The notes under the pieces: generated by a model | The model's database searches: none | The model's input: the letters and a program-made list of their open reading frames with translations, nothing else | Told to the model about the DNA's origin: nothing | Program-made: the position numbers and the translations under genes | Shown here: positions 1 through 45,326 of the stretch, piece after piece | Numbering within the stretch: position 1 is the first letter of the stretch | Layout: each line of letters opens with the position of its first letter | IMG/VR virus record: IMGVR_UViG_3300025133_000208 | Location: 1-45,326 of that record | From: a virus | Length of the DNA stretch: 45,326 nt | Strand: one strand, 5' to 3'

Positions 1-27
1 AGTTTCTAAAAAAAGTTTCTAAAAAGG

Positions 28-65
28 TTGGTTCGCGTTGCTCATTTCGCTATCTTTAGATATAA
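28..65 (+). promoter_or_regulatory. Host-like (early) promoter, copy 1
   Basis: TTGGTTCGCGTTG (28-40), ten bases, then TATCTTTAGATATAA (51-65), ending 11 nt before the ATG at 77. The same two boxes with the same spacing recur at 5450-5487 and 5912-5949. TTG, 20 bases, then TATCTTTA is close to the known Bacteroidota sigma-A pattern (TTTG, about 19-20 bases, TAnnTTTG). The direct repeat AGTTTCTAAAAA lies just upstream (1-25). Promoter function is inferred from recurrence and position. Confidence 0.75.
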
Positions 66-76
66 GAGATTGAGAG

Positions 77-304
77 ATGAAAGAACAGTTATTCAATATG
101 AGCCATCCAGACTTCCGTCACCTGTTAGGTACGCGAGTCGAGTTTATTTTCAAAGGTCGACGAATGATTGGCATTGCAGATTTCATTGGTGTTAATACCA
201 ATCTGCATAACCAGTTTCAAGTTACGGTTGATCGTTGTCCATTATGGCCAGTTGATCCAAAAACCATTAAAGAATGTCCACGTCAAAAGCCAATGTTCCA
301 ATGA
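77..304 (+). CDS. Small hypothetical protein (75 aa)
   Basis: First gene downstream of the promoter at 28-65, with the ATG 11 nt after the TATCTTTAGATATAA box. I do not recognise the 75-aa product. It is basic to neutral, with no membrane segment and no cysteine pair that would suggest a metal site. Residues about 18-55 could form a small beta-barrel fold, judging only by alternating hydrophobic strands. The stop codon overlaps the next ATG (ATGA at 301-304), so the two genes are probably translationally coupled. It may be an early protein of a short operon with the (p)ppGpp hydrolase candidate. Confidence 0.7.
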   Translation: MKEQLFNMSHPDFRHLLGTRVEFIFKGRRMIGIADFIGVNTNLHNQFQVTVDRCPLWPVDPKTIKECPRQKPMFQ

Positions 305-837
305 TACAAAAAGAGTTAAATGAAATACTGCATTTCGCTGCGATTGCGCATCAAGGACAAACGCGAAAGTATACCGGAGAGCCTTACATTGTACATCCTA
401 TAGCAGTTGCTAATAAAGTCGCTGAAATTGGTGGTAGCATGGAAATGCAAGCCGCGGCTCTCTTGCATGATGTACTTGAAGATACAGATGTAAGTGTCGA
501 CGAGCTTGGCCAGTTTCTTTTTTGTACAGTTGCTGTAAAAGATTCGGCAGAAGATATTTTAGATATGGTTATTGACCTTACTGATGAATTTGAAAAGGTT
601 AAATATCCAGACCTAAACCGAAAGACCCGAAAGGCGATGGAAGCCGATCGATTGTCTAAAGTCAGTGCCGATGCTCAAACAGTTAAATACTGTGACCTAT
701 TTGATAACACTCTTAGCATTACAGAGCATGATCCTAAGTTTTCTAAAGTATACCTTAAAGAAAAGGCAGTACTACTTGAAGCAATGACAGATGGAAATGT
801 TGAAATCCGCCAAGAATGTTTAAACCAGATTAAATGA
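301..837 (+). CDS. MESH1/SpoT-type HD hydrolase, probable (p)ppGpp pyrophosphohydrolase
   Basis: 178 aa from the ATG at 301, which overlaps the previous stop. An upstream in-frame ATG at 274 lies inside the preceding gene and is less likely. The family removes the 3'-pyrophosphate of (p)ppGpp in a Mn-dependent reaction. Visible signature: H17 in AHQGQTRKYTGEPYIVHP, H56-D57 in AALLHDVLEDT, then LTDEF (93-97), and D132 in VKYCDLFDNT, matching the H...HD...D metal ligands of RelA/SpoT hydrolase domains. No synthetase, TGS or ACT domain is present, so it is a stand-alone hydrolase. The short form resembles other phage and bacterial stand-alone HD proteins whose substrate is not always ppGpp. The fold is certain enough; the substrate is inferred. 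Confidence 0.82.
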   Translation: MIQKELNEILHFAAIAHQGQTRKYTGEPYIVHPIAVANKVAEIGGSMEMQAAALLHDVLEDTDVSVDELGQFLFCTVAVKDSAEDILDMVIDLTDEFEKVKYPDLNRKTRKAMEADRLSKVSADAQTVKYCDLFDNTLSITEHDPKFSKVYLKEKAVLLEAMTDGNVEIRQECLNQIK

Positions 838-953
838 TAGCACAATTAGTATTAGACCTTTTAATCGTTTCGACGTCAAGTATCATAGTATTTTATATGA
901 TAGGCGTTGCATGGTCCGAGGGGTTACCACAAAACAAAGATAATGAAAGCTAA
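834..953 (+). CDS. Small single-pass membrane protein (39 aa)
   Basis: A short reading frame starting at the ATG that overlaps the stop of the HD hydrolase gene (ATGA, 834-837) and ending TAA at 951-953, overlapping the start of the next gene by 11 nt. Residues 2-25 are almost entirely hydrophobic (IAQLVLDLLIVSTSSIIVFY), giving one transmembrane helix. The remainder is a short polar tail. Overlaps at both ends fit a real, translationally coupled gene. Function unknown. Confidence 0.5.
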   Translation: MIAQLVLDLLIVSTSSIIVFYMIGVAWSEGLPQNKDNES

Positions 954-1251
954 ATTAGGAGATGTAGTTAAATACCAATTCTTGGGATATCCAAAGGAAG
1001 GAACTATAACAAAGGTAAATGATGACAATTCATATACCGTTACAGATTTATCGACTAAAACCAATTATCCAAAGGCTAAGTTCTTTAAGTATATTAAAGA
1101 CGAAAAGAAGCAACCAGCCTGGGTTATCCTGGATAAGACCGGTAAAACAAAGGCGAGTGAAGCACCTAGGAAAGAATCGAATGATTTGGAACCTATGGAA
1201 TTAAAAAATGCAATAGATAAGCAACGAGATTTTTTAAACCATGATCTTTAA
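943..1251 (+). CDS. Hypothetical protein with SH3/KOW-like N-terminus
   Basis: 102 aa from the ATG at 943. A longer frame would need a TTG at 907 inside the preceding gene. The N-terminal 45 residues (KLGDVVKYQFLGYPKEGTI...) have the look of a small SH3- or KOW-like beta-barrel that reads 'a pathway into the fold, G-x-I-x-x-V'. The rest is lysine-rich and probably helical or disordered. A related N-terminal pattern is seen in the gene at 2400. No catalytic motif is visible and the function is unknown. Confidence 0.65.
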   Translation: MKAKLGDVVKYQFLGYPKEGTITKVNDDNSYTVTDLSTKTNYPKAKFFKYIKDEKKQPAWVILDKTGKTKASEAPRKESNDLEPMELKNAIDKQRDFLNHDL

Positions 1252-1283
1252 ATTTTAATGCCGAATAATGTGGCCTGACTTGG

Positions 1284-1292
1284 ATATTTATA
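1284..1292 (+). promoter_or_regulatory. Late-promoter-like box ATATTTATA
   Basis: ATATTTATA beginning 21 nt before the ATG at 1305, followed by TTAAAGGAAG, which holds a Shine-Dalgarno-like AAGGAAG. One of thirteen such boxes in the window, most at 21-26 nt from a start. Confidence 0.5.
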
Positions 1293-1304
1293 TTAAAGGA
1301 AGTT

Positions 1305-1520
1305 ATGATGATTACATTAGAAAATTTAAATACAGGTGCAGCTTTAGATGGTGATGAGCTAGAATTCTTCGTGGATGATGAAACCATGATTGGAGAGGTA
1401 TATTTAGATGGAGAATTAATATACCAGGATTTGGATATTGCTAATGAAAGATTATTGCGAATGAATTTTTATCAATCCTGGTGTGAATTAGATATGGGCT
1501 CTGAATTTGAATATGCTTAA
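1305..1520 (+). CDS. Small acidic hypothetical protein (71 aa)
   Basis: 71 aa, strongly acidic, with many Asp/Glu residues and no clear motif. Two consecutive ATGs (1305 and 1308) are possible starts. The first is preceded by AAGGAAG at normal distance. Upstream lies an ATATTTATA box and downstream another, so the gene may be its own transcription unit. The acidity could suit a nucleic-acid-mimic or inhibitor role, but nothing in the sequence proves that. Unrecognised. Confidence 0.65.
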   Translation: MMITLENLNTGAALDGDELEFFVDDETMIGEVYLDGELIYQDLDIANERLLRMNFYQSWCELDMGSEFEYA

Positions 1521-1528
1521 TATTTATT
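1520..1528 (+). promoter_or_regulatory. Late-promoter-like box ATATTTATT
   Basis: ATATTTATT beginning 24 nt before the ATG at 1544 and overlapping the last base of the preceding stop codon. Followed by TGAAAGGA (ribosome-binding-like). Confidence 0.5.
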
Positions 1529-1543
1529 TGAAAGGATTATACA

Positions 1544-1738
1544 ATGAGTAAAACGTCACATGAATTATATGAGTCCATGAAAGAGTTATGGGATACCTTT
1601 GAATCAGAGCATACCCGATTTGCTTCGAATGGATTTAAGACAGCGGCCGTTAAGTCAAGAAAGGCGATTAGTGAAATGAAAAAATTGATCACTGACTACC
1701 GTAAGCAATCATTGAACGAAACAAAAAAAATTATCTAA
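1544..1738 (+). CDS. Histone H1-like (Hc1-type) DNA-binding protein
   Basis: 64 aa. The pattern FESEHTRF...NGFKTAAVKSRKAISEMKKLITDYRKQ closely follows the small histone H1-like proteins common in Bacteroidota (Hc1 family), whose core reads roughly 'F..KGN.AAGTRARKAMQELK.L..DIRKE'. Expected role: a small helical protein that binds and compacts DNA non-specifically. The length is typical of the family. The gene follows an ATATTTATT box and AAAGGA, and its stop overlaps the next ATG (TAATG). As a phage copy it might condense phage DNA or interfere with host nucleoid proteins. Family assignment is from memory of the pattern. Confidence 0.62.
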   Translation: MSKTSHELYESMKELWDTFESEHTRFASNGFKTAAVKSRKAISEMKKLITDYRKQSLNETKKII

Positions 1739-2115
1739 TGAAAGATATACGTACAAAGTTAAAAGAAGAAGTTGCTGGTGTTATCAAAGAGGATAAGACG
1801 TACGGCACTTTAGCAGATCCAAAAGATTTTGATCCAATTGATCCAGAAATCAATGTGCAAGGATTTGGTACTTATAGCCGGACTCAATTGCGCGATGGAA
1901 TAGCGACAAGATTAAAGGCGGCCGCGGATACAGCTAAGAAAGCATCTTCCGGTGGACCAATGTCACATACAATGTATCGCAACCTTCGTGGTATCTTAGG
2001 TGAAATGTCAGCATTATATTATATGGTAAATGCTGAATTAGATGTTGCCGACCAATTGGAGAATATGCGTAAGCGAGGTGGCCGCCGCGATATACCAATC
2101 CCAAAACAATTTTAA
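1738..2115 (+). CDS. Hypothetical protein, coupled to the histone-like gene
   Basis: 125 aa. The ATG at 1738 shares its A with the stop of the histone-like gene. The N-terminus is helical and charged. The middle (residues 34-46) is a Pro/Asp-rich linker (FDPIDPEINVQGFGTY). Residues 50-110 look helical, ending in a basic patch (RKRGGRRD). No enzyme motif is recognised. The coupling suggests co-expression with the DNA-binding partner. Function unknown. Confidence 0.65.
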   Translation: MKDIRTKLKEEVAGVIKEDKTYGTLADPKDFDPIDPEINVQGFGTYSRTQLRDGIATRLKAAADTAKKASSGGPMSHTMYRNLRGILGEMSALYYMVNAELDVADQLENMRKRGGRRDIPIPKQF

Positions 2116-2123
2116 GATTTAAT

Positions 2124-2141
2124 TTGGTTTATTGAAACCAA
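2124..2141 (+). terminator. Stem-loop, possible weak terminator
   Basis: TTGGTTT (2124-2130), loop ATTG, AAACCAA (2135-2141): a perfect 7-bp stem in the 68-nt gap between genes, followed by AT-rich DNA but not a clean T-run. It could be a terminator or an RNA-stability element. Confidence 0.35.
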
Positions 2142-2183
2142 TTACTTATATTATTCTTAATTATTAATTTTAAACAATCAGTT

Positions 2184-2378
2184 ATGCCATTTTATGTAGC
2201 AAAAGTAAAAATTGCCACTGATACCCCTAAGGGTGTTAAGTGGGCTACGGAATCCTATCTTGTTGATGCCGTATCAGTAACACATGCAGAAACCAAAGTA
2301 AATGAAGACTTCAAAAATGATGGAGTTGAATTTGAAGTGAAAGGAGTTTCACAATCCAGAATTTGTAAAGTTATTTAA
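2184..2378 (+). CDS. DUF4494-like small protein
   Basis: 64 aa. The pattern FYVAKVKI...G.KWATESYLVDAVSVTHAE.KV.ED resembles the N-terminus of the Bacteroidota family DUF4494 (typically '...KVKYEK...KKVTE.YLVDALSFTEAEA'). Family members have no established function. The phage copy keeps only the core and is shorter than the usual bacterial proteins of over 100 residues. Preceded by an AT-rich leader with no clear Shine-Dalgarno sequence, as is common in Bacteroidota. Confidence 0.55.
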   Translation: MPFYVAKVKIATDTPKGVKWATESYLVDAVSVTHAETKVNEDFKNDGVEFEVKGVSQSRICKVI

Positions 2379-2399
2379 TAACCCTCTAAACAATTTTAA

Positions 2400-2762
2400 A
2401 TGTATAGTATTGGAGAAAATGTCATAATCAAGTATTATGATTCAAATCAAGTTGGACAAGTAGTAGATATCCACCGCAATAAAAACACTGGGGATACTTA
2501 TGATGTAATGTCCGAAAAAGGCACAATGTATAGCTATAGCGCTGTAGATAAGCCGAAACTAAATCAATATATCGATTCCGAGTTAACTGATAAGTTAATT
2601 GATACCGGCGATATTACTACCAATCTTAAAGTAGGATGGATTGGTAATTATGCTGATGGTGTTCAACCTTCCGCTTTCTGGTTAAATGGTGAAGAGCCTA
2701 ACCTATTTAATAACATGACAACGATGCTAGATGACGAAGGAACAGAAAAAAGTCCTGCTTAA
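2400..2762 (+). CDS. Hypothetical protein with SH3-like N-terminus (120 aa)
   Basis: 120 aa. Residues 1-45 (YSIGENVIIKYYDSNQVGQVVDI) look like a small beta-barrel similar in style to the gene at 943. The rest has no recognisable motif. Its 3' end overlaps the next gene by 32 nt in another frame. The upstream region lacks a strong Shine-Dalgarno sequence but has AAACAATTTTAA, the AT-rich type of leader. Unrecognised. Confidence 0.65.
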   Translation: MYSIGENVIIKYYDSNQVGQVVDIHRNKNTGDTYDVMSEKGTMYSYSAVDKPKLNQYIDSELTDKLIDTGDITTNLKVGWIGNYADGVQPSAFWLNGEEPNLFNNMTTMLDDEGTEKSPA

Positions 2763-3018
2763 ATATCCGGATGCAAAATTACATCATGGTATGAACGGAG
2801 AATGTTTTGTACAGGCAGGGGAATTAAATCTAAATGAAGAATTCTTAATGCCTGCTACAAGCGATCCTTCATTAGCATGGGAGTATGCAGCTTTATCAAC
2901 ACGCACCAAACAGCATTTTGATAGAACGCATCCTAACCGAATGAATCTTAGTTCGGATGAGAGAAAAAAATCACGTTATAGTAGACGTAGAAATAAAAGG
3001 AGAGCAAATGGGAGTTAA
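2731..3018 (+). CDS. Hypothetical protein with very basic C-terminus (95 aa)
   Basis: 95 aa starting inside the previous gene (32-nt overlap) and ending 11 nt into the methyltransferase gene. The C-terminal 20 residues are rich in Arg/Lys (RKKSRYSRRRNKRR), which would suit nucleic-acid binding. This region also carries the AAAGGAG site of the next gene. The start is uncertain because several ATGs lie close together near 2715-2731. Function unknown. Confidence 0.55.
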   Translation: MTKEQKKVLLKYPDAKLHHGMNGECFVQAGELNLNEEFLMPATSDPSLAWEYAALSTRTKQHFDRTHPNRMNLSSDERKKSRYSRRRNKRRANGS

Positions 3019-3748
3019 GAACTTAATTAAGAAAATGATCGATCCAGATTTCGCAAAGGAAATTGATATCCAGGAAGAAGATTTGCAGGTAGAAGCTTAC
3101 AATGAAAACTTTCCACCGGAAGAAGATAATGCGGCAGAATTACCAGAAATGGATAATCCGGCATTGCCAGAAGATTATTTAGAATATGCACCAGAAGCTG
3201 TTGGATATGGTAACAGAGAACAGCAGTTTGGTATTTATTCTACAATTGCACCTTACTTCGGAGACGATGATACCATTATGGACTTTGGTTGTGGTCGTGG
3301 AGACTTTTATGCCTGGTATACGCAGACATATAATAAGGAACCAAACTACCGAGGTATTGATTTAAGTGAACCTCTTATCGAAGCAGGCCTTAAGGTATAT
3401 CCTAACGCACAAATTATTTGTGGTGATTGGAATGATACCGCTCAATATGATATGGCCGATTGGTGTATAAACGTTGGATCTCTTAATATGAGATATGATG
3501 CTGATACCGTTACATCTGATATGGAATATTTTGATAAAACAGTATTAACAATGTTTGATAAATGTGAGAAAGGAGTGATTCTTTTACTTGCAAGTGACCT
3601 CATCAATGATGATGTGGAAGCTATATCGGTATTTAATGCCGGTGACACTCTAAATAGAGTTTTAAAATTAGTTGCAGACAAAAAAGGGTATGTAGCTTTA
3701 GATCATTCCTTCGCGGATGGTATGTTTAGTTTAATTATTTATAAGTAA
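3008..3748 (+). CDS. Class I SAM-dependent methyltransferase
   Basis: 246 aa from the ATG at 3008, which has a good AAAGGAG six bases upstream. The longer in-frame ATG at 2957 lies inside the preceding gene. Motif I, MDFGCGRGDF (91-100), binds the methionine part of SAM. YRGIDLSEPLI provides the acidic residue for the ribose, and ICGDWND follows. The N-terminal 65 residues are acidic and probably a flexible extension. No (D/N)PP(Y/F) DNA-adenine or PC cytosine motif is visible, so the substrate (protein, small molecule, RNA) cannot be named. Fits the pattern of accessory methyltransferases in T4-like phages. Confidence 0.8.
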   Translation: MGVKNLIKKMIDPDFAKEIDIQEEDLQVEAYNENFPPEEDNAAELPEMDNPALPEDYLEYAPEAVGYGNREQQFGIYSTIAPYFGDDDTIMDFGCGRGDFYAWYTQTYNKEPNYRGIDLSEPLIEAGLKVYPNAQIICGDWNDTAQYDMADWCINVGSLNMRYDADTVTSDMEYFDKTVLTMFDKCEKGVILLLASDLINDDVEAISVFNAGDTLNRVLKLVADKKGYVALDHSFADGMFSLIIYK

Positions 3749-3749
3749 G

Positions 3750-4019
3750 ATGGGTAGAATTAATAACAGTTTTGGATTTGATAAAAAGCGTACGCAAAAA
3801 TTAGGTAAATTTTATAATTCAATTGATTTCGAAATTAAATCAGATTATAGTGTGGATGAATTTAGAGATAATCCAAATAAGCCGGTAGTAGGTACATTTG
3901 AAATTGGTAATAAGCGATTCCCATTAACCTTCTCAGAGCTTAATCTTATCGAGCAAACAGTTCGTGAGGCCAAAGAAGCGGTTAATAAAGGATATTCTTT
4001 AGGAATGTCCGGCCGGTAA
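3750..4019 (+). CDS. Hypothetical protein (89 aa)
   Basis: 89 aa beginning one base after the methyltransferase stop. Mixed charge, with a basic start (GFDKKRTQKLGKFY) and a helical C-terminal half (LTFSELNLIEQTVREAKEAV). No transmembrane segment or metal site. Likely co-transcribed with the methyltransferase gene. Followed by a GC-rich hairpin region that may end the unit. Unrecognised. Confidence 0.65.
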   Translation: MGRINNSFGFDKKRTQKLGKFYNSIDFEIKSDYSVDEFRDNPNKPVVGTFEIGNKRFPLTFSELNLIEQTVREAKEAVNKGYSLGMSGR

Positions 4020-4020
4020 A

Positions 4021-4055
4021 GTAACGTAGGGCAGGGTAATACCTGCCCAGGTTAC
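4021..4055 (+). terminator. GC-rich stem-loop, possible terminator or switch
   Basis: GGGCAGG (4029-4035), loop GTAATA, CCTGCCC (4042-4048), flanked by an outer pair GTAAC (4021-4025) / GTTAC (4051-4055). GTTAC can instead pair with a second GTAAC at 4063-4067, so two structures compete. No T-run follows. The site lies between a stop codon and an ATATTTATA box. Confidence 0.45.
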
Positions 4056-4067
4056 TACCCGCGTAAC

Positions 4068-4076
4068 ATATTTATA
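4068..4076 (+). promoter_or_regulatory. Late-promoter-like box ATATTTATA
   Basis: ATATTTATA beginning 25 nt before the ATG at 4093, immediately after a GC-rich hairpin region. Confidence 0.5.
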
Positions 4077-4092
4077 TAAAAATAAGGCTTAG

Positions 4093-4287
4093 ATGATTTC
4101 AGAACAAATGGAAATAGCGATTGCTGATATTCTAGAAATTAAAGATTCGGAACAGCGATTGTCAAATTTAAAACAATTTCTGTCAGGATTTAAAGCTCAC
4201 TTTGAAAAATATGGCACTGATTATACACGTGTTGCAGCTCAAATATATATAAATGAACTTAGACGATCTTCACATAACAAGAGATGA
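4093..4287 (+). CDS. Small helical hypothetical protein (64 aa)
   Basis: 64 aa, largely helical, with no recognised motif. Preceded by an ATATTTATA box and AATAAGGCT. The 3' end overlaps the next gene by 35 nt. Unknown function. Confidence 0.55.
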   Translation: MISEQMEIAIADILEIKDSEQRLSNLKQFLSGFKAHFEKYGTDYTRVAAQIYINELRRSSHNKR

Positions 4288-4702
4288 TTTTGAATTCTTA
4301 AGAGAACTCAAATCGTATGAGAAGATTGAATTCTTATGGGATTGCCAGTTCGTAAATAAAGAATATTCATTAACTTCCGGCCTCGAGGAGATGGAGGAAG
4401 AGATTGAAATAGATCTTGAAGAAAATTTAGAATCATTAACAAGCCCTCACCATCCGATTGCGCATGAAGAATATTATGATTTTACTACTAGATCTAGACT
4501 AGTATTATCTATGTATAATGGTAGGCTACACGTTAATTGTACCAGCCTTAAATTATTACGGGCATGGATATTTAAAATGGTCGTAAATGATGGCGTTATA
4601 TTAGAACAAGTAAAGGACGCTAAAAAAGGAGAACATGACATCTATCGATATTACAAATGTTATACCATCCTAGGACGAGCTAATCCAATTTGTCCTAACT
4701 AG
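4253..4702 (+). CDS. Hypothetical acidic protein (149 aa)
   Basis: 149 aa, starting within the previous gene. Residues about 44-66 form a very acidic stretch (EEMEEEIEIDLEENLES). The C-terminal half is more hydrophobic and could form a small mixed fold (LVLSMYNGRLHVNCTSLKLL). Three cysteines are scattered without a CxxC pair. No known family. Its stop TAG at 4700-4702 touches an ATATTTATT box. Confidence 0.6.
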   Translation: MNLDDLHITRDDFEFLRELKSYEKIEFLWDCQFVNKEYSLTSGLEEMEEEIEIDLEENLESLTSPHHPIAHEEYYDFTTRSRLVLSMYNGRLHVNCTSLKLLRAWIFKMVVNDGVILEQVKDAKKGEHDIYRYYKCYTILGRANPICPN

Positions 4703-4703
4703 T

Positions 4704-4712
4704 ATATTTATT
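4704..4712 (+). promoter_or_regulatory. Late-promoter-like box ATATTTATT
   Basis: ATATTTATT located 74 nt before the heat-shock gene ATG, farther than the usual 21-26 nt. A copy of the inverted repeat lies in between. Confidence 0.4.
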
Positions 4713-4716
4713 ATAG

Positions 4717-4738
4717 ACTGATACTTAGCAGGTCGGTC
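4717..4738 (+). repeat. Left arm of inverted repeat flanking the sHSP gene
   Basis: ACTGATA, then CTT, then AGCAGGTCGGTC. The right arm at 5199-5217 reads GACCGACCTGCT followed directly by TATCAGT, so 12 + 7 bases match in inverted orientation with a 3-base difference between them. The arms bracket exactly one gene. Confidence 0.75.
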
Positions 4739-4777
4739 ACTTTTTATTAATTAACAAATCATCTAAGGAGATTTATT

Positions 4778-5191
4778 ATGGGAAATTTAACACACTTTGG
4801 CACATCGCCATTCGACATCCTTTTCAAGGATTTTTTTATTGCAGATGGAGAATTCGCTCCATTCAACCAAATCAGATTTAAGCATCCAGTAGATATTTAT
4901 GAGTCAAATGATTCATTGAATATCGATATTGCATGTGTTGGTCTAACAAAGAAAGATATTGATATCACTATCGAAGGAGATATCTTACGCGTTGAATACA
5001 AAAAAGACAAGATCGATGATCCTGTGGAATATATTCAGCGTAACATCGCAAAACGAGCCTTTAATATGGGCTGGAGAATTAGTAGAAAGTTCGACCTAGG
5101 TGGGCTAGACGCTAAACTCCAAAACGGATTGCTACATCTTAGCATTCCGCAATCAGAGGAAAACAAACCTCAATTAGTTACAATTAAGTAA
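4778..5191 (+). CDS. Small heat-shock protein (Hsp20/alpha-crystallin)
   Basis: 137 aa. An ATP-independent holdase chaperone that keeps unfolding proteins soluble. The alpha-crystallin domain starts near residue 35 (HPVDIYESNDSLNIDIACVG), continues with L.KKDIDITIEGDILRVEYKK and ends with the family's conserved LQNGLLHLSIPQ near residues 117-128. The length is normal for the family. The Shine-Dalgarno TAAGGAG is strong. T4-like phages of cyanobacteria often carry Hsp20 as well, where a role in capsid or host-protein protection has been proposed. The gene sits alone between two arms of an inverted repeat (4717-4738 and 5199-5217), suggesting a discrete cassette. Confidence 0.9.
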   Translation: MGNLTHFGTSPFDILFKDFFIADGEFAPFNQIRFKHPVDIYESNDSLNIDIACVGLTKKDIDITIEGDILRVEYKKDKIDDPVEYIQRNIAKRAFNMGWRISRKFDLGGLDAKLQNGLLHLSIPQSEENKPQLVTIK

Positions 5192-5198
5192 TTAACTA

Positions 5199-5217
5199 GA
5201 CCGACCTGCTTATCAGT
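5199..5217 (-). repeat. Right arm of inverted repeat flanking the sHSP gene
   Basis: GACCGACCTGCT + TATCAGT, the reverse complement of the left arm at 4717-4738 apart from three bases. It begins seven bases after the heat-shock gene stop codon. Neither arm forms a hairpin by itself. Confidence 0.75.
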
Positions 5218-5246
5218 TTATTACCTCGAATACGTTCATATACGAC

Positions 5247-5432
5247 ATGAGTCCAACCGATCATATAATCAAATACAACGATAACCTATATGTCGTTAAA
5301 CGAACTGTATGGGAACATCACCAGCCTATTATTAATGCATGGAAAGAACATCTCGGAGCCGATACCGTCTTACGTCGTGATGGTAAGCTATGGTTCTGCA
5401 TACAAATACCAGAAGCAGAAATAATAGAGTAA
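5247..5432 (+). CDS. Small hypothetical protein (61 aa)
   Basis: 61 aa with a tryptophan-rich, beta-like pattern (VVKRTVWEHHQP...LWFCIQIPE). No motif recognised and no clear ribosome-binding site. It lies between the right inverted-repeat arm and an early-type promoter. Coding potential is moderate. Confidence 0.5.
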   Translation: MSPTDHIIKYNDNLYVVKRTVWEHHQPIINAWKEHLGADTVLRRDGKLWFCIQIPEAEIIE

Positions 5433-5449
5433 CTTTTTTCAACTTTTAT

Positions 5450-5487
5450 TTGGTTCGCGTTGATCTTTTCGCCATCTTTAGATATAA
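5450..5487 (+). promoter_or_regulatory. Host-like (early) promoter, copy 2
   Basis: TTGGTTCGCGTTG (5450-5462), ten bases, CATCTTTAGATATAA (5473-5487). The first box is identical to copy 1 and the second differs by one base, with the same spacing. Followed by CCTTTAAAGA and the ATG at 5499, as in copy 3. Confidence 0.75.
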
Positions 5488-5498
5488 ACCTTTAAAGA

Positions 5499-5906
5499 AT
5501 GAGTAAGATGAATCAAGATTTTATGACCCGAGTGCATGATGAGTTAAATATTACGATTGGCGTTGATGACGTTGTTCGTGGTAAAATTGAAGCTTTCAAT
5601 AAAGCCGTCCATAGAGATCTGTGGTATGAGCATTTTATGAAAGCAATGAGAGCGGCCAAGACCGTGATTAAGCTTGAGAATATTACCATGCGCCAGGCAT
5701 GTGAGATGGCAGAATCGCTTAGAATTGCTAAGCCTAAGGCGTTTGTAAATGTTGAATCGCCTGAACCAAATGGGGACTTTATTTGCAATGTGACTTGGAA
5801 TGACCAATGCACCGAGTTTCTTGAGTATGAAACCTATACTGAGGAAGGCGCCGAGATAATCGCAGAGATTAAGCGCCAGCGGGAATCGATGCCAGTTAAT
5901 TATTAA
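5499..5906 (+). CDS. Hypothetical early protein (135 aa)
   Basis: 135 aa directly under an early-type promoter, with the ATG 12 nt after the promoter box. A second in-frame ATG at 5508 is an alternative start. Predominantly helical and mildly charged, with no cysteine pairs or known motifs. The leader CCTTTAAAGA is shared with the next gene. Unrecognised. Confidence 0.7.
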   Translation: MSKMNQDFMTRVHDELNITIGVDDVVRGKIEAFNKAVHRDLWYEHFMKAMRAAKTVIKLENITMRQACEMAESLRIAKPKAFVNVESPEPNGDFICNVTWNDQCTEFLEYETYTEEGAEIIAEIKRQRESMPVNY

Positions 5907-5911
5907 TTAAT

Positions 5912-5949
5912 TTGGTACTTTGGATTCAATTCCCTATCTTTAGATATAA
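5912..5949 (+). promoter_or_regulatory. Host-like (early) promoter, copy 3
   Basis: TTGGTACTTTGGA (5912-5924) and TATCTTTAGATATAA (5935-5949). The second box is identical to copy 1. The first shares TTGGT at the same distance but is otherwise diverged, showing which bases are kept. The ATG at 5960 follows after CCTTTAAAGA. Confidence 0.72.
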
Positions 5950-5959
5950 CCTTTAAAGA

Positions 5960-6436
5960 ATGAATGATATGATAGAGTATTTTAAGAGAGTAGCCAAAAT
6001 GGCAAAGGGTGAGAACCAGTCACCAGAAATGAGTGCGATTGCAGAGATTGCAAATAAGGCAGTTGCCAATCCAGAATGGACAAAGGACCAGGGTGGTGAT
6101 GACCTTGACCCCGGAGTGCAGATTCAGCAGATTATAGCTAGCGCCAAGAATAAGAGCAATAACCTAAACCGTATTAAGCAGCTTGTTAGTAGCCTGCACC
6201 TTCTAGAAGCGATTCGTGAAGGTCGGGTTGAGTTGGAAGATTTGCAAAATGTAAGTGGTTCTGATTATCCGGATTTTACCGATGCTTATTTCCAAACCGG
6301 ATACCTTACTTCCATTACGGAGCACCAAGGTAAGAAGATTGAAACGGTTAGAGAGTTAACTGAGGATGAAATGGAGTTCCTTGATTATGAGTGCGGTGAA
6401 TGGGTGTATGACCAAAAGCATGATACGTTATTTTAA
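5960..6436 (+). CDS. Hypothetical early protein (158 aa)
   Basis: 158 aa under the third early-type promoter. Acidic, mainly helical, with a second possible start at the ATG at 5969. The C-terminus is rich in acidic and aromatic residues (ELTEDEMEFLDYECGEWVYD). No family recognised. Sharing a promoter and leader with the gene at 5499 suggests simultaneous early expression. Confidence 0.7.
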   Translation: MNDMIEYFKRVAKMAKGENQSPEMSAIAEIANKAVANPEWTKDQGGDDLDPGVQIQQIIASAKNKSNNLNRIKQLVSSLHLLEAIREGRVELEDLQNVSGSDYPDFTDAYFQTGYLTSITEHQGKKIETVRELTEDEMEFLDYECGEWVYDQKHDTLF

Positions 6437-6505
6437 TGTTTATAATCTATACTTATTTATCTAATTCATGGATCTATTTTAAGCTGGTGATTCTTAGGTA
6501 TCGCG

Positions 6506-6514
6506 ATATTTATA
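6506..6514 (+). promoter_or_regulatory. Late-promoter-like box ATATTTATA with adjacent hairpin
   Basis: ATATTTATA 54 nt before the ATG at 6560. Between them lies a stem-loop, TAATCC (6519-6524) with GGATTA (6532-6537), containing the palindrome CCTGTACAGG (6523-6532), then AAAAGGAG. The 123-nt gap 6437-6559 holds nothing else I can identify. Confidence 0.45.
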
Positions 6515-6559
6515 ATAGTAATCCTGTACAGGGATTAATTTTAGAAAAGGAGTTTTAAC

Positions 6560-6739
6560 ATGGGACAAGTAAGAGATAAAGATGAAATTTTGCGACGGTT
6601 AGATGAGGCAGATAATATGTCACAAATGATTGTCGATTTAGCAAGTAAAAAAGCTATCGATACGAATGAAGCTGTAAGGCGATTAAATGAAATCAGACGT
6701 AGAATTCAATTTGCTATGGAGCGCATTAGCATTCAATAA
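6560..6739 (+). CDS. Small helical hypothetical protein (59 aa)
   Basis: A 59-aa frame from ATG 6560 to TAA 6737-6739, preceded by one of the best Shine-Dalgarno sequences in the window (AAAAGGAG, ATG 8 nt later). The product is charged and entirely helical in character (RDKDEILRRLDEADNM... AVRRLNEIRRRIQFAMERI), probably a small coiled coil. No match known to me. Confidence 0.65.
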   Translation: MGQVRDKDEILRRLDEADNMSQMIVDLASKKAIDTNEAVRRLNEIRRRIQFAMERISIQ

Positions 6740-6756
6740 TTTATTTTCCGGAAGTA

Positions 6757-7737
6757 ATGGAACGTAAACTACTTCCTATACTAGTAATAATATCTGCCGT
6801 AGCCGTTTCATTATCAGCTGCGTTCTATTCAGTTACTGGATTAGGTAAAATGTTTGCTGGTGCTAGCATGCAGGTTATTATTATGACCAGCACCCTCGAG
6901 ATAGCTAAACTAGTAGTAGCCTCATTATTATACCAGTATTGGGATAAGTTAGGTAAGTTCCTAAAGACATATCTAACAATTGCAGTTGGGGTATTGATGA
7001 TTATTACCTCAGGTGGTATATATGGTTACCTATCAGCCGCATATTCAGAGACCTCTAATAAACTAGAGGTGATAGATAAGAATGTAGCCGTATATGACCT
7101 TAAACGAAGTCGATACCAGGTTCAATTAGATGATATAAGCATTGAAAGGCAATCCTTAACAGAAAGTATTAGGGAATTATCTCGAGGCTTATCCAACAAT
7201 GTAATACAATATAAAGATGAAGAAGGTAATATTATTACTACAACTTCAAGTGCTACGCGTAAGGTATTAGAGCGGCAGTTAGATGATTCAAAGGTACAGC
7301 GAGATAAATTATCATTGCGAGAAGAAGCTTTAACAGATTCTATAACTCGGATTGACTTAATTAAATTAGACATGGAAACCGATTCTGATATAGCAGCTGA
7401 GATTGGTCCATTAAAGTATATTGCCGAATTAACAGGTAAAACAATAGACCAGGTAGTGAATTGGTTTATAATTGCATTAATGCTAGTATTCGATCCATTA
7501 GCAGTAGCATTAGTAATTGCTGCTAATACTATATTTTATAACACTAAAAAAGAAGATATGTTAGAAGAAAAAAATACTCCGACGGAATTTGATGAAGATG
7601 ATGCTTTAGACCAAGTCTTAAATAGCATGGTTGAAGATATCGATGAAGAGGCACCTCTCATCGAGGAAAATGTAATTGAAGAAAAAGAAGCTAAGCCGGC
7701 AGTGCCGACTAAAACAAGAAGTGTATCTAGTTACTAA
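6757..7737 (+). CDS. Four-helix membrane protein with internal coiled coil
   Basis: 326 aa. Hydrophobic segments at about residues 5-28, 38-61, 71-92 and 233-257. Between the third and fourth is a charged, helical region (about 95-215) that looks like a long coiled coil. The C-terminal 70 residues are acidic and disordered. TM2 carries a charged pair in a hydrophobic context (TSTLEIAKLVVAS, E48 and K51), suggesting a functional or oligomeric helix. Similar layouts occur in uncharacterised phage membrane proteins, but I cannot assign a function. Superinfection exclusion or envelope remodelling are possibilities only. Confidence 0.72.
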   Translation: MERKLLPILVIISAVAVSLSAAFYSVTGLGKMFAGASMQVIIMTSTLEIAKLVVASLLYQYWDKLGKFLKTYLTIAVGVLMIITSGGIYGYLSAAYSETSNKLEVIDKNVAVYDLKRSRYQVQLDDISIERQSLTESIRELSRGLSNNVIQYKDEEGNIITTTSSATRKVLERQLDDSKVQRDKLSLREEALTDSITRIDLIKLDMETDSDIAAEIGPLKYIAELTGKTIDQVVNWFIIALMLVFDPLAVALVIAANTIFYNTKKEDMLEEKNTPTEFDEDDALDQVLNSMVEDIDEEAPLIEENVIEEKEAKPAVPTKTRSVSSY

Positions 7738-7751
7738 ATCAATAAAAAGTT

Positions 7752-7940
7752 ATGGCAAAAAAATCAAAGTATAATTTCAAAACAAAAACTATCAATGGCG
7801 ATCGTCATATGATATGTCGTGGATCTGATAAAGAAGATAAATACTACCGGTATTCATTATGTGATAAGTATGTTAGAGCCACGGATGATGTAGTAGCAGT
7901 ATTATGCTCTACCTGCGTTACAAAGCATTTGGAACTTTAA
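7752..7940 (+). CDS. Small cysteine-containing (possible zinc) protein
   Basis: 62 aa with cysteines at about 23, 37, 51 and 54, the last two as CSTC. This could be a degenerate zinc ribbon. The N-terminus is lysine-rich (MAKKSKYNFKTKT). Lies 14 nt after the membrane protein gene, with AAAAAGTT before the ATG. Function unknown. Confidence 0.6.
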   Translation: MAKKSKYNFKTKTINGDRHMICRGSDKEDKYYRYSLCDKYVRATDDVVAVLCSTCVTKHLEL

Positions 7941-7976
7941 TATTATTTTATTATATTGTTTATTAAATAAAGATAT

Positions 7977-8726
7977 ATGAAACTAACAGCTGAACAAATA
8001 CAAGAGAATTGGAACCGTTTAAGAACTATTATAAACAAAGAGTTTCCAGATAGAGCAGAAGCTCTAAACGTTATATATGATGAATTTGAAGAACGCATTA
8101 TGTTAATGCCTGCTTCAAGTATGGAACATTTCCATAATGCATTTCCGGGTGGTTATGTAGACCACATATTACGTGTATATGATTGTGCCGCTACGGTTTA
8201 TAATTCATGGGAAGCAATGGGATCGGATATGTCTGGATATGACATGAACGAACTTAAGTTTGCCGCTATTCATCACGATCTCGGTAAAGTAGGTTGGCCA
8301 GGTAAGAATGGTGAAATATATATTCCAAATGATTCTGAATGGCATCGTAAGAATCAAGGACGCATCTATAAAGTGAACCCAGAGAATCCATTTGCAATGG
8401 TACCTGATTTAGGTTTATGGATGTTACAGCAATATAATGTAAAAGTATCTTGGAATGAATACCAGGCCATTCGTATCCATGATGGATTATATGATGAATC
8501 GAATAAACCATATTATATATCTAGATTTCCAGATTCCAGATTAAGAGTTAGTTTGCCAATTGTGTTGCATCATGCAGACCATATGGCATCCGTTATAGAA
8601 TATGAAAGATGGAAGACGGGTAGTAGTAATGCACCTAAAAAGGCACCGGTTAAAAAAATAAATGCTAAATCAATATCATCATCCGATAATAAAGTTGATG
8701 ATATCTTTAAAGGGTTATTTGAATGA
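7977..8726 (+). CDS. HD-domain metal-dependent phosphohydrolase
   Basis: 249 aa. Metal ligands visible as H63 (GGYVDHILRV), H100-D101 (IHHDLGKVG), H168 (IRIHDGLY) and D201 (LHHADHMA), the standard order of HD phosphohydrolases. It differs from the RelA/SpoT type at 301: there is no YxxHP...LLHDVLEDT. It is closer to the broad HD group acting on nucleotides or cyclic nucleotides. The C-terminal 35 residues are a Lys/Ser-rich tail. Overlaps the next gene as ATGA (8723-8726). Exact substrate unknown. Confidence 0.8.
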   Translation: MKLTAEQIQENWNRLRTIINKEFPDRAEALNVIYDEFEERIMLMPASSMEHFHNAFPGGYVDHILRVYDCAATVYNSWEAMGSDMSGYDMNELKFAAIHHDLGKVGWPGKNGEIYIPNDSEWHRKNQGRIYKVNPENPFAMVPDLGLWMLQQYNVKVSWNEYQAIRIHDGLYDESNKPYYISRFPDSRLRVSLPIVLHHADHMASVIEYERWKTGSSNAPKKAPVKKINAKSISSSDNKVDDIFKGLFE

Positions 8727-9028
8727 TAGAATGGGCACTAGGTATAGTATCAGTAATATTAGTTATATTAATTCCAATTATAATTAATCTATTACGCAAA
8801 TTAGAAAATGTGGAAGAATATGTTGAACAATTAGAATCATCTAATTCTAGATATGAAGTATTCTTTGAATCAGTACGTAAAAAATCAAATAATAATTATT
8901 CATATATACGTCAATTAGATCGTATAGGTTCCTTTGAAGCAGATGATGAGACCGGAGTAATCTTTAATACGCTTAAAGATATTGTAGAAGAATTAAACAA
9001 AGAATTTGATGGGGCGGAAGAAAACTAA
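8723..9028 (+). CDS. N-terminally anchored membrane protein (101 aa)
   Basis: 101 aa. Residues 2-24 form a strong transmembrane helix (WALGIVSVILVILIPIIINLL), followed by a charged, probably coiled-coil region (LENVEEYVEQLESSNSRYE). Overlaps the HD gene by 4 nt and the sigma-factor gene by 20 nt, hence probably co-translated. The layout recalls an i-spanin, but a better candidate pair lies at 39691-40387. Function not assigned. Confidence 0.65.
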   Translation: MIEWALGIVSVILVILIPIIINLLRKLENVEEYVEQLESSNSRYEVFFESVRKKSNNNYSYIRQLDRIGSFEADDETGVIFNTLKDIVEELNKEFDGAEEN

Positions 9029-9707
9029 GAATTTTTATTTCACACAAGAAACAGAGGATGCTATTATCTTATATAATAAGACAGAAGATTCTGTACAACG
9101 TTCAAAAATATATAAGGAACATATCAAGTATCCATTTGATAAGTTAACAGAAAATATCATACATACTTTTAAATTTTATTATTTCGATGTTCCATCCGAG
9201 GATGTGCAACACGAAGTTGTTGCATTTTTAAACGAAAAGATACATAAATTCCAAGAAGGTAAAGGTAAAGCCTTTTCATACTTTTCTATCATCGCAAAGA
9301 ATTATCTAATCATTCAGAACAATACGAACTACAAGCGAATGAAGCGTAAAGCGGAATTGGTTGAGATTGATGACCAACGTAATCTGACTTCAGAAATGGG
9401 GTATACAGATTATCAGGAACAATTGAAAGATTTTATTAATTTATATGTTGAATGGTATGATGAGAATCTGAATAAAGTATTTACCAACCGCAAGGATATT
9501 GCCGTAGCGGATTCGGTATTAGAATTATTCCGTATACGTGATAACATTGAAAATTTCAATAAGAAAGCATTGTATATTCTTATTCGAGAAAGAACCGGAT
9601 TCAAAACTCAAAACATAACTCGAGTTATCAATGTAATGAAGTCTGACTTCAAACGAATGTTCCTTAATTATCAACAAACAGGTAGGATGCATCAGAATAC
9701 AATCTAA
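9009..9707 (+). CDS. 55: Late sigma factor, T4 gp55-like
   Basis: 232 aa from the ATG at 9009; a TTG three bases earlier is less likely. Contains a sigma-70 region-2-like segment, roughly residues 15-105 (ETEDAIILYNKTED..., HIKYPFDKLTENIIHTF, FSYFSIIAKNYLI), the typical form of T4-type gp55 sigma factors that direct host RNA polymerase to late promoters. The C-terminal region (FKTQNITRVINVMKSDFKRM) may be a helix-turn-helix. T4 gp55 is about 185 aa, so this one is longer. It lies immediately before the baseplate cluster and the boxes it may recognise. A sliding-clamp binding tail cannot be confirmed by eye. Confidence 0.75.
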   Translation: MGRKKTKNFYFTQETEDAIILYNKTEDSVQRSKIYKEHIKYPFDKLTENIIHTFKFYYFDVPSEDVQHEVVAFLNEKIHKFQEGKGKAFSYFSIIAKNYLIIQNNTNYKRMKRKAELVEIDDQRNLTSEMGYTDYQEQLKDFINLYVEWYDENLNKVFTNRKDIAVADSVLELFRIRDNIENFNKKALYILIRERTGFKTQNITRVINVMKSDFKRMFLNYQQTGRMHQNTI

Positions 9708-9709
9708 CC

Positions 9710-9718
9710 ATATTTATA
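9710..9718 (+). promoter_or_regulatory. Late-promoter-like box ATATTTATA
   Basis: ATATTTATA beginning 22 nt before the ATG at 9732, just after the sigma-factor gene and at the head of the baseplate operon. Followed by ATAAAGGG. Confidence 0.55.
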
Positions 9719-9731
9719 ATAAAGGGTTAGT

Positions 9732-10094
9732 ATGAATTCGGAATTCGAACTATTTAACGGTACTACATTTTCGGATCTTATGAAAGATATCTATCATAAT
9801 TCCAAAAAGAAAGACCGGCAAATAACCACCTTAATACAAGAATTAAGACCTCTTATTAAGAATATAGGAGATGCTACTATAATAGCTCCTATAATGAAAG
9901 AGTATCTAGATGTTCAAGTTAAAAACGACGATCATCTAGTTAAACTAGCTGCAATCGTGCAGCGATTAGTATCAACATCCAGTAAGGCCTCAGATGTAGG
10001 TGATGATTTTGGTATGACTGAACTTGAACGCGAAAGGTTAATGCAAGCCGCGGAAGAAGAATTAGCTCAGATTCAAAAGGAGAATGAAGAGTGA
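9732..10094 (+). CDS. Hypothetical protein at head of the baseplate operon (120 aa)
   Basis: 120 aa, helical, with an acidic C-terminus (EEELAQIQKENEE). The first gene after a late-type box, and its stop overlaps the GTG start of the gp5-like gene. Position suggests a baseplate or baseplate-assembly role (small hub components such as T4 gp26 or gp51 come to mind), but no sequence motif supports a specific name. Confidence 0.6.
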   Translation: MNSEFELFNGTTFSDLMKDIYHNSKKKDRQITTLIQELRPLIKNIGDATIIAPIMKEYLDVQVKNDDHLVKLAAIVQRLVSTSSKASDVGDDFGMTELERERLMQAAEEELAQIQKENEE

Positions 10095-11134
10095 ATGCAA
10101 ATTTCTTCTATGCTGAAGTAGTTGAGACTCCTGATGATTTTGGTGATAGGTTTAAGGCTCCTAACAGCCCAGCACCCGTGCCACTACTTCCGCCAGAAGT
10201 AAACAACCTAATATCCGTACGGCCTTTGAGTTCAAGAAACTCAAGTATTATTAATGGCATTCGACCATTTAACAAATATGGATTCACTGTACCTATAATA
10301 GGTGAGGTAGTTTTGATATGTACCGGACCGGGTGAAGCAACGGATACGCTAGTATATGACACTCAATATTATTATCTCAATACGGTTAATATATTCAATA
10401 ATCAAAATATTAATCCTACGCCTGGGACATATTGGTTTAAGGCGGCAAATGACAACCGTACAGAACAGTTCGATTGGAACGTAGGTAAGTGTAAGTCCTC
10501 ACCATCATGGGAGGAGGAAGACCGTGTATCGTCCTTACAACCATATGAAGGTGATATAATATTTAGTAGCCGATTTGGCTCTGGATTAAGATTTTCTACC
10601 AGCTGGACTAAAGGTCGTACCGAATATTCAAATAAACCATGTGGTATATTTCAAGGAGGTAACAAATCGCCAATTACGATATTATCCAATGGATGGAAAA
10701 AGGATGGTGATAATAAAACCGTTAACGAAGATTTTGATGCTACAAAAAGTTTAATAGTATTAACTAGCGATCAAAAGTTACCAAAATTCAAATCAGCTCA
10801 ATCTAACTTAGGTGTCGTGGCTGGGGTACAGCCTAGTTCAACATATTCCGGCGCGCAGGTAGTAATTACATCGGACCGATTGGTATTCAATAGCAAGAAA
10901 GATGAGGTTATATTATCAGCTAAGAAAACAGTAACAGTTGCAACTCCGAATTGGGCAATGGATTTAGATGAATTATTTACTGTACTAGAAGATTTAATAT
11001 CATTGCTCCAGGAACAAGCATCTGCTAGCCCACAGTATCAATATTTAACAGGTACCGGTCCAACGGTTGGTGCGCCAGGTGCCGTACCTGAGTTGACACT
11101 GTTATTAGGTCAGCTTAAAGCAATGCGACAATAA
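10091..11134 (+). CDS. 5: Baseplate hub/spike protein, gp5-like (OB-fold)
   Basis: 347 aa with a GTG start at 10091 overlapping the previous stop (GTGA). The N-terminal 80 residues (FFYAEVVETPDDFGDRFKA ... KYGFTVPIIGEVVLI) look like the OB-fold of phage spike proteins, with the typical 'P.iGE.V' strand. Residues about 255-290 are strand-rich repeats (VVITSDRLVFNSKKDEVIL) like the start of a spike beta-helix. No lysozyme domain is visible, unlike T4 gp5. Expected role: central baseplate spike that pierces the outer membrane. Its place ahead of gp25 and gp6 fits. Confidence 0.6.
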   Translation: MNANFFYAEVVETPDDFGDRFKAPNSPAPVPLLPPEVNNLISVRPLSSRNSSIINGIRPFNKYGFTVPIIGEVVLICTGPGEATDTLVYDTQYYYLNTVNIFNNQNINPTPGTYWFKAANDNRTEQFDWNVGKCKSSPSWEEEDRVSSLQPYEGDIIFSSRFGSGLRFSTSWTKGRTEYSNKPCGIFQGGNKSPITILSNGWKKDGDNKTVNEDFDATKSLIVLTSDQKLPKFKSAQSNLGVVAGVQPSSTYSGAQVVITSDRLVFNSKKDEVILSAKKTVTVATPNWAMDLDELFTVLEDLISLLQEQASASPQYQYLTGTGPTVGAPGAVPELTLLLGQLKAMRQ

Positions 11135-11829
11135 TGCCGGCACAGTGGAATACATTTGAACAATCCGTTGCTGCATATTTTAGAACGGCGCCCGCGGGTA
11201 GCGCGAAAGAATCTGCGAAATTTCTAGCCGCACAATACTTAATCGCAACAGCTCCGGCACAGACACAATTCGGCCAAACAACATTAGTACCGAAGATTGA
11301 TATATTAATAAATGCATTTGAAGGAGTATTTAGTGCTAATGAAAAATCTGCAGAGTCAACCACTCCTAGCTCATATTCAGGGTTAGCTAATGGTATAATA
11401 AAGTATTGGAGTCCCGGTGGGGTCATTCTTAATCCATTTCCAGCAGCACCACCAACAATAGCTCCAGTAGTAGCAGGATTCTTTATTCCAAATATACAAT
11501 TTAACGATATCATGGATCAAGCAATGGCTGATAGCACTGTTCCTATAAACGAAAATGAGTTGCGAAATGCAATTACTGGTGGTCCAATCGTAGGCGATCC
11601 ACTAGTTGCAATACCTAGCCCTATAGTATTATTTCCAGGAGTACCACAACAATTAGAGGCGGAATTAATGTTAGCATTTACTCCTGGTAATACTCATGAA
11701 CAATCAGCTCAATTATTGGCACAAGCATTCCGTAACCATTTATCTACGCTGTTTGGCATTTATATAGGATTTATGCCTCCAGGCAGTACATTACCGATAA
11801 ATATTATCACCTGGTCTGGAATCACCTAA
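11134..11829 (+). CDS. Hypothetical baseplate-region structural protein (231 aa)
   Basis: 231 aa, Ala/Pro/Ile-rich with few charges, starting in a TAATG overlap with the gp5-like gene. A repeated half-pattern is visible: an N-terminal helical part (FEQSVAAYF...AKESAKFLAAQYL) and a later one (HEQSAQLLAQAFRNHL) both precede Pro/Gly-rich loops, suggesting an internal duplication. Function unknown; the neighbourhood argues for a virion component. Confidence 0.6.
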   Translation: MPAQWNTFEQSVAAYFRTAPAGSAKESAKFLAAQYLIATAPAQTQFGQTTLVPKIDILINAFEGVFSANEKSAESTTPSSYSGLANGIIKYWSPGGVILNPFPAAPPTIAPVVAGFFIPNIQFNDIMDQAMADSTVPINENELRNAITGGPIVGDPLVAIPSPIVLFPGVPQQLEAELMLAFTPGNTHEQSAQLLAQAFRNHLSTLFGIYIGFMPPGSTLPINIITWSGIT

Positions 11830-11843
11830 ACTACACTATACAT

Positions 11844-11852
11844 ATATTTATA
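11844..11852 (+). promoter_or_regulatory. Late-promoter-like box ATATTTATA
   Basis: ATATTTATA beginning 23 nt before the ATG at 11867, followed by AAAAAAGGAAG. Confidence 0.55.
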
Positions 11853-11866
11853 AAAAAGGAAGACTC

Positions 11867-12346
11867 ATGGATAGCAAATCATTTGTTAAAGTTATGCGAA
11901 AATTAATTAGTGAAGAAGTACGAAAGGCCGTCAGGGCTGAAATGCGTACACTTCTTAAAGAACAAAAAACGGATCATAGAAAAAGTATGAAACATGGCAT
12001 GGATATGTACCAAGAAACACGTACACCAAAGCCAGTATCTAGAAAAAGAGATACATCCTTTACTAAAGATTCTGTTTTAAATGATTTATTAAATGAAACA
12101 GCATTAACAATGAATCCTAAGGAAATGTATGGTGATCAACCAATGGTATCACAAGATACATTGTCTTTTGGTAGCAATGACGCTCAAGGATTTGGTATGA
12201 TGAGACAACATGTTCAGCAACCCGTAACTGATATTAATGATAATCCAGTTGATACTTCAAATGTAAAAGTAGCAGCGGTAGTTGATAATATTACAAAAGA
12301 TTATTCTGCGTTGATGTCAGCAATCAATAAAAAGAAAGGTAGTTGA
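11867..12346 (+). CDS. Hypothetical virion-associated protein (159 aa)
   Basis: 159 aa. The N-terminal 35 residues form a charged amphipathic helix (SFVKVMRKLISEEVRKAVRA) ending in LLKEQ. The same style of N-terminus is seen in the 38426 and 45089 products and recalls capsid-targeting or core helices, although this gene lies just before gp25. The middle and C-terminus are low in structure, rich in Asp, Gln and Met. No known family. Confidence 0.6.
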   Translation: MDSKSFVKVMRKLISEEVRKAVRAEMRTLLKEQKTDHRKSMKHGMDMYQETRTPKPVSRKRDTSFTKDSVLNDLLNETALTMNPKEMYGDQPMVSQDTLSFGSNDAQGFGMMRQHVQQPVTDINDNPVDTSNVKVAAVVDNITKDYSALMSAINKKKGS

Positions 12347-12349
12347 TAA

Positions 12350-12859
12350 GTGGCTAGAGAAACATTTACATATCAACCATTAGACCTCGAGCCAGATGTA
12401 GGCATAGGAGTTGCATTACCATTTAATAATGCTGCAGGCGGCCGGACCGCGACACAAGCATATAATGCTAATACCGGAGGCGGATCTGTTTTCTCTACAA
12501 CATATACAACAGAAGCCCAAGCGATTTCAAACTTAAAGAACTTATTGTTAACTCGTCGAGGTGAAAGATTTATGTTGCCAACCTTTGGTAGTCCAGTACC
12601 TGATTATGTATTTGGTAATATTACAGCAGGGGGTGGCATTGCAATTACACCGGACGAAGTTTCTGATATTGAAGGTGATTTGACAGAAGTAATTAATTTC
12701 TGGCTGCCTTATATTATATTAGATGAAGTTACGGCAGAAGTATATCCAGATGAGAATACGGTGCGTATAAGTATAGTATTCCGAGTAACCGAACGAGGTG
12801 CTAATAGAAGAATAGTATTATTTCAGTCTGATACAGCGGCTGATATTATAGAGGAATAA
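12350..12859 (+). CDS. 25: Baseplate wedge protein gp25
   Basis: 169 aa with a GTG start at 12350. Contains the gp25/GPW signature LKNLLLTRRGERFMLPTFGS, which is characteristic of contractile-tail baseplates and type VI secretion TssE. Gp25 forms the inner wedge ring and starts sheath polymerisation. T4 gp25 is 132 aa; this protein has an additional 30-40 residues at the N-terminus. Directly followed (2 nt) by gp6, as in T4-like phages. Confidence 0.9.
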   Translation: MARETFTYQPLDLEPDVGIGVALPFNNAAGGRTATQAYNANTGGGSVFSTTYTTEAQAISNLKNLLLTRRGERFMLPTFGSPVPDYVFGNITAGGGIAITPDEVSDIEGDLTEVINFWLPYIILDEVTAEVYPDENTVRISIVFRVTERGANRRIVLFQSDTAADIIEE

Positions 12860-12861
12860 AA

Positions 12862-14745
12862 ATGCCGGAATATGTAGAAAAGGACGTAAAGTATTTAAAT
12901 AAAGATTTTGGGCAGTTTAGAGCTAACCTGATTAACTTTACTAAAAACTATTTTCCTAATACTTATAATGATTTTAACGAGTCATCGCCAGGAATGATGT
13001 TTTTGGAAATGGCTTCATATGTAGGAGACGTTCTTTCATATTACACTGATTATTCTTTAAAGGAAACATTATTACCATATGCTCAAGAAACCGAAAACAT
13101 GTTACGGTTATCTCAGTTCTATGGTGTACAGACACGTAATGTAGCTTCATCAGTTGCTAAATTAGATGTTTTCCAGACCGTACCGGCAATTGGAACTGGT
13201 ACCGCTGCTAGACCAGATTACCGGTATGCATTGGAAATGGATGAGAATATGATTGTTAGTACTAATGGTGCTACAAAATTTCGTACATTAGATGTTGTTG
13301 ACTTTCATCAGTCTGGCAGCAATTCTGGATTAGATGTTTCTGTATATAGTGTTGACGGGACAGGTAATGTTGATTTCTATCTTCTTAAGAAGCAAGTAGA
13401 TGTTATTTCGGGTACTCAAAAAACCGTAACCTTTACTTTCGGTGATCCAAAAATATATGATAAGATAGCATTGCCAGATGATAATATTATTGAAATTGTT
13501 AGTATGACCGATGATTCTGGTAACCGATGGAGAGAAGTACCATTCTTAGGCCAGGATACAATATTTGAAAGTATTCGTAATATATCTTACAATGATCCGG
13601 TATTATCGGCAAACCGGTCTACCGCTCCATATATACTTAAATTAACACGTACTCCACATCGATTTGTTAGTCGGTTGAGAGATGATGGTAGAGTTGAGAT
13701 TCAATTTGGCGCTGGTATTAGTAGTGGTGTTAATGAAGCTATTATACCAAATCCAACTAATGTCGGATTATCATTACCAGTCATATCACGTACTACCGAT
13801 GCCGCCTTAGATCCATCTAATTTCTTATATACTGATACATATGGATTAGCACCTAACAATATTACATTAACCGTTACTTATACAGTAGGTAAAGGTATAG
13901 ATGATAATGTAGGTGCAAATGAAATTACCAATGTAGATTCTGTTACTTATTTAACGAGTGTTGATGGCGTAGATGCTACATTGTTACAAAATGCTAAAGA
14001 TAGCATTGCGGTTAATAATCCTACACCAGCCACCGGCGGTTCTAATTTACCACCAGTAGAAACATTACGTCAAAATATTATAGGTAATTTTGCTTCTCAA
14101 TATAGATCAGTAACAAAAGAAGATTATATAATGCGTATATATGCGATGCCTGCTAAATATGGTAGCGTTGAAAAGGCTTATATAGCACCTGATAGCCAGT
14201 TAAATACGGCAGATAGAGAATATCCGAGAGATGTAATTGCAAACCAATTAGGATTAGATGTTTACCTATTAGGATTTGATGCAAATAAAAATTTAGTACC
14301 AGTTAATAATGTTGTAAAAGAAAATTTACGAACTTATTTATCTAATTACCGAATATTAACAGATGCATTAAGTATTAAAGATGCATTTATTATTAATGTT
14401 CAAATTGAGTTTGAGATTATAACAAGACCTGATTATAATTCAAATGAAGTATTATTAAGATGTTTATCTGTATTGCGTGAAAAATTTAGCAATGATCGTA
14501 ATCAAGTTAATGGTCCGATTAGTATTAGTAACTGCATGACAGATTTAGATAAGGTCGAAGGTGTACAGTCAGTCGTTGAATTTGAAGTAAAAAATGTATT
14601 TGATACAAATGCGGGTTATAGTGGTAATGTTTATGATATCAAAGCCGCGACACGTAACAATATAATATATCCTTCTTTAGATCCATCTATATTCGAAGTT
14701 AAATATCCGAATACAGATATCAAAGGAAGAGTTGTTAAATTATAA
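12862..14745 (+). CDS. 6: Baseplate wedge protein gp6 (baseplate J-like)
   Basis: 627 aa, very close in size to T4 gp6 (660). The N-terminus (FGQFRANLINFTKNYFPNTY, then SPGMMFLEMASYVGDVLSYY) is the typical gp6 start. The central part carries V.TL..NI...F.SQYRSVTKEDYIMRI, the hallmark of baseplate J/gp6 proteins, and the C-terminal part includes VEGVQSVVEFEV. It forms the wedge dodecamer around the hub. Adjacent gp25 supports the assignment. Confidence 0.88.
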   Translation: MPEYVEKDVKYLNKDFGQFRANLINFTKNYFPNTYNDFNESSPGMMFLEMASYVGDVLSYYTDYSLKETLLPYAQETENMLRLSQFYGVQTRNVASSVAKLDVFQTVPAIGTGTAARPDYRYALEMDENMIVSTNGATKFRTLDVVDFHQSGSNSGLDVSVYSVDGTGNVDFYLLKKQVDVISGTQKTVTFTFGDPKIYDKIALPDDNIIEIVSMTDDSGNRWREVPFLGQDTIFESIRNISYNDPVLSANRSTAPYILKLTRTPHRFVSRLRDDGRVEIQFGAGISSGVNEAIIPNPTNVGLSLPVISRTTDAALDPSNFLYTDTYGLAPNNITLTVTYTVGKGIDDNVGANEITNVDSVTYLTSVDGVDATLLQNAKDSIAVNNPTPATGGSNLPPVETLRQNIIGNFASQYRSVTKEDYIMRIYAMPAKYGSVEKAYIAPDSQLNTADREYPRDVIANQLGLDVYLLGFDANKNLVPVNNVVKENLRTYLSNYRILTDALSIKDAFIINVQIEFEIITRPDYNSNEVLLRCLSVLREKFSNDRNQVNGPISISNCMTDLDKVEGVQSVVEFEVKNVFDTNAGYSGNVYDIKAATRNNIIYPSLDPSIFEVKYPNTDIKGRVVKL

Positions 14746-14758
14746 AGGAAGATAGCAA

Positions 14759-15880
14759 ATGTATCAATTATTTTATCCAAAACGCGATACAACATTATAT
14801 GAACGGTATGAAACAAAAAATACCGGAGTAGATCCGATATTGGAATTAACTAAAATTTCATCCGGATCTCCTAATGATGGTAATATTGCATTAAATACTT
14901 TCAATACTAGAATCTTAATGGATTTTGGTCCTGAGATAACAACAATATCATCTTCAATATCAAGTGGTGATATAGGAGCCAATGCTCAATTTTATTTAAA
15001 TCTACGAGCTACGGATTCTGAAGATCTTCCTATTGAATATACACTTGAAGCTTATGCCATATCTCAATCATGGGTTAACGGCACCGGTAATGAAGCTGAT
15101 ATTCCTATTACGACAAATGGTGCATCCTGGCAATACCGTACCTCGGAAGCAGTTGGTACTGAATGGTTAACATCTGGATATGCAAATGGCTCAACAGGCT
15201 CAAATGGTGTATCGACTGCGGGTGGTGGTACATGGTATACGGGATCCGGGGCATCTCAGACATTTAATTATGAAGCGCCTGATATCAGAATGAATGTAAC
15301 AGATATTGTTAGAGAATGGGTCTCTGGTTCATTTGCAAATAATGGATTTATTGTTAAACGATCTGAATCAGAAGAACAATCAGGTGAGCCGTTAGGTAGT
15401 TTGAAATTCTTTGGCAAGGATACACATACAATATATGTTCCTCGATTAGAGGCCGCATGGGATAATTCAAATTTATCCGGTACTGGTTCATATACCGAAA
15501 TTAGTTCCGAGTCATATGTATTGAATTTTAAAAATATACGAAAAGAATATTTCGCTGATGGTCGTGCTAAATTTAGAATAGCAGTTAGACCAGAATTTCC
15601 GAGCAAGTCTTATGTTACTAGTTCATTTTATTTAACGGAAAACCGCTTACCAACTTCATCATTCTATTCAGTAAAAGATACTGTTACCAATGAAACGATT
15701 ATACCATATGATACATCTGCCACTCGTATTAGTTGTGACGCCAATGGTAACTATATTGATTTGCGATTAAATACATTCCAGCCAGAACGGTATTATAAAT
15801 TTGCGCTTAAAGTAGAAAGGTCTGGTGGAGATGATGTACAGATACATGATGATGGATTTTATTTTAAGGTTACTAGATAA
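14759..15880 (+). CDS. DNRLRE-like baseplate/tail structural protein (373 aa)
   Basis: 373 aa. The N-terminus FYPKRDTTLYERYETKNTGVDPI followed by RILMDF, and later MNVTDIVREWVSG..ANNGFIVKRSE, matches the layout of the DNRLRE beta-sandwich domain found in secreted and phage structural proteins. The second half is Ser/Thr-rich and probably beta. Positioned after gp6 where T4 has gp7/gp8, it may be a wedge-associated or fibre-attachment protein. The stop overlaps the next ATG. Confidence 0.6.
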   Translation: MYQLFYPKRDTTLYERYETKNTGVDPILELTKISSGSPNDGNIALNTFNTRILMDFGPEITTISSSISSGDIGANAQFYLNLRATDSEDLPIEYTLEAYAISQSWVNGTGNEADIPITTNGASWQYRTSEAVGTEWLTSGYANGSTGSNGVSTAGGGTWYTGSGASQTFNYEAPDIRMNVTDIVREWVSGSFANNGFIVKRSESEEQSGEPLGSLKFFGKDTHTIYVPRLEAAWDNSNLSGTGSYTEISSESYVLNFKNIRKEYFADGRAKFRIAVRPEFPSKSYVTSSFYLTENRLPTSSFYSVKDTVTNETIIPYDTSATRISCDANGNYIDLRLNTFQPERYYKFALKVERSGGDDVQIHDDGFYFKVTR

Positions 15881-18192
15881 TGGAAACTAATAGTACTGAA
15901 TATATCGAAGGTGTTAATTCAAACCAAATAGTATTAAGTGTATTACAGGAACAGTTTCCAGGCTTAACACAATTACCATCTGCAGCAGAAGCTGAATATG
16001 TTGCTAGAACCGTAACTCCAGTATATGAAACCGCCGGCGCAATAAATCATTATCCTGAGCTAGTACCGTTAGATAGAAGTGAAAACGGTGTTATTCAGAT
16101 TGACGGTGATGATGACGCTAAGTCATTAAATATTCCATTGCAAAAATTAACATTTGTTGATAGTGATAATTACAATGAAATAATTGATACCGAGTATACT
16201 TATTTTGTTGATGTAGAAGATATAGATGCTGATGACTTGCCGGATATCGTAGGTAAATTTATTATTATGCCAAAGAAAAGTATACGGACTATGAATGGAC
16301 CGTCATCTGATATTCATTTATTTTATATATTAGGTAATAGCTTTCCGAATTTAGAATACTTGCAAGTCTTTTATGGAAAAGAAGTAAACGGCAGACCTAT
16401 ATTATATCGCATTCCTGATTATAAAACCCTCGAGGTAATGTTGGTAGCTCGTGAACAACGATATAATGCCATCCGGATAATCGAAGTAGAGGTTTTCAAT
16501 AAATTAATACGACGTACATTAAATGATACTTTATCAATTGAAAGTTTAAATGCTGTAAACGATGCTATTACTACGGCAACAGAAAATAATTCATTAACTC
16601 GAGACCAGCGATTAAATATGTATGTTAAAGAGTTACCAGTGGAAGTATCACAGTTAGATAATTGGAATGTACAAACACGGTTTAATTCTGGATATGAACC
16701 GGATTCTCCATTCAACCGAGATCCTATGGATTATATAGGACAATCAGTTGGCGTGGATTTGCCCCACAGTTTTGATAAGGCAACATCATTAGAAAAACTC
16801 CGAGATAAATATGAAGGCCGCATTGTATTATTTAAACCTTTAACTGGAAATAATGAAAGACTAGATGCTGATGACATTGAAGGATGTCGTATGCTATTTT
16901 ATGGGAGATGGCGTCCGGTCTTTAGTTTAGATGTTCTTACATTATATGGAACAGAGACTGGTGGTGATATTAGCTTCCGAGTTGATAATGGCGGTGGCGG
17001 CCAGTCTGGATTTAACCAATCGTTGCCAATTGGTGCTTCTGAGGCAGACGAAGATGCTTTTAATAATGCCCAGATGTGGAGATTTGGTATGCTTCGTAAC
17101 GCGCTACGTACATTAGCCGATTCTGGTGTAATTATAATATTAAATGAGGATGGTAACAATTCGCCAATCTGGAATTCATTTCCGCATGCGCTGCGACCAT
17201 TAGAAGTAGATGAATATAAAACCTATCTTAAATTAGCTGATGTATTTGATGTTAAGTATTTAGCACCATATGAGCCACGTGGTTCTATAAAATATTATGA
17301 TCCGCAACGAAATGGGGCAAGAGGCTCTGAATTATTTCCAGGTAACCGGCTAGTTGACGCTAATTCAAGTGCACCTGAGTCGTTAAAGGTTGCATTAAAT
17401 GAACAAATTGCAGCTGAGATACAGCAGCTAGTTGACGGCCTATTTGAGTCAGATATTTTAATCAACACATTGCAAGTAGAGATAAATGATTTAATTGATT
17501 GGAAACGCGTTGCAGATGATATTGTCGATGGTGAGAATAATCGATTTAAATATGTTGTTTCAAATTCCACTAATGTATTGAAACGCGGAACGGGTACCCG
17601 ATCGTTAGATAATTATTTTGAAGGTGCTGCAATCAGTTCAGGAATTGGTACGGCAGTAGCAGCTGCTGCAACTTTCTTCACATTTGGCTTAGCTGCGCCA
17701 GGCGCAGCGGCCGGCGCGTTAGGGACAGCAGCATATGGCAGAGCTGCCGATCAATTTGAATTTGGTAAACCCCAGGAACGTTTATATAAAGATAAGATTA
17801 ACACTTTATCAACTGAATATGACCAATTATTATCGGAGTCTGCAGGCCTAGAGCAAGTTGCTAATGAGAGAATTGATCGATTAGAATCAATTAGAAATGA
17901 AATAAATGCTGATACATTTATAACTGCATTTGATAATTACCAAGCACGGATTAATGATATAGATGCCGAAGGAATGATTGCTACAATTTACGCTAATATT
18001 TCGCAGATGCAAACAGTGCGTACTAATTCTATAGATGCATATACTCACTTCCTAGGTATATTGAATAGAGAAATCGGCCAGGCCAATGATGGGTTAAGTA
18101 TTATGGATATGCGGGTATCAATACAAAATTTCCACGATTCATTGGCAACCACCGTTGACCTAGATGAGAATATTATAAACAACCTAATTTAA
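15880..18192 (+). CDS. Large baseplate-region structural protein (770 aa)
   Basis: 770 aa, start overlapping the preceding stop (TAATG). I recognise no domain in the first 550 residues, which are mixed alpha/beta and acidic. Residues about 587-625 are a long Gly/Ala-rich hydrophobic stretch (IGTAVAAAATFFTFGLAAPG) that could insert in membranes or pack as a helical hairpin. After it come about 130 residues of predicted coiled coil. By position it could be the functional counterpart of gp7, but no sequence evidence supports that name. Confidence 0.65.
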   Translation: METNSTEYIEGVNSNQIVLSVLQEQFPGLTQLPSAAEAEYVARTVTPVYETAGAINHYPELVPLDRSENGVIQIDGDDDAKSLNIPLQKLTFVDSDNYNEIIDTEYTYFVDVEDIDADDLPDIVGKFIIMPKKSIRTMNGPSSDIHLFYILGNSFPNLEYLQVFYGKEVNGRPILYRIPDYKTLEVMLVAREQRYNAIRIIEVEVFNKLIRRTLNDTLSIESLNAVNDAITTATENNSLTRDQRLNMYVKELPVEVSQLDNWNVQTRFNSGYEPDSPFNRDPMDYIGQSVGVDLPHSFDKATSLEKLRDKYEGRIVLFKPLTGNNERLDADDIEGCRMLFYGRWRPVFSLDVLTLYGTETGGDISFRVDNGGGGQSGFNQSLPIGASEADEDAFNNAQMWRFGMLRNALRTLADSGVIIILNEDGNNSPIWNSFPHALRPLEVDEYKTYLKLADVFDVKYLAPYEPRGSIKYYDPQRNGARGSELFPGNRLVDANSSAPESLKVALNEQIAAEIQQLVDGLFESDILINTLQVEINDLIDWKRVADDIVDGENNRFKYVVSNSTNVLKRGTGTRSLDNYFEGAAISSGIGTAVAAAATFFTFGLAAPGAAAGALGTAAYGRAADQFEFGKPQERLYKDKINTLSTEYDQLLSESAGLEQVANERIDRLESIRNEINADTFITAFDNYQARINDIDAEGMIATIYANISQMQTVRTNSIDAYTHFLGILNREIGQANDGLSIMDMRVSIQNFHDSLATTVDLDENIINNLI

Positions 18193-18201
18193 CAGCAGCC
18201 G

Positions 18202-18210
18202 ATATTTATT
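18202..18210 (+). promoter_or_regulatory. Late-promoter-like box ATATTTATT
   Basis: ATATTTATT beginning 23 nt before the ATG at 18225, followed by TAAAAGG. Confidence 0.55.
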
Positions 18211-18224
18211 TAAAAGGTTCCTAG

Positions 18225-21200
18225 ATGCCGTTAGATCAATACGAAAATTTTGAGGAGATTAAAGAGTCCACTTCCCCGGAGCGTGGCCAGGTGTTTAGTG
18301 ATTTAGATTTAGATCTGCTTATTTATGATATTGATAATGTAGATCTCCCAAAAGGCCTTGAAGATGTTAAGCTGGAAATGCATGTATATGCACCTCCTCC
18401 CGGAACTCAATATATTGGTGGAGTTTATGATGTACGTGATATACTTGATGATGATACATCATTAGATATTGGGTTAGTTAAGGCCTTTGAAGAGCTTGAT
18501 ATTCGTAGAGGGCAATTTAAAGTTGCATTTAATTATCTACGTAATCATATTGGTGATTATTATAATCGCGATTTATATATAGTTGAAGTTGCACCTGACC
18601 GTGATGAAATACATTTACGGTTTGTAGAGTACCAAGAACAACCTACACCTATATTTACTGATGAGTTAATCGGACAAATAAATGATATCAATAAACGCTA
18701 TTCTGTTAATTTTGGTGAAAATGAATTATACCGCATTATTAACGCGAAAGGTGATGAGAATGATTTATATTTAAAAATTTATGGTACCTTTGATGAGACT
18801 ACCGTTGAAGAAAAGCAACGTGTATATTTAGTCGAAGAATTAATACAGCCATACATTGATAATGTTAATATTTTACCACCTGCCGCGGATGATGCGTTTA
18901 ATACATTACGTGGACCAAATTGGGATATCGAAACCGGGTATGGTACAGTTACCGAAACTGATTTCAAAAGCTGGAATGATTTATTAGATACTAATTTATC
19001 GACAAGCCAGCAAGTAATCGATAGATATTTCTCAGGTTCCTTGCAAGGAGCTGATTTAAATATTGATTTTACTAATTTTGAAAACTTTGTACATTATTCA
19101 TCGGCAACAGAAAGATTATTAAATTTCCGATATAAATTACAGCTTATAGAACATTATGATACTCAAATTGGTACATTATCAGCTGCTAGCGGATCTGATT
19201 CAGGTTCTATTGTTGGTAATATCGGAGTTAATCGACAACGTAAGGATAATGTAGTTGGCTCATTTGATCTATTTGAACGATGGTTATATAATGAACCAAC
19301 TTCAAGCTTAACGACACATGGTGTTAGTGGCTCTGCGATATTTGCTGAAACCTATACTTTACAGCCATGGCCAAAATATTTATCAAATGGTGTTTATGTT
19401 AATCATCATACAACATCATCCCTAGGTACTAGTTGGTATACAGGATTTTCATCTACAGCCTCGCTATATGATTTGTCAAACGATGATTCATTAACTAAGA
19501 CCATACCAGAACACATTCGTAATGATGCGAATAACGATCAATATGATCTGTTCGTTAATATGATTGGTCAGCATTTTGATATATTATGGACCTACGTAAA
19601 TGCACTTGCTACCAATTTATACACCCGTGAGGAGCATCCTAAATTAGGTATGTCAGCCGATCTGCTAAAACCAATGGCAGAATCAATGGGGTGGCAATTA
19701 ACTAATGGTAAGCAAGCCGAACAATTATGGCAATATAAATTAGGATTAACTCAATCAGGTTCTTATCAGTCTACCGGATCGTTATTTAGTAAGTCAGGCG
19801 AATCGATTACGCATGAAGTATGGAGAAGAATAGTTAATAACTTACCATACCTGCTTAAGACAAAAGGTACCACCCGCGGTATTAAAGCTTTAATGAATGC
19901 CTACGGTGTTCCACAAACGTTATTATCAATTAGAGAATATGGCGGACCTAAGGTCGCAAATGATACCCCAGCATTAATTGAAGACCGTAGAGTATTTGGA
20001 TTAGAATTAACAGGTAGTAATGTAATTTCTAATTGGAGAGCAGTAACGCTATCAAATGTATCTGGATACCAATCGGTACCATTTACCCAGGAGTTGCGAT
20101 TTAAATCTCAATATACTAGCTCGGAACAGTCTGTTCTAGCATTATCAGATAAATGGTCAGTATCTATAGAATCTACCGGTTCATTATCAGGCTCAGCAAA
20201 TTATGGTAGAGTTAACTTTTATATATCTGGATCCAGTGGATATGTATCATCCTCCACGCCATATGCTCCTATATTCGATGGTGATTATTGGAATTTAAGA
20301 GTACAAGCAGCTGTTACGCCTTCTTATGATGCTGCTACTGATATTAGTACTACGGCGCAAGCCTGGAATATTAAATGCCAAAAAGCTGCAGATCATGCCA
20401 TCGGCCGGATTACTCATGCTATATCTTCAAGTTTAGTATTACTTGATACAAATGCAATGACCGGCAGTAATAGTGCAAGTTATAATGCATCCTGGCGAGA
20501 TAGTGGATTGCATTACGTAGGCGGCATTGCAAATTCTGCTATTAATGTTACGCAAGGATTAAGTGGATCTATTCAAGAATATCGCGAATATATTGAAAAA
20601 ATTAATGATACTACTTTTGATTTGCATACTTTCAATCCTACTTCATATGTAGGTAATAACGAAACATCATCATTTGATACTTTAACTCGCCATTATGTTT
20701 TTGGTACCGATCAAAATACTTTTAACCATTCTGTAATTACTAGCATTACTAGTTCACATCCAGATCAAAGCAAATTATCTTTTGGTGTTGGAATGACTAC
20801 TTTTGCAACAGCTAGTGGATTTGCGAATGAAACTAATTATGATAATAATGTAGAAACATATTATGTCGATGCGCCTTCCTTAGGTGGTAATAATTTCCGT
20901 AGCCAAAAAATTAGATTAGATAATAATCGATTGGTTAATGTATTATCACCAGAAAATACAGCACAAAGAAGTAAATTTGAAAACGCGCCTATCGATTCAG
21001 AACGATTAGGATTATTTTATAGTGCAGCCGATCAATATAACAAAGAAATTTTCAATCATATCGGACCGGTAGAATTGGATGATTATATTGGTGATCCAAA
21101 TGATCAATTTGAAATGAGCTATCCGGACCTAACTAGATTTGCTCAACAATATTGGAAAAAGTATACAGATAGAAATGATATAAATGATTACATTCGTGTA

Positions 21201-23381
21201 TTTAGTTTATATGATTTTAGCTTATTCGAGCAGATAAAGCAAATGTTACCAGCACGTGTTATACCTAGTGTTGGATTACTAGTTGAGCCTAACGTATTAG
21301 AGCGTTCTAAAGTTTTATTAAATGATAAACCGATAGTAGAGCAGCCTGCTTATTCCGCTCTGATAGCTGATAAAGAACCAACCTCATCAGCTGAATATAT
21401 ATTGTATTCAGGATCTATTCAACCGGTAGCAGATTTGTTAAAAGCAAGTACGGTATTCCATATAAGTGCAAGTGGATATGATGATTCTCCAGGCACATTT
21501 ACAGCAGAGTTTTCCGGATCAGATCCTTTTGCTCCTATGAGCTATACGATAACAGAAGCATTATATACTGCATCCAGTACTGGATATTATAATAATGATA
21601 TTGAAATACCAGCAACTTGCAGTGTTATTAGAAATCCTAGATCCTCGGAAATATTTCGGCAGGTAGAGCGTGATTATAATCCTAACCAGGCTTTTAGACA
21701 CTATCCATTAAATAACTATATTAATGGTAAGGCTCATGATTTAAGTTTAAATACCGAACATTCTACAGGTAATAAAAGAGTACTTAATAACACTACCGGG
21801 TCTACCGCGAACCAATTAGATATAACGGCTGGTAATTTTGGTAAATTCTTATTATCAACTAGTTCAAATCATCCTACGGCAAACTATGCACCTTGGTCAT
21901 GGCCTGCAGGTAGTCCGGATTTCCTCGCGGGATATGTATTAGATGATCACCGAATACAGGCGACAGCTAATCCAACTAGTTGGCTGCAGGTTGAGTTTAA
22001 TGCTCAAGGACCATATGGACTATATGATTATGACGGCACGGACCGGCCATATTCTGGTTCTGGATATTTTACAGATAATAGTCAGACTAAAATTCATATA
22101 GATGATATCAAGCCTATAGATGGTCTAAATACAGAGACATACGACTTCAAACTTATATATGCTACGTCTTCCGCTGAATTAACTAATCGTATTAGTAATT
22201 CATCATACCAATTTCATTTTTCCGCATCAATAACAGGCTCAGTACCTGGGTTAACATATACCGATAATTTTACACCACTTATTATAGGCGGCACTGCACC
22301 GGCGGACTTAGGAGTAGGGGTTAGTAGATCTGGCTCGAGGTTTAGTTTTGATTTAACAGATTTTAATCAGACACAAAAATTATATCTTGCATTTAGCGCT
22401 CAGTCATCCTCGGCAACACCAACGGGCATTGCATTAAACCAAGTTAAACTATCCAATGTTCAAATCGATCCATTCCCAACCGAACCTGTTGATTTTAATT
22501 TTTATTCTAGTAACTTAACTCGAGTAAGTGCATCTGTATCATCATCAGAGACAAGATATAATGGTCGGGAGTTTGTTAATATACGTGACGTGAGTTTGCC
22601 AACAGCAGGTGCTAGTGGATCTTGGAGCGTCGCTTGGTTAGCTCAAGAAGATGTTGGGCATACGGGGTCCGTTAGAGTAATGCTTGGTTCTGATACTACC
22701 GGCGAACCGTTTATTGAATTTCATGAAGAAAATAAATTGGCGTTTCGACCTAATCCAGTAACAATAAATGGAGTTACTAGTTATCCATTTGCAAAATTTG
22801 ATACTGTTATCAATCGTGAAGCACTTAACCATTATGCATTATCATATGATGGTGGTAGTATGGCAGGATATACAAATGTTAAGTTTTGGCTAAATGGTCA
22901 ATACCAAGGAGAGAAAAGTGCAAGCAGTGCTTTGGGAGTTGTAGGATGGACGGGTAGTTTATTTACTTTAGCAAACATTGGATCTGGCATCGGTGGTACT
23001 AACGGTACATATGGATTTGCAGGATTGATAGGGCAAGTGCAGGTATATGATAATTTAGTATTCTCGCAGGAAGAAGCAGAGCGATTATGGCAATATCCAC
23101 ATCACCGAATTATTAGAGACCCGCATGCAAATATTCAAGCTACAAATATAAACTTAGATATTGTAGTAAGCCGATCATTAGAAACAGCTGGGTATAACGA
23201 TGATTTCTTCACTCAAACAAATAACCTATATTATAATGGATGTCGTATAACATCTGCAGATATAAACGTACCGACAACACAGACACCAGACAATAGTGCT
23301 GTAGTAACGGTATTTGAAACTAATCCAAATCAAATCATATATTCACAGAATGCGCGTAACGGTAATTTGAGAATCAGGTAA
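18225..23381 (+). CDS. Giant baseplate/tail-fibre protein with LamG-like C-terminus (1718 aa)
   Basis: 1718 aa, the largest gene here. Around residues 530-570 is the segment NLPYLLKTKGTTRGIKALMN followed by AYGVPQTLLSIREYGG, a pattern seen in phage tail/baseplate proteins of the tail-protein-I sort. Ser/Gly/Thr-rich beta regions follow. Residues about 1450-1650 look like a LamG/concanavalin-type sandwich (WSVAWLAQED..., HYALSYDGG, VKFWLNGQYQG, GLIGQVQVYDNLVFS), often a glycan-binding module. Likely a multi-domain baseplate component that also carries receptor binding. No gp21-like function or enzyme motif seen. Confidence 0.72.
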   Translation: MPLDQYENFEEIKESTSPERGQVFSDLDLDLLIYDIDNVDLPKGLEDVKLEMHVYAPPPGTQYIGGVYDVRDILDDDTSLDIGLVKAFEELDIRRGQFKVAFNYLRNHIGDYYNRDLYIVEVAPDRDEIHLRFVEYQEQPTPIFTDELIGQINDINKRYSVNFGENELYRIINAKGDENDLYLKIYGTFDETTVEEKQRVYLVEELIQPYIDNVNILPPAADDAFNTLRGPNWDIETGYGTVTETDFKSWNDLLDTNLSTSQQVIDRYFSGSLQGADLNIDFTNFENFVHYSSATERLLNFRYKLQLIEHYDTQIGTLSAASGSDSGSIVGNIGVNRQRKDNVVGSFDLFERWLYNEPTSSLTTHGVSGSAIFAETYTLQPWPKYLSNGVYVNHHTTSSLGTSWYTGFSSTASLYDLSNDDSLTKTIPEHIRNDANNDQYDLFVNMIGQHFDILWTYVNALATNLYTREEHPKLGMSADLLKPMAESMGWQLTNGKQAEQLWQYKLGLTQSGSYQSTGSLFSKSGESITHEVWRRIVNNLPYLLKTKGTTRGIKALMNAYGVPQTLLSIREYGGPKVANDTPALIEDRRVFGLELTGSNVISNWRAVTLSNVSGYQSVPFTQELRFKSQYTSSEQSVLALSDKWSVSIESTGSLSGSANYGRVNFYISGSSGYVSSSTPYAPIFDGDYWNLRVQAAVTPSYDAATDISTTAQAWNIKCQKAADHAIGRITHAISSSLVLLDTNAMTGSNSASYNASWRDSGLHYVGGIANSAINVTQGLSGSIQEYREYIEKINDTTFDLHTFNPTSYVGNNETSSFDTLTRHYVFGTDQNTFNHSVITSITSSHPDQSKLSFGVGMTTFATASGFANETNYDNNVETYYVDAPSLGGNNFRSQKIRLDNNRLVNVLSPENTAQRSKFENAPIDSERLGLFYSAADQYNKEIFNHIGPVELDDYIGDPNDQFEMSYPDLTRFAQQYWKKYTDRNDINDYIRVFSLYDFSLFEQIKQMLPARVIPSVGLLVEPNVLERSKVLLNDKPIVEQPAYSALIADKEPTSSAEYILYSGSIQPVADLLKASTVFHISASGYDDSPGTFTAEFSGSDPFAPMSYTITEALYTASSTGYYNNDIEIPATCSVIRNPRSSEIFRQVERDYNPNQAFRHYPLNNYINGKAHDLSLNTEHSTGNKRVLNNTTGSTANQLDITAGNFGKFLLSTSSNHPTANYAPWSWPAGSPDFLAGYVLDDHRIQATANPTSWLQVEFNAQGPYGLYDYDGTDRPYSGSGYFTDNSQTKIHIDDIKPIDGLNTETYDFKLIYATSSAELTNRISNSSYQFHFSASITGSVPGLTYTDNFTPLIIGGTAPADLGVGVSRSGSRFSFDLTDFNQTQKLYLAFSAQSSSATPTGIALNQVKLSNVQIDPFPTEPVDFNFYSSNLTRVSASVSSSETRYNGREFVNIRDVSLPTAGASGSWSVAWLAQEDVGHTGSVRVMLGSDTTGEPFIEFHEENKLAFRPNPVTINGVTSYPFAKFDTVINREALNHYALSYDGGSMAGYTNVKFWLNGQYQGEKSASSALGVVGWTGSLFTLANIGSGIGGTNGTYGFAGLIGQVQVYDNLVFSQEEAERLWQYPHHRIIRDPHANIQATNINLDIVVSRSLETAGYNDDFFTQTNNLYYNGCRITSADINVPTTQTPDNSAVVTVFETNPNQIIYSQNARNGNLRIR

Positions 23382-23396
23382 TTATCGAGCATGCGT

Positions 23397-23405
23397 ATAT
23401 TTATT
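23397..23405 (+). promoter_or_regulatory. Late-promoter-like box ATATTTATT
   Basis: ATATTTATT beginning 26 nt before the ATG at 23423, followed by AAAAAGGAAG. Confidence 0.55.
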
Positions 23406-23422
23406 AAAAAGGAAGTAAAACT

Positions 23423-24094
23423 ATGGGATACTTAAACAACAGTTCTATCACGGTAGATGCAATTCTCACGAAAAAAGGTAGAGAATTATTAGCACGTGGT
23501 AGAGATGAATTTCAAATCACGCAATTTGCTTTAGCTGATTCTGAAATTGATTACGATTTATATAATCCGGCACATCCATTAGGTACTGCATATTATGGTG
23601 CAGCTATTGAGAATTTGCCAATTGTTGAAGCGTTGACAGATGAAACGCAGATGATGAAATATAAATTAGTAACACTACCAAAAGGTACTGCAAGGATACC
23701 GGTTGTAAGAGTAGCTCAAAACACTATTAATTTAGAATCAGGCGAGCAGACAAGAATTAATCCACAGACGGTTAATTTTCAAAATGGCAATCAGCAGTTT
23801 GGATATACAGTTATTCTTTCTGATTCAGATGTAGCCGAAGTTAGAGTTGCGAGATCAGCACCAAATAGTTCCGCTGCATCAGTACCGCAATTCGTTGGTG
23901 ATAACGAAGCTGCTCAATCAGTAACAGTCTCTGGTATTGAATTTGAAATAACTGCAAAAGAGCAATTATTATCAGATAAATCAGCTACTATATTAATTAT
24001 AGGAAATGAGACCGGCGGCCGTGCTACTATTAACTTAACCGTACGTAGATTAGAAGTTGCTACTACGGCAGGTGCACCGACATCGCAATCATAA
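23423..24094 (+). CDS. Conserved-looking tail structural protein (223 aa)
   Basis: 223 aa. The N-terminus (SSITVDAILTKKGRELLARG, then FQITQFALADSEIDYDLY) is a pattern I associate with uncharacterised virion proteins in long-tailed phages. The C-terminal 80 residues are strand-rich, like an Ig-type fold (VTVSGIEFEITAKEQLL). First gene of a late-type unit of three structural genes. Specific role unknown. Confidence 0.68.
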   Translation: MGYLNNSSITVDAILTKKGRELLARGRDEFQITQFALADSEIDYDLYNPAHPLGTAYYGAAIENLPIVEALTDETQMMKYKLVTLPKGTARIPVVRVAQNTINLESGEQTRINPQTVNFQNGNQQFGYTVILSDSDVAEVRVARSAPNSSAASVPQFVGDNEAAQSVTVSGIEFEITAKEQLLSDKSATILIIGNETGGRATINLTVRRLEVATTAGAPTSQS

Positions 24095-24107
24095 AAGGTA
24101 AAAGAAA

Positions 24108-25376
24108 ATGGCATTTAATAATAGACCAGTTAGAAGAGCAACGGCAGCCAGGACGGCCTTACCAGCAGCTGCTACACGCGAAACATCAAACACATCAACC
24201 ACTCAGCAAATACAATCATTAGCTAGTCAATTAGCTAATCAGATTCTACGAGAAAGAGAGGTTGCATCTAGAAGAGCGAGATTAGGTAGAGTATTTACTA
24301 CTTTCGATCCTGCAGAAGATGTTATTCCTAATCAACAAGAAACTGTTACAAAGGCTTTATTTTCAAATAATGTCGGCAACCTTTTAACTTACTTTACTTC
24401 TTCAACTGCTACGGCAACTCAAAAAACTTATTTTCAAAATATATTTAATGGCAATCCTACCGGTACCGGTTCATCACAATTATCTATTGCATTTGGTGAT
24501 CGAAATGGTTCTGGTTCTGTTGATTTAACAGGTAACTTAAATAATGATACTCCTACTCGAGCTATTTATAAACAATATGCTCAATTGGTATTAGAACCTA
24601 ATGATACTAAATTTACCATTAATGGTGTTGATACCGATAGAATTTATGTAGTTAATTTTAATCGAGCTAGATTCCGTGAAAAATTAGATCCTGGCAACGT
24701 AGAATTCAATATTGCATTTTTATCAGGCTCTCAAGCAGTTGCAGGTGGAGTTTCGTCTAATGCTGGCATGACTGGATCGGCTGTGAAAGTAGATGGTACT
24801 AATAGGGTATTAAGAGTTATTGATGATTCAGGAGCTTCTCTAGGAAATGTATCTGAGGCTGGATTAGTTTATAATTTAGTATCTGGTTCAATTGTGGATG
24901 GTATTAATACTCCATCCACTCCACAGTATTTTGGACTTCTATATCCTCAGCATGGATATGCAATATTCGATGCTAATAAATTAGATACTACGGCATCTTT
25001 TGAAACAGTAACAGGTTCATTGATTCAAGGTGATAATGCAATTAAATTGTTTACTGCAATATCCGGAGCCGCTACTATCATTCAAGGAAGTAATAAATTT
25101 GGTATTCAAGCAAGATCATCGGAACAAGTAAAATCTACTTATTATTATGTACGTGTTAAGAATGGAGAATATAATTATTCAAACAATCCTTCATTCGTAA
25201 CCGGTTCATTGGGTCAATTAGCATTTAGTACTTTTGTACAAGATCCTCAAGTATATCTTACTACCGTTGGATTATATAATGAAAGAAAAGAAATGCTTGC
25301 TGTTGCTAAATTAAGCAAGCCAGTATTGAAAGCCTTTACAAGAGAAGCACTTATCAAAGTTAAATTAGACTTTTAA
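24108..25376 (+). CDS. Tail structural protein sharing a C-terminal module with its neighbour (422 aa)
   Basis: 422 aa. The N-terminal 70 residues are Ala/Thr/Arg-rich and helical, the rest beta-rich. The C-terminal 40 residues (TTVGLYNERKEMLAVAKLSK) parallel the end of the next gene product (TEIGLYNDQCELLAIGKLGQ), suggesting a shared attachment or assembly module. Good AAAGG-type site upstream. Probably a fibre- or baseplate-associated protein. No database family recalled. Confidence 0.65.
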   Translation: MAFNNRPVRRATAARTALPAAATRETSNTSTTQQIQSLASQLANQILREREVASRRARLGRVFTTFDPAEDVIPNQQETVTKALFSNNVGNLLTYFTSSTATATQKTYFQNIFNGNPTGTGSSQLSIAFGDRNGSGSVDLTGNLNNDTPTRAIYKQYAQLVLEPNDTKFTINGVDTDRIYVVNFNRARFREKLDPGNVEFNIAFLSGSQAVAGGVSSNAGMTGSAVKVDGTNRVLRVIDDSGASLGNVSEAGLVYNLVSGSIVDGINTPSTPQYFGLLYPQHGYAIFDANKLDTTASFETVTGSLIQGDNAIKLFTAISGAATIIQGSNKFGIQARSSEQVKSTYYYVRVKNGEYNYSNNPSFVTGSLGQLAFSTFVQDPQVYLTTVGLYNERKEMLAVAKLSKPVLKAFTREALIKVKLDF

Positions 25377-25392
25377 CAAATAATGTCACGAT

Positions 25393-27114
25393 ATGCCACA
25401 ACCGTCAGTATTTCGAGCATTACGACCTAGCGATAAGCAGTTTACGCCTTTTCAGACTTACAAGAATTATAGTGTAACAAATGCATTACCGGATGGATAT
25501 GAATTATTACATGCTATCCATGCAAAAAGAACTCCAGCCATAAGTGCAAGTTCTGCAGCAAATGATCCTACCAATACAAATGGTATTAACCAGCATGTTG
25601 CCTGGAATGCTATAGACCATCGATATTATCGCCATCCATATGATCCTGCTAAGACAGCAGAATTAACCGATAGAAGAAAAACGGATAAGTTTTTATTTTA
25701 TTCTGCATCATTATTATCCGTTCCTTATTTTGAAATGGGAGAACGTGTAAAAGCAAATAGCGTTTCAATTGAATCATCTGGATTTACTTTACAAGATGAT
25801 GGTAATGGTAATTTACGAGATGCATTAATCAATTCTGCTTCTTTTGCTAACCGTAAAAAATTAATTGCATATTGGTCTTTCAATAACGAGTTCCGTAAGT
25901 TTCAAAATCAAACCGGAACTTTAAATGGTTCAATGCCGTTTGATAGCCGTACCTTTACTCCAGAGTTCAAATCTACTATTAGTAATGTTGTTTTAGAAAA
26001 TGGCGTCGCTACTAGTGCCACTAGTGCTAGTGGAATGGCAGCTGGATTTATTGGTGGAGAGTCTGAAAATCCAGGTTATATTGTAACAGACCAAATCAAA
26101 GATCTAGATTTTGAATCTACTAAAGATTGGACTATTAGTTTTTGGTTACGTGCTCCAGGACAGTCAGCAGGTTTCGATGTATATGCACCTGTTATAAGTA
26201 AACGGTATGAAAAGGAGATACGAAGATATAATGCGGTTACTGGTTTAATTGAATCAGCAGTAACTAGTTCCGTGCCAGGAGAATTAGCGTATAATGAATT
26301 GCAACTTGAAGAACAGGTACGTACTAAATCTAAAAGGTATCCATTTCATATTGAACTATATCAGACACGAAATCCAGATCCGCGTCGCGGTGATATAGTA
26401 GCTAGCGTCGGAGGTGATAATGGTACTGCTACTGCTAGTATTGATATAACAGTTGATGGTGACGTTACTGGCTCTTGGCATCACGTGGCAGTTAGACATT
26501 CTGCGAATACTTTAGAAATATTTAGAGACGGCGTCGCTACCGCGCAATCAGCTTCAACGGCTAATATTGGATATACATCAAATAAGGCTCGTACGTTATT
26601 TGGAAATGCCGATACAACGTCTAGACTAAATGGTACATATACCGGTAGTCTAGCAGAAATTAGATTTTATGATTATGCTTGTACAGAAACTGAAATAGCT
26701 TCATTAGCAAATGCACATTATATATCAGGTTCATTATATCAAACAAATGTAGCAGGTAACGTGTTTTATCGTAACGGCCATATGGTAGTATCATCACCAA
26801 TGCCAAAATTTCACGATACTCTGCAAGGTGTATTTACAGCTAGTTATAAAGGTACTCATACGGTATATGAAAATACAGTATTATGCAATATACCTAAGGA
26901 TACGATGAATGTATCAGTTAATCCATCGGCAGTTAAGCAAGGATATGATTCATTACGAATAGATGGAATGACTACCGGATCTCTATTACCATATGTAACT
27001 GAGATTGGATTATATAATGACCAATGTGAATTGCTAGCTATAGGTAAATTAGGCCAGGCGATACAAAAAAGAAATGATGTTGATTTGAATTTTATAATTA
27101 GATGGGATTATTAA
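25393..27114 (+). CDS. LamG-like tail protein (573 aa)
   Basis: 573 aa. The middle section (residues about 155-450) has LamG/concanavalin-like elements: LIAYWSFNNEFRKF, DWTISFWLRAPGQ, GSWHHVAVRHSANTLEIFRDG and SLAEIRFYDYACTETEI. Such folds usually bind glycans or stabilise fibres. The C-terminus carries the same IGLYN...LLAIGKL module as the preceding gene product. Likely an adhesin or decoration of the tail tip. Confidence 0.7.
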   Translation: MPQPSVFRALRPSDKQFTPFQTYKNYSVTNALPDGYELLHAIHAKRTPAISASSAANDPTNTNGINQHVAWNAIDHRYYRHPYDPAKTAELTDRRKTDKFLFYSASLLSVPYFEMGERVKANSVSIESSGFTLQDDGNGNLRDALINSASFANRKKLIAYWSFNNEFRKFQNQTGTLNGSMPFDSRTFTPEFKSTISNVVLENGVATSATSASGMAAGFIGGESENPGYIVTDQIKDLDFESTKDWTISFWLRAPGQSAGFDVYAPVISKRYEKEIRRYNAVTGLIESAVTSSVPGELAYNELQLEEQVRTKSKRYPFHIELYQTRNPDPRRGDIVASVGGDNGTATASIDITVDGDVTGSWHHVAVRHSANTLEIFRDGVATAQSASTANIGYTSNKARTLFGNADTTSRLNGTYTGSLAEIRFYDYACTETEIASLANAHYISGSLYQTNVAGNVFYRNGHMVVSSPMPKFHDTLQGVFTASYKGTHTVYENTVLCNIPKDTMNVSVNPSAVKQGYDSLRIDGMTTGSLLPYVTEIGLYNDQCELLAIGKLGQAIQKRNDVDLNFIIRWDY

Positions 27115-27129
27115 TTTAAGGAAAAAGTT

Positions 27130-27549
27130 ATGGGATGGGGATCTAATTCACGTGCCCGAAGAGCCGCGTTAAAGCATGGCTATCGATCGGGATTCGAACA
27201 TAAAGTATCAGAGCAATTAACTGAACAAAAGATTAAGTTTGGATATGAGGATACTGTAATAGAATATACAATACCGGAGAGAAAGAGTAAGTATACTGTT
27301 GACTTTACATTACCGAATGGCATATTAGTAGAAACTAAAGGTAGATGGGTAGCTGCTGATAGAAAGAAGCATTTACTAATTAAAAAACAGCAACCTGAAT
27401 TAGATATTAGGTTAGTATTCCAGTCAGCTAAATCAAAAATAAGTAAAGGGTCCAAGACAACTTATGCTGATTATTGTGACAAGCATGGGATACAATGGGC
27501 TGAGAAACAAATACCGGAATCATGGATAAATGAAAAAAAGTTCTTCTAA
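27130..27549 (+). CDS. T7-type endonuclease I (Holliday-junction resolvase)
   Basis: 139 aa, nearly the same length as T7 gp3 (149 aa). The similarity spans the protein: FRSGLE-like YRSGFEHKVSEQL, then YTVDFTLPNGILVETKGRW, DRKKHLLIKKQQPELDIRLV and YCDKHGIQWA...IPESWI. The catalytic residues correspond to E23, D58, E68 and K70 (PD-(D/E)XK fold). It resolves branched DNA before packaging. T4 uses gp49, of an unrelated fold, for this job. Lies with AAGGAAAAAG upstream, between tail genes and the primase. Confidence 0.9.
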   Translation: MGWGSNSRARRAALKHGYRSGFEHKVSEQLTEQKIKFGYEDTVIEYTIPERKSKYTVDFTLPNGILVETKGRWVAADRKKHLLIKKQQPELDIRLVFQSAKSKISKGSKTTYADYCDKHGIQWAEKQIPESWINEKKFF

Positions 27550-27594
27550 ATCATTAATTATCCTAGAGCATCGAAAAAAAGTTACCTTGAGCTC

Positions 27595-27622
27595 TTGACC
27601 TTTTGGATTTTTTTCTTATATT
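27595..27622 (+). promoter_or_regulatory. Putative promoter before the primase gene
   Basis: TTGACC (27595-27600), 16 bases, TATATT (27617-27622), in the 181-nt AT-rich gap before the primase gene. The downstream box is part of a 17-base sequence, TTTTTCTTATATTAAAG (27610-27626), that recurs exactly at 40388-40404 before the terminase. It would let replication genes be expressed independently of the surrounding late genes. Nothing else is clear in the gap except a 26-codon frame (27666-27746). Confidence 0.45.
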
Positions 27623-27730
27623 AAAGAAAATAATAATAATTTTTTGTTTTTGTTTTCAGAATGCAATGAATGAAAATCAAAGACGAAACGAGATTGTTGG
27701 TTTATCAATGATCTCGCTAATATATAATAT

Positions 27731-28654
27731 ATGGGTTATAAACTAGACGGACTAATCGAATCGGTATTAGGTAAAGGGCGTGCGACTAACAAAGGTAATG
27801 TTGCATATTTCTGTCCTTTCTGTCATCATCAGAAGCGTAAACTTGAAGTAAGCCATGTTAACCAGTCATGGCATTGTTGGACGTGTAATGCAGCTGGCAG
27901 AAAATTAGTAACGCTATTTAAAAAGCTTAAGGTAGATAGAATACGTATTTCGAATCTATTTACCTTGCTAGATGAAACTGAATATAAACATAAAGTTACT
28001 ACTACAGAAACACCAGTTGTAGAATTACCCGTAGAATTCAAACCATTATGGGAATTAGATTCTAAAAATCCAGAATATAGAAATGCGGTTGCATATCTAA
28101 GAACGCGTGCTATAGGCATTGCTGATATATTGAAATATAGAATTGGTTATTGTGAGTCTGGTAAGTATGGTGGCAAAATTATTATACCTAGCTATGACGC
28201 AAATGGTTCATTGAATTATTTTGTATCCCGGGCATATTATGAATCAGATAATTTTAAATATAATAATCCACCTGTATCTAAAGATATTATAGGGTTTGAA
28301 TTATTTATCAATTGGGACTTGCCGATTATACTAGTTGAAGGTGCATTTGATGCTATAGCTGTTAAGCGTAACGCAATACCGCTATTTGGTAAAACGATTA
28401 GTAATACACTTAAAATGAGGATTGTAGAAAAACAAGTAACATCAATATATGTGTGTTTAGATAAAGATGCGCGGAAGCAAGCATTTGAAACGGCTGAATA
28501 TTTCATGGGTAATGGTATTGAAGTTTACTTCGTTGATATACAGGATAAAGACCCGTCCGAAATAGGATTTCAGGATATTATTTCTTATATTGATAATACT
28601 TATAGGCTCACGGAAGAACGATTAATGGAAGAGAAGATTTTATGCATGTTGTAA
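27731..28654 (+). CDS. 61: DNA primase (DnaG/gp61-type)
   Basis: 307 aa. Zinc finger at the N-terminus with C28, C31, C49 and C52 (CPFCHHQ ... WHCWTC). TOPRIM catalytic core with E203 (ILVEGAFDAI) and D244/D246 (CLDKDA). It makes RNA primers for lagging-strand synthesis together with the replicative helicase, which is not in this window. Length is similar to T4 gp61 (342 aa). The gene overlaps the next one by 13 nt. Confidence 0.88.
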   Translation: MGYKLDGLIESVLGKGRATNKGNVAYFCPFCHHQKRKLEVSHVNQSWHCWTCNAAGRKLVTLFKKLKVDRIRISNLFTLLDETEYKHKVTTTETPVVELPVEFKPLWELDSKNPEYRNAVAYLRTRAIGIADILKYRIGYCESGKYGGKIIIPSYDANGSLNYFVSRAYYESDNFKYNNPPVSKDIIGFELFINWDLPIILVEGAFDAIAVKRNAIPLFGKTISNTLKMRIVEKQVTSIYVCLDKDARKQAFETAEYFMGNGIEVYFVDIQDKDPSEIGFQDIISYIDNTYRLTEERLMEEKILCML

Positions 28655-31600
28655 AGAAAATAGATATCGGATTATCTAAGATAGACCGAATATATCATAT
28701 TGCTGATGTTCATGTACGTAATTTAAAACGTCATAAAGAATACCGAATTGTATTTAATAGATTGTACAAATATATTAAAAGTACAAAAACACCTAATAGC
28801 GTAATTTATATCGCAGGTGATATCGTACATTCTAAAACAGACCTATCACCGGAATCAGTTGATCTTGTAAGTGAATTTTTTATTCGATGTGCGGATCTTG
28901 CCCCTACCATTATAATTGCTGGTAATCATGATTGTAATTTAAATAATAGTTATCGGTTAGATGCTATTACGCCAATTGTCAATGCTATTAATCATCCATC
29001 GGTATATTATCTTAAGGATACTGATATATATGAATTAGGCGATTGTCAATTCAATGTTATGTCAGTATTCGATAAGCCAGCTGATTTTATTCGCGGAGCT
29101 AATTTTGAGGGTAAAAATAAGATTGCATTGCATCATGGTGCGGTGCATAATGCCACAACTGATTTAGGTATATCATTATCAAATACTCATGTTACTAATG
29201 ATTTATTTGCTGGCCATGATTTAGTCTTGTTAGGTGATATTCATAAAACGCAATATCTTAACAATGAAAAAACTATAGCATATCCAGGTTCATTAATACA
29301 GCAATCACATGGAGAGGTTTTAGTACATGGTATTATGGTATGGGATGTAGCTAAAAGAGAATCTGAATTCGTACCAATTAAAAATGATTATGGTTATTAT
29401 ACGTTTGAGGTTAAAAATGGCAAGATCGTTAATGCATCTAATAATGTACCACCTAAGCCTAGGCTGCGCCTTAAAGTAACGGATACGGATACTAGTGCCG
29501 TGAAATTAATTGTAACTGAGCTCAAACAAAAATATAAGGTTAAAGAATTAAGCATTCAGCGGATTAATAATCTTAACCAAAGTGCAGTAACACGAAAAAT
29601 TAATTTTGCTGATTATAGAGAAGTTGAAGCTCAAAATAAAATTATAAGCGAATATTTAACTGATAATTATGTTATAGCAGAACCAGTACTAGATGCAATC
29701 CGACATATCAATCGAAAAGTCCATAGCAAGATACCAGAACTAGTTGCAAACCGGAATGTAACATGGATACCTAAAGTGTTTGAGTTTTCCAATATGTTTA
29801 GTTATGGGGATTCCAATAAAATTGATTTTACTAATATGACTGGTACATATGGATTATTCGCTCCAAATGCTACCGGTAAATCAACATTATTGGATGCGTT
29901 ATCATTTTGTTGTTTTGATAAATGTTCTAGGACATCAAAGGCTCGCCATGTATTAAATAATAAAAAATCATCCTTTCAATCAAAGTTTGAATTTGAATTA
30001 GAAGGTCGTACATATTATATAGAACGAGGCGGTGTTAAAAATAATCATGGTCATGTAAGAGTAATTGTTAATTTTTGGTCTATAGACGAGGATGGTAATA
30101 AAGTATTGCTTAATGGCGATCAACGTGATTCCACTAATAAAGTTATACGTACGTATTTAGGTACATACGATGATTTTATTTTAACGGCATTATCATTACA
30201 AAATAACAATACTGGATTTATCGATAAATCTCAACGAGAACGAAAAGATTTATTATCACAGTTTTTAGATATTGATATATTTGATCAGCAATATCAAATC
30301 GCAAATGAAGAAATAAAAGAAACGGCAGCAGCTATAAAGGAACATAAGCGAACTGATTATTCGACAGAACTTTCCGAAGCAATCACAACTATAAATTCTG
30401 TATCAGCTTCTTTACAAGAATACGATAAAGAGCGTGGTAGCTTAATTGAAATACGTACTGCATTATCAACTGAATTATTAAATACCACTAAAGATCTTAA
30501 GCCGGTAGATTCTGAACTAACAGATATAAAATATTTGCATGAGCAATATTTACATTTCACTCAATCCGCTGCTATTCTTGAAGGTACGATTCATGACTGG
30601 AATACGGATTTAAAAGAAACGGAAGAGTTAATAGAGACTACCCGCACTGCATATGATAATTTAATTGTAGATGGATTGCCTGAGAAAATAGAAGAATGCG
30701 AAACTGCAATATATCATATCAAATCACTTCATGGTAACCTTAAGGTACAGCAAGATATATTATCGCATAAAGAGTCGCTAGCATCTCAATTAGAAATGCA
30801 TGAATATGATCCAGATTGTACTTATTGCACATCAAATCCAATAGTGCAAACGGCAATTATAGAATCAGAATCAATTCCAGATATTACAAGCAAGATTGAT
30901 GATTTAACTAATAAAATTGCATATTCAAGTAGTTTATATAATAAGGATTCATATAATATATTGGTATCTGATTTAGGTACAGCTGAATCTGATTTAGGTG
31001 ATGCAATTAAAAAAGAATCATCAATTAAATATGAATTAAGTAAGATTGATTCTGAATACCAGGCAGTTAAATGGAATTTAGATAAATATATAGATCTTCT
31101 TGCTAAGGCTGAAGAGCAAAAAGAAATAGTTAAAGCTAATAAAGAGTTAAATGAGCAGATAGTAATAATTGAATCTGAATTATCTGATACAGAATCTGAA
31201 ATTGATGAGATTGAAAGTAAAATATCAAAATTACGTCCTAAACTAATTATAGCTCAAAAAACTAAAACAGACGTTGAAAAGTCTATAAAGCGATTAATTG
31301 AATTAGAACAATCATATACCGGATATGAATATTATCTTAAAGCCGTTAAACGAGATGGGGTGCCATATGATTTAATTACAAAAGCATTGCCACAAATTGA
31401 AGCTGAAGTAAATAATATCTTAACCCAGATAGTTGAATTTACAGTATTGCTTAATACTGATGGTAAGAATATAAATGCATATATTGTATATGATACTGAT
31501 AATTATTGGCCATTGGAATTGACATCAGGCATGGAAAAGTTTATCGCAAGTCTTGCAATACGAGCTTCATTAATACACGTATCCAGTTTACCTCGTCCCA

Positions 31601-31797
31601 ACTTTATAGCAATAGATGAAGGGTTTGGTAATTTAGATTCAGATAATCTTAATTCAATGTATATGCTATTTGATTATTTAAAATCACAATTTGGATTTAT
31701 TTTAAGTATATCCCATATTGATGCAATGAGAGATATCGTTGATAGTTTAATAGAAATTAAGAAGGAGTCTGGATACTCGAAAATATCATATGATTGA
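28642..31797 (+). CDS. 47/46: Fused Mre11-Rad50 (gp47-gp46, SbcD-SbcC) recombination nuclease
   Basis: A single 1051-aa chain. Residues 1-350 are Mre11/SbcD-like: D22-x-H24, GD60, GNHD (94-97), a downstream HHG and GDIH. Residues about 370-1051 are Rad50/SbcC-like: Walker A NATGKST (409-415), a long coiled coil with the zinc hook CTYC at 726-729, signature LTSGMEKF (960-967), and Walker B FIAIDEGF with D992/E993. In T4 these are two genes that process DNA ends for recombination-dependent replication. The fusion fixes stoichiometry and removes the need for complex assembly. No internal start or frameshift is evident. Confidence 0.9.
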   Translation: MHVVKKIDIGLSKIDRIYHIADVHVRNLKRHKEYRIVFNRLYKYIKSTKTPNSVIYIAGDIVHSKTDLSPESVDLVSEFFIRCADLAPTIIIAGNHDCNLNNSYRLDAITPIVNAINHPSVYYLKDTDIYELGDCQFNVMSVFDKPADFIRGANFEGKNKIALHHGAVHNATTDLGISLSNTHVTNDLFAGHDLVLLGDIHKTQYLNNEKTIAYPGSLIQQSHGEVLVHGIMVWDVAKRESEFVPIKNDYGYYTFEVKNGKIVNASNNVPPKPRLRLKVTDTDTSAVKLIVTELKQKYKVKELSIQRINNLNQSAVTRKINFADYREVEAQNKIISEYLTDNYVIAEPVLDAIRHINRKVHSKIPELVANRNVTWIPKVFEFSNMFSYGDSNKIDFTNMTGTYGLFAPNATGKSTLLDALSFCCFDKCSRTSKARHVLNNKKSSFQSKFEFELEGRTYYIERGGVKNNHGHVRVIVNFWSIDEDGNKVLLNGDQRDSTNKVIRTYLGTYDDFILTALSLQNNNTGFIDKSQRERKDLLSQFLDIDIFDQQYQIANEEIKETAAAIKEHKRTDYSTELSEAITTINSVSASLQEYDKERGSLIEIRTALSTELLNTTKDLKPVDSELTDIKYLHEQYLHFTQSAAILEGTIHDWNTDLKETEELIETTRTAYDNLIVDGLPEKIEECETAIYHIKSLHGNLKVQQDILSHKESLASQLEMHEYDPDCTYCTSNPIVQTAIIESESIPDITSKIDDLTNKIAYSSSLYNKDSYNILVSDLGTAESDLGDAIKKESSIKYELSKIDSEYQAVKWNLDKYIDLLAKAEEQKEIVKANKELNEQIVIIESELSDTESEIDEIESKISKLRPKLIIAQKTKTDVEKSIKRLIELEQSYTGYEYYLKAVKRDGVPYDLITKALPQIEAEVNNILTQIVEFTVLLNTDGKNINAYIVYDTDNYWPLELTSGMEKFIASLAIRASLIHVSSLPRPNFIAIDEGFGNLDSDNLNSMYMLFDYLKSQFGFILSISHIDAMRDIVDSLIEIKKESGYSKISYD

Positions 31798-31805
31798 TAT
31801 TTATT
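31797..31805 (+). promoter_or_regulatory. Late-promoter-like box ATATTTATT
   Basis: ATATTTATT beginning 21 nt before the ATG at 31818 and overlapping the stop of the Mre11-Rad50 gene, followed by TTAAAGG. It restarts late transcription after the DNA-processing island. Confidence 0.55.
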
Positions 31806-31817
31806 TTAAAGGTAGCC

Positions 31818-32447
31818 ATGGCATTACGTAAAAAAGTTTCATATTTCGGATTGAAAGATTTGCCTTATGATATCGTGGATACTGACCCGCTATCATTGGA
31901 TTACTTTAGAATTATAGATTTTCCAGATAATCTTCAAGCCGGTAAAAATCTGATCAAGATAAGATCGCATCCGGAAAATTTTGCAGATGGGTCTGAAATA
32001 TACATCGAAATTTTAGATTTTAACGGTGATCCTATTTATTATGAGCCATTAAACTATCTCGAACCTGGCGGGACAAGAGTTATTTCAATATATATTTATC
32101 CAGATACCGCTCCGGGTGGTGCGACGGTTTATCTTGCAGGTAGGGCTACTAAAAATGTAGATACGGGTGAGTCGTATAAATATTCAACAGATTCAAATAA
32201 TATTAATTTTCGGAATATACCTAATCTGCTATGGACGCGTCCGGTAACAGTTGAACCTACACGTGCAAATAATTCTGAAATAATATTTACTAATACCGTC
32301 GGCGTTACAATTTCTGAAAATATTCAGCCATATTATGAGTTAATAAATTATACAGATTTAGAAACAATAGTAACAGGTAGCAATGATGCATTGCAAGCAA
32401 CACATTACACCGGCACTCCGCCGATTATAAACCCGTCCCTCGACTAA
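31818..32447 (+). CDS. Tail-fibre-associated structural protein (209 aa)
   Basis: 209 aa from the ATG at 31818, which has AAAGG upstream. A longer frame would start at TTG 31794 across the promoter-like box and is rejected. The product is beta-rich, with an immunoglobulin-like pattern (LIKIRSHPENFADGSEIYIE, TRVISIYIYPD). It ends two bases before the next structural gene. Probably a fibre connector or the N-terminal part of a fibre complex. Confidence 0.65.
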   Translation: MALRKKVSYFGLKDLPYDIVDTDPLSLDYFRIIDFPDNLQAGKNLIKIRSHPENFADGSEIYIEILDFNGDPIYYEPLNYLEPGGTRVISIYIYPDTAPGGATVYLAGRATKNVDTGESYKYSTDSNNINFRNIPNLLWTRPVTVEPTRANNSEIIFTNTVGVTISENIQPYYELINYTDLETIVTGSNDALQATHYTGTPPIINPSLD

Positions 32448-32449
32448 AA

Positions 32450-34603
32450 ATGGCAAACCAATATTTAATATCCGTATTGAGTGGCGATTTTGCAATGTCA
32501 GCATCAATGGTGAATCAAGGCACGTTGACGATTGTTGATCCTTATATACCCCAGCGATATGCACTACAACACCAAGATGGTTCTGGGAAAGCGATTACAA
32601 AAGGCTGGTTGCAGCTGAATGGTGTGGATATAAATGATCCACTAGCAACATTCCCATATTTTCCACATGAACTTACAAGCCAAGTGTCAGGCTCATATAC
32701 ATTTAACATCGTACAGGTATTAAGCAGTACTGATATTGTAGTAGAAGAACCGGAATATTCATGGGCTACTTTGTTCTTATATCCTAATGTTTACCAGAAT
32801 TTACGTACTATATACGGTCCACCGACCGGTGAATACACATTAATGGATAGTCCGACTTCAGACGGATTTAGTGCAATTACTAATTTTACTGCATCCTATG
32901 TACAGCCATCCGCAGTAATACCGACAGAGAGGTCACAAAGCTTTGCACGTATTATATTAAATAATCTCGAACCGGCAACTGGTGATGTATTTGCAATCCG
33001 TTCTGCTTACAAGCCTGGCGGTGCATATGGTGATTACCGAGATCTTGGTATTACTAATTTAGAACAAGTAGAACAGTTAATAACAGGTTCTCAAACCACG
33101 GCAATTAATCCGATTATCGGAGCAACAGATCCATCAACGGGATTCTTTATCAATACCCCGGATATAACTAATAGCTGGGAATTAAGTGCTCATGGGGCCG
33201 GTATAGGTACTCCTTCGATAATTTATGATCCAACTACATTAATAGGAGCTGCCAAAATCTCCGCTGACACATCGACACCAACGGTATTTTCAGATACAAA
33301 TGCAATTATTTTTAAATTAAAAGATGATGCTGCAATTGATAACGGTGGCCATCAGCCGACATTATCTCAAGGCACTGAATATATTTTGAAATTTAATCAT
33401 TATGTATCGTCATCAGCATTTCCAGGTACTATAGCAGACCATAGAGCAGATATATATGTTAGCGGCGCATTGATAACTACGGATATACAAAATGATTTAA
33501 ATGCCCAATATATGGGAAGTGATTTCCAGCCGATTAACGGATTATTTGGTACACGTGTTGGTACATTATCTAATTTAACAGAAGGTTATAATGTAACTAC
33601 TGATCAATTGTATTTTGATAGGGACTTTGTCTTTAGAGCTGATGAGTCGAAGCCTATATCATTATATTTTGTAATACGTGGTGGAGAATGGCAATTCTCG
33701 GATATATCGTTAAAAACAAACAAGCAAACAGGATTCAATCCTAATTTTACTCGGATTGATTTACGAGTACCATCCGAACATCTTAATATACCACTTTCAT
33801 TTAAATTTGAATATTTAGATTATCAATATCGAGCAGCTAATTATGTTACGTATGTGACAAATGTTACAATGTCAGGTAACAATACATATATACAAGGCGG
33901 AAATAATTTATTAACTGGTTCCATGTATCTTAGTAATGAATTAGGTAGCGGCATGCAAATGTCCGGTGAAAATTCAGGATTTATACGGTCAGTAGGATAT
34001 AATGGATTCACATCCGCCTCTGCCGGCTCTGGTTCTGGATTCTTAATGTTCTCCGGATCGGTATTACCAAGCGTAACTGATGATTATTCAGATGGAGGAG
34101 TAGGATTAGAGCTAGTACAAGATTCCGGAAGTTATTTCAGATTCCGTACGGCTGGTCCGAATGCAGGATTGGAAGTAGTTACCGATAAATTCTTTTTAGG
34201 AAACACAAATAATCAGTTTATATCAGGATCGGGTGGCCAATTAGAAATATCATCCTCGAATTTTCATTTAACTGCGGATGGTAATGTAACAGCATCGAAT
34301 GCACTCTTTAATGGAGTTGCATTGGCTAATATAATTAGAGATAAGACCGTTACGGTTGATAGTGGTAATTCAAGTTTATATACATCTTCTGCGGCAGGCA
34401 ACACAACATTATATTTTGATGGATCGCAGGGAGGTGAGCAGATACGGAGTATGCTAATTGATACTGATATAACAGATCCTATTAATAATATGGTGGCACC
34501 AGCCATTGGTACAGCTAAGATAGAATTAATAATAGAAATTGGATCAGGTAGAACGGTACAAATTACCGATTCGGCATTTAGCGGGCCGGTAGGACCTAAA
34601 TAA
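32450..34603 (+). CDS. Tail fibre/adhesin protein (717 aa)
   Basis: 717 aa, Ser/Gly/Thr-rich, beta-structured. The region about residues 590-620 (SGSGGQLEISSSNFHLTADG, NVTASNALF) is a pattern typical of tail fibres in many long-tailed phages, where it precedes the receptor-binding tip. The product ends in a short Gly-Pro sequence (GPVGPK). Tightly spaced between two other fibre-type genes. No chaperone-type intramolecular domain recognised. Confidence 0.7.
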   Translation: MANQYLISVLSGDFAMSASMVNQGTLTIVDPYIPQRYALQHQDGSGKAITKGWLQLNGVDINDPLATFPYFPHELTSQVSGSYTFNIVQVLSSTDIVVEEPEYSWATLFLYPNVYQNLRTIYGPPTGEYTLMDSPTSDGFSAITNFTASYVQPSAVIPTERSQSFARIILNNLEPATGDVFAIRSAYKPGGAYGDYRDLGITNLEQVEQLITGSQTTAINPIIGATDPSTGFFINTPDITNSWELSAHGAGIGTPSIIYDPTTLIGAAKISADTSTPTVFSDTNAIIFKLKDDAAIDNGGHQPTLSQGTEYILKFNHYVSSSAFPGTIADHRADIYVSGALITTDIQNDLNAQYMGSDFQPINGLFGTRVGTLSNLTEGYNVTTDQLYFDRDFVFRADESKPISLYFVIRGGEWQFSDISLKTNKQTGFNPNFTRIDLRVPSEHLNIPLSFKFEYLDYQYRAANYVTYVTNVTMSGNNTYIQGGNNLLTGSMYLSNELGSGMQMSGENSGFIRSVGYNGFTSASAGSGSGFLMFSGSVLPSVTDDYSDGGVGLELVQDSGSYFRFRTAGPNAGLEVVTDKFFLGNTNNQFISGSGGQLEISSSNFHLTADGNVTASNALFNGVALANIIRDKTVTVDSGNSSLYTSSAAGNTTLYFDGSQGGEQIRSMLIDTDITDPINNMVAPAIGTAKIELIIEIGSGRTVQITDSAFSGPVGPK

Positions 34604-34611
34604 GGAATATT

Positions 34612-35220
34612 ATGGCAGATATAACATTATCACAGGAAGCAGTTTATAAATTTACCAGTACAGGCTCGTCAGAGTTTCAATTTACGGGAGGACAGAACGT
34701 ACCATTTCAGTATGATTTTTTGCATAGTATTATGATTACTAGTAGTCAAAGTCCTCTAATATCATTAAAAAATGATGATCCAACGTCGCCATCATTTATT
34801 AAAATGACATCCGTAGAAAACTCGGGCAATGAATATGAAATTCAAGAAGCAGCTGGCGGATATCTAACATTCCATAATCAAGACACAGCTCGATATCATT
34901 TCGCTATTAGTGGTTCTGGGGTTGGCAATACTCGACAAACATTATTCAATTCTTATATAGCATTAGATGTACAAGGTACAGATCCTGCAATTCGTAATAG
35001 TTTCGCTCATATATACGCAAAAAATGATGGTGGTGATGCTCATGTATATGTACAAGATGAAACTGGTGTTGTAACTAGAATATCACCGCACAATGAAGAA
35101 GGTGATTGGGAATATTTTTCAAGAAATAAACTAACAGGTAAAACCATACGTATCAATATGGAACATTTCATAAAACGCATGGAAGAGATTACCGGAGAGG
35201 TATTTATAAAATATGAATAA
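34612..35220 (+). CDS. Tail fibre C-terminal/tip-type protein (202 aa)
   Basis: 202 aa. The last 80 residues (HIYAKNDGGDAHVYVQDETG, VVTRISPHNEEGDWEYFSRN) followed by a helical end (INMEHFIKRMEEITGE) form a module commonly found at the end of long fibre proteins. Here it is a separate gene, so it may assemble onto the 717-aa fibre. Overlaps the start of the multi-enzyme gene by 8 nt. Confidence 0.68.
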   Translation: MADITLSQEAVYKFTSTGSSEFQFTGGQNVPFQYDFLHSIMITSSQSPLISLKNDDPTSPSFIKMTSVENSGNEYEIQEAAGGYLTFHNQDTARYHFAISGSGVGNTRQTLFNSYIALDVQGTDPAIRNSFAHIYAKNDGGDAHVYVQDETGVVTRISPHNEEGDWEYFSRNKLTGKTIRINMEHFIKRMEEITGEVFIKYE

Positions 35221-38200
35221 GATGGATTTAGGTACTTGGTTAGCAGAACGTGTTATCACTGAAGATAATGGTATTGATAAAGTAATTGCAATTTATCCAG
35301 GCAGGTTCCAGCCTTTCGGTATACATCATAAAAAAACATATGATGAGTTAGCAAAACAATTTGGTAAAGAAAATACTTTTATTGCAACAGCTGATAACAT
35401 GGATAGCAAGGGTAAGCTAAAAGATAAATCACCATTTACATTTGCACAGAAAAAACAATTAATGACTGCGATGGGGGTACCAGCTGATAAAATAATAGAA
35501 ACTAATCCATATCGGCCAGTTGAAATAACTAATAAATTCGATGCAGATACGACGGCCGTTATTTTCGCGGTTGGTGAAAAAGATATGCGTGATAGTCCTA
35601 GATTTGCGAATCTCGACGGAGTTCTTAAGAAGACCGGAGCTCCTGCCTACTATAAAACCTATAAGCCAAACGAAGAATTGGCAGGACTTGCTAAGCATGG
35701 TTATGTTACAGTAGCACCCCATGTTGAAATTGATATTCCTGGGTATGATGGTGAGATGAGTGGTACTGCATTGCGACAAGTGCTAGCGACAGCAGATGAA
35801 AAAAGCTTCGAAGATATAACCGGTATAAGTGATCCTAAGGTCTACGGGATGGTCCAGAAGGTACTTGCATCAGATGCACCTCAAGCCGAACAAATAGAAC
35901 GTTTTATAGAGTCATATGATATCAAATCAATATTAAATGAAGCATCATCTACAGCACCAGGCGATCATGATGTAGATGATGGTCCGAGATATTTTTATGG
36001 TAATAATAAATCATACGAAGCTAGTACAGCAAAAATTGCAAAAAGGTTAGGATATACCGTTATAAATTATCTTAACGGAAACAAAGAACTACCAAAATAT
36101 GATACTAAATTTCCAGGCGGACCTGTACCGGCGGTATCATTCTTTCCGGTAGGTATTGACGGTGCAGTAGATTCAGGAACAAATTATTTCAAAGAATTAA
36201 AAGGTAAGCCTGCATATAATAAATGGAAATCATATATTAATAATGTAGCCCAGCAAGTAGGATATAAATTTTTAAATTTCTTAGGTGCTGAAGATTCTGT
36301 AGAATCAAGTGCCAAAGAACCGACAAAAGCATTAAAGGTAACACCTAAAGTCATAAATAAAGATCCGATAGCATTAGATGAGTCTGTAACTAATAAAGAA
36401 TGGTGGAATGCCCAATTTCAGATAATCTTGCAAGAACAACCTATAACACAAGATGTATTATCCAGTTTTGATATACAAGATTCACTAAATACGACCATAT
36501 GGAATGATGATAATACATTAAAACCGGCCGTACATAAAAAATTATTAAAAATAGCGACAAATTTTTTTAAAGAACTCAAGTTACCAAATTCTGTTAAATT
36601 AGAAGATATAACATTAACCGGTAGTATTGCAAATTATAATTGGTCAAAGTTTTCTGATATTGATTTGCATTTAAGATTAAATTTTTCTGATATATCAGAT
36701 GATATTGATTTCGTAAAAAATTATTTCTTAGCTAAGAAAAATATCTGGAACCAAAAGCATGATATTACATTATATGGATATCCTGTAGAAGTTTATGTTG
36801 AAAACATAGGAGAGCCACATACAGCATCTGGGTTATATTCAATATTAAATAATGACTGGATTAATATACCAAATAAAAGCGAACTAGAAATAGATAAAGT
36901 ATCAATACGTACTAAAGCTAAATCATATATTGATATGGCAAATGAATTAGATAAGTTATATGAAGAAGGTGAATACCAAGAAGTAATTGATATAGTTGAT
37001 ACTATTAAGTTAAAATTAAGAAATATGAGATCCGCTGGATTAGAGGATGGCGGAGAATATAGTGTTGAAAATTTAGCATTTAAAGTGTTGCGACGCAATG
37101 GGTTTATTGAAAGAATCAATGATCTATCAACTAAAGCATATGATACCAATTTAGGTGCCAATGGAGAATTTCAATTAACAGAATCTATATTATTAACAGA
37201 AGGTGGAGCGGCAGGTCATATGGCACATCCATTTGATGATAATGATTTAACTTTTGAAGATCTTAAAGAATTAGTAAGAAGGTCGTTAGCTGGTGAATTA
37301 GATTTAGAAGATTCTGTATCAGAAAAAACAGATGGCCAGAATTTACAAGTAACCTTTAAGGATGGCCAAGTAGGTGCTGCTAGAAATAAATCAACAATTA
37401 TCAATCCAATGAGTATTGATGCTGTTGAAGAAAAATTCAAAGGTCGCGGCGATATTGAAAAGGCATTTGTATATGCAATGCAAGATTTGGAAAATGCTAT
37501 ATTAGCTATACCAGAAGCTCAGAGAGAAAAAATATTTGATAATGGTCGTAGGTTTGTTAATTTGGAAATTATATATCCTGCCACTCAAAATGTTATATCA
37601 TATGGACCGGCTGCATATTTGCAATTTCATGGTATAGATGAATTTGATGAAACTGGTAAAAAAGTTAAATCATATCCAGACCAAGGCGATAAGCTACAAA
37701 AGATAATTGCTAAAGTAAATGCAGATACACAGGAGCATTTTAAGATTATACCACCAAACGTAATTCAAATGCAAAAGGATATTGAATTTGATGAAAAGGT
37801 ACCTTATTATATTAGCAAGATAAATAAGATTCAAAAAGAGTTTGGGCTACCGGATAAAGCAGAAGTATCTGAATATCACGAAGAATGGTGGACTAAATTT
37901 ATAAACGAGAATATCCCAGAAGCTAATCCAGAAGTAAAGGAAGGATTAACGAGAAGATGGGCATTAGGTGATAAATCATTTAGATTAAATAAAAAGACAA
38001 TACCAGATATAGCTGTATTAGCAAAGGCTATAGACATAGATAAAACGCAATCAGTAGCATTAGGTAAAAAGAATATCAAACAGTTTGAAGAAATCTTTTT
38101 AGAATTAGGCGCTGATGTAATGCGTAATATTACTAATTATCTAGCAGTTAATCCTGATGATTCTGTTAAGAGCCTACGTAAAGATGTTACGCAGGCGATA

Positions 38201-38401
38201 AAGGCAGTTAAAGATTCAAATGATTTAGAAGCATTAAATAAACTACAAATACAATTACAGAGAATAGAACGATTGGGTGGATTTGAAAAAATAGTACCAT
38301 CAGAAGGCATAGTATTTATATATAAAGGAAAAACCTATAAGTATACAGGCGCATTTGCCCCAGTAAATCAATTATTAGGCCTATTTCGTTATTCTCGGTA
38401 A
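35213..38401 (+). CDS. Multi-enzyme nucleotidyl-transfer polyprotein
   Basis: 1062 aa. Residues 22-225: NMNAT/cytidylyltransferase-like, with GRFQPFGIHH (30-39) as the HxGH-type motif and MSGTALR (182-188) as the late SxT motif. Residues 244-390: unknown domain (SFFPVGIDGAVDSGTNYFKE). Residues 409-650: Pol-beta-like nucleotidyltransferase with G470-S471 and D482/D484 (FSDIDLHL). Residues 664-1062: RNA/DNA-ligase-like with K705-x-D707-G708, E785, EGIV (1031-1034) and K1040/K1043. Linkers contain L/I-x-E sites (ITE17, LNE243, LDE390, LQE408, LTE657, LTE663) resembling T4 prohead-protease cleavage sites. Substrates unknown; the G36 in place of H/T in the first motif is unusual. Confidence 0.8.
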   Translation: MNKMDLGTWLAERVITEDNGIDKVIAIYPGRFQPFGIHHKKTYDELAKQFGKENTFIATADNMDSKGKLKDKSPFTFAQKKQLMTAMGVPADKIIETNPYRPVEITNKFDADTTAVIFAVGEKDMRDSPRFANLDGVLKKTGAPAYYKTYKPNEELAGLAKHGYVTVAPHVEIDIPGYDGEMSGTALRQVLATADEKSFEDITGISDPKVYGMVQKVLASDAPQAEQIERFIESYDIKSILNEASSTAPGDHDVDDGPRYFYGNNKSYEASTAKIAKRLGYTVINYLNGNKELPKYDTKFPGGPVPAVSFFPVGIDGAVDSGTNYFKELKGKPAYNKWKSYINNVAQQVGYKFLNFLGAEDSVESSAKEPTKALKVTPKVINKDPIALDESVTNKEWWNAQFQIILQEQPITQDVLSSFDIQDSLNTTIWNDDNTLKPAVHKKLLKIATNFFKELKLPNSVKLEDITLTGSIANYNWSKFSDIDLHLRLNFSDISDDIDFVKNYFLAKKNIWNQKHDITLYGYPVEVYVENIGEPHTASGLYSILNNDWINIPNKSELEIDKVSIRTKAKSYIDMANELDKLYEEGEYQEVIDIVDTIKLKLRNMRSAGLEDGGEYSVENLAFKVLRRNGFIERINDLSTKAYDTNLGANGEFQLTESILLTEGGAAGHMAHPFDDNDLTFEDLKELVRRSLAGELDLEDSVSEKTDGQNLQVTFKDGQVGAARNKSTIINPMSIDAVEEKFKGRGDIEKAFVYAMQDLENAILAIPEAQREKIFDNGRRFVNLEIIYPATQNVISYGPAAYLQFHGIDEFDETGKKVKSYPDQGDKLQKIIAKVNADTQEHFKIIPPNVIQMQKDIEFDEKVPYYISKINKIQKEFGLPDKAEVSEYHEEWWTKFINENIPEANPEVKEGLTRRWALGDKSFRLNKKTIPDIAVLAKAIDIDKTQSVALGKKNIKQFEEIFLELGADVMRNITNYLAVNPDDSVKSLRKDVTQAIKAVKDSNDLEALNKLQIQLQRIERLGGFEKIVPSEGIVFIYKGKTYKYTGAFAPVNQLLGLFRYSR

Positions 38402-38409
38402 TATTTATA
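38401..38409 (+). promoter_or_regulatory. Late-promoter-like box ATATTTATA
   Basis: ATATTTATA beginning 25 nt before the ATG at 38426, overlapping the last base of the preceding stop codon. Followed by ACAAAGGA. Confidence 0.55.
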
Positions 38410-38425
38410 ACAAAGGACTTACTAT

Positions 38426-39073
38426 ATGACACGTACAGAACACAAATTACGAGAAGCCATTAGAGCTCAAATTCGTAAATATCTTAAAGAGGCAGATGAG
38501 CCTGATTATATCAAAAAGGCGAAAGGTGCAACAAAAACAGCATTAAAGAAATTTGATGCCAATGCCGAATTCGGAAAACTAACACCACCACAGAAAGTGG
38601 AATTCATTGTTGCGATGATTAAGAAGGTTGGTTTAGATACATCTACCAAGCAGAAATTACAAAAAGTTTTGCCTAGCTTGGTAGAAACCGCTAAGCGATA
38701 CAAATCTAAATTACGTGAAGAAAAAGAAGAAATTCCTGCATTGCCAACAGATGCAGACGGTCGTGTAGATGTTAATCAATTATTTAGCATTTTAGGTAAG
38801 TCTGTGCTAGGTAAACGATTTGCAAGATTAGGTTCTAAACCAGATGCCGCAAGAGCAGAAGCAATTGTTAAGTTTGCAAAAATGATCGGAGTACCGACAA
38901 GTAAGATTAGTGATATTGTTTCCGGATTGCTTGCTCAGCAAGGTGAAGAAGAGCCAATGGAAGAACCTATTGAAGAGCCAATGGATGATATGCCAATGGA
39001 CGACGCTCCAATAGATGATATGCCAGAAGAGCCGGTAGAAGAGCCTGAGGAAGAAGAACTCCCAGAAGAATAA
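38426..39073 (+). CDS. Acidic scaffold/core-like protein (215 aa)
   Basis: 215 aa. An N-terminal charged amphipathic helix (TEHKLREAIRAQIRKYLKEA) ends in a possible protease site LKE22. The body is helical and basic. The last 45 residues consist of E/P/D/M-rich near-repeats (EEPMEEPIEEPMDDMPMDD). Such acidic tails and N-terminal targeting helices are typical of prohead core proteins in T4-like phages, removed or cleaved during maturation. Direct assignment to a T4 gene is not possible. Confidence 0.6.
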   Translation: MTRTEHKLREAIRAQIRKYLKEADEPDYIKKAKGATKTALKKFDANAEFGKLTPPQKVEFIVAMIKKVGLDTSTKQKLQKVLPSLVETAKRYKSKLREEKEEIPALPTDADGRVDVNQLFSILGKSVLGKRFARLGSKPDAARAEAIVKFAKMIGVPTSKISDIVSGLLAQQGEEEPMEEPIEEPMDDMPMDDAPIDDMPEEPVEEPEEEELPEE

Positions 39074-39088
39074 AACAAAAAACAAGTT

Positions 39089-39694
39089 ATGGCAAAAAAA
39101 AGTAATATACAAAATCTTAAGGAACTACTCGACGGTAGTCATTCCACACAAAACCGCGCATCGAGCGGATATACTAAGGCCCCTAGTAAAAAACGGGAGG
39201 TAGGCGATGTATGGTACGAAACAAATACAGCAGGTGCTACATACCGGTGGGAACAGAAAGATGGATTCCGAGTTAAGACCGCAAAAAATAGTATAATAGA
39301 TACAGTACGTAAAGCACTAACAATACCGGCTACTTGTCCGGAGTGTGATGGTGATATGCGAAATCATGAAAAGAAGTTACATGAAAAAATGTATCGAATA
39401 CATAAAACATGTTTTAGCTGTGTATTAGTTAAAGAGCGTAAAATTAAATTGCAGGGCAACGAAGCTTGGGAAGAGTATTCTAAAAAATTCATGAAAGCTA
39501 ATGCCGAATCATGGCTTAACGATGTTGATAAAGAATTTGAAATTTTACGTGAAGCATTACAAGGTAAAAAAGAATTTGTTAATAGTGACGGATCAGTCGA
39601 AACATGGGACCAGGTTGATAGAGATCAATATTTAGATTTTATGGATAATGAGTTTGTAGAATTCAAGAAAAAATTGTTAGAGGATTTATCATGA
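39089..39694 (+). CDS. Zinc-binding protein upstream of the terminase (201 aa)
   Basis: 201 aa. Two cysteine pairs, CPECDGDM and TCFSCV, about 25 residues apart with intervening histidines, suggest a zinc ribbon at residues about 88-120. The C-terminal part is helical and acidic. The N-terminus is basic. Overlaps the following spanin-like gene by 4 nt. The location two genes upstream of the large terminase invites the idea of a small terminase or packaging accessory, but T4 gp16 has no such zinc motif. Confidence 0.65.
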   Translation: MAKKSNIQNLKELLDGSHSTQNRASSGYTKAPSKKREVGDVWYETNTAGATYRWEQKDGFRVKTAKNSIIDTVRKALTIPATCPECDGDMRNHEKKLHEKMYRIHKTCFSCVLVKERKIKLQGNEAWEEYSKKFMKANAESWLNDVDKEFEILREALQGKKEFVNSDGSVETWDQVDRDQYLDFMDNEFVEFKKKLLEDLS

Positions 39695-40044
39695 CATTAG
39701 TTAAGCAATATTGGCACGTTATAACAATTGCCGTATTACTATTAATATTGATAATGACAATTATAACAATGCCATCCCCTGCGGATGCTGTAAAGGAATA
39801 TAAATTACAGCAAAAAGTAGATAGTCTAAACATAGTAATACAGTCACATGAAGTGGCACGTGCTAAATATTTACAAAATATTGATAGCCTTAATCAATCT
39901 ATAACAAAATTACAATATAGTATTGATAGTACACAAATCGTTATCGATGACCTAAAAGAGGATTATAATGAGACACTTGAAAATATTAGTAATTTTAATA
40001 CTAACGACATTTCAGAGTTTTTCGCAGAGCGTTACGGTAAGTGA
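39691..40044 (+). CDS. Inner-membrane spanin-like protein (117 aa)
   Basis: 117 aa. Residues 9-29 form a transmembrane helix (HVITIAVLLLILIMTIITM), followed by a long periplasmic-type coiled coil (KLQQKVDSLNIVIQSHE...). This is the layout of an i-spanin (Rz-like), which helps fuse the inner and outer membranes at lysis. The next gene overlaps it by 77 nt in another frame, as in Rz/Rz1 pairs. Lysis function is inferred from layout only, and no holin or endolysin is in the window. Confidence 0.5.
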   Translation: MTLVKQYWHVITIAVLLLILIMTIITMPSPADAVKEYKLQQKVDSLNIVIQSHEVARAKYLQNIDSLNQSITKLQYSIDSTQIVIDDLKEDYNETLENISNFNTNDISEFFAERYGK

Positions 40045-40387
40045 TACTATTGTTTGTTTACCTAAATCATATCTTATAAGTGCTATACAAGAAATTAAAT
40101 TTGGCGATTTCTGTAAGGCCGAATTACTAGCAACTCAGAAAATTGTAACACTTAAAGATGCTCAGCTATTAGAAAAAGATAGTGTGATAATTAATTATAA
40201 AGGTGTTATACGTAGATATAAGTATGAAGTAAATGATTTAAATGATTTGATAGATGTAAAAGATGATCAAATTAAATTATATCTAGATAAAGCAAGAAAA
40301 GAGCGAAGAAAGCGTATTGCAATTATAGCTAGTGGCACTACAATAGCAGTTGGTTCAATTGCAGCAATTATTTGGTTATCACTTTAA
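39968..40387 (+). CDS. Signal-peptide and C-terminal TM protein, spanin-like partner (139 aa)
   Basis: 139 aa. The N-terminus (RHLKILVILILTTFQSFSQS) looks like an export signal without a lipobox cysteine. The middle is coiled-coil-like (KDAQLLEKDSVIINYKGVIR). The C-terminus carries a second hydrophobic helix (IAIIASGTTIAVGSIAAIIW). This two-ended membrane layout is similar to single-gene spanins, except that these use an N-terminal lipid anchor. The overlap with the preceding gene supports joint function in envelope disruption. Confidence 0.5.
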   Translation: MRHLKILVILILTTFQSFSQSVTVSDTIVCLPKSYLISAIQEIKFGDFCKAELLATQKIVTLKDAQLLEKDSVIINYKGVIRRYKYEVNDLNDLIDVKDDQIKLYLDKARKERRKRIAIIASGTTIAVGSIAAIIWLSL

Positions 40388-40402
40388 TTTTTCTTATATT
40401 AA
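40372..40402 (+). promoter_or_regulatory. Putative promoter before the terminase gene
   Basis: TTGGTT starting at 40372 in the end of the spanin-like gene, with 20 bases between TTG and TATATTAA (40395-40402). The second box belongs to the 17-base sequence shared with the primase promoter region. TTTGGTT also matches the first box of the early promoters. Confidence 0.42.
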
Positions 40403-40411
40403 AGGTAATTT

Positions 40412-41992
40412 ATGGCTAAGAAATCAATACGAGAAATAATACAAGATGAGTTTAAGAAATGCGCAATAGATCCGGCACACTTCATGAAGAAATATTGTAT
40501 TATTCAACATCCCACTAAAGGTAAGACGTATTTTCATTTATATCCATTCCAAGAAGAATCATTAACACAGATACGGGATTCGAGATATTCAATCATTCTT
40601 AAATCTAGACAATTAGGAATATCTACATTAACGGCTGGCTATATTTTATGGTCAATGCTTTTTAAATCAGATTTCAATGTGCTAGTAATTGCAACCACCA
40701 AAGATGTTGCGAAAAATCTTGTAACTAAGATACAGGTAATGCATGATAATTTACCAAAATGGTTACAAGGTGGATTAGTTGAAAATAACAAATTAAGTTT
40801 ACGATTTAAAAATGGGTCTCAAGTTAAGGCTGTATCATCATCAGGTACCTCAGGTAGATCGGAAGCCTTATCATTGCTAGTATTAGACGAGGCCGCGTTT
40901 ATTAAAAATATAGATGAGATATGGACCGCGGCACAACAAACGTTAGCAACTGGTGGTGGTTGTATTGCACTATCTACTCCTAACGGTACTGGTAATTGGT
41001 TTCATAAAACATGGGTCGATGCTTCCTCCGGAGGACAGTTTTTACCTATAAAATTACATTGGTCAATGCATCCGGAACGAGATGATGATTGGAGAAAAGA
41101 GCAAGATCAGTTGTTAGGTGAGAAAATGGCAGCCCAGGAATGTGATTGCGATTTTGTTTCTTCCGGCCATACAGTAATTGATGGTACATTATTACAATGG
41201 TATAAAGAAACATATGTAAAAGACCCTATTGAAAAAAGAGGATTTGATGGAAACTATTGGTTATGGGATTACCCGAATTATTCAAAATCATATGCCGTGG
41301 TTGCTGACGTGGCTCGAGGTGATGGTAGTGATTACAGTGCGTTTCACGTAATTGATATTGATGAAGTACGCCAAGTCGCGGAATATAAAGGTAAGATAGG
41401 AACTACGGAATATGGTAATATGTTACTAGCAGTTGCAGCTGAATGGAACAATGCATTATTAGTGATTGAGAATGCTAATATCGGATGGGCGACTATACAA
41501 GTTGCTATAGATAAAGGATATGATAATTTATATTATTCTTATAAGCAGGATGCATATATAGATGAAGAAGTACATTTACGTAAAGGGTATGACCTCAAAA
41601 ATAAATCGCAAATGGTTCCGGGATTTTCAACTACATCAAAAACAAGGCCATTATTATTATCTAAATTAGAAACATATTTCAGAGAAAAAGGTATTGTAGT
41701 GCATTCAAATAGATGCATCGATGAATTGTTTACATTTATATGGAATGGTTCTAGAGCAGAAGCTCAGCGCGGATATAATGATGACTTAGTTATGTCCTTA
41801 GGAATTGCATTATGGATACGAGATACCGCATTACGATTAAAGCAGCAAGGATTAGATTTATCACGCAAGGCCTTAGGTCATTTTGGTAAATCAAATTCTG
41901 GCGTATATTCCAGCAAAACCGGTACCGCGCAAGGCTGGGAATGGCAGACCGGAGATAAAGATAATGATAATCTTAACTGGTTATTAGAATAG
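40412..41992 (+). CDS. 17: Large terminase subunit gp17
   Basis: 526 aa (T4 gp17 is 610). ATPase domain with a Walker-A-like KSRQLGIST (64-72), the arrangement usual in T4-type terminases, and Walker B LLVLDEAAF with D159/E160. The nuclease domain starts near D299 (VVADVARGDGSDYSAF) and ends with the conserved YNDDLVMSLGIALW. It cuts concatemers and pumps DNA into the prohead via the portal. Followed directly by the portal gene. Confidence 0.95.
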   Translation: MAKKSIREIIQDEFKKCAIDPAHFMKKYCIIQHPTKGKTYFHLYPFQEESLTQIRDSRYSIILKSRQLGISTLTAGYILWSMLFKSDFNVLVIATTKDVAKNLVTKIQVMHDNLPKWLQGGLVENNKLSLRFKNGSQVKAVSSSGTSGRSEALSLLVLDEAAFIKNIDEIWTAAQQTLATGGGCIALSTPNGTGNWFHKTWVDASSGGQFLPIKLHWSMHPERDDDWRKEQDQLLGEKMAAQECDCDFVSSGHTVIDGTLLQWYKETYVKDPIEKRGFDGNYWLWDYPNYSKSYAVVADVARGDGSDYSAFHVIDIDEVRQVAEYKGKIGTTEYGNMLLAVAAEWNNALLVIENANIGWATIQVAIDKGYDNLYYSYKQDAYIDEEVHLRKGYDLKNKSQMVPGFSTTSKTRPLLLSKLETYFREKGIVVHSNRCIDELFTFIWNGSRAEAQRGYNDDLVMSLGIALWIRDTALRLKQQGLDLSRKALGHFGKSNSGVYSSKTGTAQGWEWQTGDKDNDNLNWLLE

Positions 41993-41995
41993 TTA

Positions 41996-42004
41996 ATATT
42001 TATA
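41996..42004 (+). promoter_or_regulatory. Late-promoter-like box ATATTTATA
   Basis: ATATTTATA beginning 24 nt before the portal ATG at 42020. Confidence 0.55.
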
Positions 42005-42019
42005 TAAAACAACGAGATA

Positions 42020-43891
42020 ATGGCAGATAAATCATTTTTTAAAAGACTAGAACGATTATTTTCTACAAATGTAGTAGTTCGTCGGTTAGGTAAGGATCGA
42101 TTAAAGGTCGTCGATAGTAACCGATTACAATCAGCAGGTAATGCTAATAATAGTCGATATGCAGATCGATTCGCCGGAGTACAGCAGAAATCAGGTCGGT
42201 ATAGTACTTATAATGGTACCGGATATAGTTTTCAGTCTAATAGAACAGAATTATATACTGAATATGAGGCAATGGACTTAGATCCTATTATAGCCTCTGC
42301 ATTAGATGTATATGCAGATGAATCTACAGTAAAGAATGTTGAAAATGATGTATTAGGTATTAAGACTAATAATGCTAAGATACAAAAAATACTACATAAC
42401 CTGTTTTATGATATTTTAAATATCGAATACAATTTATGGCCTTGGGTACGGAATGCATGTAAGTACGGTGATTTTTATTTACATTTAGATATTGAACCAG
42501 AGATAGGAATTATTAACGTGACTCCCATGTCATCTTATGAAGTAGTTCGTGAAGAAGGATATGATCCTGATAATCCATATGCATATAGATTTACATTACA
42601 GACAGTCAATTCATATTCAGTATCACAAAAGAATGAATTGGAACCATATGAAGTAGCTCACTTTAGATTACTATCAGATGCTAATTTCTTACCATATGGC
42701 AAATCAATGATTGAGGGTGCTCGAAAAGTATTCAAGCAATTGATACTAATGGAAGATGCAATGCTCTTACATAGAATAATGAGAGCCCCAGAAAGAAGAT
42801 TGTTTTATATTGATGTAGGTAATATACCACCTAACGAAGTTGATTCTCATATGCAGAATATCATGAACAAAATGAAAAAGACTCCGTATATCGATGAACA
42901 GACAGGTGAATATAATCTTAAATTCAATCTAATGAATATGCTTGAAGATTTTTATCTTCCGGTAAGAGGTGGTGAATCTGGAACACGTATTGAATCATTA
43001 CAGGGATTATCAAATGATGGCCAGATAGATGATATTGAATATCTGCGTAACAAGATGATGGCCGCTCTTAAGATACCTAAAGCATTTTTAGGTTATGATG
43101 AAGGTGTAGAGGGAAAGGCAACATTAGCCGCGGAAGATATTCGATTTGCACGTACAATTGAAAGGATTCAAAGAATCTTTATTTCAGAGCTAACTAAAAT
43201 AGCAATTGTTCATTTATATAGTCAAGGATTTCAAGACGAAGAATTAATCGATTTTGAATTACAGTTAACTAGTCCTTCAATTATATATGAAAAGCAAAAA
43301 GTTGAATTGATGAATGAGCGTCAAGGTCTGGCTGCTAATTTAATTGAACTTAATATGTTCTCAGAACAATGGATATATGAAAATATATTTGATATGGCCG
43401 AGGATGAGTGGAAGAATGAACAAGACCAGGTAATAGAGGATCTTAAAGAACGTTTCCGAAGAGAGCAAATAAGCAGCGAAGGAAATGATCCTAAGAAAAC
43501 AAATATGAGCTTTGGTACGCCACATGATATAGCTACCATGCATACATCAACAAATGCCAGTCTACCTGGTATGCCTGATAACAATGAAGCAGGTCCTGGA
43601 CGTCCAAAAGAATATGGAACATGGGGCAAGCATAAAGATGCATTTGGTAGGGATCCATTTGGTGTTAAAGATAAAGCCACACCTGACTTTTCGACTACCT
43701 CGGATTTCAAAGGTGGTAGTGCATTAAGCACGGAACAGAAAGATATATCATCATTTATAAGTACATTACCAACTAGTTTAAAAAGTAAGCAAATATTAAA
43801 TGAAAGTCTTAAAGACAAATCTTCTGATAATGATAATGGCACATTATTAGACGAGAGTAATTTAATTGAAGACGAAAAAACAGTGAAATAG
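42020..43891 (+). CDS. 20: Portal vertex protein gp20
   Basis: 623 aa. Strongly T4-gp20-like: EYEAMDLDPIIASALDVYAD near residue 78, LHRIMRAPERRLFYIDVGN, and KIPKAFLGYDEG...KATLAAEDIRFARTIERIQR. It forms the dodecameric portal that nucleates the prohead and is the docking site of gp17. The C-terminal 60 residues extend as an acidic tail containing L/I-x-E sites (LNE595-S, LDE612-S), which could be trimmed by the head protease. Confidence 0.95.
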   Translation: MADKSFFKRLERLFSTNVVVRRLGKDRLKVVDSNRLQSAGNANNSRYADRFAGVQQKSGRYSTYNGTGYSFQSNRTELYTEYEAMDLDPIIASALDVYADESTVKNVENDVLGIKTNNAKIQKILHNLFYDILNIEYNLWPWVRNACKYGDFYLHLDIEPEIGIINVTPMSSYEVVREEGYDPDNPYAYRFTLQTVNSYSVSQKNELEPYEVAHFRLLSDANFLPYGKSMIEGARKVFKQLILMEDAMLLHRIMRAPERRLFYIDVGNIPPNEVDSHMQNIMNKMKKTPYIDEQTGEYNLKFNLMNMLEDFYLPVRGGESGTRIESLQGLSNDGQIDDIEYLRNKMMAALKIPKAFLGYDEGVEGKATLAAEDIRFARTIERIQRIFISELTKIAIVHLYSQGFQDEELIDFELQLTSPSIIYEKQKVELMNERQGLAANLIELNMFSEQWIYENIFDMAEDEWKNEQDQVIEDLKERFRREQISSEGNDPKKTNMSFGTPHDIATMHTSTNASLPGMPDNNEAGPGRPKEYGTWGKHKDAFGRDPFGVKDKATPDFSTTSDFKGGSALSTEQKDISSFISTLPTSLKSKQILNESLKDKSSDNDNGTLLDESNLIEDEKTVK

Positions 43892-43901
43892 TATGTGTTC
43901 T

Positions 43902-43910
43902 ATATTTATT
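43902..43910 (+). promoter_or_regulatory. Late-promoter-like box ATATTTATT
   Basis: ATATTTATT beginning 38 nt before the ATG at 43940, with the GGAAG site in between. Confidence 0.45.
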
Positions 43911-43939
43911 AAAAATGCTCAGAAAAATGGAAGATTTGA

Positions 43940-44788
43940 ATGAATTCATTAAAACATTCTAAAGTAAAGAATACTGCTATTCTATTTGAACTGTTAGTAC
44001 GTCAAATTGCTGCCGATACGATGGAGAATCGTAACTCGCCGGCAATAGTACTTTTAAAGAAACATTTCAAAGAAGGAACGGAATTATATAAGGAATTATC
44101 ACTATACCGTACATTAGCCGAAGAAAGATTTACAGCCGAGAACCAGGCTACTAGATTTTTATCAGCTGCAGTTCAATCGCGCAAGCAATTAAATGAAACA
44201 ACATTGCGTAGATCAAAATATAATTTGATTCGTGATATTAAAAACAAATTGGTATTTGAAAACTTTATAAATGCACGTATTTCAAACTATAAGTTGAATG
44301 CAAGTATTTATAAATTATTTGAATATAATGTCGCTGATTCCCCTGCAGAGATTACTAGATGTCAAAGTACGATAATTGAATATGTAATCCGTAAAGAAAA
44401 AGAATCAGCACCAATCAATGAATCATTTACTAAAGAAGATCCGGTAGTACGGAAGCTTGCATCTAAAATTGTAGTTGATAGATTCAATGAAAAGTATTCT
44501 GGATTAAATGCAGATCAAAAAGAACTATTAAAAGAATATGTTAATTCAGTTAATAATTCTCCTGCATTACTAGATAAGGTTAAAAACCAAATTCCAGTAA
44601 TTGTTGAAAATCTAAATACATTAAATAGTACAATTCCATCTAAGGTAGTTAAGATTAAATTACAGGAAGTAACTAATATGGTTAGTGGAATGAATAATAT
44701 TAAAACTATTCAAGACAAACATATTCTTACAATGCTTCGATATTATGAATTAATCGATCAATTAAAAGGAGTTCAGAATGGCAAGTAG
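43940..44788 (+). CDS. Conserved-looking head-region protein (282 aa)
   Basis: 282 aa, almost all helical, starting MNSLKHSKVKNTAILFELLV. I recall similar proteins next to the portal in marine T4-like phages without a known function. An INE161-S site in a linker (APINESFTKED) splits the protein roughly in the middle and may be cleaved during head maturation. Overlaps the next gene by 11 nt. Confidence 0.65.
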   Translation: MNSLKHSKVKNTAILFELLVRQIAADTMENRNSPAIVLLKKHFKEGTELYKELSLYRTLAEERFTAENQATRFLSAAVQSRKQLNETTLRRSKYNLIRDIKNKLVFENFINARISNYKLNASIYKLFEYNVADSPAEITRCQSTIIEYVIRKEKESAPINESFTKEDPVVRKLASKIVVDRFNEKYSGLNADQKELLKEYVNSVNNSPALLDKVKNQIPVIVENLNTLNSTIPSKVVKIKLQEVTNMVSGMNNIKTIQDKHILTMLRYYELIDQLKGVQNGK

Positions 44789-45092
44789 TCCAGGACCATA
44801 TAATGAATCTACATCACAGTTAGGTCAAAGTCAATTTAACCGGTTAGGATTTCCAGGCAGGTATCATACATCATTAACAGTTCAAAATACTACCGTTAAT
44901 TTTACTGGTTCTAATTATGGATTCGGTGCTATAATAGTAGGTGAGAGTAGCGCGGCTGGTACTATTACCTTAGCCGGCGGCGGTTCAATTAACATTGCAC
45001 ATTTGTCAGTAGGTACTATATATGAAATGTCACCGACTAAAATAGTGGAAAGTGGAAATAAAGCTGTATATGTATTAAAAAGACAACAATGA
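44778..45092 (+). CDS. Small beta-rich virion protein (104 aa)
   Basis: 104 aa, Gly/Ser/Thr-rich and beta in character (TVNFTGSNYGFGAIIVGESS, GTITLAGGGSINIAHLSVG). Starts inside the end of the preceding gene with AAAAGGAG upstream and ends in an ATGA overlap with the next gene. The compact beta pattern could be a capsid decoration or head-tail component. No family recalled. Confidence 0.6.
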   Translation: MASSPGPYNESTSQLGQSQFNRLGFPGRYHTSLTVQNTTVNFTGSNYGFGAIIVGESSAAGTITLAGGGSINIAHLSVGTIYEMSPTKIVESGNKAVYVLKRQQ

Positions 45093-45326
45093 GTTTAAGG
45101 GCTGAAATGAAAAAATATTTTATACATGAAAAAGCAGACTTCATTGATGATAAAGAAGCTGTAACAGATTTTGATAACCTTAAAGACAAGGATATTGATA
45201 ATGATGGTGATACAGATGATTCTGATGAATATCTTCATAAGCGTTTTGGTACTATAGCTAAAGCGAATGAAATATCAGGGGATGCTGAATTTGCTTCATC
45301 TGCCGGAGATCACTATGTTGATGGAA
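45089..45326 (+). CDS. Prohead-core-like protein, truncated at window end
   Basis: Incomplete: 79 codons from the ATG at 45089 (ATGA overlap with the previous stop) to the window edge. The N-terminal helix MSLRAEMKKYFIHEK has a possible IHE14 protease site. Then comes an EF-hand-like acidic loop, DKDIDNDGDTDDSDEYL, which I recall in core or scaffold proteins of T4-like marine phages. The position after the portal matches T4 genes 67/68/21/22. Confidence 0.55.
   Translation, partial: MSLRAEMKKYFIHEKADFIDDKEAVTDFDNLKDKDIDNDGDTDDSDEYLHKRFGTIAKANEISGDAEFASSAGDHYVDG

What the first reader, a model, noticed from the sequence alone, without database searches (positions are those of the whole stretch)
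301..837. Phage-encoded (p)ppGpp hydrolase candidate in an early operon
A stand-alone HD protein with MESH1/SpoT hydrolase signatures sits directly behind an early-type promoter. Hydrolysing the alarmone early could block the host stringent response and keep transcription and replication running. It could instead act on another nucleotide signal, including those made by ppGpp-like toxin enzymes of anti-phage defence (toxSAS).
Basis: partly seen in the sequence, partly recalled or inferred. Interest (0 to 1): 0.6.

Follow-up and report, generated by a model that had tools for sequence, protein, structure and literature searches.

The report
Phage-borne small alarmone hydrolase gene
This bacteria-infecting virus carries an intact gene for a known kind of enzyme that removes a pyrophosphate from alarm nucleotides and, in a tested relative, from blocked tRNAs; it probably protects the infection from host shut-down systems, and it is a new member of a known family.

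Summary
Window 301-837 (+) encodes a 178-aa stand-alone RSH-type HD protein with every hydrolase residue kept (R22, H32, H56-D57, E60-D61, D132, N136). AlphaFold is confident (pLDDT 97.8); the best solved matches are MESH1 and bacterial small alarmone hydrolases (SAHs). In a tree it falls in one well-supported, mostly phage SAH clade with PaSpo of Salmonella phage SSU5, outside MESH1, Lmo0812 and long Rel/SpoT. PaSpo-SSU5 is published as a toxSAS neutraliser that removes the toxin's tRNA modification. So this is a new member of a known kind.

The promoter claim is right in substance. A Bacteroidota-like element at 28-62 repeats across the non-structural region of this phage family and has no strong copy in the window's structural region. 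The SAH is second behind it, after an overlapping 75-aa ORF.

I favour detoxification of host toxSAS products over simple stringent-response block, but the substrate is untested. A new lead from relatives: in one SAH sub-lineage the domain is fused to, or within about 2 kb of, a phage CCA-adding tRNA nucleotidyltransferase, pointing to tRNA 3'-end repair. No such gene was found in the window's own phage group.

The parts
301..837 (+). Stand-alone RSH-type HD hydrolase (small alarmone hydrolase, paSpo-like clade), 178 aa; predicted Mn ligands H32, H56, D57, D132; catalytic E60-D61; R22 and N136 nucleotide contacts
28..62 (+). Promoter-like element TTGGTTCGCGTTGCTCATTTCGCTATCTTTAGATA (Bacteroidota-like -33 TTG / -7 TAnnTTT), one of a repeated family
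77..304 (+). 75-aa ORF of unknown function, first gene behind the promoter; its stop overlaps the SAH start (ATGA); 5 codon differences from the 153-kb relative; no family match, and no match at the SAH loci of other phages
5450..5484 (+). Second copy of the same promoter-like element (3 mismatches), before ORF 5499-5906
5912..5946 (+). Third, more diverged copy of the promoter-like element, before ORF 5960-6436

Best explanation
A phage small alarmone hydrolase. Shown by sequence and model: a stand-alone HD enzyme of the RSH type with all metal and catalytic residues, in one clade with the tested phage SAH PaSpo-SSU5. Inferred from the family: with Mn2+ it hydrolyses the pyrophosphate from the 3' position of a ribose, on free nucleotides ((p)ppGpp, (p)ppApp) and probably on the 3'-terminal adenosine of tRNA that toxSAS enzymes have pyrophosphorylated. 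Inferred from the repeated promoter: it is made before the structural genes. Most likely role: to undo the products of host toxSAS-type abortive-infection enzymes (tRNA-CCA-pp, (p)ppApp) and, as a side effect or second benefit, to lower (p)ppGpp, so that translation and nucleotide supply continue. My own split: about 0.95 that it is an active 3'-pyrophosphohydrolase of the SAH kind, about 0.55 that removal of toxSAS products is the main selected function.
For: Domain and family matches. Catalytic residues R22, H32, H56, D57, E60, D61, K129, D132, N136 are identical in 79 of 79 viral relatives aligned. AF2 pLDDT 97.8, pTM 0.92. Foldseek: human and Drosophila MESH1 TM about 0.80-0.83, then SAHs of Leptospira, Pseudomonas and Corynebacterium. 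Tree: 78-row clade (97/98) with SSU5 PaSpo, excluding long RSHs, MESH1 and Lmo0812. PaSpo-SSU5 removes the FaRel2 tRNA modification and neutralises its toxicity; it is also co-expressed when CapRel-SJ46 is produced (PMC11559606; PMC9712102). SSU5 and PVP-SE1 SAHs rescue a (p)ppApp-making toxSAS (PMC7644958). A related SAH sub-lineage is fused or linked to CCA-adding enzymes. Repeated promoter with no strong copy in the structural region.
Against: No substrate assay. SAHs with the same core residues differ in substrate: RelSeq takes (p)ppGpp only, SAHMex (p)ppApp only, Mesh1 both (PMC7644958), so the residues do not decide. The CCA-linked SAHs are one sub-lineage that does not include the window protein, and no PolyA_pol gene was found in the 153-kb relative. 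The host and its toxSAS content are unknown. The gene is absent from the nearest terminase relatives, so it is accessory.
Confidence: 0.55

Rival explanations
1. It lowers host (p)ppGpp early in infection and blocks the stringent response.
For: Same fold and residues as (p)ppGpp hydrolases MESH1 and Rel/SpoT HD. Promoter distribution fits non-late expression. The idea has been voiced for a Pseudomonas phage SAH without a test (PMC12846349).
Against: Some SAHs do not act on (p)ppGpp (SAHMex, PMC7644958). A phage MazG previously implicated in lowering ppGpp does not hydrolyse it (PMC6850273), so the general idea has failed once for another phage enzyme. The best tested relative acts on toxSAS products.
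Confidence: 0.25
2. It is part of tRNA upkeep: removal of 3'-pyrophosphate or other blocks from tRNA 3' ends, working with CCA-adding enzymes, whether or not a toxSAS is the cause.
For: In a sister phage sub-lineage the SAH domain is fused to a tRNA nucleotidyltransferase with intact motifs (GGAVRD, DxD, RRD, EDxxR) or lies about 1.3-2 kb from it; one such locus adds a class II aminoacyl-tRNA synthetase-like gene. The relative G002 encodes tRNA genes upstream of the SAH.
Against: The window protein is outside that sub-lineage; no CCA enzyme in G002; the fused proteins also hold unrelated domains (NT5C, ParB-like, acetyltransferase-like), so fusion may reflect joint packaging or modular growth.
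Confidence: 0.12
3. It acts on another nucleotide, for example as an NADPH phosphatase as reported for MESH1 and Xanthomonas SAH, or on another defence signal.
For: Closest fold hit is human MESH1; XccSAH hydrolyses NADPH in vitro with about 40-fold lower efficiency than Mesh1 (PMC9765508).
Against: The window protein is outside the MESH1 branch; NADPH did not seem to be hydrolysed by Mesh1, MESH1 or SAHMex under the coupled-assay conditions of PMC7644958.
Confidence: 0.06
4. Decayed or inactive HD protein.
For: None found.
Against: All catalytic residues kept, high-confidence model, intact frame in three contigs, more synonymous than non-synonymous codon differences.
Confidence: 0.02

Closest known systems
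PaSpo, small alarmone hydrolase of Salmonella phage SSU5 (SSU5_099)
   Same: Stand-alone RSH-type HD domain, phage-encoded, same well-supported clade, 44.7% identity over residues 12-165, same catalytic residues and same C-terminal motif
   Different: SSU5 is a different phage with a different gene neighbourhood; the window protein has an 8-residue insertion around 69-78 and a shorter C-terminus; window protein untested
MESH1 (HDDC3), human 3nr1 / 5vxa / 9chy
   Same: Fold (TM about 0.82) and metal-site residues
   Different: About 25% identity; outside the phage clade in the tree; different region after the last HD motif
SAH of phage PVP-SE1 (represented here by its homologue GAP31_029 of Cronobacter phage GAP31)
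   Same: Phage-encoded stand-alone SAH; the PVP-SE1 one is reported to rescue a toxSAS (PMC7644958)
   Different: Very diverged and not placed in the window's clade
Antitoxin SAH ATfaRel of the FaRel toxin-antitoxin operon
   Same: SAH that neutralises toxSAS products (PMC11782079)
   Different: Encoded next to its toxin; no RelA/SpoT synthetase family was matched among the window proteins scanned near the SAH, so the window gene is not part of such a visible toxin-antitoxin pair
Cyanophage MazG
   Same: Phage enzyme proposed to lower (p)ppGpp
   Different: Different enzyme family (established knowledge); shown not to hydrolyse (p)ppGpp (PMC6850273)

Membership tests
Small alarmone hydrolase (SAH) class of the RSH superfamily | RSH-type HD domain with metal ligands and catalytic ED pair (RelSeq H53, H77, D78, D144; E81-D82; R44, N148) | tested here: met
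   R22, H32, H56, D57, E60, D61, D132, N136 present; RelSeq numbering from established knowledge, alignment
Small alarmone hydrolase (SAH) class of the RSH superfamily | No synthetase, TGS or ACT domain; HD domain alone | tested here: met
   178 aa; significant Pfam matches are HD families only, and the RelA/SpoT models match over their HD part only
Small alarmone hydrolase (SAH) class of the RSH superfamily | RSH HD fold | tested here: met
   AF2 pLDDT 97.8; Foldseek best hits MESH1 and SAHs
Small alarmone hydrolase (SAH) class of the RSH superfamily | Hydrolyses the 3'-pyrophosphate of (p)ppGpp or (p)ppApp | not testable with these tools
   needs an enzyme assay
paSpo subgroup (by its phage member SSU5 PaSpo) | Groups with SSU5 PaSpo apart from MESH1, the Lmo0812 group and long RSH proteins | tested here: met
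   78-row clade, support 97/98; the exact subgroup of Atkinson et al. 2011 (PMC3153485) was not re-derived from their set
paSpo subgroup (by its phage member SSU5 PaSpo) | Neutralises toxSAS toxicity and removes the tRNA-CCA modification | not testable with these tools
   shown for SSU5 PaSpo in PMC11559606, not for this protein
MESH1 subgroup | Groups with metazoan MESH1 in the HD tree | tested here: not met
   HsMESH1 fragment falls outside the 78-row clade; the MESH1 row is long-branched, so its own place is unsure
toxSAS toxin-antitoxin SAH antitoxin | Adjacent toxSAS (RelA/SpoT synthetase domain) gene | tested here: not met
   window genes scanned in 77-9028 match no synthetase family; not every small ORF was scanned, and the window begins 300 bases before the gene

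The most novel reading that the evidence does not exclude
Phage SAHs of this clade are tRNA 3'-end repair enzymes rather than stringent-response switches: the SAH strips the pyrophosphate that host toxSAS put on tRNA-CCA, and a CCA-adding enzyme restores the end. In one phage sub-lineage the two are fused in 1,100-1,400-aa proteins, most of which also carry a deoxynucleotidase. These begin with a short N-terminal tag shared by many other proteins of those phages, which looks like a capsid-targeting tag and would mean delivery with the DNA.
Probability: 0.3. Interest if true: 0.65.

Novelty: new member of a known kind. Interest (0 to 1): 0.32.

Why it matters
Phage SAHs are widespread (283 phage records and at least 550 IMG/VR contigs here), but only two are reported as tested in the papers read. 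The window adds a well-conserved one with a clear promoter in a T4-like phage of a probable Bacteroidota host, far from the tested enterobacterial examples. The CCA-adding fusions found in relatives turn a vague 'alarmone' story into a testable tRNA-repair hypothesis for phage counter-defence.

Tried and rejected
Sigma-70 promoter scan: no + strand site before the gene; replaced by the repeated Bacteroidota-like element. Megablast of window 1-25000 against named phages: no match. Search for a toxSAS partner: none among the neighbours scanned. Neighbours scanned beside the best bacterial homologues (L105, L106, L107, L109): no synthetase domain, so no toxin-antitoxin context seen there. The 75-aa ORF and the downstream small ORFs as conserved partners: no tblastn hit at the SAH loci of other phages. 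CCA-adding enzyme in the window's own phage group: none in the 153-kb relative. The shared N-terminal tag is absent from the SAH; one loose match in the window (ORF 7977) is at chance level. The control for the CCA link (0 of 50 terminase-selected contigs) is weak because those contigs add up to only about a third of the bases; the stronger point is that 12 of 13 CCA genes lie in the SAH gene or within about 2 kb of it. Literature search for SAH plus tRNA nucleotidyltransferase plus phage: no paper in the library. Atomic geometry of the metal site was not measured, because the model coordinates were not at hand.

Full report
WHAT IS THERE. Window 301-837 (+) is a 178-aa ORF. It matches HD_4 (3e-11) and HD in Pfam, PHROG 990 and 32047 (phosphohydrolase), and the HD part of the spoT_relA model, with no match to the synthetase part. 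By sequence, the only solved relatives are Rel, RelA and SpoT proteins (over their hydrolase domain), MESH1, and small alarmone hydrolases or similar HD proteins. An alignment with 17 relatives and a second one with 61 keep the RSH hydrolase residues: R22, K23, H32, H56-D57, E60-D61, K129, D132 and N136, all invariant or nearly so. In 79 viral relatives R22, H32, H56, D57, E60, D61, K129, D132 and N136 are invariant. R22, H32, H56-D57, E60-D61, D132 and N136 correspond to R44, H53, H77-D78, E81-D82, D144 and N148 of RelSeq, the Mn ligands and catalytic residues (numbering from established knowledge). An AlphaFold model from 62 sequences has mean pLDDT 97.8; Foldseek puts human and Drosophila MESH1 first (TM about 0.80-0.83) and then bacterial SAHs.

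WHERE IT BELONGS. A maximum-likelihood tree of 95 HD domains puts the window protein in a 78-row, mostly phage clade (support 97/98) that holds PaSpo of Salmonella phage SSU5 and leaves out MESH1, the Lmo0812 group and long Rel/SpoT proteins. Deep rows are long and the bootstrap had not settled, so fine order is rough. Its nearest neighbours are other viral contigs and SAHs of Bacteroidota (Flavobacterium, Desertivirga). Phage SAHs are common: 283 named phage records, 550 of the first 600 matching IMG/VR stretches, and 311 plasmid records.

THE PHAGE. The window is a 45-kb virus contig with 35% GC and 97% coding. It has a baseplate wedge gene, a terminase large subunit and a portal gene. The best named terminase matches are Microcystis phage Mel-JY01 (57%) and Flavobacterium phages 'immuto' (55%), whose records carry T4-like head genes. 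Two relatives carry the same gene: a 34-kb contig (100%) and a 153-kb contig, G002 (90%). The gene is missing from the immuto and Mel-JY01 genomes and from three large contigs picked by terminase, so it is accessory.

THE PROMOTER. The sigma-70 scan shows no + strand site before the gene. However, the 76 bases before the operon are 99% identical between the window and G002, although the gene further upstream has diverged. Inside them, TTGGTTCGCGTTG-N8-CGCTATCTTTAGATA (28-62) is a repeated element. It has three copies in the window (28, 5450, 5912), about a dozen or more strong co-oriented sites in 50 kb of G002, most of them just before an ORF start, and only one weak hit in window 7000-45326, the structural region. 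The spacing TTG-N20-TAnnTTT resembles the Bacteroidota -33/-7 consensus (established knowledge), which agrees with a Bacteroidota host. The first gene behind it is a 75-aa ORF whose stop overlaps the SAH start.

HOW IT LIKELY WORKS. The family removes a pyrophosphate from a 3'-ribose position with Mn2+. The tested phage relative PaSpo-SSU5 removes the modification that the toxSAS FaRel2 puts on tRNA CCA ends and neutralises its toxicity (PMC11559606); it is also co-expressed when CapRel-SJ46 is produced (PMC9712102). SAHs of SSU5 and PVP-SE1 rescue cells from a (p)ppApp-making toxSAS (PMC7644958 citing Jimmy et al. 2020). Because toxSAS such as CapRel act in phage defence, I think removal of toxSAS products is the most likely main role, with lowering of (p)ppGpp as rival or side activity. 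Sequence cannot decide: enzymes of this kind take (p)ppGpp only, (p)ppApp only, or both (PMC7644958). Another phage enzyme previously implicated in lowering ppGpp, cyanophage MazG, does not hydrolyse it (PMC6850273).

A LEAD FROM RELATIVES. In nine of 50 SAH-bearing virus contigs the SAH domain is part of a 1,145-1,247-aa ORF that also holds a tRNA nucleotidyltransferase and, in most, a 5'(3')-deoxyribonucleotidase. In three more contigs the CCA enzyme is separate but near: divergent at 1.3 kb, or co-directional at 2.0 kb. In the thirteenth it is about 40 kb away. The enzyme keeps GGAVRD, DxD, RRD and EDxxR motifs. Of 80 loci found with this CCA family, 11 have a fused SAH and 7 a near one. 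That search was seeded from SAH-linked loci and many contigs are near-copies, so the independent evidence is about four arrangements within what looks like one SAH sub-lineage. One locus adds a class II aminoacyl-tRNA synthetase-like gene. No paper in the library holds the terms small alarmone hydrolase, tRNA nucleotidyltransferase and phage together. This supports a tRNA 3'-end role for part of the clade, but the window protein is outside this sub-lineage and no CCA enzyme was found in G002.

VERDICT. The protein is an SAH by every feature I could test, and a new member of a known kind: phage SAHs, two of which are already reported to counter toxSAS. The substrate and the benefit to this phage are unproven. 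The SAH-CCA fusion is the part a specialist would find new; it lies in related phages rather than in the window.

Noticed in passing
L040:2539-6210, L052:2545-6285, L072:2779-6453, L360:3578-7852: Phage ORFs of about 1,150-1,425 aa that fuse an SAH domain with a CCA-adding tRNA nucleotidyltransferase, in most with a 5'(3')-deoxyribonucleotidase; several contigs from different metagenomes.
   Followed up: partly
L285-L364 (CCA-enzyme loci): A short shared N-terminal tag (roughly M-K/R-I/L-x-E/D-I/F-x-x-E) on 66 of 76 CCA-enzyme ORFs and on 68 of 555 other + strand ORFs, against 4 of 146 on the other strand; looks like a T4-type capsid-targeting tag, so these enzymes may be packaged in the virion.
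   Followed up: partly
window 28-62, 5450-5484, 5912-5946; G002 loci L010-L012: Repeated Bacteroidota-like promoter family in the non-structural part of this phage group; useful to assign hosts and early or middle operons.
   Followed up: partly
window 7977-8726: A second HD-like protein (249 aa; PHROG 5889 and 28876, the latter a metal-dependent phosphohydrolase) near the structural genes; no Pfam match.
   Followed up: no
window 28642-31797: 1,051-aa ORF that appears to join an SbcD-like nuclease (N-terminal) and an SbcC-like ATPase (C-terminal) in one protein.
   Followed up: no
L112:2965-4308: Bacterial contig ORF with an SAH domain and a C-terminal Swt1-like HEPN domain, a possible defence or toxin arrangement.
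   Followed up: no
L282:4877-5704 (-): Class II aminoacyl-tRNA synthetase-like gene near the SAH and CCA-enzyme pair.
   Followed up: no
L012:1710-1997 (-): ARAGORN calls a permuted tmRNA-like gene in the 153-kb relative; may be a false call.
   Followed up: no
L022 (CAKLQH020000003.1): Record labelled 'Acinetobacter phage MD-2021a' is a bacterial chromosome stretch here (ispH, gmk, rpoZ, spoT), so some 'phage' hits in the collection are host sequence.
   Followed up: partly

Follow-up and report, generated by a model that had tools for sequence, protein, structure and literature searches.

A phage Mre11-Rad50 fusion in a single open reading frame, and relatives in which the fused gene is split again

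In canonical systems SbcD and SbcC, or gp47 and gp46, are encoded by separate genes, so the open reading frame (ORF) at positions 28642–31797 (+ strand) of a 45,326-nt viral record from IMG/VR (the window, meaning the whole stretch of DNA that was analysed) raises the question of whether Mre11 and Rad50 are truly joined there in one polypeptide and, if so, what such a chain would do. An earlier note on this DNA had read gp47-like and gp46-like motifs, with a zinc hook at C726/C729, in one 1051-residue frame; ORF translation, Pfam and PHROGs bear this out, and the motifs came out where that note had placed them. The frame is open from its ATG to the stop codon and encodes an Mre11-like phosphoesterase followed by a Rad50-like ATPase, an arrangement unlike the separate genes of the canonical pairs. 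Pfam placed Metallophos on residues 16–174 (E=2.6e-8) and AAA_23 on residues 383–585 (E=4.1e-13), with SbcC_Walker_B on residues 961–1010 below cut-off; PHROGs assigned residues 15–341 to an SbcD-like family (phrog_100; 2.6e-29) and residues 285–1050 to an SbcC-like family (phrog_77; 9.9e-49). In phmmer searches the C-terminal half matched E. coli SbcC and archaeal Rad50 chains, and the N-terminal half gave a weak match to T. maritima SbcD. The Mre11 half contains D22xH24, GD60xxH63, GN95H96D97, H165 and GD199IH201, and the Rad50/SbcC ATPase set is complete, comprising Walker A (residues 407–414, a variant with Ala at the first Gly position), Q-loop (Q520), CxxC hook (C726/C729), signature (the variant SGME, 962–965), Walker B (988–993, with DE at 992–993), D-loop and H-loop (H1025). 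These observations support a true gp47/gp46-like fusion with a zinc hook.

An AlphaFold2 model of the protein, for which the window protein and 43 relatives served as input, had a mean pLDDT of 84.8 and a pTM of 0.46, a value at which the relative placement of the domains is not established. Along the chain (+ strand throughout), the phosphoesterase core and capping domain extend to about residue 307–308 (residues about 15–308; 28684–29565), as delimited by Pfam, PHROGs, AlphaFold2 and VIA-align together; two helices follow in the predicted secondary structure (328–342 and 347–362; 29623–29727), then a linker of 11 residues (363–373; 29728–29760), placed by the model and by the alignment of relatives, and the first Rad50 strand (374–383). 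The ATPase N-lobe with Walker A and Q-loop occupies 29761–30276, and the coiled coil (residues about 546–902; 30277–31347) is modelled as arms of ~175 residues each around the hook C726-x-x-C729 (30817–30828), before the C-lobe with signature, Walker B, D-loop and H-loop (31357–31794). By position and by the published description of such proteins (PMC3175470), the two-helix element 328–362 would be the Rad50-binding helix-loop-helix of Mre11. VIA-align superposed residues 15–308 on S. aureus SbcD (7dog_B; Z=25.1) and residues 375–1051 on SbcC/Rad50 heads (Z=28–30), with Foldseek in agreement. E. coli SbcCD is among the closest solved structures for both halves but consists of two subunits, and its SbcC alone measures 1048 aa, so its coiled coil is much longer than that of the window protein. 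The best matches in a viral fold library were proteins of Tupanvirus, Harvfovirus and other giant viruses annotated as DNA repair exonucleases, mostly of 1200–1390 residues with alignments covering the greater part of the protein; further matches came from Tenacibaculum phages (about 1310 aa) and Listeria phage LMTA-57 (1009 aa).

The fusion architecture as such is not new, having been published in 2011 with aquatic phages included: Yoshida, Claverie and Ogata described Mimivirus R555 and twelve other Mre11/Rad50 fusions, found R555 homologues to be abundant in aquatic metagenomes, with genes for phage primases and T7-like endonucleases as neighbours, and judged the fused order with a 9–12 residue linker to be compatible with the T. 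maritima complex (PMC3175470). The fused phage that the paper names is Bacillus phage 0305phi8-36. R555 has His at the third Asp of GDxxD and Asp242 at the position of P. furiosus His206 (PMC3175470). The window protein, compared with R555 as published, has the same N-to-C order in one chain, the metal motifs, the same His in GDxxH (H63), the same Asp for His in motif V (D199, at the P. furiosus H206 position) and the probable helix-loop-helix with a short linker, whose 11 residues in the AlphaFold2 model lie within the published range; its gene also has the primase and T7-like endonuclease neighbours of the aquatic viral homologues. R555 differs in its length (1351 aa), its long coiled coil and its origin in an amoeba virus, as against 1051 aa in a contractile-tailed phage. 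A counterpart in an isolate, WWT39521.1 of Microcystis phage Mel-JY01, is likewise a fusion (44% identity over 99%) with a primase one small gene upstream; it belongs to a different phage, has a GIY-YIG protein upstream in place of endonuclease I, and is annotated merely as "AAA domain containing protein", with the fusion unnamed.

How widely the single-frame gene occurs was assessed by scanning phages and metagenomes for the same architecture. Scans for further relatives returned 20 and then at least 590 (IMG/VR), of which the best 80 were kept. At 110 loci with both halves (a set that includes a few same-contig or near-duplicate entries, and Mel-JY01 from GenBank), one ORF spans residue ≤120 to ≥980; the exceptions to a single ORF were truncated contigs and two loci, L013 and L034. 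Among 103 non-identical relatives, at least 101 keep D60, N95, H96, H165, D199, H201, K413, Q520, C726, C729, S962-G-M-E965, D992 and E993; D199 is invariant (103/103), and H24 of motif I is kept in 92, whereas every other motif residue named above is near-invariant. A search of plasmids found no relative. Two contigs assigned to Nitrosopelagicus and Halobacteriovorax MAGs (L112 and L114) also carry fused genes; they may be viral contigs that entered the bins, or prophage. In a Flavobacteriaceae MAG, an SbcD-like ORF belonging to this family (L116:1409–2317) abuts the 3' end of a TldD/PmbA-like gene on the opposite strand; this contig is possibly chimeric.

The neighbourhood of the gene is one of replication and is conserved. 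In the window, the gene order is endonuclease I (27130–27549, + strand; PF05367, E=5.8e-55; phrog_945), of the T7 gp3-like Holliday-junction resolvase family, then a DNA primase-like protein with zinc ribbon and TOPRIM (27731–28654, + strand; Pfam and PHROG), then the fusion, whose first 13 nt are shared with the 3' end of the primase ORF. Of the 105 relatives that carry this primase, 104 have it no more than 250 nt from the fusion, and endonuclease I was found at 81 of the 110 loci. Terminase, portal and baseplate wedge genes elsewhere in the window identify it as a fragment of a contractile-tailed phage. The window also encodes a 1062-aa protein (35213–38401) with an N-terminal cytidylyltransferase-like domain (27–139) and, at residues 415–641, a match to phrog_36119, whose function is unknown, and two separate genes that bear PHROG names of metal-dependent phosphohydrolase-like proteins (274–837 and 7977–8726).

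Taken together, we consider it very probable that the product is an Mre11-Rad50 (SbcDC) machine in one chain, of the kind known from Mimivirus R555 and aquatic phages, and that as a homodimeric M2R2 complex it resects and tethers DNA ends in recombination-dependent replication. The dimer geometry, activity and replication role of the fused protein we infer as follows. Two fused chains would pair through their Mre11 domains, through ATP-sandwiched Rad50 heads and possibly through the zinc hook, so as to form the canonical M2R2 complex at a fixed ratio of 1:1. Beyond the capping domain, the helix-loop-helix would sit at the base of the coiled coil, either its own or that of the partner chain, and the 11-residue linker, whose length fits the canonical geometry, would join Mre11 to the Rad50 head that follows it. 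ATP-driven closing and opening of the heads would control the access of the nuclease to DNA ends, and by analogy with T4 gp46/gp47 the ends would be resected and tethered for recombination-dependent replication beside the primase, the resulting junctions being resolved by the neighbouring endonuclease I. The earlier note had expected the cis-linkage to matter both for stoichiometry and for how the ATPase head pairs; the ratio is indeed fixed at 1:1, but the working 2:2 assembly need not change, since two fused chains yield a canonical M2R2. Catalytic details may differ, because motif V reads GDIH, not GHxH, and the signature SGME, not SGGE.

That the main job of the protein lies elsewhere, for example in the degradation of the host chromosome or in countering host nucleases, is unlikely but deserves some weight: the annotation of T4 gp46/47 includes host-DNA degradation and the endonuclease I gene lies two genes upstream of the fusion, whereas the fusion itself is tightly linked to the primase. 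A separate second gp46/47 pair may be encoded elsewhere in the genome, outside the 45-kb fragment.

Much less probable is that the single frame nevertheless gives two products, with Rad50 freed by an internal start or by post-translational proteolysis. In-frame ATG/GTG codons do occur near the junction (29776, 29794 and 29836), but in the window none has a Shine-Dalgarno-like match of more than 3 nt, so that no in-frame start with a match of at least 4 nt falls within residues 345–399, and 97 of the 103 relatives likewise have no candidate start with such a match; in the other six the positions within residues 345–399 are scattered. Translation from the ATG at residue 385 or 399 would begin past the first Rad50 strand (374–383) and give products devoid of it. 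An internal start for a separate Rad50 had been raised in the earlier note; it was looked for, and none is conserved. Between the window gene and the 95% identical gene of another metagenome (L008), dN/dS is 0.065 over the whole gene and 0.03 over residues 240–400; by this sequence measure, the Mre11/Rad50 junction is under purifying selection.

The joining of two neighbouring genes by a sequencing or assembly error, a fair prior worry given that the genes are separate in T4, Twort and Bacillus phage 035JT004, can be dismissed, since other metagenomes hold independent contigs with a 100% identical full-length gene (L002), the 95% identical gene on a 153-kb contig (L008) and a truncated gene matching at 100% over residues 1–462 (L010), the junction is under selection, and a stop or frameshift between the halves, looked for in the window, is absent there as at the 110 one-frame loci.

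The two-gene phage systems compared here, T4 gp47/gp46, Twort RncA/RncB and 035JT004 SbcD/SbcC, share the domains and the presumed function of the fusion but differ in their two genes, in motif V (GHxH) and in the signature (SAGE/SEGE), so that two changes, GDIH and SGME, mark the fused phage family. In a small FastTree tree the fused sequences separated from those of E. coli and of the phages T4, Twort and 035JT004 with support of 0.60–0.82; with such support and an outgroup of four sequences, the tree suggests but does not show that the fusion is monophyletic.

The window gene is uninterrupted, and the question of what becomes of such a fusion arises in a sister clade, where 34 of 93 classifiable IMG/VR loci, in the L034/L125 subclade, carry the gene as two ORFs, always divided at one and the same beta-turn; the 93-locus sample includes near-duplicate contigs and, having been collected with a split N-terminal half as query, over-represents split forms. 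The cut falls inside Mre11 after motif V, between GDIHKxQFLxxR[DE] and the YPGSxxQQ strand. Split genes lie at L034:3304–6547, L125:2301–5553 and L130:3296–6577, and also at L140, L141, L146, L147, L150–L155, L172, L178, L181 and others. The first ORF ends in 22–30 extra residues with a net charge of −2 to −7 (vEIxIDExDLxKYPGxxIxE), and the second begins with a head of net charge +3 to +8 (MxKKIKIKxKKPWIA). The ORFs overlap by up to 46 nt, are separated by a single stop or lie 73–924 nt apart; this variable spacing and frame argue against one sequencing error, and a larger overlap at L160 reflects only a long stop-to-stop frame. In a 484-kb phage (LR756508; L013:9989–14214) a 305-aa ORF breaks the gene at this same point, following GDIHKRQ; its product has zinc-finger-like cysteines and a TnsA-like endonuclease domain that Pfam scores above cut-off. 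At L148, as at L145 where the spacing is the same, the 924-nt gap holds an ORF of 300 aa (4689–5591 in L148) that matches Vsr weakly.

These features make it probable that in this clade the fused gene was cut again by a homing-endonuclease-type element at a beta-turn of the Mre11 catalytic domain, that the acidic tail and basic head pair as an intermolecular hairpin extension through which the nuclease reassembles, and that in places the insertion is a recent gain or loss. Some split genes have close fused relatives (L156 and L203, 93.5% identical over their shared parts; L158 and L200, 92%), and parsimony on FastTree trees required 6–9 fused/split changes, which together indicate that the insertion comes and goes. 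When L178 was modelled by AlphaFold2 with its single stop read through, the acidic-tail strand (188–200) paired with residues 221–235 of the basic head, forming a long hairpin by secondary structure with pLDDT mostly about 88–92 and about 70 at the joint; the read-through is a stand-in for two chains, and joining them favours this outcome. Homing-endonuclease-split phage genes with working products are known in Aeh1 nrdA/mobE and T4 gene 60/mobA (PMC2988022), so that the split Mre11-Rad50 gene would add a further example to an established phenomenon.

Two other kinds of element were considered and rejected. A self-splicing intron is not indicated at L034, where a group II match scored 16.7 bits (cut-off 49) and fell where the coding region begins, away from the split site, and an Rfam intron search of L013 and L148 gave no credible intron. 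An intein does not fit first ORFs that stop after the 22–30 extra residues (longer in L013 only) and have no junction Cys. A tblastn search of isolate phages with a 34-residue acidic tail, a short and therefore weak query, gave no match.

The window gene thus adds little beyond another member of a published fusion family; the re-split of that fusion looks the newer finding. With at least 590 relatives in IMG/VR, single-chain Mre11-Rad50 is the usual form in a large, mostly aquatic group of phages, and its single chain and short coiled coil make it a handy construct for structural work on Mre11-Rad50 communication. The re-split relatives would provide a natural series (fused, split with an endonuclease, and split without one) on how an enzyme survives a cut through its catalytic domain.
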